From: Clostridia bacterium
Lineage (GTDB): Bacteria; Bacillota_A; Clostridia; Oscillospirales; CAG-272
Direction: 5' to 3'
DNA length: 32,422 nucleotides
Assembly (NCBI GenBank): GCA_017454075.1
Contig: JAFTDQ010000077.1
Span: 1 to 32,422, forward strand
This document shows positions 1 to 32,422 of this stretch, piece after piece. The notes beneath the pieces are model-generated. The model had not been told where the DNA came from and searched no databases. It worked only from the letters and a program-made list of their open reading frames with translations. Position 1 is the first letter of the stretch; every line of letters starts with the position of its first letter. The position numbers and the translations under genes were made by a program.

Positions 1-39
1 GGCCGACTGATCACCGGTCGGAAGATATTTAATGATAAG

Positions 40-73
40 GCAGGGCGGACGATAAGTCCGCCCTGCGCTTTTT
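40..73 (+). terminator. Rho-independent terminator of an upstream gene
   Basis: An 11-bp perfect GC-rich stem (40-50 paired with 56-66, loop GATAA) is followed by a T run at 69-73. It probably ends a gene lying left of the window. Bases 1-39 have no callable gene; stops occur at 8-10 and 30-32 in different frames. Confidence 0.8.
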
Positions 74-128
74 CTCCTCGGGCGGAACGTATGCAAAAAT
101 TGCCGTTTATAAACAGCAAGATAATCCG

Positions 129-158
129 TTGACAAAACGTTTTGCATTGTGTTAAAAT
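129..158 (+). promoter_or_regulatory. Sigma-A-type promoter of the surface-protein gene
   Basis: TTGACA (129-134) and TAAAAT (153-158) are separated by 18 bp. The gene starts at 203, after an AAGGAG ribosome site. The LacI-type operator sits between the two boxes. Confidence 0.7.
131..146. promoter_or_regulatory. LacI-family operator 1
   Basis: The 16 bp GACAAAACGTTTTGCA matches the locus consensus TGCAAAACGTTTTGCA at 14 of 16 positions, with a perfect right half. It lies between the -35 and -10 boxes, where a bound repressor would block RNA polymerase. Confidence 0.75.
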
Positions 159-202
159 ATGTCCATAAAAAGGTCACAGACCTGAAATAAAGGAGAAAAA
201 CC

Positions 203-850
203 ATGAAAAGAACATTCGCAATCATCGCGGCGATCTCGCTTCTCATCTCTGCGCTTGCGCTCTCTTCCTTCGCTGCCGAGGAGAACCTCGTCGACGCGAG
301 CGCCTGGAAGTGCGTGAACGACGGCGGAGACGAAATAGTCGGCGCCTCGGGAATCGGCGTTGAAGACGGCAAAATCATTTTCACCGAGCTTCAGAACAAC
401 TGGCTCCACCTCAAGCAGACCCTTACCGTTGAACCCAACACGAGGTATGAAGTAGTCATCGTTTCCAACCTCAGCAAGGGACTCTTCCGCTTCGACGTTA
501 ACGCCGCTCTCGTCGTCAAGGACGAAAACGGAAACGAGACTCTTGACCAGGCCTTCAATGAGAACGGCGTCAAAGAGTGGAACATCGAAGGCGATCTCAA
601 CAAGGATAACACCTTCACGCTCGTTTACCAGACCGGCGCTGATCAGACCGAACTCGTGATCGATATACGTAACGGCTCGGGCAAGGGCGCTGACGAGTCC
701 ATGGGATGGTTCAACAGAGCCGTCGGAACCGTTAAGAGCGTTTCCGTAGCCAAGTACGTCGCCGCTACCGACACGGCTGACCTCACCGCCGTTTTCGCGG
801 TTGTCGCCGTTGCCGCGGCCGCCGCATTCGTCCTCGGCAAAAAGCACTGA
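203..850 (+). CDS. Secreted, membrane-anchored surface protein with a binding-module-like domain
   Basis: This 215-aa protein starts with a clear Sec signal peptide (about residues 1-24, ending near FAAEE). A single beta-rich module follows (about 28-190), beginning NLVDASAWKC with a central LHLKQTLTVEPNTRYEV stretch. The protein ends with a hydrophobic helix and basic tail (AVFAVVAVAAAAAFVLGKKH), a common Clostridia C-terminal membrane anchor; no canonical LPXTG is seen. The same module occurs twice in the protein at 13109-14554, so it is probably a dedicated glycan-binding or surface-display domain of this locus. That role is inferred: I do not recognise a named family and see no catalytic motif. 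ATG 203 has an AAGGAG ribosome site about 7 nt upstream. It is monocistronic, with its own LacI-type operator and a terminator at about 870. Confidence 0.8.
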   Translation: MKRTFAIIAAISLLISALALSSFAAEENLVDASAWKCVNDGGDEIVGASGIGVEDGKIIFTELQNNWLHLKQTLTVEPNTRYEVVIVSNLSKGLFRFDVNAALVVKDENGNETLDQAFNENGVKEWNIEGDLNKDNTFTLVYQTGADQTELVIDIRNGSGKGADESMGWFNRAVGTVKSVSVAKYVAATDTADLTAVFAVVAVAAAAAFVLGKKH

Positions 851-869
851 TAGTTTTTCAGGACATATG

Positions 870-894
870 AAAAGGCCCGCCCGGCGGGCCTTTT
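870..894 (+). terminator. Rho-independent terminator
   Basis: The inverted repeat AAAAGGCCCGCC / GGCGGGCCTTTT is followed by a T-rich stretch (891-898). It ends the 203-850 unit. Confidence 0.85.
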
Positions 895-986
895 CTTTGA
901 TTTGATTCATGATCCGGAAAGTGATGATTATGCCCCTTTCCCGGATTTCTTCGCAGAAAAGCGTCGGTTTTTTTTTCATTTCCATC

Positions 987-1015
987 TTGACTAACGGTCA
1001 CTTAAGGTGTATAAT
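987..1015 (+). promoter_or_regulatory. Promoter of the LacI-family gene
   Basis: TTGACT (987-992) and TATAAT (1010-1015) have a 17-bp spacer, which predicts a start site near 1022, directly at the operator-like palindrome. Confidence 0.8.
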
Positions 1016-1021
1016 TTTGTA

Positions 1022-1037
1022 TATAAAACGTTTTTCC
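1022..1037. promoter_or_regulatory. Degenerate LacI-family operator 2 (autoregulation)
   Basis: TATAAAACGTTTTTCC keeps the central AAAACGTTTT and matches the consensus at 12 of 16 positions. It overlaps the predicted transcription start of the regulator gene. The weaker match suggests lower affinity, as expected for autoregulation; this is inference. Confidence 0.55.
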
Positions 1038-1047
1038 GGAGCAATAA

Positions 1048-2082
1048 ATGTCAAAGCAGGTCACGATAAAGGACGTCGCGCTCGACGCGCACGTTTCCAT
1101 AACAACGGCGTCCTTCGCGCTCAACAACATCAAGGGCAGGGTTAGCCAGAAGACGAGGGAAAGGGTCCTTGAGAGCGCGAGAAAACTGAAATACACCGTA
1201 AACAACAACGCGAGGTCTCTCAGGACCAGCAATTCAAAAACCGTCATGTTCGCTTTCTCGGGGGAATATCTCGAGGAACGGTACCTGAGTCACATGGCGT
1301 CCCTTACAAGATGCATAGAGTTCGCCGATCTCGTGGGATACGGCATTCTTCTCGAGCTCGTCGACAGCAGATGCACGCTTGACGAACTTGTTCAGAAATT
1401 TATGAGGATATGGGAGTCCGGAAGGGTCGACGGAATAATTTTTCAGTGCTTCTTCGAGGATCACCGCGACGACGAGCTCTATCGCAGGCTTTATAAATCG
1501 GGTGTGAATCTCGTTAACATTTCCCGAATAGGCGACGCGAGCGACTATCCCTGCGTATATCTCGAAGAGTTCCAGATGGTAAGGGATCAGGTCAGATATG
1601 CGGTTCAGAAGAAATACGACAAGCTTTACTACGTATGCCGCAGACACCGCACCTACGGCATAAGGGAACGCGGATTCCTTGACGAGATCGCCGGGGAAAA
1701 AGTGCGCGGTCAGATCCTGAATTATCAGACCCACGACTGCGGCGAAGAAGAGCTCTGGAAGACTGTCGGACCTGTGATAAACGACGGAAAAAACGAACGC
1801 AGGGCGTTTATATGCTGGAACGACACCGACGCGATGACTCTCATAAGCGTCCTGAAAAATCACGGTGTCTCCGTCCCCGGGGACGTCGGGGTCATGGGAT
1901 TTGACAATATCCCTCTGACGGAATACGTCGCGCCTCGGCTCACGACGGTTTCCCATCCGTTCTCGATGATGGCAGGGAAGGCCTTTGATATGCTCATTAA
2001 GATCATCAGAGGCGAGGAACTGACAAGGGCGGAGACGCATATAGCCGTGGATTCGGAAATAATCGAAAGAGATTCAATGTAA
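1048..2082 (+). CDS. LacI/GalR-family transcriptional regulator of the glycan locus
   Basis: The protein is 344 aa, the usual LacI length. The N-terminal helix-turn-helix is clear (TIKDVALDAHVSITTASFAL, about residues 5-24, with a hinge near NNNARSLRTSNSKTV). It is followed by a periplasmic-binding-protein-like effector domain with the hallmark C-terminal stretch around VPGDVGVMGFDNIPLTEYV and PRLTTVSHPF. It lies in front of the GH65 operon and carries a degenerate copy of the locus palindrome in its own promoter. Perfect or near-perfect palindromes of the CG-centred LacI type occur at four other promoters here, so it very probably represses (or less likely activates) all of them and releases them on binding a sugar or sugar phosphate derived from the glycan. 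The inducer is unknown. ATG at 1048 is chosen because the HTH begins right after it. Confidence 0.93.
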   Translation: MSKQVTIKDVALDAHVSITTASFALNNIKGRVSQKTRERVLESARKLKYTVNNNARSLRTSNSKTVMFAFSGEYLEERYLSHMASLTRCIEFADLVGYGILLELVDSRCTLDELVQKFMRIWESGRVDGIIFQCFFEDHRDDELYRRLYKSGVNLVNISRIGDASDYPCVYLEEFQMVRDQVRYAVQKKYDKLYYVCRRHRTYGIRERGFLDEIAGEKVRGQILNYQTHDCGEEELWKTVGPVINDGKNERRAFICWNDTDAMTLISVLKNHGVSVPGDVGVMGFDNIPLTEYVAPRLTTVSHPFSMMAGKAFDMLIKIIRGEELTRAETHIAVDSEIIERDSM

Positions 2083-2117
2083 ATATTCCGGGAACGCAGA
2101 AAACCGCGGTGCGGCGC

Positions 2118-2146
2118 TTGACAAACCGCGGAGGGTATGTTATAAT
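2118..2146 (+). promoter_or_regulatory. Promoter of the GH65 operon
   Basis: A consensus TTGACA (2118-2123) and TATAAT (2141-2146) have a 17-bp spacer. The expected start near 2153 coincides with the first base of the operator core. Confidence 0.85.
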
Positions 2147-2149
2147 TGT

Positions 2150-2171
2150 TTTTGCAAAACGTTTTGCAAAA
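2150..2171. promoter_or_regulatory. LacI-family operator 3, perfect 22-bp palindrome
   Basis: The core TGCAAAACGTTTTGCA (2153-2168) is a perfect inverted repeat, and the symmetry extends three bases further on each side. It immediately follows the -10 box, the classic roadblock position. It is the best operator in the window and sits before the longest operon. Confidence 0.88.
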
Positions 2172-2190
2172 GACCGCCGCGGAGGTTTTC

Positions 2191-4308
2191 ATGAACACGG
2201 TAATCAGGGATTCGGGTTTTTCAGCCGAAAATATCGACTGGTTCGGGAACAGATATCTGACCGGCAACGGCCGGTTCGGGATCAGAGGAACTCCCGAGGA
2301 GTTCACGGCGGAAAACCGCCCGGCGATAAATCTTTCCGGTGTGTACGACAGGGTCCCCGGCAAATGGAGGGAATCTGTCAACGCGCCGAACGCGGTTTAT
2401 ACTGACGTCATATCCGGCGAAGGCCGGATCGCCCTCCCCGAGAAGGAGCCGGTCTTTCACGAGCAGTCGCTCGATCTGTCGGCGGCGATTTTCGGCCGAA
2501 GGACGACCTGGGACACCTGTGGCGTAAAAATATCGGTCAAAAGCGAGCGCTTCGCGTCGCTTGACAAGCCCGACGAGATATGGCAGAGATACCGCTTGAC
2601 GTCGGACGGAAAGATTTCTCTTTCGGTTCGGACGGGTATCGATCCCGCAGTATGGGACATAAACGGTCCTCATTTCGTAAAAACCATCCTGACCTCGGAC
2701 GGAAAAACGGCCTCGGCCGTCGGAATAACCGCCGAGAAGGGATTTGAGGTATCGGCGGAATCTGTGATCACGGCGTGCTCGCACGGATACCGCGTATGCG
2801 AACAGGACGGGAAAATATTGTTTATTTTTGATATCCTCCTGTCCCCCGGGGAAGAGTTCTTCTTCGAAAAATGCTCGAAGATAAAGGCCCCGGGCGACGT
2901 TTCGATGCCGTTTAAAGGGGGATACGACGAAGCAAAGCGCAGGAATACCCTCGCCTGGAAAAAGATATGGGACGTTTCGGAGGTCGCGATCGAAGGGGAT
3001 CCCGAAGCGGAGCTCGCCCTGAACTATTCGATATATCATCTGAACTGCATCGCCCCGAGATACAGCGAAAGCATGTCCATCCCGGCGCGCGGACTGTCCG
3101 GTCAGGTATATAAGGGCGCAATTTTCTGGGACACGGAAATGTTCATGTTCGACTATTTCCTGTTCACCGATCCCGCCGTCGCGAGGACCTTCGTGAGATA
3201 CAGGATCGACACGCTGCCGGGGGCGAGACGCAAGGCTGAGGAATACGGATACGACGGCGCGTTCTACGCCTGGGAGAGCCATGAGGGCGGGATAGACGCC
3301 TGCACAGACTATAACATAACGGACGTGTTCACAGGACGCCCGACAAGGACGTATTTCAGGGACAAACAGGTCCACGTCTCCTCGGCAATGGTTTACGCGC
3401 TCGACAGATACGTTACCGTCACGGGCGACCGCACCGTCCTTGACGAGGGCGGATACGATCTCATACGCGACTGTGCGGAGTTTTATTATTCGCTCCTCCT
3501 TAAAAGGGTATGCGGGGAGGAGTACGAAATACGCGACGTCGTCGGCCCGGACGAATATCACGAGCGTGTGGACAACAACGCGTATACAAACCGTATGGCA
3601 AAGTTCACCTTCGACGCCGCCGTGAAATATCTCACGGAAAAGGGCGGAGAGGACGAAACACTTATAGAAAAATTCGCCGACGCTTCGGAAAAAATAAAAA
3701 TACACACGCCGGACGAAAAAACCGGAGTGATCGAACAGTTTGACGGATATTTCGGGCTTGAGGACGTTTCGGTCGACGAGGTGCGTTCGCGGCTGCTCGA
3801 TCCGCGGGAATACTGGGGCGGGGCAAACGGAGTTGCCGCCCATACTCAGGTGAACAAGCAGGCGGACACGGTCGCCATGCTCGGGATGTTCCCCGGCGAT
3901 TATTCAACCGACGTGATGCGGAAAAACTGGGAATACTATGAAAAGAGAACGGAGCACGGCTCGTCTCTCAGCGCCTGTATGTTCGCGCTGCTCGCCTGTT
4001 ATACCGGAGACCCGGATTACGCATATCCGCTTTTCATGAAATCTGCGCAGCAGGATTATCTTAAAACGTCGAAACTCTGGCTCGGTCTGATTTTCATCGG
4101 CGGAACGCATCCGGCGGCCTCGGGTGGCGCCTGGATGACGATGCTGCGGGGATTTGCGGGAATATACGTAAAGGACGGCGTGCCGGTCAGCCGCGGTCCC
4201 GCGCTTCCGTCAGGTTGGAAAAAACTGTCCTTCAGACTGAAATGCAGAGGAAGGCTCTGGACTGTCACTGCGACGGACCGGGGAACGGAGATAAAGGAAC
4301 TTGATTAA
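2191..4308 (+). CDS. GH65 family disaccharide phosphorylase
   Basis: This 705-aa cytosolic enzyme (no signal peptide) belongs to glycoside hydrolase family 65, whose bacterial members phosphorolyse alpha-glucosides such as maltose, kojibiose, nigerose or trehalose to beta-glucose 1-phosphate, with inversion. Visible family motifs are IFWDTEMFMFDYF (about 310), GPDEYHERVDNNAYTN (about 452-468, containing the Glu expected as general acid) and KQADTVAML (about 555). The next gene encodes beta-phosphoglucomutase, the enzyme that uses the product, which supports phosphorylase rather than hydrolase activity. ATG 2191 is chosen because GGAGG (2181-2185) precedes it correctly; an upstream TTG at 2146 would translate through the operator. 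Acceptor specificity cannot be read from the sequence. It overlaps the following gene by 8 bp. Confidence 0.92.
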   Translation: MNTVIRDSGFSAENIDWFGNRYLTGNGRFGIRGTPEEFTAENRPAINLSGVYDRVPGKWRESVNAPNAVYTDVISGEGRIALPEKEPVFHEQSLDLSAAIFGRRTTWDTCGVKISVKSERFASLDKPDEIWQRYRLTSDGKISLSVRTGIDPAVWDINGPHFVKTILTSDGKTASAVGITAEKGFEVSAESVITACSHGYRVCEQDGKILFIFDILLSPGEEFFFEKCSKIKAPGDVSMPFKGGYDEAKRRNTLAWKKIWDVSEVAIEGDPEAELALNYSIYHLNCIAPRYSESMSIPARGLSGQVYKGAIFWDTEMFMFDYFLFTDPAVARTFVRYRIDTLPGARRKAEEYGYDGAFYAWESHEGGIDACTDYNITDVFTGRPTRTYFRDKQVHVSSAMVYALDRYVTVTGDRTVLDEGGYDLIRDCAEFYYSLLLKRVCGEEYEIRDVVGPDEYHERVDNNAYTNRMAKFTFDAAVKYLTEKGGEDETLIEKFADASEKIKIHTPDEKTGVIEQFDGYFGLEDVSVDEVRSRLLDPREYWGGANGVAAHTQVNKQADTVAMLGMFPGDYSTDVMRKNWEYYEKRTEHGSSLSACMFALLACYTGDPDYAYPLFMKSAQQDYLKTSKLWLGLIFIGGTHPAASGGAWMTMLRGFAGIYVKDGVPVSRGPALPSGWKKLSFRLKCRGRLWTVTATDRGTEIKELD

Positions 4309-4969
4309 AAAAGTCAGAGCCGTCATTTTCGATCTCGACGGAGTTATCGTAAAAACGGACGAATACCACTATCTCGCGTGGAAAAAACTCGCCGGCGAGC
4401 TCGGTATAGAAGATTTCAGCGAGGAGGACGGAGTGCGTCAGCGCGGCGTGAGCCGCATGGCGTCGCTTGAGATACTTCTCGAAAAGAGCGAAAAAAACTT
4501 TTCCGAAGAGGAAAAGATCATTCTCGCCGAAAGAAAAAACAGATATTACGCGGAGATGCTCGGGAACCTCGATTCTTCGGCGATACTGCCGGGGATAATC
4601 GAAACGCTCGATTATCTCGATTCGGGACATATTAAAAAAGCGGTCGGCTCGGTGAGCAAAAACACAGGCACGATCCTTTTAAAAACCGGGCTTGCAAATC
4701 GTTTTGACGTCGTGGTCGACGGAACGACGCCGCTCCCCTCAAAGCCCGATCCGGCGATATTTCTGCTCGCTGCGGAGAAGCTCGGCGTACCCCCGTCGCG
4801 CTGCGCGGTGGCGGAGGATTCGCACGCCGGGATCGAGGCGGCGAAGCGCGGGGGAATGACGTCGGTCGCGGTCGGTCCGGCCTGCAATTCTCCGCTTGCC
4901 GATTACGGAACGCGGGAAACCGCCGGTCTGCCCGGGATCATAAGAAAAATAACCGGTAAAAAAACATGA
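4301..4969 (+). CDS. pgmB: Beta-phosphoglucomutase (HAD superfamily)
   Basis: This 222-aa protein converts beta-glucose 1-phosphate to glucose 6-phosphate through a bisphosphate intermediate. HAD motif I is FDLDGVIVKTDEYH (nucleophile Asp11, acid/base Asp13). The cap-domain RGVSR loop is near residue 48, motif II is GSVSKNTG, the motif III lysine is in KPDPAIF, and the metal-binding AEDSHAGIEAA is motif IV. At the position of the conserved cap lysine (Lys45 in the Lactococcus enzyme) there is an arginine. The TTG start at 4301 overlaps the end of the GH65 gene and places the FDLDG motif at the family's usual distance from the N terminus. GH65 plus beta-PGM is a recurrent pathway pair. Confidence 0.92.
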   Translation: MIKKVRAVIFDLDGVIVKTDEYHYLAWKKLAGELGIEDFSEEDGVRQRGVSRMASLEILLEKSEKNFSEEEKIILAERKNRYYAEMLGNLDSSAILPGIIETLDYLDSGHIKKAVGSVSKNTGTILLKTGLANRFDVVVDGTTPLPSKPDPAIFLLAAEKLGVPPSRCAVAEDSHAGIEAAKRGGMTSVAVGPACNSPLADYGTRETAGLPGIIRKITGKKT

Positions 4970-7900
4970 AAAAAAACGTTATCACAAAATTTCCCGAGCC
5001 GCGGTATAACGCTCGGTTTTCGGAGCTTTTCGGCGGAGACGGAGGGCATGGTCTTCCTGATCTGAGCGGAGCGCCTTCGGGAGAATCCGTAATAACCTGC
5101 GGGACCGACATGACCTTCCCGGGGGAGACTCTCTCCCTTACCGGGGAGGAGCTCGACGGAGCGGACGCCGCCCTCTGGACCGAGGGATCGTTCAGGATAC
5201 TGTGCCCCGTAAGGTCAGACAAAACAAAAATGCAGCTCATAATTCCCGAAGGGTCGGAAAGATCCGTCACCGCCGTGTGGCCGGTAAAGAGGGAATCGGC
5301 GGGCGAGCCGTATCTCATCAACCTCCCGACCGTATGGTGGGCGGACAGAGAGAACGTCGACTCAAACGGCGCGGCGCGCCGCGTAAGACTGTTCGGGAAG
5401 AATTTTTCGCTCGGCGGGCTTCCGCCGACCGTCGCCGTGATACTTGACGACGGCAGGACCGAGACGGCGACGGTCGTCTCGTGGAGCCCCTATGACGTCA
5501 CGGCTGAAATCAGAAGCTGTCTTTCGGGCTGCCGCTCCCTTTCCGTCGCCGTACACAACGGAACTGGCGGGAAATACGGCTGGAGCGAATGCTTCGGGCT
5601 CGGAGTATGCGAAAAAACGACAGCTGATACCGACGGGCTCCCGGTAATCACGCTCGCGCCGCCTTCGGCGGACGGCAACGACTGCCCCGCGGTTTCGGCG
5701 GCAATACGAGAGGCGGAAAAGCTCGGCGGAGCCGCCGTCGTCTTCGATCAGGGAGAATACCGTTTCCCGCAGACCGTAAAAATAACCGGAAGCTTTCCGC
5801 GCGGGCTGATTTTAAAAGGTCTCGGCGCCGGCAAATACGATTTTGCTTCCCGTCTGCGCCCGTCGGAGCGAAATCACCGGGGGCTGAGCGGCAGGTACAC
5901 CTCCCTGAGGTTTTCTGACGTCAGCGCAGCGCCGAACGTGATATCCGTCGAGACCGACAACGTCGCGATAGAGGACATGACCGTCTTCGGCGCCGACGGA
6001 CACGTCGGCGGATATACTATGAAATTCGGCTATACCGTCGTTATAAGCGGAAACAACGCGCGGATAAAAAACGTCCGGATGATTAAAGCCGATCTCAGGG
6101 ATCTTAACACCGATCCTTCGGCGAGCCTTCTCTGCTCGAATCACCTGTTCATAGATTCGGGATGCCGGGACATAACCGTCACGGGATGCGAATTCCATAC
6201 CAAGGCGTGCGCGATCTGGATAAACTTCTATGACGGGGACAGATACTGTCAGCACGTTCTCTTCGAAGACCGGCGGCAGGTAAGGAACGTCCTTATCGAA
6301 AACTGCGGTTTTTACGGTTATACCTACCCGTACGTCCATCCGGACGGAAGAAAGCCGACGTATGACGAGGGTGAGATATCGCGCGGTATTACCGCGATGA
6401 ACGTCGACGGCATGATCGTCGAAAACTGCCGGTTCAGAGGGGTAGATCAGAAAAACGACGTTGTGCTCACCCGGAGCATGTATATACCCATAACGGCAAA
6501 TCACATGTTCATCGCTCACAACTCGATGGTCAACGTCGGTTCCACCCCCGGTACGGGCTTTGACGGCAACACGGGCGAGCAGATCCTTCTGCACGGCGGC
6601 TTCCATCTCGGAGGTGTTTACAACGTCAGGCGATCCGAGGGCCGGCGGCTCACCGTAAGGCGCGACAACATAGCGCTCACCGATGAAAACGGCAGACAGC
6701 TGACCTCAGAGGACACCGTCACAAACGCCGGAAGCCGGATACTCGAGGGTCTGAAAAAAGGCAAACGCGGCATGGCGTACGTCGCCGGCGGCCGGGGAGT
6801 CGGGCAGATAAGACAGATCGACGGATACGAGGAGACTGAGGACGAGTACGTATTCACGATCCACGAGCCGTGGAGGGTCGAACCTGACGAGACAAGCATA
6901 ATCGTCGAAACGGCGCCGTTCCGCGAAAACATAATTTACGGCAACACTATAATGAAAGAAGAGCCGACGATGTCTCACGGCTGCAAGTCCGGGGGCGTGC
7001 TGGTATTCTTCGACACTTACAGCAATATAATAGCCGGAAACGATTTCCGCAACCTCGCTTTCGGAGTGGCGCTGAACTCGTCTTTCAAATGCCCGGTCAC
7101 CTGGTGCACCGTCAGGGACAACCGATTTACGGGAATAAGAGAAGCGTACAAGGACGCCATGCAGGGGGGCGATTCGACAAGAAACTCCACGTGCTTCTGC
7201 GAGTCCGTCGTCAGCAACGCGGGCGAGACCGCCGGCTGGGACGACTATCACGTGTGGTACACCGTCGGGAACGTGTTCCGCGGAAACATCTGCCGCGACT
7301 GCGACACCGCCGCCGAGGTCGCGACAAACAGATGGCACAATCTGAGAAATCACGGACTCGAAAAGTATTACGGGCACGAAAAGGGCAACTGCATGACCGT
7401 AATAGAGAGAAACGGGTTCAGCGGCGTTTCGCAGGGGATACTCGTCGGTAACCCCGCATACTGGACTTATATCAGAAACAACGATTTTTCGTTCAGGTTC
7501 AAAGACGGTTTTTCGTGTTCGGAGCTGAGCTACGATCACGACCCGCGCAATTTCAGACTGATAGCCATACGAAACAACTCGGTCGAATCGGATTGCTGTC
7601 ACACTCTTAACAGATACGCGGACGGGATGAGCGATTCGTTCAGCGCAAAGGAATACGAGATACGCTCAAACCGCGAAAACGTCGGCGAGATAGTCGATTA
7701 TATCGGAAGGCATTACTCCGAGCGGATACGGCTTGACGATATCGCCGCCGCATGTCACCTCAGCAAGTATTACATCTCCCACACCTTCACGAGAAACATG
7801 AACCGATCGATCGGAGTGTATATAAACGATCTGAGATTCCAGAAAGCGAACGATCTGCTGGCGAACACGGACATAAGCATCGTTAAGATCGCCGAGACGG

Positions 7901-8010
7901 TCGGATTCGGAGACCCGACGAATTTCAGCCGGGGTTTCAGAAAAAAGTTCGGGATGACCCCGACCGAGTACAGAGATAAAAACCGCGTGAAGGAGAAAAA
8001 AGGGAAATGA
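4966..8010 (+). CDS. TIG/right-handed beta-helix protein fused to a C-terminal AraC-type DNA-binding domain
   Basis: The protein is 1014 aa without a signal peptide, so it is cytosolic. Residues about 45-220 are beta-sandwich (IPT/TIG-like) repeats containing NGTGGKYGWSE. Residues about 225-895 form a pectate-lyase-type parallel beta-helix (LGGAAVVFDQGEYRFPQTV, then many short strands of the type RNVLIENCGFYG and NIIAGNDF). Residues about 905-1005 are a complete AraC/XylS HTH pair: LDDIAAACHLSKYYISHTF, then IVKIAETVGFGDPTNFSRGF and KKFGMTPTEYR. It is a long paralogue of the lipoprotein at 10280-13090, which lacks the HTH. The reading frame is uninterrupted, so the fusion is not a frameshift artefact. 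AraC proteins usually have cupin sensors; here the sensor or enzyme would be the beta-helix. The start overlaps pgmB (ATGA). Regulator function is inferred; catalytic activity of the helix is untested. Confidence 0.9.
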   Translation: MKKNVITKFPEPRYNARFSELFGGDGGHGLPDLSGAPSGESVITCGTDMTFPGETLSLTGEELDGADAALWTEGSFRILCPVRSDKTKMQLIIPEGSERSVTAVWPVKRESAGEPYLINLPTVWWADRENVDSNGAARRVRLFGKNFSLGGLPPTVAVILDDGRTETATVVSWSPYDVTAEIRSCLSGCRSLSVAVHNGTGGKYGWSECFGLGVCEKTTADTDGLPVITLAPPSADGNDCPAVSAAIREAEKLGGAAVVFDQGEYRFPQTVKITGSFPRGLILKGLGAGKYDFASRLRPSERNHRGLSGRYTSLRFSDVSAAPNVISVETDNVAIEDMTVFGADGHVGGYTMKFGYTVVISGNNARIKNVRMIKADLRDLNTDPSASLLCSNHLFIDSGCRDITVTGCEFHTKACAIWINFYDGDRYCQHVLFEDRRQVRNVLIENCGFYGYTYPYVHPDGRKPTYDEGEISRGITAMNVDGMIVENCRFRGVDQKNDVVLTRSMYIPITANHMFIAHNSMVNVGSTPGTGFDGNTGEQILLHGGFHLGGVYNVRRSEGRRLTVRRDNIALTDENGRQLTSEDTVTNAGSRILEGLKKGKRGMAYVAGGRGVGQIRQIDGYEETEDEYVFTIHEPWRVEPDETSIIVETAPFRENIIYGNTIMKEEPTMSHGCKSGGVLVFFDTYSNIIAGNDFRNLAFGVALNSSFKCPVTWCTVRDNRFTGIREAYKDAMQGGDSTRNSTCFCESVVSNAGETAGWDDYHVWYTVGNVFRGNICRDCDTAAEVATNRWHNLRNHGLEKYYGHEKGNCMTVIERNGFSGVSQGILVGNPAYWTYIRNNDFSFRFKDGFSCSELSYDHDPRNFRLIAIRNNSVESDCCHTLNRYADGMSDSFSAKEYEIRSNRENVGEIVDYIGRHYSERIRLDDIAAACHLSKYYISHTFTRNMNRSIGVYINDLRFQKANDLLANTDISIVKIAETVGFGDPTNFSRGFRKKFGMTPTEYRDKNRVKEKKGK

Positions 8011-8801
8011 GCTGCGCTGAGAGGATACCCGTCCCCCTTCCGGACGGCGGTGAGATTTCATTCCTGTTCGAGAGACCGGACGTTCCCGGCAGGGTCCCCT
8101 GCGTCCTGTTTATCCACGGCGGCGGCTGGGATTCCTGCTCGGCGGATTATTATCTCCGCCATATGGAAATTATATGCCGCCGCGGAGCGGCGGCGGCTTC
8201 TGCCGAATACCGGCTTAAAACACCGGATACGCACGTTTCGCGCCTCGTTTACGACTGCGGCGAGATCATAAGATATATGAGAAAAAACGCCGAAGGGCTC
8301 GGGATTCTTGAAAACATGATCTGCGTCGCCGGAGAGTCCGCGGGGGGACATCTCGCGCTCTGTCTCTCCTCCCCGCTTATCGTTCCGGACGACGGGGTCC
8401 GCCCCGATCTCACGCTCAACCTGAACGGGGTCGTTGACATGACAGGCGTTTTCAGCGACAGATTTTTCAGCGAAGAGGAACAGGGGAGCTGCACCGACCC
8501 CGGGCGGTGGCTCGATATTTACGGAGAAGCGGAGAACTGGTCTCCGGCGTTCAGGGTCTCGGCAGGAAATTCCCCGACTGTGCATTTTCACGGTCTGCTC
8601 GACCGCGTCGTCAGACCGGGGGAGACCGTGAGGTATCACAGGGAACTGCTCTCTCACGGAGTCCCGAGCGAGCTTCATCTGCTCCCGGGAATGAATCACG
8701 CCTTCATCCTCTTCGGTTACGACAATCCGGACGGCGTGGTATATTCAATTCTTGATATGATTTGCGGCACGCTGCTGAAAAGCGGCTGGCTGAAGCAATG
8801 A
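8007..8801 (+). CDS. Alpha/beta-hydrolase esterase (BD-FAE/hormone-sensitive-lipase-like)
   Basis: This 264-aa cytosolic protein has the alpha/beta-hydrolase fold of carbohydrate or aryl esterases. The oxyanion-hole motif HGGGW is at about 37-41 and the nucleophile elbow GESAGG (Ser) is at about 109-114. The Asp of HFHGLLDRVV (about 200) and the His of GMNHAF (about 231) complete the triad. The likely role is removal of acetyl or other acyl groups from imported oligosaccharides, inferred from the surrounding glycosidases. Its ATG overlaps the stop of the AraC-fusion gene (ATGA), indicating translational coupling. The exact ester substrate is unknown. Confidence 0.85.
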   Translation: MSCAERIPVPLPDGGEISFLFERPDVPGRVPCVLFIHGGGWDSCSADYYLRHMEIICRRGAAAASAEYRLKTPDTHVSRLVYDCGEIIRYMRKNAEGLGILENMICVAGESAGGHLALCLSSPLIVPDDGVRPDLTLNLNGVVDMTGVFSDRFFSEEEQGSCTDPGRWLDIYGEAENWSPAFRVSAGNSPTVHFHGLLDRVVRPGETVRYHRELLSHGVPSELHLLPGMNHAFILFGYDNPDGVVYSILDMICGTLLKSGWLKQ

Positions 8802-8830
8802 AATAATAAAAATCCGAAAGGAACGAAACA

Positions 8831-10279
8831 ATGAAAAAAGCATCGAAAATAACGGCGGCTCTTCTCGCCGTCGTCATGATCCTCGGCGTGCTCTTCGCCT
8901 GCTCGACGCCCGGCGACAAGCCGCAGGGATCCGGAACGGTAAAACCCGGCCCGGCGGTTTCCGGGGACGAAACGACGAACGGAGGAACGCCTTCCGATGA
9001 GAAGTACGTTCTGCCGAACGAGGATCTCGGGGGCACCGAGATAAAAATCTTCTCTATAATGGGTCCGGTCACCACCTGGCTCACCTTCCCCTTCTTCACG
9101 ACGGAGGATTCGTCCACGAAGATCAGCGCCGCGGTCTATAACCGCAACGCTCTCATCGAAGAACGGCTGAAATGTCAGATCACCGAAGAAAACGCCGACA
9201 ACACGAACGGCGAACTGTGGAACACACTCCTTGCCGGTGACGAAGATGAATATCAGGTCGGCGTAGACTATTCCTGGGCGTCGCTTTCGAGAGCGACCGA
9301 AAACTATCTCGTTGACTTCGAGAACATCACTCCGGTCCATCTTGACAAACCGTGGTGGGATTCCAACCTCAACGAGGCGTTCAGCCTGAACGGACACGTG
9401 TTCATCACCTCGGGAAGCGCGATGGTAAGCAGCTGGGACGAGATCTTCGTGACGTATTTCAACTCGAAGGCAGCGGCCGATATGAACCTCAACCTTTACG
9501 AAGAGGTCAAAAACGGCGGCTGGACCTTTGAGAGAATGATGCAGATCATTCCTCTCGCCGACACCGCCATCGACGATCCCGGAGCCGAAAACGATCATTA
9601 CGGCTTCGCGACCCAGGCGTTTTACGCCGTTCCGTCCTTTATGGGGACGAACAACGTCACATACGCCGTAAAGAACAGCAGCGGGAAGCTCGAGAACTTC
9701 TCGACGAGCGAAAAGTTCATAAACACCGTCATCCGCATTTCGGAGAACCTCAAGAAATCCGACGCGATCTATTACGGCGACGCCGAGATAGATCAGATGT
9801 TCATGAACGGCGAGACCTTCTTCCTCCACAACTGCATAGGCGTCATGACGAACATGAGAGACTTTGAGGATTACGGCGTTCTTCCCATGCCGAAATGGGA
9901 CGAGGACGGCGAGTACCACAGTTATTCGGGCGCCCAGTACCTCCTTTTCGTGCCGTACACCAACAAGATCCTTGAAAAGACCGGTATAGTTCTCGAGGCC
10001 ATGATGGGAATCAGCGAATATACCCTTAAGGACGTTTATATCGAGGAAATGCTCGGACAGATCTATTCGAGAACTCCCGAGGCCTCCGAGATGCTGTACG
10101 ATTACATCCTTCCGAACACGCTTTACGATATGGGCGGCAGACAGGGGCTTTCCTTCAACAACCTTATCCCGCTCGTTCAGGCGGTCCCGCTCGGGATGAC
10201 GGATATCAAGTCGCTCGTCGATCCGGTGGCAGACACCATTCAGCTGACCATCGATAACGTCAACGATTTTAACGGATAA
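8831..10279 (+). CDS. ABC transporter substrate-binding lipoprotein, sugar-binding type
   Basis: The protein is 482 aa with a lipoprotein signal peptide ending at a lipobox (LGVLFAC, Cys about 24) and a Ser/Thr/Gly-rich linker. A periplasmic-binding-protein-like fold follows, with typical family 1 features: GTEIKIFS near the start of the mature domain, repeated cross-lobe segments, NGGWTFERMMQI and GVLPMPKWDEDGEYHSYSG. It should capture an oligosaccharide at the outer face of the membrane. No permease or ATPase gene is in the window, so it is an orphan here and must either use a transporter encoded elsewhere or act as a sensor or accessory binder. AAAGGAA precedes the ATG. The next gene starts one base after its stop, so the pair is cotranscribed. 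Confidence 0.85.
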   Translation: MKKASKITAALLAVVMILGVLFACSTPGDKPQGSGTVKPGPAVSGDETTNGGTPSDEKYVLPNEDLGGTEIKIFSIMGPVTTWLTFPFFTTEDSSTKISAAVYNRNALIEERLKCQITEENADNTNGELWNTLLAGDEDEYQVGVDYSWASLSRATENYLVDFENITPVHLDKPWWDSNLNEAFSLNGHVFITSGSAMVSSWDEIFVTYFNSKAAADMNLNLYEEVKNGGWTFERMMQIIPLADTAIDDPGAENDHYGFATQAFYAVPSFMGTNNVTYAVKNSSGKLENFSTSEKFINTVIRISENLKKSDAIYYGDAEIDQMFMNGETFFLHNCIGVMTNMRDFEDYGVLPMPKWDEDGEYHSYSGAQYLLFVPYTNKILEKTGIVLEAMMGISEYTLKDVYIEEMLGQIYSRTPEASEMLYDYILPNTLYDMGGRQGLSFNNLIPLVQAVPLGMTDIKSLVDPVADTIQLTIDNVNDFNG

Positions 10280-13090
10280 ATGAAAGCAAAGGTTATTGTC
10301 GCTTTTCTCCTGACCGCGCTGATGATACTCAGTTCATGCGGTACGGCTGACGGCCCGGGAAAAACGAGCGATACGGCGGCGCCGCAAAACGGCGGCACAG
10401 ACAGTATGACAGACTTTACGACACAGGAGACCGAGCCGGTCTCGGTCGAGGTGGAAGTTCCCGCCGACGCGACGAATCTTCCGGCCTTTACGGTGAGCCC
10501 GGCGGCTGAGAAACTCTCCGCTCCGGGCGGCGAGGCGCTTCCGGAAATGACCGCCGGGGCGGCCGAGGGCGCGCCCATGATATCCGAGCTCAGCGAAATG
10601 ACCTTTCCGGACGAGACTCTCGCCGCAGCGGGTCACAATCTCGAAAAAGCCGGCGTCATAATCTGGACCGAAGGGTCTCTCAGGGCGGTTATCCCGCTGC
10701 GTTCGGACAATTCAAAGCTCGAGGTCACGATACCCTCTGAAATGACAAGATCGACGACCCTCGTCTGGCCGTACAACGACAGCGGAGTCGGGGCGCCCGT
10801 CAGGATTAACGCCCCGGACGTATACTGGGCCGACCCCGGCGCGCTGTACTCGGGAGTCTCGGGACAGGAGATACGCTTCTTCGGCAGCGGTTTTAAGATA
10901 GAGGGCAGGACGCCCTCGGTCGCTGCAGTATATGAAAACGGGGAAGCCGAGGAGCTCGAGGTCCTCGACGCCGACGAGTATCAGATAAGGGCAAAACTGA
11001 AATCTCCCGTTTCCGGCGGGAGCGTAACCTTCTTCTGCCATAACGGCACGGGAGGAAAATACGGCTGGAGCGAGCCCTTTACGGTCGGAACGGCCGAATA
11101 TACCATCGTCGGCGAGCAGGAACTCATGCATTTCCGCGTTGACGATTACGGCGCGGTCGCCGGGGACGGAAAGAGCGATCTCTCAGCCATAAACTCGGCG
11201 GTCTCCGCGGCGGCAAAAGAGGGCGGCGGCGTCATCGAGTTCGGAGCAGGCGAATACAATCTCGCGAACACCCTCCAGATACACGGAAAGTGCCCGAAGG
11301 GGCTCTATATAAAGGGCGCGGGCGAGGGGAACTACGACATGAAATCGGGTCTCGGCCACGATGAATACGATCACGTCGGCCTTTCCGGTAAATACACTCT
11401 TATAAAATTCGCGGATCCCGCGAAGGTCGGTTCGATCTTCATCTACGTCGGAAGCGACAACGTATTCGTCTCCGATATGACGGTTATCGGCGGCGACAAC
11501 GGCGATCACAACAGCAAGAGCGTCTTTATTCACGGGGAGAACATATCCCTCGAAAACGTACGGATGATAAAGACCGATCTGCGCGATTTTTCGGCAAATG
11601 AAATATCGGTCGGCTCGAATCTCGAAATTGACAACTATTCCCGCAATATCACGGTGAAGAACTGCGAATTTCATCAGCAGGGAAGCGCCGTCAATATCGG
11701 CAATATAGAAGGCATCTGGCCCTGGGGATATTTCGACAGCGAGAGAACCATACGCAACGTGCGCATCTCCGGATGCGACGTATACGGCTACGCCGGTCCG
11801 TACAAGTCGCCCGACGGGCGTTCCGCCGGGGATCTCGGAGAGATCTCGCGCGGACTTATAGGATTCAATCTCCAGGGGCTTGTATTTGAAAACAATACGG
11901 TCCAGGGATACGACAAGGAACACTGCAAGCTCCTCGTCAGAAGCATTTACGTAAACGCTTCGAGCGAGAAAATGTATATAGCGGGCAACACGTTCCGTAA
12001 CGTCGGCAATATCCCCGAATCCGGATTCGATCTCAATACGGGCGAACAGATCCTTATACACGGGAACGACTATACCGGAGGGATCTTCAACGTGAAATCC
12101 GACGGGGGAGAAAAGATCACCGTGCGGACGGACAATATATCCGACAAGAACGGGAGCCCGTACTCAAAGTCTGACAACACCGGAAGCCGGATCTTCAGCG
12201 GACTTGAAAAGGGAGACCGCGGCTACCTTTACGTATATGGCGGAAAGGGCGTCGGTCAGTCCCGCAGCGTGACGGGATACCGCGAGAGCGGCGACACGAT
12301 AGAGTTTACCCTTAACAGACCCTTTACGGTACCGCTCGATGAGACGAGCGTCGTCGACCTCATATCCTATTCCGGTTATAACATAATCAGGGGCAACAGC
12401 ATCGGAAACGATCACGTCGTCCTTCACGAGGGGCTCAAGACCGGCGGCGTTCTGCTCTTCTTCCAGGGCGGGTACAATATTATCGCCGGCAACGATTTCC
12501 ACAATCTGACCTTCGGCGTCGCGATAAACGCGAGATTCAAGGGCCCGACTGTCTGGAACACCGTCCGCGACAATAATTTCTCGGGAATGACCGAACTGAG
12601 ACGAGACGCCGCGCAGGGTGGAGACTCGACTTACAACGCGACGTTCTTCTGCGTATCCGTCGTTAAAAGTTCTCCCGAGGGATGGGACGACTACAACGCG
12701 TGGTACGCGGTCGGAAACGTGTTCCGCAACAACGTGTGCCGTGACGGCGATTATGCCGCGGAGCTCACCACGAACCGCTGGAACAGAGGCGGCAGCGAGT
12801 GGGACAAATATCACGGCGACGAAAAGGGCGCCGCGATGTCGATAATCGAAAACAACAGATTCGAGCAGGTAAAGACCGGCGTGCTCATCGGCAACCCGGA
12901 TTACTGGTCGGTAATGAGAAACAACGTGTTCGATTATTCGGGAAAACCCGGCTACAAAAAGCAGGCGTACACTTTCGAGCAGGGACCGAAATATTTCTGG
13001 TTCCTGTGCATCGACGGCAACACGGTAAAATCAGACAGCAACGAGAGCCTTAACGAGGGCTGGAACCAAAGCACCGAAATAACTGAATAA
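10280..13090 (+). CDS. TIG/right-handed beta-helix lipoprotein (Pectate_lyase_3-like)
   Basis: The protein is 936 aa with a lipoprotein signal (MKAKVIVAFLLTALMILSSC, lipid Cys20) and an acidic/Thr-rich linker. TIG-like beta-sandwich segments at about 105-275 include NGTGGKYGWSE. A long parallel beta-helix at about 280-925 opens with VDDYGAVAGDGKSDLSAINS, the usual start of Pectate_lyase_3-type domains. It aligns along its length with the AraC-fused protein at 4966-8010 (shared MKTD/MIKADLRD, GEISRG, NTGEQIL, GGDST, WDDY and GNP.YW motifs) and stops where the HTH begins in that paralogue. It probably binds or cleaves the glycan at the cell surface. The catalytic residues and the reaction are unknown. 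It directly abuts the binding-protein gene. Confidence 0.87.
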   Translation: MKAKVIVAFLLTALMILSSCGTADGPGKTSDTAAPQNGGTDSMTDFTTQETEPVSVEVEVPADATNLPAFTVSPAAEKLSAPGGEALPEMTAGAAEGAPMISELSEMTFPDETLAAAGHNLEKAGVIIWTEGSLRAVIPLRSDNSKLEVTIPSEMTRSTTLVWPYNDSGVGAPVRINAPDVYWADPGALYSGVSGQEIRFFGSGFKIEGRTPSVAAVYENGEAEELEVLDADEYQIRAKLKSPVSGGSVTFFCHNGTGGKYGWSEPFTVGTAEYTIVGEQELMHFRVDDYGAVAGDGKSDLSAINSAVSAAAKEGGGVIEFGAGEYNLANTLQIHGKCPKGLYIKGAGEGNYDMKSGLGHDEYDHVGLSGKYTLIKFADPAKVGSIFIYVGSDNVFVSDMTVIGGDNGDHNSKSVFIHGENISLENVRMIKTDLRDFSANEISVGSNLEIDNYSRNITVKNCEFHQQGSAVNIGNIEGIWPWGYFDSERTIRNVRISGCDVYGYAGPYKSPDGRSAGDLGEISRGLIGFNLQGLVFENNTVQGYDKEHCKLLVRSIYVNASSEKMYIAGNTFRNVGNIPESGFDLNTGEQILIHGNDYTGGIFNVKSDGGEKITVRTDNISDKNGSPYSKSDNTGSRIFSGLEKGDRGYLYVYGGKGVGQSRSVTGYRESGDTIEFTLNRPFTVPLDETSVVDLISYSGYNIIRGNSIGNDHVVLHEGLKTGGVLLFFQGGYNIIAGNDFHNLTFGVAINARFKGPTVWNTVRDNNFSGMTELRRDAAQGGDSTYNATFFCVSVVKSSPEGWDDYNAWYAVGNVFRNNVCRDGDYAAELTTNRWNRGGSEWDKYHGDEKGAAMSIIENNRFEQVKTGVLIGNPDYWSVMRNNVFDYSGKPGYKKQAYTFEQGPKYFWFLCIDGNTVKSDSNESLNEGWNQSTEITE

Positions 13091-13108
13091 AATTACAGGA
13101 GAAATACC

Positions 13109-14554
13109 ATGAAAAAAATCACGGCTCTGATCATCGCCGCTGTGATGATCCTGACCTCCGGAGCGATCAGCTGCCTGGCAGCGGAATCGCTTCCCCTGAA
13201 AAACTTCATAAATCCATCGGCTTGGGAATGGCGTGACGGAGGACTAGGCGCTATAAGCGGCAGACAGGCAGTCAAAGATGACGGCACTATCGATCTTCTC
13301 GAAGAATACAAAGAGTGGCAGGGCATTTACCAGGTCGTCGACGTATCTCCCTCGACGAGATACACCCTGACTGTTGTGACTACTCTCTCGGCCGGCCGTA
13401 TGCGCGCCGACTGGAAGGACGTAAACTCCGAAAACTGGACCGAAGGTCCCGCGTTCTTCCCCCGCAACGAAGACTGGTCGGCGGCGGAATACAATAAAGT
13501 ATGGACCCAGAGCTTTGACATCGACACGGGCGCCGCTCAGACGAAGCTTGCGCTTTTCATCCGCAACAGCGGCCCGTACGATGAAGATCCGTGGTATTCC
13601 AAGGCCGTCGGCGTTATAAACGAAGTCACGCTCACCACCGAGGGCGTTTACGATACAGGCGACGATCCGACACCCGGGAGCGATCCCCAGCCCCCGGCTC
13701 AGTCCGGACTTATAGACCCGTCCGCCTGGGTGTGTCAGGATGACGAAGGCAACCCGAAAACCGACATTTCGGTAGGGAGCGACGGAACGGTCGTTCTTTC
13801 GGGCTCGGAGCAGCCGTGGCTTCACCTCGTTCAGACGGTAAGCGTAAGACCGAATACAAAATACAATTTTGAGGTCGATCTCAACCTCGAAGAGGGCTCT
13901 CTCAGGGCGGATTTCCCCGCGCTCGGAACCGAAATGGGCATAGTCGTCGCAAATCAGGGCGGCGAGTACGGTCAGAGAATGACCTTTAAATTCGATATCA
14001 CAACGGCGGCAGACATGACCTCGCTCGAGGTACATCTGCGCAACAACGGTCCGACGGGTCAGGGGAAGGGCACGATCTACGCCTTTAAAGTGACCGCCGA
14101 GGGCGGCGACGAACCGGTCTCATCCCTCCCGGCAGTCACAGCATCGATCAGCGACGAGGCCGGCGACGACAAGATCGACCATCTGTATCTCAACGCGGCG
14201 ATAAGCGCGTCCGAGACGAGAGATGTCGGTATCATCTTCTCCGACAGCGAAGCAAGCTGCGAAGCAGGCGCGAAGCCGCTCTTCATCCGCGTTGCCGAGG
14301 AAGGCCACGGAAAGAGCGCAGGCGGCTTCATCCAGAGCGGATGCTACGGCTCAAACATCATTCTCGCCGAATACCTCGGCGGAGAAGAAGGCGACAGCGT
14401 TATAGCTGTTTACTGGCAGAATATGCCGACAAATATCGGCACGCTCTACGCCCGCACCTTTGCAAAGAACAGCGACGGCACGTATGAATACGGCGCGATC
14501 GCAACGATAGCCCTTACCGACGGAGCGGACGTTCTTCCGCTGGCTAACTCGTAA
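13109..14554 (+). CDS. Secreted three-module protein with two copies of the locus surface module
   Basis: The 481-aa protein has an N-terminal signal peptide (likely cleaved after SCLA). Module A (about 30-190, FINPSAWEWRD...) and module B (about 205-335, LIDPSAWVCQD... with LHLVQTVSVRPNTKYNF) resemble each other and the single module of the 203-850 protein. They are joined by a Pro/Asp-rich linker (TPGSDPQPPAQSG). Module C (about 340-481) is a different beta-rich domain containing ALFIRNSG-unrelated sequence and ending YWQNMPTNIGTLYARTFAKN. No membrane anchor follows, so it may be free or noncovalently held. It may act as an adhesin or glycan-binding accessory. AGGAG (13096-13100) precedes the ATG, and it is part of the GH65 operon. 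No family name is recognised. Confidence 0.8.
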   Translation: MKKITALIIAAVMILTSGAISCLAAESLPLKNFINPSAWEWRDGGLGAISGRQAVKDDGTIDLLEEYKEWQGIYQVVDVSPSTRYTLTVVTTLSAGRMRADWKDVNSENWTEGPAFFPRNEDWSAAEYNKVWTQSFDIDTGAAQTKLALFIRNSGPYDEDPWYSKAVGVINEVTLTTEGVYDTGDDPTPGSDPQPPAQSGLIDPSAWVCQDDEGNPKTDISVGSDGTVVLSGSEQPWLHLVQTVSVRPNTKYNFEVDLNLEEGSLRADFPALGTEMGIVVANQGGEYGQRMTFKFDITTAADMTSLEVHLRNNGPTGQGKGTIYAFKVTAEGGDEPVSSLPAVTASISDEAGDDKIDHLYLNAAISASETRDVGIIFSDSEASCEAGAKPLFIRVAEEGHGKSAGGFIQSGCYGSNIILAEYLGGEEGDSVIAVYWQNMPTNIGTLYARTFAKNSDGTYEYGAIATIALTDGADVLPLANS

Positions 14555-14564
14555 TAAGGAGGAC

Positions 14565-14960
14565 ATGAAAATGCCGAAGGGAATAATGCTTTTAAGCTCA
14601 GGCGGAATTGAGAAATCCGTAGACGGAAAAGGCGAGATCGTACGCGGAACGTTTGTTGACGCCGCGGGAACGATCTATAATAACGCCACGCTCGTGTCCG
14701 GCGTCGTTTACGCCGAGGACGGTTCGCTCGTAGGTGCCGCCGCCAGCGGAACCTGGACAAACGCGTAATCAGCGAAGAACGCTCCTCTGCTCGACTGGGA
14801 CTGGATCTTCGATCTCAACCGGCTCGGTATTAAGACCGCGCTCGGGACCGGGAGATGGGCCGCTCTTGCGACGAGCAATTTCTGCGGACCGCAGTTCCGC
14901 GGCATGTGGGATAACGTCGCCTGGCACCGAGAAATGACTGATCTGATAAAAAACGCGTAA
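14565..14960 (+). pseudogene. Small gene interrupted by an in-frame TAA
   Basis: A strong AAGGAGG site and ATG (14565) begin a 67-codon reading frame ending at TAA 14766-14768. The same frame continues without another stop for 63 more codons to TAA 14958-14960. The downstream half looks like real coding sequence with aromatic and hydrophobic content (LLDWDWIFDLNRLGIK, GTGRWAALATSNFCGPQFRG), and the gene ends directly at the terminator. This suggests a 131-codon gene with a nonsense mutation at codon 68, or a sequencing error. Readthrough is possible but less likely because TAA is used as an ordinary stop in neighbouring genes. The product is not recognised; the first half is Gly/Val-rich (LVSGVVYAEDGSLVGAA). 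It is the last gene of the GH65 operon. Confidence 0.6.
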
Positions 14961-14987
14961 AAAATCCCGCCTCCAGGCGGGATTTTT
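14960..14987. terminator. Bidirectional Rho-independent terminator
   Basis: A 12-bp perfect stem (14960-14971 / 14976-14987, loop TCCA) is flanked by A and T runs, so it has a U-tract in both directions. It separates the + operon from the converging - operon ending at 15006. Confidence 0.9.
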
Positions 14988-15005
14988 AACGAGATATTCC
15001 TGTTT

Positions 15006-17468
15006 TCAGAGCGAAACGTTTTTTATGAGAACGGGAACGCAGGGCGAGAGATTCACCCCGACGTTTTCTCCTCCGACGTATAACGGATACGGCTTTTTCG
15101 TTCCCTTGAAATCAAGCAGAGTCGCCGACGGGACGCCCTCCGCAGCGTGGAACTCGACAGTTTTCTCCCTGTCGCTGAAAAGAATAAACGAGTTTTTTTC
15201 TCCGCACGGGATCACGGCGAGCCCGTCTTTCACGACGTCCATGCCGTTTACTCTTACAGTATAGTTCCCGGTCGCGAAATCGACGCTCACGAAGCTGTCT
15301 TCGCCGTAATTTATCAGGGCGCCGGTCCCGTTCCACTCGCAACAGCTTACCTCCCTGTCGGCGAGGAACTGCATCGGCATGGCGTGCAGAAACAGGCTTT
15401 TTTTCACTCCGTCGCCGAGCTTTGCTCCGAGACAGTCAAATCCGCTGACGGCGCCGACGGCGACGGCTCTGACTCTGCCCGAGTCGTCGAGCGAGCCCAT
15501 ACTGTAGCGTATCTTTCCGTGATATACGCAGGTCGTGAGAGGAATGAGCTTCTCCCCCGGGAAGAGCACCGCGGAAAAATCGTATTTTGTGTGAAGCGCG
15601 TATTCAAGCTTGCCGACAAAGGGTTCGGAGACGTTCTCGCTCGTCACGTCAACGCCGTATTTCGCGAACTCGTCGATCACGGATTTTTTGTATCCGATAT
15701 TTTCAAGGGCGGAGCTCACGTATTTTCGCGAATAGTCGTATCTCCGTATCTCGGCGCTGAGCACGTCGAGATGATAGCTTGTTTCGATTCTGAAGGTCCC
15801 GAGCGTTTTTTTCACTCTTTTCGCCATCTCTCCGCTTTCACAGTACGCCTTCGGCGAAAGTATGCGGGACATTCCTCCCGCCCAGAGCCAGCCGGTACGC
15901 TTTTCTCCGCGCCGGTCGGTCGCGATGAGCGACGGGTCGAGCCCTTCGAGATTATAGGCGTCGTCGAAATTGTTGTGGAAGGAAAGCACCGCGTTGTGTT
16001 TTTTCGCAAAATCGAGGCATTCGAGCCATTCGTCAAAAGTGCCGAGCGCAGGGGAAAAGCCGTAAAGGTGAGGGTTCGGATACTCCGTATCGTGCCCTCT
16101 TCTTTGCCATCCCACGAGATAGACGACCTGTTTCATCCCGTTGCTGAGATTGTAAACGCGTTCTATTATCGACTTCACTTCGGTAAAATCCACCGTGTTT
16201 GAGTACGTGATCGGACGGTTTTCGTCGTATTCGAAACTCTTGTCGGCGCTGATTTTGTATATCAGCGTATTTTCGTAGAGCTTTCCCATCCCGTCGGGAA
16301 GGCGGGCTCTCAGGCGTTCGGCGAAGGGGAACCATCCCCCGCCGGGGAGCCGGGTCACCCGTATCGGGACGCGCGGGATTTTTACGGGTTCGGCGTTTTC
16401 GGAGAAAGAAGGGAGCGTCAGGGTGATCCCGCAGCCGATGAAACCGCGCTTTTCTCCGCGGCAGAGTTCGACGGACTGATATAGAACGCCGTCCATGTCG
16501 TCGGCGGTCACGGAAATCCCAGTATCTCCGTCCGAGCAGGCGACGGCGCAGTTCGAATCATATCTGAAGCATGCGCCGAGCGTGAGCGAATCCTTCACGC
16601 GAACGGATCTCCCTCCGCCGAAGAAATTGTAAAGCTCTCCGTTTTCCCCGACAGAGACGAGATGCGGGATGTAAACGCCGCAGAGTATGTATCCGCTCCT
16701 CTCCACAACGTTGTCGACGCTGATAAGCGTCTCCCGGTCGTCAGGACAGTAAAAGACAAGGTCGGCCGAACAGAAATCACAGGAGAAATGATAAACGAGG
16801 GAGCTTCCCATGCGGGCGGCCGGCGATATTCTGAGCTTTCCGGAAGACATGGCGACGGAAAACGCCGTGTGCGCCTCCGCGTCGGATATGCGTACGGAGA
16901 TTCCTCCCGGACTTACCGGTGAGGAGGGCTGATCGGCGCACAGAGTGAGACAGCCCGCCGGTACGGTCGCCGGGGCACGGCCTTCCGGCTCCGGGAAAAG
17001 CGGGTTGATCTCCGTCCGGACCGGACGGCGCTGCTCGACGAGCATCCTGTGTCCCCAGCCCCAGCCGATATCTATCTTCCCGACGTCCTCGGAAAAGACC
17101 GTGCGTCCGTTTCTTCCGGTAAACGGAAGGGTCTGCCCGTTTTCTCCTATAAGCGAGATGACGACCCGGAAAGGACCGCACCAGACGTTTTCAGGAACGT
17201 TAAAACGGCCGGTGGACGATATCGCAGTTCCGTATATCCAGGCGTCGGCGCGTGGATACGGAGTCCACGAAGTCCGGTATCCGTCCGGCGCGTTTTCGGG
17301 ATATCTCTGGGATTTGTCGTAAACGAAGTCGGCGGCGATTTTTACGCCGGGCGCGCCGGGCGCGCCGGAGTTCTGCCAGACCGTCGTTATAAAGAGAGCC
17401 TCGCCGCCCTCTACGTAATTTGCCGTGAGCTCAATGGAGCTCAAGATCGGACTGAACCCGTCCGTCAT
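15006..17468 (-). CDS. GH101/GH129-like (DUF5696-type) TIM-barrel glycoside hydrolase
   Basis: This 820-aa cytosolic protein has N-terminal beta-sandwich regions (about 1-400), a TIM-barrel core and a C-terminal beta domain. The core begins QVVYLVGWQRRGHDTEYPN (about 448-466) and continues with AVLSFHNNFDDAY. SYHLDVLSAEIRRYD at about 560-575 holds a candidate nucleophile Asp, and GVDVTSENVSEPF at about 610 a candidate acid/base Glu. This pattern resembles endo-alpha-N-acetylgalactosaminidase relatives, which act on alpha-linked sugars. Family assignment is from motif memory and is moderate; specificity is unknown. I take the ATG at 17468, with GAGGTGG upstream, rather than the TTG one codon earlier. 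It overlaps the 3' end of the preceding gene by 38 bp, so the two are cotranscribed. Confidence 0.75.
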   Translation of the reverse strand: MTDGFSPILSSIELTANYVEGGEALFITTVWQNSGAPGAPGVKIAADFVYDKSQRYPENAPDGYRTSWTPYPRADAWIYGTAISSTGRFNVPENVWCGPFRVVISLIGENGQTLPFTGRNGRTVFSEDVGKIDIGWGWGHRMLVEQRRPVRTEINPLFPEPEGRAPATVPAGCLTLCADQPSSPVSPGGISVRISDAEAHTAFSVAMSSGKLRISPAARMGSSLVYHFSCDFCSADLVFYCPDDRETLISVDNVVERSGYILCGVYIPHLVSVGENGELYNFFGGGRSVRVKDSLTLGACFRYDSNCAVACSDGDTGISVTADDMDGVLYQSVELCRGEKRGFIGCGITLTLPSFSENAEPVKIPRVPIRVTRLPGGGWFPFAERLRARLPDGMGKLYENTLIYKISADKSFEYDENRPITYSNTVDFTEVKSIIERVYNLSNGMKQVVYLVGWQRRGHDTEYPNPHLYGFSPALGTFDEWLECLDFAKKHNAVLSFHNNFDDAYNLEGLDPSLIATDRRGEKRTGWLWAGGMSRILSPKAYCESGEMAKRVKKTLGTFRIETSYHLDVLSAEIRRYDYSRKYVSSALENIGYKKSVIDEFAKYGVDVTSENVSEPFVGKLEYALHTKYDFSAVLFPGEKLIPLTTCVYHGKIRYSMGSLDDSGRVRAVAVGAVSGFDCLGAKLGDGVKKSLFLHAMPMQFLADREVSCCEWNGTGALINYGEDSFVSVDFATGNYTVRVNGMDVVKDGLAVIPCGEKNSFILFSDREKTVEFHAAEGVPSATLLDFKGTKKPYPLYVGGENVGVNLSPCVPVLIKNVSL

Positions 17469-19908
17469 CAAAATACCACCTCGCGTTCGTGTTTCTCTGC
17501 CCGTACCGGACGATCCGTTTTTCCGGGACGTCGTCGTCGATTATGTTCTGCCGGCCGTCGTCGATGATATCGACGGCGTTGTGCCTGTACGTGTTGTTTC
17601 TTAAATAATTGCCCGTCGACGAATATCTCACGTGTATCCCCGCGTCGTAGCCGGCTATGAGATTGTTCTCGAAAAGGGTGTAATTCCCGACGGACTGTAT
17701 GCCGCTTCCTATCCTGACCGGCGTCCAGGTCGTCTGGTTCTTGACGTAATCCGAGTCGGCTCCGCCGATGAACGAGCTCCAGCGGACAATGTTGCCGATC
17801 TGATTCTGATAATCCTGATCCCTGTCGTCAAGCAGCGACCAGCTTTCGTTTGACCAAAGGCACAGCCCCATGCCGCTGTATCTTCCGTCACAGTGCGAAA
17901 AGCGGTTGAAGGCGACTATTCCCATGTCGTTAATCGAGCCGTCGTCTTTTTTGCTTATCATCATGGCGTACATGCTTATTCCGGACGTCATGAGCATGGA
18001 ATGCCCGACCACTATGTTTTCAATGCCCGAGCCGTAGACAAACTGGCTGTTACCGCTCCCCATTCCCGCGAAATTGAGGGCCCAGATCGTGTGGTTCACC
18101 GCGGTTACGAGATTAAAAACGGTGTTTTCATCGGGCATAACGCGCCAGGGTTCGGCAGTATATACGGTGTCTCCTTCAACGCGGTCGACGACGCGGTACT
18201 GACCGAGTCCGCGTCCCTCGACTATCATGAGGAACCAGCGGTGTTCGGAAAGATTTTCCCCGACGGTCCCCCTCTGAAGGAGACGCTTTTTTGAAATGTC
18301 AAAATCCGTCCGGATATAGTTTTCGCCGACCCCGGCGGCCTTTCCTACCCATGCGCTCTGGCCGTATTCCGACATATACTCCTCGTTTGCGTTCGTCGTG
18401 TTCGCGACCCCGGTGCTTCTGTTTTCGAAAATATAGCAGTCGAAGGTCCCCTGCTGACTTATCAGCGTTCGGCGGCCGTTTACAAAGCTGTTTTCGGAAA
18501 TGACTGCCCCGTAAAGACCGGACGCGTAAACGCAGTCTCCGCTCTGCCTCGGGCTCACCTCAAACGTGTTTCCGATCATCTTCATCCCGACGCACTGAGA
18601 AGGGAGTATGAAGACCGGGAAAGACGCCGTCACACGGCATTTGTAGAACGTGAGATTTTTGGTTTTCCCGGTGGTGAGCACTCCGTGATATGATACGTCA
18701 AAAACGTTTCCGTGAAGATAGAGCGCGGAATTGATGCCGTTTTCTATCTCCGTGCGGTTGAAAAACACGTTCTCCGATGGCCGGTCGTCGGTCGTGCCTA
18801 CGAGCGCGAGGATAACGGCGCCGTGACCGCCCTCGAGCTTCAGGTCCTCGACCCCCGCCTCCGTCTCGATCCAGAGGAGCGGAGTGTTGTTGTCCCTGTC
18901 CATATATGGCTTCCAGTCAAGTGACCAGTTTTTGCCGTCCGACGCGCGTTTTGTATATGCGACGGGGGGCATTCCGGACGGCTCGAGCATACTGCCTTCG
19001 CGTACCGTCAGCGTTGTCGCGCCCATTCCCGCACCCTTGAGTATGACCCCCGGGAGGAGATGCACCGTCCTCGTCACCCCGAACCGTCCCGGAGGAAGGA
19101 GGACGAAGCCGCCGCCCGCCGCCGAAATATCGCTTACAGCGTTCTCTATCTCGCGGGTCGCGTCAGAAAAACCGTCCCCGAGCTCCTGAGATATTTTTCT
19201 GACGGGTATCCCGGTAAGGTCATATCTGACGTCCTGACGGCATTCCATGTTCCATCTCATCGAGTATTCGGCGACAAGGGAACGCCGGGGAATGACAGTG
19301 AGGCGGCGCTTTTCGGACCATCCCCACGGGCCGCCCGTGCCGTTTGTCAGCGATATCTCGTATTCTCCCGGAGGAACGTCCCCCGGAAGAAGGTGATCGC
19401 TTCTGTGATCGTTCTGCCCGGGCATCGACTGCTGCATATCCTGACTGACTCCCCAGGTCATGCGGTACAGTCTTCCGTCCGAGAGATTTTTCATTGCGCA
19501 TACCGTGTTTGTGAAATAGCGCTGATCCTCTCCGTAATAGTTCTGCCCGAAGAGGGAAATTTTGTCTCCCGGGACGGCGGTATCGAGCGAACTGCTCCAT
19601 ATTTCGGGGCGGTTCAGCGCAGCGCAATCCTCGCCGTCACGCCCGGAGACCCATATGAGACAGCATCCGAAGGGAACCGTGTACGGGACGCCGGCAAAAA
19701 CTACCTGATCCCCGGCGTGCCGGGTCTGAAGCTTTATCGCGCCTTCCGGACGCTTGGGAAACGGAACGGGAGAGAACGCGTCCGACAGATCGACGGTCTC
19801 GTCGGGATAATAAAGATATACCTCGCATTCAGAGAGGTTTTCACCGAAAATCCGGGCGGTCTCGCCGGGGTACGCGGGGGAGACGCGGCTTATCACTGGT
19901 CTGCTCAT
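17431..19908 (-). CDS. TIG/right-handed beta-helix protein, cytosolic paralogue
   Basis: The protein is 825 aa with no signal peptide. Two IPT/TIG-like repeats lie at about 1-220 (ISRVSPAYPGETARIFGENL, later GDKISLFGQNYYG and NGTGGPWGWSE). A Pectate_lyase_3-type beta-helix follows at about 240-800 (ISAAGGGFVLLPPGRFGVTR, LPGVILKGAGMGATTL, then short strands such as NVFFNRTEIENG and NYTLFENNLIAGYDAG). It shares the NGTGG.(Y/W)GWSE signature and domain order with the proteins at 4966 and 10280 but is more distant. It may be a lyase, glycosidase or epimerase on imported oligosaccharide; the reaction is unknown. AGGTGA precedes the ATG at 19908. It is first in the - operon, behind a perfect operator. 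Confidence 0.85.
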   Translation of the reverse strand: MSRPVISRVSPAYPGETARIFGENLSECEVYLYYPDETVDLSDAFSPVPFPKRPEGAIKLQTRHAGDQVVFAGVPYTVPFGCCLIWVSGRDGEDCAALNRPEIWSSSLDTAVPGDKISLFGQNYYGEDQRYFTNTVCAMKNLSDGRLYRMTWGVSQDMQQSMPGQNDHRSDHLLPGDVPPGEYEISLTNGTGGPWGWSEKRRLTVIPRRSLVAEYSMRWNMECRQDVRYDLTGIPVRKISQELGDGFSDATREIENAVSDISAAGGGFVLLPPGRFGVTRTVHLLPGVILKGAGMGATTLTVREGSMLEPSGMPPVAYTKRASDGKNWSLDWKPYMDRDNNTPLLWIETEAGVEDLKLEGGHGAVILALVGTTDDRPSENVFFNRTEIENGINSALYLHGNVFDVSYHGVLTTGKTKNLTFYKCRVTASFPVFILPSQCVGMKMIGNTFEVSPRQSGDCVYASGLYGAVISENSFVNGRRTLISQQGTFDCYIFENRSTGVANTTNANEEYMSEYGQSAWVGKAAGVGENYIRTDFDISKKRLLQRGTVGENLSEHRWFLMIVEGRGLGQYRVVDRVEGDTVYTAEPWRVMPDENTVFNLVTAVNHTIWALNFAGMGSGNSQFVYGSGIENIVVGHSMLMTSGISMYAMMISKKDDGSINDMGIVAFNRFSHCDGRYSGMGLCLWSNESWSLLDDRDQDYQNQIGNIVRWSSFIGGADSDYVKNQTTWTPVRIGSGIQSVGNYTLFENNLIAGYDAGIHVRYSSTGNYLRNNTYRHNAVDIIDDGRQNIIDDDVPEKRIVRYGQRNTNARWYFDDGRVQSDLELH

Positions 19909-19931
19909 GACAATTCACCTGCCTGTATATT

Positions 19932-19947
19932 TGCAAAACGTTTTGCA
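19932..19947. promoter_or_regulatory. LacI-family operator 4, perfect palindrome
   Basis: The 16-bp TGCAAAACGTTTTGCA is a perfect match to the operator before the GH65 operon. It covers about +1 to +16 of the - strand promoter. Confidence 0.87.
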
Positions 19948-19953
19948 GACGTA

Positions 19954-19982
19954 ATTATAGCATCAAACCGCAGAAAAGTCAA
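19954..19982 (-). promoter_or_regulatory. Promoter of the beta-helix/GH101-like operon
   Basis: On the - strand, TTGACT (19982-19977) and TATAAT (19959-19954) are spaced by 17 bp. The predicted start falls at the operator edge. Confidence 0.83.
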
Positions 19983-20021
19983 CGGTTTTCGCCCCGGGTT
20001 TTCTTTTGCAGATAAAAAAAC

Positions 20022-20050
20022 TTGATTTTTCAATCCCCGCGTGATATACT
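20022..20050 (+). promoter_or_regulatory. Promoter of the GH110-GH116 operon
   Basis: TTGATT (20022-20027) and TATACT (20045-20050) have a 17-bp spacer. It is divergent from the - operon promoter, which lies about 40 bp away. Confidence 0.78.
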
Positions 20051-20062
20051 TAATGGCGGTAA

Positions 20063-20078
20063 TATAAAACGTTTTGCA
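20063..20078. promoter_or_regulatory. LacI-family operator 5
   Basis: TATAAAACGTTTTGCA matches the consensus at 14 of 16 positions, with a perfect right half. It lies just downstream of the predicted start site of the + operon and 131 bp from operator 4. Confidence 0.75.
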
Positions 20079-20101
20079 TTTGGAAAAGGAGCAACCGGAT
20101 C

Positions 20102-21730
20102 ATGACGGTAAACATACCGAAGGGCAGCGGATATGGGCAGGTCGCAGGGGCAGCACGCAGGCTCGGAAACGGGGACGTTCTGCGGTTTGAAAACGCGGAA
20201 TACAGAATCGGGAACGAAAAGGGAGACGAGCTTTTTTCGCTCCTTATGAACGGCGCGGTGCCGCCGACGGACTACTTTTTCTGGCGGGGCAATCCGAACG
20301 CCGTGATAGAAATATCGGGGAAAAATGACGTCGTTATAGACGGAGGCGGGGCTCGCTTTGTCTTTTCCGGGCTCATACAGCCGGTATTTCTCTCGGGATG
20401 CGACGGGGTCACGGTAAAAAACCTCACGATCGACTGGGAGCGCCCTCTTTTTTCGACGGGAACAATTATTTCGGCAGGATCGGAGGGGATAACCGTTTCC
20501 CCGGACGCCGGCACGGATCTGAGGGGCGGGGAGCCGGTCGTTTCGTATCAGGATTTCGGGATACAGGACGGCGTTCCCTGCGGGAACTGCGTTTTTGAGA
20601 AAACAGGGAACGTTGCTCTCACAGAAGGCGGCAACGTCCTGCTGACCGGTCCCGAGACTCTGCGGTACATTCCCGGCCGCGGGATCATATTCAGGCATAT
20701 TTACAGCTACGCCGCCGTGATGAGACTGTACGGCTGCAGAAACGTGAGATTTGAAAACGTCACTCTGCACGCCGGCCCGGGAATGGGAGTGATAGCCCAT
20801 CGCTGCGACGGGCTCGGCTTTGAAAACTTCCGCGTGACTCCGTCCCGCGGAAGGCCGATGTCTGTAAACTGCGACGCCACTCATTTCATATCCTGCGCCG
20901 GAGAAATATCCTTCCGCAACTGTCTTTTTGAAGGAATGGGAGACGACGCGGCGAACGTTCACGGCTTTTATCTGAGAATAAGGGAGATAAAGAAAAACGT
21001 CGTCGTCGCCTCGCTTGACGTGACCACCCAGGATTTCATGACCGAATATCCCATGAGCGGTGAGGAGATCTTCTTCGTCGGCGGAAACGATCTCTATCCC
21101 GTCGAAGGGATGAGAAGGCATACGGTCGTCAGCTCGGCGGAACTGCCGGGGCAGATTTTCGAGCTGACCCTTGACGGGGACGTCCCGGCTGAGGTTTCCG
21201 AAGGGGACATGATAGTGAACGCGTCGCGGACGGCGGCTCTTAAATTCGAAAACAGCAGAGTCAGGAACATCCGCGGGCGCGCGGTACTCATACAGTCGGA
21301 CGGAGCCGAGGTCAGAAACTGCGTTTTCGAAAACTGTACCGGCGAAGGGATACACGTAAATACGGCGGTCGGCTGGGCGGAATCCGGCGGCGCGCACGGA
21401 GTCAGGATAACGGAAAACGAATTCATTAACTGCGGATACGGCACAACGAAATACTGCGACGCCGCGGGGGTCGTCGCCGGGACGGAATGCGGGAAGCAGA
21501 GACCCGGCGTTCACGGAGATCTAGTCATTTCGGGAAACAGGTTTTCGGGGAAAGGGCGCGCCCTTCTCATAGAATGCTGCGAAAACGTGGAGCTGAGAGG
21601 GAACAGGTACGAGGGATGCGAGCTCGGAGCTGAGATTAATTATTCGTCCGGGGTAACGGTGGACGATCCGGAACTTCCCGGAGTACTGCTGGGAGACGAG
21701 ACGGAAAACGTTGTAATCGAAGGAGTATGA
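20102..21730 (+). CDS. GH110-family alpha-1,3-galactosidase (right-handed beta-helix)
   Basis: The protein is 542 aa with no signal peptide. It is a parallel beta-helix with the motifs I associate with GH110 exo-alpha-galactosidases: VTPSRGRPMSVNCDATHF (about 248-265) and FEGMGDDAANVHG (about 276-288), whose Asp pair is a likely catalytic site. GH110 enzymes remove alpha-1,3-linked galactose, for example from blood-group-B-type or linear alpha-Gal structures. Known examples are mostly exported; this one appears cytosolic, fitting import before degradation. AAGGAG lies 10 nt before the ATG. It is the first gene of a five-gene operon, and the next ATG is 1 nt past its stop. A related beta-helix family of other specificity is the main alternative. 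Confidence 0.82.
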   Translation: MTVNIPKGSGYGQVAGAARRLGNGDVLRFENAEYRIGNEKGDELFSLLMNGAVPPTDYFFWRGNPNAVIEISGKNDVVIDGGGARFVFSGLIQPVFLSGCDGVTVKNLTIDWERPLFSTGTIISAGSEGITVSPDAGTDLRGGEPVVSYQDFGIQDGVPCGNCVFEKTGNVALTEGGNVLLTGPETLRYIPGRGIIFRHIYSYAAVMRLYGCRNVRFENVTLHAGPGMGVIAHRCDGLGFENFRVTPSRGRPMSVNCDATHFISCAGEISFRNCLFEGMGDDAANVHGFYLRIREIKKNVVVASLDVTTQDFMTEYPMSGEEIFFVGGNDLYPVEGMRRHTVVSSAELPGQIFELTLDGDVPAEVSEGDMIVNASRTAALKFENSRVRNIRGRAVLIQSDGAEVRNCVFENCTGEGIHVNTAVGWAESGGAHGVRITENEFINCGYGTTKYCDAAGVVAGTECGKQRPGVHGDLVISGNRFSGKGRALLIECCENVELRGNRYEGCELGAEINYSSGVTVDDPELPGVLLGDETENVVIEGV

Positions 21731-21731
21731 A

Positions 21732-23078
21732 ATGATAATACACGGCATTGCAGACGGCTGCGTTCTTCAGCGCGGCGCGGATGGTTCGGACGTCATTTTC
21801 AGGGCGGACGGGGAAATCAACGAAATATCTTATTCCGGCGCTTCGCGCGGGAACGCCGGAATTGAAAAAATATCCGACGGAGTTTTCAGGATAACGGGGA
21901 TACCCGCGGGCGGGCCTTACGAGGTCACGGCGGGCGGGGAGACGTACCGCGACGTCTACGTCGGCGATCTCTGGATGCTCGCGGGACAGTCGAATATGCA
22001 GGGCGTCGGGTGGTATTCGCGGGAGGACCTCGCTTTCCGCGGCGAGGACGACGTAAGAGCGCTTTACATGGAAAACGAATGGCGGACGGCCAGGCATCCC
22101 CTGCACAGGGAGTTCATGGCATACGACAAAGTGCATACCGAGGTGCTCCACGCGCTTCCGCCGAGCACCGATTTCAACGGGGTCGGTCCCGGGCTTTCAT
22201 TTGCTCAGCGCATGAAAAGCGTAACGGGGGTTCCGCAGGGGCTGATCTGCTCCGCTCACGGCGGCACGAGTCTCGAAAACTGGAATCCCGCCGGAAAAAA
22301 AGACGGTCCGGGGAAAAGTCTCTACGCCGCCATGCTGAGAAGATTTTACGATACCGGAAGCCATATAAAGGGCATTCTGTGGTTTCAGGGCTGCGCAGAC
22401 GCCTTCGAGGACGGAGGGCGCGATTTCGGGGAACGCACCGAAAAGTTCATAAGATCATGCCGCGACGATATGAATTACCGCTCGGAAAAGCTCCCGTTCG
22501 TTCAGTTTCAGCTCGGCAGGGTAGTACACGAAAAGCTCCCGGGACTTGAAGAAAACTGGACGCTTATCAGGGAGGCGCAGCGGCTCATTCCTTACGAAAC
22601 GGAGGATACGGTCACGCTCGGCACGATAACCTGCGAACTTGACGACCTTATACATATCAGCGGTAAATCGCACGTCAGGCTCGGCAGATACGCGGCCGAC
22701 GTCATGGCCTCGATGTGCGGATACCGTCCTTCTGCGATGCCTCCCGTACTTAAAAAATGCGTCATGTTCAGGCACCCTGTTTCGGGATGGGCGACCGTCG
22801 ACGTGACGTTTGACAACGTTATCGGAGGGCTCGCCTCGGAGGGCAGAGCGTCGGGTTTTTCGCTTGCGGAGCCGGGCAGACCGCCCGCCGCCGACTACGT
22901 TTACGACGTTTCTCTTGACGGAGATACCGCAAGACTGAGGATACACAGGGAGATCGGGGACGTAAAAGGGCTTTTACTTTATTACGGTTACGGACTCAAT
23001 CCGTACGCAAACGTAACGGACGCGGCGGGAAGGGCTATGCCATGTTTCGGACCGGTCGGATTTGAGATAAGGGAGTGA
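21732..23078 (+). CDS. Sialate O-acetylesterase-like SGNH carbohydrate esterase
   Basis: This 448-aa cytosolic protein is of the SASA type (sialic-acid 9-O-acetylesterase-like). Block I is DLWMLAGQSNMQG (about 79-91, nucleophile Ser in GQSNM). It continues with HGGTSLENWNP (about 176), ILWFQGCADA (about 215) and HISGKSHVRLGR (about 308, with the likely catalytic His). A C-terminal beta domain follows. It should remove O-acetyl groups from sugars. The family is used on sialic acids but also on plant and other acetylated glycans, and no sialidase or sialic-acid catabolic gene is present here, so the substrate is open. GAAGGAG precedes the start. The next gene's reading frame overlaps its stop. 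Confidence 0.85.
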   Translation: MIIHGIADGCVLQRGADGSDVIFRADGEINEISYSGASRGNAGIEKISDGVFRITGIPAGGPYEVTAGGETYRDVYVGDLWMLAGQSNMQGVGWYSREDLAFRGEDDVRALYMENEWRTARHPLHREFMAYDKVHTEVLHALPPSTDFNGVGPGLSFAQRMKSVTGVPQGLICSAHGGTSLENWNPAGKKDGPGKSLYAAMLRRFYDTGSHIKGILWFQGCADAFEDGGRDFGERTEKFIRSCRDDMNYRSEKLPFVQFQLGRVVHEKLPGLEENWTLIREAQRLIPYETEDTVTLGTITCELDDLIHISGKSHVRLGRYAADVMASMCGYRPSAMPPVLKKCVMFRHPVSGWATVDVTFDNVIGGLASEGRASGFSLAEPGRPPAADYVYDVSLDGDTARLRIHREIGDVKGLLLYYGYGLNPYANVTDAAGRAMPCFGPVGFEIRE

Positions 23079-23089
23079 AAAACGCTGCA

Positions 23090-25438
23090 ATGGTGAAATA
23101 CGGATATTTTGACGCAGAAAGCCGCGAGTACGTTATTACGAGGCCGGACACACCGACCCCGTGGATAAACTATCTCGGCGAAAACGGATTCAGCGGGATC
23201 ATATCGAATACCGCCGGCGGTCTCTCGTTTGACGGCGATCCTTCGTACAGGCGCGTGACGAGATACAAGTTCAACAATCTTCCGGTCGACAGGCCCGGGA
23301 GATACGTTTATATTCTGGATACGGAGACCGGAGACTACTGGAACCCAATGTGGCAGCCGGTGATGAAGGACCTCGATTTTTACGAGTGCCGCCACGGCCT
23401 CGGTTACACTGTTATCACGGGAGAGCGGCGCGGCGTCCGCGCGTCGGTCCGCTATTCGGTTCCCGTAGGGCAGAGATACGAGCTGTGGGACGGAAAGGCG
23501 ACGAACATCTCCGGGAAAGAAAAGAAACTCCGGCTTTTCAGCTACGTCGAATGGAGCTGGTTCGACGCCGAGCGCGATATACTATGCGACTGGCCGAGGA
23601 TGATTTTCCGCTGCAGGCGGAACGGACGGAGGATAGAGTTCGATCCGGTTTCGGAACAGTGTCCGAGCGGGCTCATGCGCTCGTTCATAGCGACGGATCT
23701 CGACGTGATCGGACACGACTGTTCGCTTGCCGGTTTCATCGGAAAATACAGAAGCGAGAGCAACCCGGCGGCGCTCGAACGCGGCGCGTGCTTCGGAACG
23801 GACGTTTTGTCGGACAACGCGGTCGGCGTGCTGTGCTCGGAAATCACGCTCGCGCCGGGCGAGACAAAGACGTTCAGATACGTGCTCGGCTGCTGCGACG
23901 ATTTCGGCGAGGCGGACGGGATCATCCCGCGTGCGCTTGACGGCACGCTCGTCGAAAAGCAGAAAAAAGAGCTTTTTGAAAAATGGGACGGATATCTGTC
24001 ATCCCAGAAGGTCGAAACGCCGGACGGAGACGTGAACGTCATGCTCAACTGCTGGCACGCGTATCAGGCGCGGCTGACCTATTCCTGGTCGCGTTTCATT
24101 TCGCTTTACGAAAGAGGGATCGACCGGGGTTTCGGTTTCAGGGACAGCATGCAGGACGTTCTCGGAATAATGCACGCGGACCCCGCCGGAGCGAAGAGCA
24201 GGATCAGACAGCTTCTTTCGATCCAGTACCGCTCGGGCGAGGCGCGCACCGTTTTTTACCCGGCGACGGGAGTCTCGAAAGGCGGCGGCAGGAGCGACGA
24301 TCATCTCTGGTCGGTGTTTTCGGTCTGTCAGTATATCCGCGAAACGGGGGATTTTTCCTTCCTTGACGACAGCGTACCGTTCGCCGACGGGGGAGAGGGG
24401 ACCGTCGCCGAGCATCTCGAAGCGGCGCTTTCCTTTACGATGGATCATCTCGGCCGGCACGGTCTGCCGGATTTCAGACTTTGCGACTGGAACGACAGCA
24501 TGACGCCGATAAATCAGCGCGGCGGCGCCGAGAGCACGTTTGTGTTCTTTCAGCTCGCCCACGCGGCGAAAGAACTGTCGCAGGTGATGGCGGCATCGGG
24601 GCGTGAAGGCGGCCACGGATACGCCGGCGAAGTTTACTCGTACTGCCGGTCAAAGCTCGGCGTCATATGGGACGGAAAGTGGTTCATACGCGCCTTCACC
24701 TCGGAAGGGGAGCCGTACGGCACGGATTCCGACGAAGAGGACAAGATATTCCTGAATCCCCAGTCGTGGGCGGTGCTCAGCGGCCTGCCGGACAAAAAGG
24801 ACCTGAACACGGCGTTTGACGAGGTCATGAAAAGGCTGTTCACCGAATGGGGGCTCGCAACTCATTCGCCGGCGTCAGACGGGTACGATCTCGACAGAAA
24901 GCGCTTCTTCCCGTTTGCTTCCGGCTCGAGAGAAAACGGCGGAATTTTTTACCATTCAAACACCTGGGCGATAATCGCCCTCGCCATGCTCGGCAGGAAC
25001 GGCGACGTCTGGAAATGCTACCGCGCCTGTCTCCCTCCGCGCAGAAACGAAAAAGCAGATCTCTGCCGGACCGAGCCGTACGTCTATACTCAGACGATGA
25101 TAGGTCCCACGCATCCGGACTTCGGAAAATGTTCAAATTCCTGGCTCACCGGGACCGCCTCGTGGATGTATTTAGCCGCGACGCAGTATATTCTCGGAGT
25201 GAGACCCGACTACGACGGGCTCCGCCTTGATCCCTGCGTCCCACGGGAATGGGACGGGTTTTCCGTCAGTCGCGTATGCCGCGGGAAAAAGCTTAATTTC
25301 AGATTCACGGCGGGCAGCGAAAACGTTATCACCGTAAACGGAATGACGATATCCGGGAAGGTCGTCCCGTGGGGCGTCATCGCCTCGCTCGGCGACGGCG
25401 CCGAAATTCACGTAACCTACGAAAGGCCGGCGCCATGA
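23090..25438 (+). CDS. GH94 family glycoside phosphorylase (cellobiose-phosphorylase-like)
   Basis: This 782-aa cytosolic enzyme closely follows the GH94 layout: an N-terminal beta-sandwich with YGYFDAESREYVI, PWINYLGENGF and ECRHGLGY, then an (alpha/alpha)6 barrel. The barrel has RDSMQD (about 350), PATGVSKGGGRSDDH (about 397) and LCDWNDSM (about 464), where the Asp is the expected general acid. GH94 enzymes phosphorolyse beta-glucosides (cellobiose, cellodextrin, laminaribiose, chitobiose and others) to alpha-glucose 1-phosphate or its analogue. Acceptor specificity cannot be read. I choose ATG 23090, which gives the usual family N terminus. A GTG at 23075, overlapping the previous stop, would add five residues. 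No phosphoglucomutase for the alpha product is encoded here. Confidence 0.9.
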   Translation: MVKYGYFDAESREYVITRPDTPTPWINYLGENGFSGIISNTAGGLSFDGDPSYRRVTRYKFNNLPVDRPGRYVYILDTETGDYWNPMWQPVMKDLDFYECRHGLGYTVITGERRGVRASVRYSVPVGQRYELWDGKATNISGKEKKLRLFSYVEWSWFDAERDILCDWPRMIFRCRRNGRRIEFDPVSEQCPSGLMRSFIATDLDVIGHDCSLAGFIGKYRSESNPAALERGACFGTDVLSDNAVGVLCSEITLAPGETKTFRYVLGCCDDFGEADGIIPRALDGTLVEKQKKELFEKWDGYLSSQKVETPDGDVNVMLNCWHAYQARLTYSWSRFISLYERGIDRGFGFRDSMQDVLGIMHADPAGAKSRIRQLLSIQYRSGEARTVFYPATGVSKGGGRSDDHLWSVFSVCQYIRETGDFSFLDDSVPFADGGEGTVAEHLEAALSFTMDHLGRHGLPDFRLCDWNDSMTPINQRGGAESTFVFFQLAHAAKELSQVMAASGREGGHGYAGEVYSYCRSKLGVIWDGKWFIRAFTSEGEPYGTDSDEEDKIFLNPQSWAVLSGLPDKKDLNTAFDEVMKRLFTEWGLATHSPASDGYDLDRKRFFPFASGSRENGGIFYHSNTWAIIALAMLGRNGDVWKCYRACLPPRRNEKADLCRTEPYVYTQTMIGPTHPDFGKCSNSWLTGTASWMYLAATQYILGVRPDYDGLRLDPCVPREWDGFSVSRVCRGKKLNFRFTAGSENVITVNGMTISGKVVPWGVIASLGDGAEIHVTYERPAP

Positions 25439-26229
25439 TATTTTTTTGCCTTGGAGACAGTATAACGAGCGACGAGTGCGTGGGGATCGGGACGCTCGTC
25501 GGGCAGCGGCTCGGCGCGGGTACGATAGTCAATTTCGCTCACGGAAACGCGACGGCCTCCGACTGGTTCGACGGAAAAAAACGGCTCACCGGACTGAATC
25601 CCGATCTGCCGCCGGACCGCTGGATACCGGACAACACGCTTTTTAACCAGATAACCCGCGTCCTTTCCGAAACGGCGGAGAAGGGAAGTCCCGTCGTGTG
25701 GGAATACGCGGGCGAACCCGGGCCCTTCCGTCTCGACGGGCTGACCGGGCGGGGCACGGTCGGAAAACCCGACGTCATTTACATCGCGATAGGAACGAAC
25801 GACGGAAGGTCGCGGCAGACAGCGTTCCCGTTTGACGCCGACCGGGTCCTCGGAATGAAATACGGAGATCTTGACAGGCGCGGACTGTGCTCCGCCCTCA
25901 GATGGGGGATCGAAACGCTTCAGTGCGTGTTCCCGTTTGCGAGGATCTTTGTTGCTACCCCGCTGCGCGCGTCGCTTGATAACGGACTGAGATACGACTG
26001 GCTGGGCGACAACTCGGCGTTTTCCCCGGAAACTCAGGATAAAAAGGCGGAGGCGATACGGAAGGTCGCCGGATTCTGCGCCTGCCCCGTTATCGACACT
26101 TACGCCCGCTCAGGCGTTTCGAGGCAGATAATAAAGAGATTCGGAGACGAGATAGGCGTTCACCCGTACGGAACGCTGAAAGAAAAACTCGCCGACTACA
26201 TAGCAAAGGAAATGGTCTGTCTGCTGTGA
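25435..26229 (+). CDS. SGNH/GDSL-type hydrolase
   Basis: This 264-aa cytosolic protein has block I CLGDSITSD (Ser nucleophile in GDS, about residue 8), a block III-like IAIGTNDG (about 116-123) and a C-terminal GVHPYG (about 241) with the expected His. It is probably a second deacetylase of the operon, inferred from its place between two glycan enzymes. ATG 25435 overlaps the previous TGA (ATGA) and has AAAGG upstream. The longer open frame starting near 25369 begins inside the GH94 gene, and its extra N terminus is a basic shadow sequence. Confidence 0.85.
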   Translation: MIFFCLGDSITSDECVGIGTLVGQRLGAGTIVNFAHGNATASDWFDGKKRLTGLNPDLPPDRWIPDNTLFNQITRVLSETAEKGSPVVWEYAGEPGPFRLDGLTGRGTVGKPDVIYIAIGTNDGRSRQTAFPFDADRVLGMKYGDLDRRGLCSALRWGIETLQCVFPFARIFVATPLRASLDNGLRYDWLGDNSAFSPETQDKKAEAIRKVAGFCACPVIDTYARSGVSRQIIKRFGDEIGVHPYGTLKEKLADYIAKEMVCLL

Positions 26230-28715
26230 TTTACGAAGGAAACAAACTGAAAGAGATCGTCTTCCCGCTCGGAGGGATAGGCACCGGAAGCATAGGGCTG
26301 AACGGCGTCGGTCATCTCGTCGACTGGGAGATATTCAACCGCCCGGACAAAGGGAGCTATAACGGATATACGCATATAGCGATCCGCGCGGAGTTCCCCG
26401 ACGGGCGCTCGGATACGAGAGTGCTCCAGGGGGACTGGATAAAGGATTATATGGGAAAATACTCCGGCGGGAAGTATTACGGCTACGGTTACGGTCCCGA
26501 GACGAGCACACTTGCCGGTTTTCCGCATTTTGAAAAAACGGTTTTCAAGGGTGAGTTCCCGTTCGCCTGCTTGACCTTTTCAGACCCCGGATTTCCGGCG
26601 GAGGTCACGCTGACCGCTTTCAATCCCTTTATTCCGCAGAACGTGAAAGACTCGGCCCTGCCGGCCGCTGTCTTCGACATCTCGGTAAAAAGCAGGGAAC
26701 CCGGCGTCGGGTTCACCGTCTGTTTCACGCTTCAGAACCCTTACGGGGTTTCCGAAAACACGGCCGTCGGGATCGGCGGAGCAAAGGGCGTTTTCATGAA
26801 AAACGCCGGAAAAGAAAAGGACGACACGGATTACGGGGACATGACCCTGACCTGCGTATCGGAAAGCGCGGAAGTCGTCGAAAACTGGTACCGGGGCGGC
26901 TGGGTCGACGCAATGTGCGTTTTCTGGCGCGAACTTTCGGAGGGGCGGCTTCATCCGAGAAAATACGCCGAGCCGGGCTCGAGCGACGTCAGCTCTGTTT
27001 ACTGCCGGCTCGGGCGCGCATCGTCGTCGTCCTGCCGCTTTGTTCTCACATGGAACTCGCCCAACTGCTCGAATTACTGGAGCGGCGAGCCCGGCGCCTG
27101 GAAAAACAGATACGCCGTGCTTTTCGGCGATTCGTCCGCGACGAACGACTACGTTATGAAAGAATACGAAAGGCTGAAAAAGCAGTCGGAGATCTTCCGC
27201 GACGCGCTTCTTGGCGTGTCGCTCGGAGGGGACGTGACGAGTGCGATAAGCTCGGCGCTCTGCGTCCTTAAATCCCCGACGGTGCTCCTTCTTGAGGACG
27301 GGACCTTTTACGGATGGGAGGGCGTTCACGAAAAGGAGGGTTCCTGCGAAGGGACGTGCACCCACGTATGGAGCTACGCTTACGCGCTGTGCTTTCTCTT
27401 CCCGGAGCTTGAAAGATCGCTCAGGGAATGCGAGCTCAGGTACGACGTGCGGGAAAACGGAGCGATGGTGTTCAGGACAAAACTCCCGCTCGGCGCCGAT
27501 CCCGGCGGCTTCAGGCCGTGCGTTGACGGACAGGCGGCGACCGTCTTCAAGGTCTACCGCGAATGGATGATCTCCGGCGACGATAAGTGGCTCGGGGAGG
27601 CGTGGAAGACCGCGAAGCGCGTACTTTCGTTCTTCTGGGACAAAGGAAACGGCGACGCGTGGGACGCCGACCGCGACGGAGTGCTTGAGGGCAGACAGCA
27701 CCACACCCTCGACATGGAACTGTTCGGTCCATCCTCGTGGCTTGAGGGAATGTATCTCGCGGCGCTCGCGGCGGCGGTGAAAATTGCCGGGCGGCTCGGC
27801 GACCCCGACGAGGGGCTGTACCGCTCCCTCTTTGAAAACGGCAGAAAGTACCTGAACGGAGAGCTTTTCAACGGCAAATATTTCTGCCAGAAGATAGACC
27901 TGAAAAGCAGGGAGTATCCGGACAGATTCGACTGTCCGAATTACTGGAACGAAGAGGCGGAGGAGCTGAAATATCAGATCGCCGGGGGGTCTGAGATAGA
28001 CCAGATGCTCGGTCAGTGGCACTCCTCCGTTCTCGGTCTCGGAAGGATATTCGATCCCGAAAAAACCAAGACGGCGCTCCGATCAATGATGGAGCGCAAT
28101 TTCAAAAAACGGCTGCGCGACGTTTCAAACACTCTCAGGGTGTTTGCGCTGAACGACGAGAGCGGGAGCATAATATGCGACTACACCGGGGCAGAAAAAC
28201 CTGTCATACCGATACCGTACGCAGAGGAGTGCATGACGGGATTCGAATACGCGTTTGCCGGGCTGCTTCTTTCAGAGGGGATGAGATCGGAAGCGGAATC
28301 GGTCGTCAGTGCCGTCCGTGACAGATACGACGGGGAAAAACGCAACCCGTACAACGAGATCGAGTGCGGGAGCAACTACGCGCGGCCCATGTCATGCTTT
28401 GCGCTCATGGCGATCGCATCCGGATTCGTTTTTGACATGCCGCATGAAACGATAGGGTTTCTGCCGGCGGTCGGCGGGGATCTCTTCACGATCTGGGGAT
28501 TGTCCGATACGTGGGGGACCTATGAAAGAAAAGGAAGCCGCGAGACGATAACGGTCCTCGGACGGCCGCTTCGGGTGAAAGTCTTTCGTCTGGGCGACCC
28601 GGAGGCCGTGCGAGAAGTCGTGATCGACGGAGAAAGTGCGGACTTTAAGGTCCGCGAAGGCACCGTTCTGCCCGATTCCTCCGTCATAAGATCGGAGATA
28701 AGGATCATAAGATAG
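26226..28715 (+). CDS. GH116 family beta-glycosidase (GBA2-like, DUF608)
   Basis: The protein is 829 aa with no signal peptide. The N-terminal domain opens with the family signature FPLGGIGTGSIGLNGVGHLV and DWEIFNRPDKG. The C-terminal (alpha/alpha)6 catalytic domain has EGTCTHVWSYAYALCFLFPE (about 374-393), a candidate nucleophile Glu in FYGWEG (about 362), and HHTLDMELFGPSSW (about 492-505), where the Asp is the likely acid/base. GH116 enzymes are retaining beta-glucosidases or beta-xylosidases (also glucosylceramidase in animals). The expected role is to finish beta-linked oligosaccharides in the cytosol. The GTG start (26226) overlaps the preceding TGA (GTGA); the family signature begins only about 11 residues later, supporting this start. 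It is last in the operon. Confidence 0.9.
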   Translation: MIYEGNKLKEIVFPLGGIGTGSIGLNGVGHLVDWEIFNRPDKGSYNGYTHIAIRAEFPDGRSDTRVLQGDWIKDYMGKYSGGKYYGYGYGPETSTLAGFPHFEKTVFKGEFPFACLTFSDPGFPAEVTLTAFNPFIPQNVKDSALPAAVFDISVKSREPGVGFTVCFTLQNPYGVSENTAVGIGGAKGVFMKNAGKEKDDTDYGDMTLTCVSESAEVVENWYRGGWVDAMCVFWRELSEGRLHPRKYAEPGSSDVSSVYCRLGRASSSSCRFVLTWNSPNCSNYWSGEPGAWKNRYAVLFGDSSATNDYVMKEYERLKKQSEIFRDALLGVSLGGDVTSAISSALCVLKSPTVLLLEDGTFYGWEGVHEKEGSCEGTCTHVWSYAYALCFLFPELERSLRECELRYDVRENGAMVFRTKLPLGADPGGFRPCVDGQAATVFKVYREWMISGDDKWLGEAWKTAKRVLSFFWDKGNGDAWDADRDGVLEGRQHHTLDMELFGPSSWLEGMYLAALAAAVKIAGRLGDPDEGLYRSLFENGRKYLNGELFNGKYFCQKIDLKSREYPDRFDCPNYWNEEAEELKYQIAGGSEIDQMLGQWHSSVLGLGRIFDPEKTKTALRSMMERNFKKRLRDVSNTLRVFALNDESGSIICDYTGAEKPVIPIPYAEECMTGFEYAFAGLLLSEGMRSEAESVVSAVRDRYDGEKRNPYNEIECGSNYARPMSCFALMAIASGFVFDMPHETIGFLPAVGGDLFTIWGLSDTWGTYERKGSRETITVLGRPLRVKVFRLGDPEAVREVVIDGESADFKVREGTVLPDSSVIRSEIRIIR

Positions 28716-28724
28716 ATTGCAGAG

Positions 28725-28747
28725 AGCTCCCTGCGGGGAGCTTTTTT
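28725..28747 (+). terminator. Rho-independent terminator of the GH110-GH116 operon
   Basis: Stem AGCTCCC (28725-28731) pairs with GGGAGCT (28736-28742), and a six-T run follows. It marks the right boundary of the glycan locus. Confidence 0.88.
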
Positions 28748-28759
28748 GCGCCCGCGCAG

Positions 28760-28788
28760 TTGACAAAAACGGTCGGCTGATGTATAAT
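28760..28788 (+). promoter_or_regulatory. Promoter of the 28838-Hsp33 unit
   Basis: A consensus TTGACA (28760-28765) and TATAAT (28783-28788) have a 17-bp spacer. No LacI-type palindrome is nearby, unlike the glycan operons. Confidence 0.85.
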
Positions 28789-28837
28789 ATATCGTTAATG
28801 AACAAACAGCGTTCCGCCCGGAACGCCGGAGGAATAA

Positions 28838-29155
28838 ATGTCAGATTACAAAACCGAAAACATAAACGGCGGCTACACCGTTTATAAGGACAAACCCCTC
28901 GTCAGGCACGGAAATATGTTCTGCTACGGAGATATGAGCGATGATTACGTCCTCTATCTCATGGTCCTGACCGAAAAAGAGGTGAACACCCCGACGGGAA
29001 CGGACAAGGTCCCCGATCTCATTATTGTACAGGTGACCAGCACCGACGAGAGCAAATCGCCTGCCGACAGACTCGTCAAGCAGTTTGAAAAGAACGGTCT
29101 TTACGACGCGATCGACGTCGGGCTGCTCTGGCTCAACAGATTCAACAAAAAATAA
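28838..29155 (+). CDS. Small conserved-looking protein of unknown function
   Basis: The 105-aa soluble protein has a GGAGG site (28828-28832) and an ATG. It contains two beta-like stretches (YVLYLMVLTEKEV and DLIIVQVTST) and a C-terminal alpha stretch (PADRLVKQFEKNGLYDAIDV). There is no signal peptide, membrane segment or cysteine cluster. It follows a strong promoter and its stop is 3 nt before the Hsp33 start, so the two are cotranscribed. I do not recognise the family. Confidence 0.8.
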   Translation: MSDYKTENINGGYTVYKDKPLVRHGNMFCYGDMSDDYVLYLMVLTEKEVNTPTGTDKVPDLIIVQVTSTDESKSPADRLVKQFEKNGLYDAIDVGLLWLNRFNKK

Positions 29156-29158
29156 GCC

Positions 29159-30043
29159 GTGGGAAATCTCATAAGAGCGCTTTCGAATGACGGGGCGGTC
29201 TTTGCCATGGCGGCCGATATGACGGACGCTGTGGCCGAGGCGCAGAGGATACACGGGACGAGCAACGTCTGTACTGCGGCGCTCGGCCGGCTTCTCGTGG
29301 CGGCCGCCTTCACCGGTCAGCTTCTCAAGGAACCCGAGGCGTCGGCGACGCTCCGCGTGAACGGAGGCGGTCCGGCGGGGACGCTCATCGCAGTCAGCGA
29401 CAGTCTTGGAAACGTACGCGGATACGTTGAAAATCCCTCGGCGGATCTGCCGCTGAGAGGCGACGGGAAACTCGACGTAGGAGGCGCCGTCGGACGGGAC
29501 GGGTATCTGTCCGTCGTGCGCGATTTTGGCTCGGGAGAGCCGTACACCGGGCAGGTCCGGCTGGTCTCCGGAGAGATCGCCGAGGACGTTACGTCCTATT
29601 TTGCGGAGAGCGAGCAGACTCCGACCGCCTGCGCGCTCGGAGTGCTTGTCGGAAAAGACGGGCGCGTCGCCGCCGCCGGAGGATATTTTATCAGACTTCT
29701 TCCGTCGGCTGACGAAAGCACGGCCGCCGAGGTCGAGCGGCTGGTGAACGAAGCTCCGCCCATGACCGCGATGCTTTCATCGGGAATGACCCCCTCCGGC
29801 GTCTGCGAAAAAGTGCTCGGCGGAATCGGGATGGAGGTGCTGGATTCGTTTTCTCCCGTTTATCGCTGTACCTGCAGTCGGGAGAGGGTCGAAAGAGCCC
29901 TGATCTCAACGGGACGCGAGGAGCTCCTCGACATGGCGAAGGATCCCGAGACCCGCGTCGGATGCCGCTTCTGCGGAAAAGAATACGTGTTTACGCCGGA
30001 TGACATCGGAACTCTGCTGAAAAGAGCCGAATCGGACGACTGA
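29159..30043 (+). CDS. hslO: Hsp33 redox-regulated chaperone
   Basis: This 294-aa protein has an N-terminal Hsp33 fold (TAALGRLLVAAAFTGQLLK, then NGGGPAGTLIAVSDSLGNVR). The zinc/redox switch is at the C terminus: Cys237 and Cys239 (CTC) followed after 29 residues by Cys269 and Cys272 (GCRFCGK), the CxC-X27-33-CxxC arrangement of the family. Oxidation of these cysteines activates a holdase chaperone in the cytosol. The GTG start at 29159 lies 3 nt after the previous stop with little ribosome site of its own, suggesting coupling. Confidence 0.95.
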   Translation: MGNLIRALSNDGAVFAMAADMTDAVAEAQRIHGTSNVCTAALGRLLVAAAFTGQLLKEPEASATLRVNGGGPAGTLIAVSDSLGNVRGYVENPSADLPLRGDGKLDVGGAVGRDGYLSVVRDFGSGEPYTGQVRLVSGEIAEDVTSYFAESEQTPTACALGVLVGKDGRVAAAGGYFIRLLPSADESTAAEVERLVNEAPPMTAMLSSGMTPSGVCEKVLGGIGMEVLDSFSPVYRCTCSRERVERALISTGREELLDMAKDPETRVGCRFCGKEYVFTPDDIGTLLKRAESDD

Positions 30044-30080
30044 ACCATAAAAGCTAACATTGAAAGGAACAAAAAACAAA

Positions 30081-31718
30081 ATGAAAAACAACGTAATTCT
30101 CAGGATCGCCGCGCTCGTTATCGCGGTATGCATGATCATGAGCTCCTGCGTAACGGGAGCAAACAAGCCCGCGGAAACGACGGGCGCCGTTATCACCGAT
30201 CCGGTGAGCGGCACTGAAAAGCCGGAAGAATCAACATCCGCCGAGCCCATCGTCGACCCGAGCGCCGACATAGCCATTGCGCTCGGCTCGTCAAGCATAT
30301 CCCGCACGCTTTACGAGGGATATCTCAAAATGACGTGGTCGACCGCTGCCGCCATGCTCTCACTCTTCGGCCTTGTCACGGAAGAAGACCTCACGGGCGA
30401 CAAGACTCTCGGCGAAATCAAACTCAGCGACGAATTTGCCAGCGCCGGCGAGATGCTCGGGCTGAATCCCGGCGACTCGATGCTCGCTTTTATCCGCAGA
30501 GAGCTTGACAAATCCCTCAGGCAGATGCTCGTATGCGCGGAATCCGCAAAACGCGAGGGTGTGAAGGTCGACGATCAGATACTTGCCGATGCGTTTGCGG
30601 AAGCCGACGAGGCGGCGAAGAAACAGGGATACGCGAGCTATCTGGAGCTTACTCAGAAGATGTTCGGCGGTATCTCTGAAGAAGACGTAAAGAACTTTTT
30701 CGAACTTTCGTATCTCGCGGAGCAGTATAAGTCCGTCATAGAGGATCACAAATTCTCCGAAGAAGAGATTTCGGCGTTCATGAACGGAGAGGAACAGTCC
30801 TACATGTTCGAGGCCCCGGTCTATACCGTCATACACGGAGAGCGCGTAGCCGAGCTCAGAGAGCTTCTTTCGAAAGAACTGGAAGACGAGGAACAGTCTA
30901 TAAAGGATTTCATCGCTTCGCTGAACGGCGAGGGCGTTGAGACGCTTCATATCGCCGACTTCACCGATCCCGCGCTCCTGCGGCTCGCATACGTCGATAT
31001 TCCCGGAGCGTTTGCTTTCGGAACAGAGCAGGACGGCGACGTTTTTGTCCGTATCAACGACGAACGTGAGATAAGGGACAGCGCGATGTTCGACTACTAC
31101 ATTCTTTACGCGAATTATGATCCCTTGGAGACCGTCGAGGCCATCAAAGCGCTTTCAACAGAGGAAGCCGTTGAATATATCAAGGGTATTATCGAAGCGT
31201 CAAGCGAAACAGATATAGACATCGACTGGGGCGATGACGACGAAACGGACGGCGAGTCGTCGTCAGATGACGAGATCCCGGAGGTCATCGACACGCCGGA
31301 GACTTCGGACGAGCCCGGCGAAGAACCCGAGGCAGGCGAAGAACCCGAAGTCGGAGAAGAACCCGAGTCCGGCGAAGAGGAAGACGACGAGCCGACCCTT
31401 ACCGGGGCGGAATTTATGGGGGTTCCGGACTGGAGAAATCCCGAAATCGCCAAATGGCTGAACTCGGAGGAAAGAAAAGCGGGCGACCTTCTCGTTCTCA
31501 ACCTTGACGGGGAGTATGAGATCGTCTATTTCACCGGGAAAGATGGAAGCTTCGCGTCTTCCATGATGATAAGCGACTACGTTGAAGAAGAGCTTGAAAA
31601 GCTCACCGAAGGCGTCGAGTTCATTTACGGAGAAGGCTTCGAGGAGATTGACGTGCCCGCAAAGATCGACGAAAGCGTGTTTGAGGGGCTTAAAGGCCCC
31701 GAAGGAGACGAAGACTGA
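30081..31718 (+). CDS. PrsA/SurA-like foldase lipoprotein
   Basis: The protein is 545 aa with a lipoprotein signal (VIAVCMIMSSC, lipid Cys near residue 23) and a Thr/Pro/Glu-rich linker. A helical SurA-N-like region follows (about 85-240: DKSLRQMLVCAESAKREGVK, DDQILADAFAEADEAA, SEEDVKNFFELSYLAEQY), a pattern of extracytoplasmic peptidyl-prolyl isomerase/chaperone proteins. A clear rotamase domain is not evident, and an acidic GEEPE-repeat segment (about 385-430) interrupts the C-terminal part. It probably assists folding of secreted proteins. ATG 30081 is preferred over ATG 30060 because AAAGGA (30063-30068) precedes it and the mature signal length is normal. Confidence 0.7.
   Translation: MKNNVILRIAALVIAVCMIMSSCVTGANKPAETTGAVITDPVSGTEKPEESTSAEPIVDPSADIAIALGSSSISRTLYEGYLKMTWSTAAAMLSLFGLVTEEDLTGDKTLGEIKLSDEFASAGEMLGLNPGDSMLAFIRRELDKSLRQMLVCAESAKREGVKVDDQILADAFAEADEAAKKQGYASYLELTQKMFGGISEEDVKNFFELSYLAEQYKSVIEDHKFSEEEISAFMNGEEQSYMFEAPVYTVIHGERVAELRELLSKELEDEEQSIKDFIASLNGEGVETLHIADFTDPALLRLAYVDIPGAFAFGTEQDGDVFVRINDEREIRDSAMFDYYILYANYDPLETVEAIKALSTEEAVEYIKGIIEASSETDIDIDWGDDDETDGESSSDDEIPEVIDTPETSDEPGEEPEAGEEPEVGEEPESGEEEDDEPTLTGAEFMGVPDWRNPEIAKWLNSEERKAGDLLVLNLDGEYEIVYFTGKDGSFASSMMISDYVEEELEKLTEGVEFIYGEGFEEIDVPAKIDESVFEGLKGPEGDED
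31317..31370 (+). repeat. Three 18-bp tandem repeats encoding GEEPE(A/V/S)
   Basis: Three in-frame units encode GEEPEA, GEEPEV and GEEPES, then degenerate into an acidic stretch. It is a flexible acidic linker within the foldase lipoprotein. Confidence 0.85.
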
Positions 31719-31745
31719 TAAAATCGGTTTTCCGTGAATATCGGT

Positions 31746-32422
31746 ATGAAAACGATCAAAACTGACATTATATCCGGCTTTCTCGGAGCCGGAAAGACGA
31801 CGCTGATAAAAAAGCTCCTCGCGGAGGTCTTCTCTAAGCGCGGTGAAAAGGTCGTCGTCATTGAAAACGAATTCGGCAAGGTAGGTATCGACGGCGCGTT
31901 TCTCGGAGACGCCGGCGTGAACGTCACCGAAATGAACAGCGGATGCATCTGCTGTTCTCTTGTCGGCGATTTTGCCGAGGCGCTCAAAAAAGTCTGCTCG
32001 GATTTTGAGCCGGACAGGATCATAATTGAACCGTCAGGCGTCGGCAAGCTTTCCGACGTCGCGACCGCGGTGCTCGGCGCCGGAGTCGAAGGACTTACCG
32101 TCAACTGCATGACGGCCGTCGTCGACGCGAAAAAGTGCCGCATGTATCTGAGAAACTTCGAGGAGTTCTATAAAAACCAGATCGAAAGCGCGACTGCCGT
32201 GATCCTTTCACGTACCGGAAAAATGGATCGCGCGTCGATCGAACAGGCGGTATCGGTCGTGAGGGAACTCAATCCCGGCGCGACAGTCGTCACGACCGAC
32301 TGGGACGATCTCGACGGACAGGCGATGCTCTCGGCGATGGAAAACACCGAAACCGCCGAGGCGGAGCTGAAAAAGCTCCTTGACGAGATGGAAAAAGAGG
32401 AACACGAACACCACCATCACCA
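31746..32422 (+). CDS. CobW/COG0523 metallochaperone GTPase, 5' part
   Basis: The frame has at least 225 codons and is cut by the right edge. The P-loop is ISGFLGAGKTTLIKK (about 9-23), the metal-binding motif NSGCICCSL has the CxCC cysteines (about 62-67), and the conserved EPSGVG is near 98. A His-rich run (EEHEHHHH) lies at the edge, typical of zinc- or cobalt-handling members. These GTPases deliver a metal, often zinc, to client proteins. ATG 31746 is preferred; an in-frame GTG at 31734 would add four residues, and neither has a strong ribosome site. It is 27 nt past the foldase gene. Confidence 0.9.
   Translation, partial: MKTIKTDIISGFLGAGKTTLIKKLLAEVFSKRGEKVVVIENEFGKVGIDGAFLGDAGVNVTEMNSGCICCSLVGDFAEALKKVCSDFEPDRIIIEPSGVGKLSDVATAVLGAGVEGLTVNCMTAVVDAKKCRMYLRNFEEFYKNQIESATAVILSRTGKMDRASIEQAVSVVRELNPGATVVTTDWDDLDGQAMLSAMENTETAEAELKKLLDEMEKEEHEHHHH

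Follow-up and report, generated by a model that had tools for sequence, protein, structure and literature searches.

In cupin-type regulators of the AraC/XylS family (AraC_binding, PF02311), a C-terminal pair of helix-turn-helix (HTH) motifs accompanies a cupin sensor, and AraC-type domains are also able to act alone, as in MarA and SoxS. Large domains are found with the AraC HTH in AryK, Rsp and Btr (NCBIfam NF047455, NF033869 and NF049932), where they are glycosidase-like or binding-protein-like and are not known to be β-helices. PutA, Ada and MocR are trigger enzymes or enzyme–regulator fusions; we know of no such protein with a β-helix. Regulators of the LacI family have a sensor related to exported sugar-binding proteins. 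Here we describe a protein of an uncultured Clostridia bacterium in which a β-helix of the pectate-lyase type is joined to an AraC-type DNA-binding domain. It is encoded within a 32,422-nucleotide stretch of DNA, referred to here as the window.

A β-helix joined to an AraC-type DNA-binding domain

The fusion protein is composed of β-sandwich modules, a right-handed parallel β-helix and an AraC double HTH, confirmed here as a single frame of 1014 codons (Table 1), as the initial annotation had described it. Among its relatives, TIG is detected by Pfam in the distant P0021 only. Following the β-sandwich modules is the β-helix, which is pectate-lyase-like and built of many coils. The linker, identical in length in the relative P0003 and one residue longer in P0011, is poorly conserved (8/25 residues identical to P0003) and includes the least confidently modelled inner stretch (residues 890–897, pLDDT below 50). 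At the end of the chain, a conserved domain of roughly 100 residues carries two HTH motifs, as in AraC/XylS proteins; the earlier AraC assignment stands, with HTH_18 found by Pfam at residues 926–1004. No cupin or AraC_binding domain was detected by Pfam N-terminal to the HTH. The previously noted absence of a signal peptide was borne out, no export signal being found in the 1014 residues, and a cytosolic form is supported.

Table 1. Features of the fusion gene and its surroundings in the window.
Feature	Position	Strand	Basis or remark
LacI-family regulator	1048..2082	+	63% identical to L001 counterpart
Candidate AraC-type site, 9-bp direct repeat AAACCGCGG at 2101 and 2123	2101..2131	+	22 bp apart; second copy touches −35
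Sigma-70 type operon promoter, TTGACA-17-TATAAT	2118..2146	+	12/12 consensus positions
Palindrome GCAAAACGTTTTGC, LacI-type operator	2154..2167	+	just downstream of −10; equivalent L001 site at 3731
GH65 phosphorylase-type protein	2191..4308	+	63% to L001; listed ORF start is TTG 2146
HAD hydrolase, putatively β-phosphoglucomutase-like	4301..4969	+	stop overlaps fusion start
Fusion protein, 1014 aa	4966..8010	+	β-sandwich modules, β-helix, linker and AraC double HTH in one frame
Ig/TIG-like β-sandwich modules, residues about 41–215	5086..5610	+	strands in structure model
Right-handed parallel β-helix, residues 224–876	5635..7593	+	fold matches, structural alignments
Linker, residues 877–897	7594..7656	+	partly pLDDT <50 in model
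AraC-type DNA-binding domain, two HTH motifs, residues 898–1012	7657..8001	+	profile match and model
BD-FAE type esterase	8007..8801	+	start overlaps fusion stop (ATGA)
Lipoprotein by N-terminus, probably solute-binding	8831..10279	+	no Pfam match; 63% to L001 counterpart
Exported lipoprotein paralogue of the β-helix part	10280..13090	+	43% over 871 columns; without HTH

The C-terminal double HTH is shared with, and related to, that of cupin-type regulators such as P0032 (see below), but a 650-residue β-helix and β-sandwich modules replace the cupin. Among NCBIfam models, AryK matches the HTH part best (84.4 bits; cut-off, 850), with Rsp at 53.2 bits (cut-off, 400), and these matches, restricted to the HTH, fall short of full-length membership. 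The combination of an AraC HTH with a large domain is common to AryK, Rsp, Btr and the fusion, but in the models of the former 270–500 residues come after the HTH. Like PutA, Ada and MocR, the fusion combines an enzyme fold with a DNA-binding domain in one protein, the activity of the fusion being putative. As in the LacI family, a cytosolic sensor would have an exported relative in the same pathway (the lipoprotein paralogue), although the fold and HTH are unrelated. The large carbohydrate-enzyme fold is apparently a new and rare type of sensor for the AraC family. In the literature, no AraC–β-helix protein was found in the titles and opening parts of abstracts among the matches listed, which does not prove absence in print.

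Recurrence and distribution of the fusion

The same domain order is found in at least three further sequences, P0002 (99% identity), P0003 (67%) and P0011 (64%). This count is a lower bound, as the protein-database searches with β-helix queries scored the best word-sharing candidates (7,993 and 7,998). The joint between β-helix and HTH is at a conserved position in P0003 and P0011, the HTHs of which exceed the Pfam cut-offs, and in a β-helix tree of 23 rows the window protein, P0003 and P0011 form a single clade (support 100/98). Homologues are not always split: among 17 close relatives (P0002–P0018, identity ≥43%), 3 are fused and 14 lack the HTH. That majority is what could be cited for an assembly artefact or a chimaera of two genes, a reading with next to no probability in our estimate. 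Assembly error is ruled out by the collinear 99% copy P0002, which differs at nine positions, by the matching joints in P0003 and P0011, and by codon use that is continuous through the frame.

In genome draws, at the thresholds used, the β-helix family was present only in G001, an uncultured Clostridia genome on which every draw was centred and which is included in the counts (1/295 for the family, 1/9 for the genus, 1/394 for the order, 1/391 for the class and 1/398 for the phylum; draws may overlap). Scanning genome contigs with six exact peptide patterns yielded one locus from 13 pattern matches. A weak test for AraC partner genes of the relatives, including P0003 and P0011, which looked for contigs of equal length, found no pair. 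A viral origin was rejected, none of nine matches in a pattern scan of viral contigs (alignment A1) being a relative, and a plasmid search gave a single weak match, to a cadherin-like protein at 25%.

A split relative and the probable origin of the fusion

In G001 is a syntenic locus, L001, with gene-by-gene identity of 44–64%, where the β-helix protein (P0031) and a cupin-type AraC regulator (P0032) are encoded by two separate, overlapping genes. This is the one locus from which the split arrangement is known. The window has no separate AraC gene of the L001 type, and its best tblastn match to the P0032 cupin (E = 0.034), lying elsewhere, is not credible. The HTH of the L001 regulator is 56% identical to the fused HTH of P0011, compared with 36% for the top scorer among 20 further AraC HTHs in the same genome. 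Its identity to P0003 (39%) equals that to L026, another AraC of its own genome, with scores of 91.7 and 72.8 bits, respectively. Because the HTH of the L001 regulator forms the tail of the β-helix in the window, where the cupin is absent, the β-helix stands in the place of the cupin. The tail was apparently taken from a regulator gene adjoining the β-helix gene in a relative.

In an HTH tree, fused and neighbouring HTHs form a group (support 83/77), within which the P0011 HTH clusters with the unfused L001 HTH (99/86), apart from the other fused HTHs. This hints at a possible repeated fusion of β-helix and AraC domain, each time starting from the same pair of adjacent genes; a single fused clade is neither rejected (AU p = 0.389) nor demonstrated. 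For direction and route, we infer an ancestor like L001, in which a β-helix gene would have overlapped the gene downstream of it, encoding an AraC regulator with a cupin sensor. If the intervening stretch, including the cupin, was then lost, the HTH would have become attached to the C terminus of the β-helix by a linker of some 20 residues.

The operon and its promoter

As it overlaps both of its neighbours, the fusion gene is a member of the operon. Located at the operon promoter is a direct repeat with AraC-like 22-bp spacing, which was found after the fact against a background of 17 in 4,622 tiled windows; the L001 promoters that were checked yielded no such repeat. The operon is already served by a LacI regulator, which counts against the explanation favoured below. 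The hydrophobic N-terminus of the lipoprotein paralogue was measured on its near-copy P0017.

Conservation of the β-helix

Mannuronan C5-epimerases AlgE4 and AlgE6, GH110, GH91 and PL6 share the pectate-lyase-like fold of residues 224–876, but with only 9–18% identity in structural alignments. Sequence matches to these CAZy families lie mainly in a short segment close to the helix cap (best within profile 171–304), and the β-helix cannot be placed in a CAZy family from its fold alone. Of the 152 columns that do not vary among 19 unfused relatives, the window protein retains 147 and P0003 145, and P0011 retains 96 of the 102 present in it. The end branches of the fused rows (0.29–0.38) are inside the range of ten unfused cytosolic rows (0.22–0.52). 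The β-helix has not decayed and probably still performs its ancestral role on a sugar.

Proposed regulation and alternatives

We favour, with a probability of about 0.55, a cytosolic, putatively glycan-active β-helix protein turned AraC-family one-component regulator that would be autogenous and sugar-sensing. The fusion protein would be made from inside the operon that is its probable target. Once imported, an oligosaccharide would occupy the groove of the β-helix, the state of which would be transmitted to the HTH pair, leading to activation of the operon promoter (2118–2146), while the LacI repressor acting through the palindromes would be a second input. Of the initial annotation, the fusion, its folds and its cytosolic form are upheld, and the split locus adds support for a β-helix in the place of the sensor; oligosaccharide sensing, DNA binding and catalysis stay at the level of prediction.

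We regard the HTH as very unlikely to be a remnant that has lost DNA binding. It does diverge faster than the β-helix (61/109 against 481/648 identities between window and P0003), but its HTH_18 scores of 67–74 bits in the window protein, P0003 and P0011 are comparable with the 73.4 of the free L001 regulator. The stretch KYY.SH.F, our candidate for the first recognition helix, is retained in 6/6 aligned fused and free forms, and none of the nine substitutions separating the window protein from P0002 is within residues 898–1014. Owing to a methionine at residue 888, directly ahead of the HTH, an additional free AraC domain of 127 residues could be envisaged, giving two products per frame. With valine at this position in P0003 and phenylalanine in P0011, a conserved internal start is ruled out, and the idea is more improbable still.

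Rather more plausible, though tentative, is that the β-helix enzyme is itself a transcription factor, its turnover of an imported oligosaccharide in the cytosol gating the AraC tail so that flux directly sets the expression of its own operon; retention of 147/152 invariant columns is compatible with this, catalysis and DNA binding being putative. We consider it unlikely that the β-helix is instead a catalytically dead, pure sensor. Its position in the former place of the cupin would fit, the exported paralogue in the same locus (43% identical) could carry out catalysis, all three fused proteins have Y515F and T566R at positions where the 19 unfused ones do not vary, and the window protein and P0003 have a four-residue gap after window residue 232, close to the helix cap. 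The invariant columns are nevertheless retained about as well as in unfused relatives, and the branch is of ordinary length. Similarly doubtful is a β-helix serving only as an enzyme or binding protein with a ligand-independent, MarA-like tail, such that the amount of protein would set operon expression. Chains of the stand-alone MarA and SoxS match the HTH, and the low confidence and poor conservation of the linker give no evident sign of tight coupling. Against it, the related HTH of unfused L001 is paired with a cupin, a type of sensor, and the system was therefore probably ligand-controlled before the fusion.

Implications

The split relative L001 indicates the probable source of both halves of the fusion. 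If the enzyme is itself the transcription factor, the β-helix protein of unfused, L001-type relatives would be predicted to work on the AraC regulator as an independent partner protein. Were the β-helix both enzyme and sensor, the fusion would constitute a natural sugar-responsive switch. Comparison of split, L001-type loci with fused, window-type loci makes testable how a metabolic protein becomes the input domain of a regulator.

Recurrence of the fusion

The union of a beta-helix and an AraC-type HTH in one protein, read from the sequence in the initial annotation, recurs with the same domain order in three further proteins of the protein database. Closest is P0002 (99% identical to the window fusion, equal in length, nine differences, seven member sequences), followed by P0003 (1,007 aa, 67%) and P0011 (687 aa, 64%, starting at the equivalent of fusion residue 338), both with the HTH. 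The HTHs of the window, P0003 and P0011 pass the Pfam cut-off, confirming the C-terminal assignment. Among the 17 close relatives three are fused and 14 are without an HTH; homologues are thus not always split, the case the annotation had set against its reading. All nine differences from P0002 lie N-terminal of residue 898, codon usage across the HTH agrees best with the fusion's own frame, and the linker has the same length in the window and P0003 and one more residue in P0011. A search with the C-terminal part of P0011 gave a beta-helix with an AraC domain in 3 of 23 rows, P0011 itself included, and no additional fused protein among those rows.

By sequence definition the fusion belongs to the AraC family, outside both the cupin-type and the AryK/Rsp definitions. 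AraC regulators with large extra domains are already known, as in the AryK, Rsp and Btr models, and among enzyme–regulator fusions Ada, PutA and MocR are known. A literature search returned no AraC–beta-helix protein among the matches listed.

Constraint on the beta-helix

The reference was a set of 152 columns that never vary across 19 relatives lacking the fusion, 10 of them cytosolic and 9 of them lipoproteins. The window keeps 147 of these columns and P0003 keeps 145; in P0011, whose sequence has no N-terminal part, 102 are present and 96 kept. In a leave-one-out control the ten cytosolic unfused rows keep 94–100% (lowest P0012, 152/161). Between window and P0003, identity is highest in the beta-helix (74%, 481/648), followed by the sandwich modules (60%, 105/175), the HTH (56%, 61/109) and the linker (32%, 8/25). 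By retention and identities together, the beta-helix is under about the same constraint as its unfused counterparts; it has not degenerated to the level of a spacer. Two substitutions, Y515F and T566R, occur in each of the three fused proteins at positions that the 19 leave unchanged, and are candidate signatures of the regulator form. The window and P0003 also share a four-residue gap close to the helix cap, following window residue 232.

A split counterpart and the origin of the HTH

In L001 (CALWTY010000015.1, uncultured Clostridia bacterium) the gene order is LacI, GH65, beta-phosphoglucomutase-like, SASA esterase, beta-helix, AraC, esterase, solute-binding-like lipoprotein and beta-helix lipoprotein, and the window has full-length counterparts of all but AraC (44–64% identity). 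The beta-helix protein of L001 has no C-terminal HTH, and its gene overlaps the AraC gene. The regulator, listed at 314 aa but 298 aa long when started at an inner ATG (10699), comprises AraC_binding (E 6.4e-7) and HTH_18 (E 1.9e-20).

The regulator's HTH matches the window (E 9e-24), and its cupin has no credible match there (best E 0.034, at unrelated places). The identity of its HTH is 56% with that of P0011, 42% with the one in the window and 39% with the one in P0003. Against 20 other AraC HTHs of the L001 genome, the P0011 HTH scores at best 68.6 bits (36%) versus 131 for the neighbour, and the window HTH 80.5 bits (35%) versus 87.4, a small margin. Most simply, then, the fused HTH would be that of the neighbouring regulator, its cupin lost; the case is strong through P0011 and gene order, and weaker through the window HTH by itself.

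In the beta-helix tree (23 rows) a single clade (100/98) holds the fused proteins, L001 is its sister (88/92; the L001 row drew a warning of unusual letter make-up), and the nine lipoproteins are separate (100/99). In the HTH tree, built from 40 rows and 115 columns with a bootstrap that did not settle, the fused HTHs, that of L001 and the cupin-AraC HTHs P0043 and P0044 group at just 83/77; within this group P0011 falls with L001 (99/86), away from the window and P0003. Neither a single clade of fused HTHs (AU p 0.389) nor their union with the L001 HTH (AU p 0.349) is rejected. One fusion event is the simpler reading; the alternatives would be two fusions, HTH exchange or subsequent splitting in L001.

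In both readable loci a cytosolic beta-helix protein occurs with an exported lipoprotein paralogue; the contigs of P0006 and P0036 are equal in size (12829), as are those of P0008 and P0039 (12020), which suggests the same pairing elsewhere.

Operon and operators

The fusion gene overlaps each of its neighbours by four bases and is therefore placed in an operon with GH65 phosphorylase-type, beta-phosphoglucomutase-like HAD and esterase genes, whose families suggest that an imported oligosaccharide, probably esterified, is processed in the cytosol. GH65 and GH94, two families rich in sugar phosphorylases, occur in this one locus.

Seven bases behind a promoter with 12 of 12 consensus letters is a perfect palindrome, GCAAAACGTTTTGC. 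Allowing up to three mismatches, the window holds seven sites against a shuffle mean of 1.6 (0 of 100 shuffles reach seven). L001 has three, of which GCAAAACGATTTGC occupies the same place in the GH65 promoter and two are intragenic. The palindrome is most simply the predicted operator of the LacI protein, and its five sites upstream of genes amount to a readable LacI regulon within one locus.

Upstream of this operator, touching the -35, is a 9-bp direct repeat at 22 bp copy to copy. Its geometry resembles that of AraC half-sites, which are about 21 bp apart, and the repeat is a candidate site, no more; a comparable repeat, spaced at 20–23 bp, occurs in 17 of 4,622 tiled windows, and the L001 promoter has none.

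Coordinates of features in the window and in L001
Feature	Window	Strand	L001	Remark
GCAAAACGTTTTGC-type sites upstream of genes	132; 1023; 2154; 19933, 20064			gene at 203; LacI gene; GH65 operon (perfect palindrome); divergent pair
GCAAAACGTTTTGC-type sites within genes	4694; 15011			
GCAAAACGATTTGC			3731	
LacI protein	1048-2082			
Direct repeat copies	2101; 2123			
Promoter	2118-2146			
Residues 515 and 566 of P0001	6508-6510; 6661-6663			
Match to L001 AraC HTH	7687-8007			
Lipoprotein paralogue	10280-13090		14083-16905	
821-aa protein	15006-17471	-		sub-cut-off match to GH101 endo-alpha-N-acetylgalactosaminidase, E 2.6e-5
Beta-helix protein	17431-19908	-		distant relative of fusion, 21% over 361 columns
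Plain Beta_helix protein	20102-21730	+		
SASA esterase counterpart	21732-23078			apart from the other syntenic genes
SASA esterase, GH94, GDSL lipase, GH116 proteins	21732-28715			

Proposed mechanism

In L001, where the system is split, the AraC regulator is a separate protein that brings a cupin of its own, and it is encoded beside a cytosolic beta-helix protein; in the fusion, the HTH has the beta-helix as its large companion domain. One of two main rivals, that the HTH is a ligand-independent, MarA-like tail, is unlikely. The other, a beta-helix that senses as a dead enzyme, is about as doubtful and overlaps the preferred explanation, which leaves catalysis probable; the family's link to enzymes comes down to its fold and to short stretches of similarity around the cap, and catalysis is at most predicted. 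A non-functional HTH, an internal start or an artefact are minor alternatives.

The most likely mechanism, at slightly better than even odds (about 0.55), is that the beta-helix relays the sugar state to the HTH. The step from groove to HTH would lie outside what the predicted structure supports, the linker being the inner stretch that is modelled with the lowest confidence. On balance the beta-helix probably still does its ancestral job and, as the large partner of the HTH, would have to relay the sugar signal if the HTH still answers to sugar.
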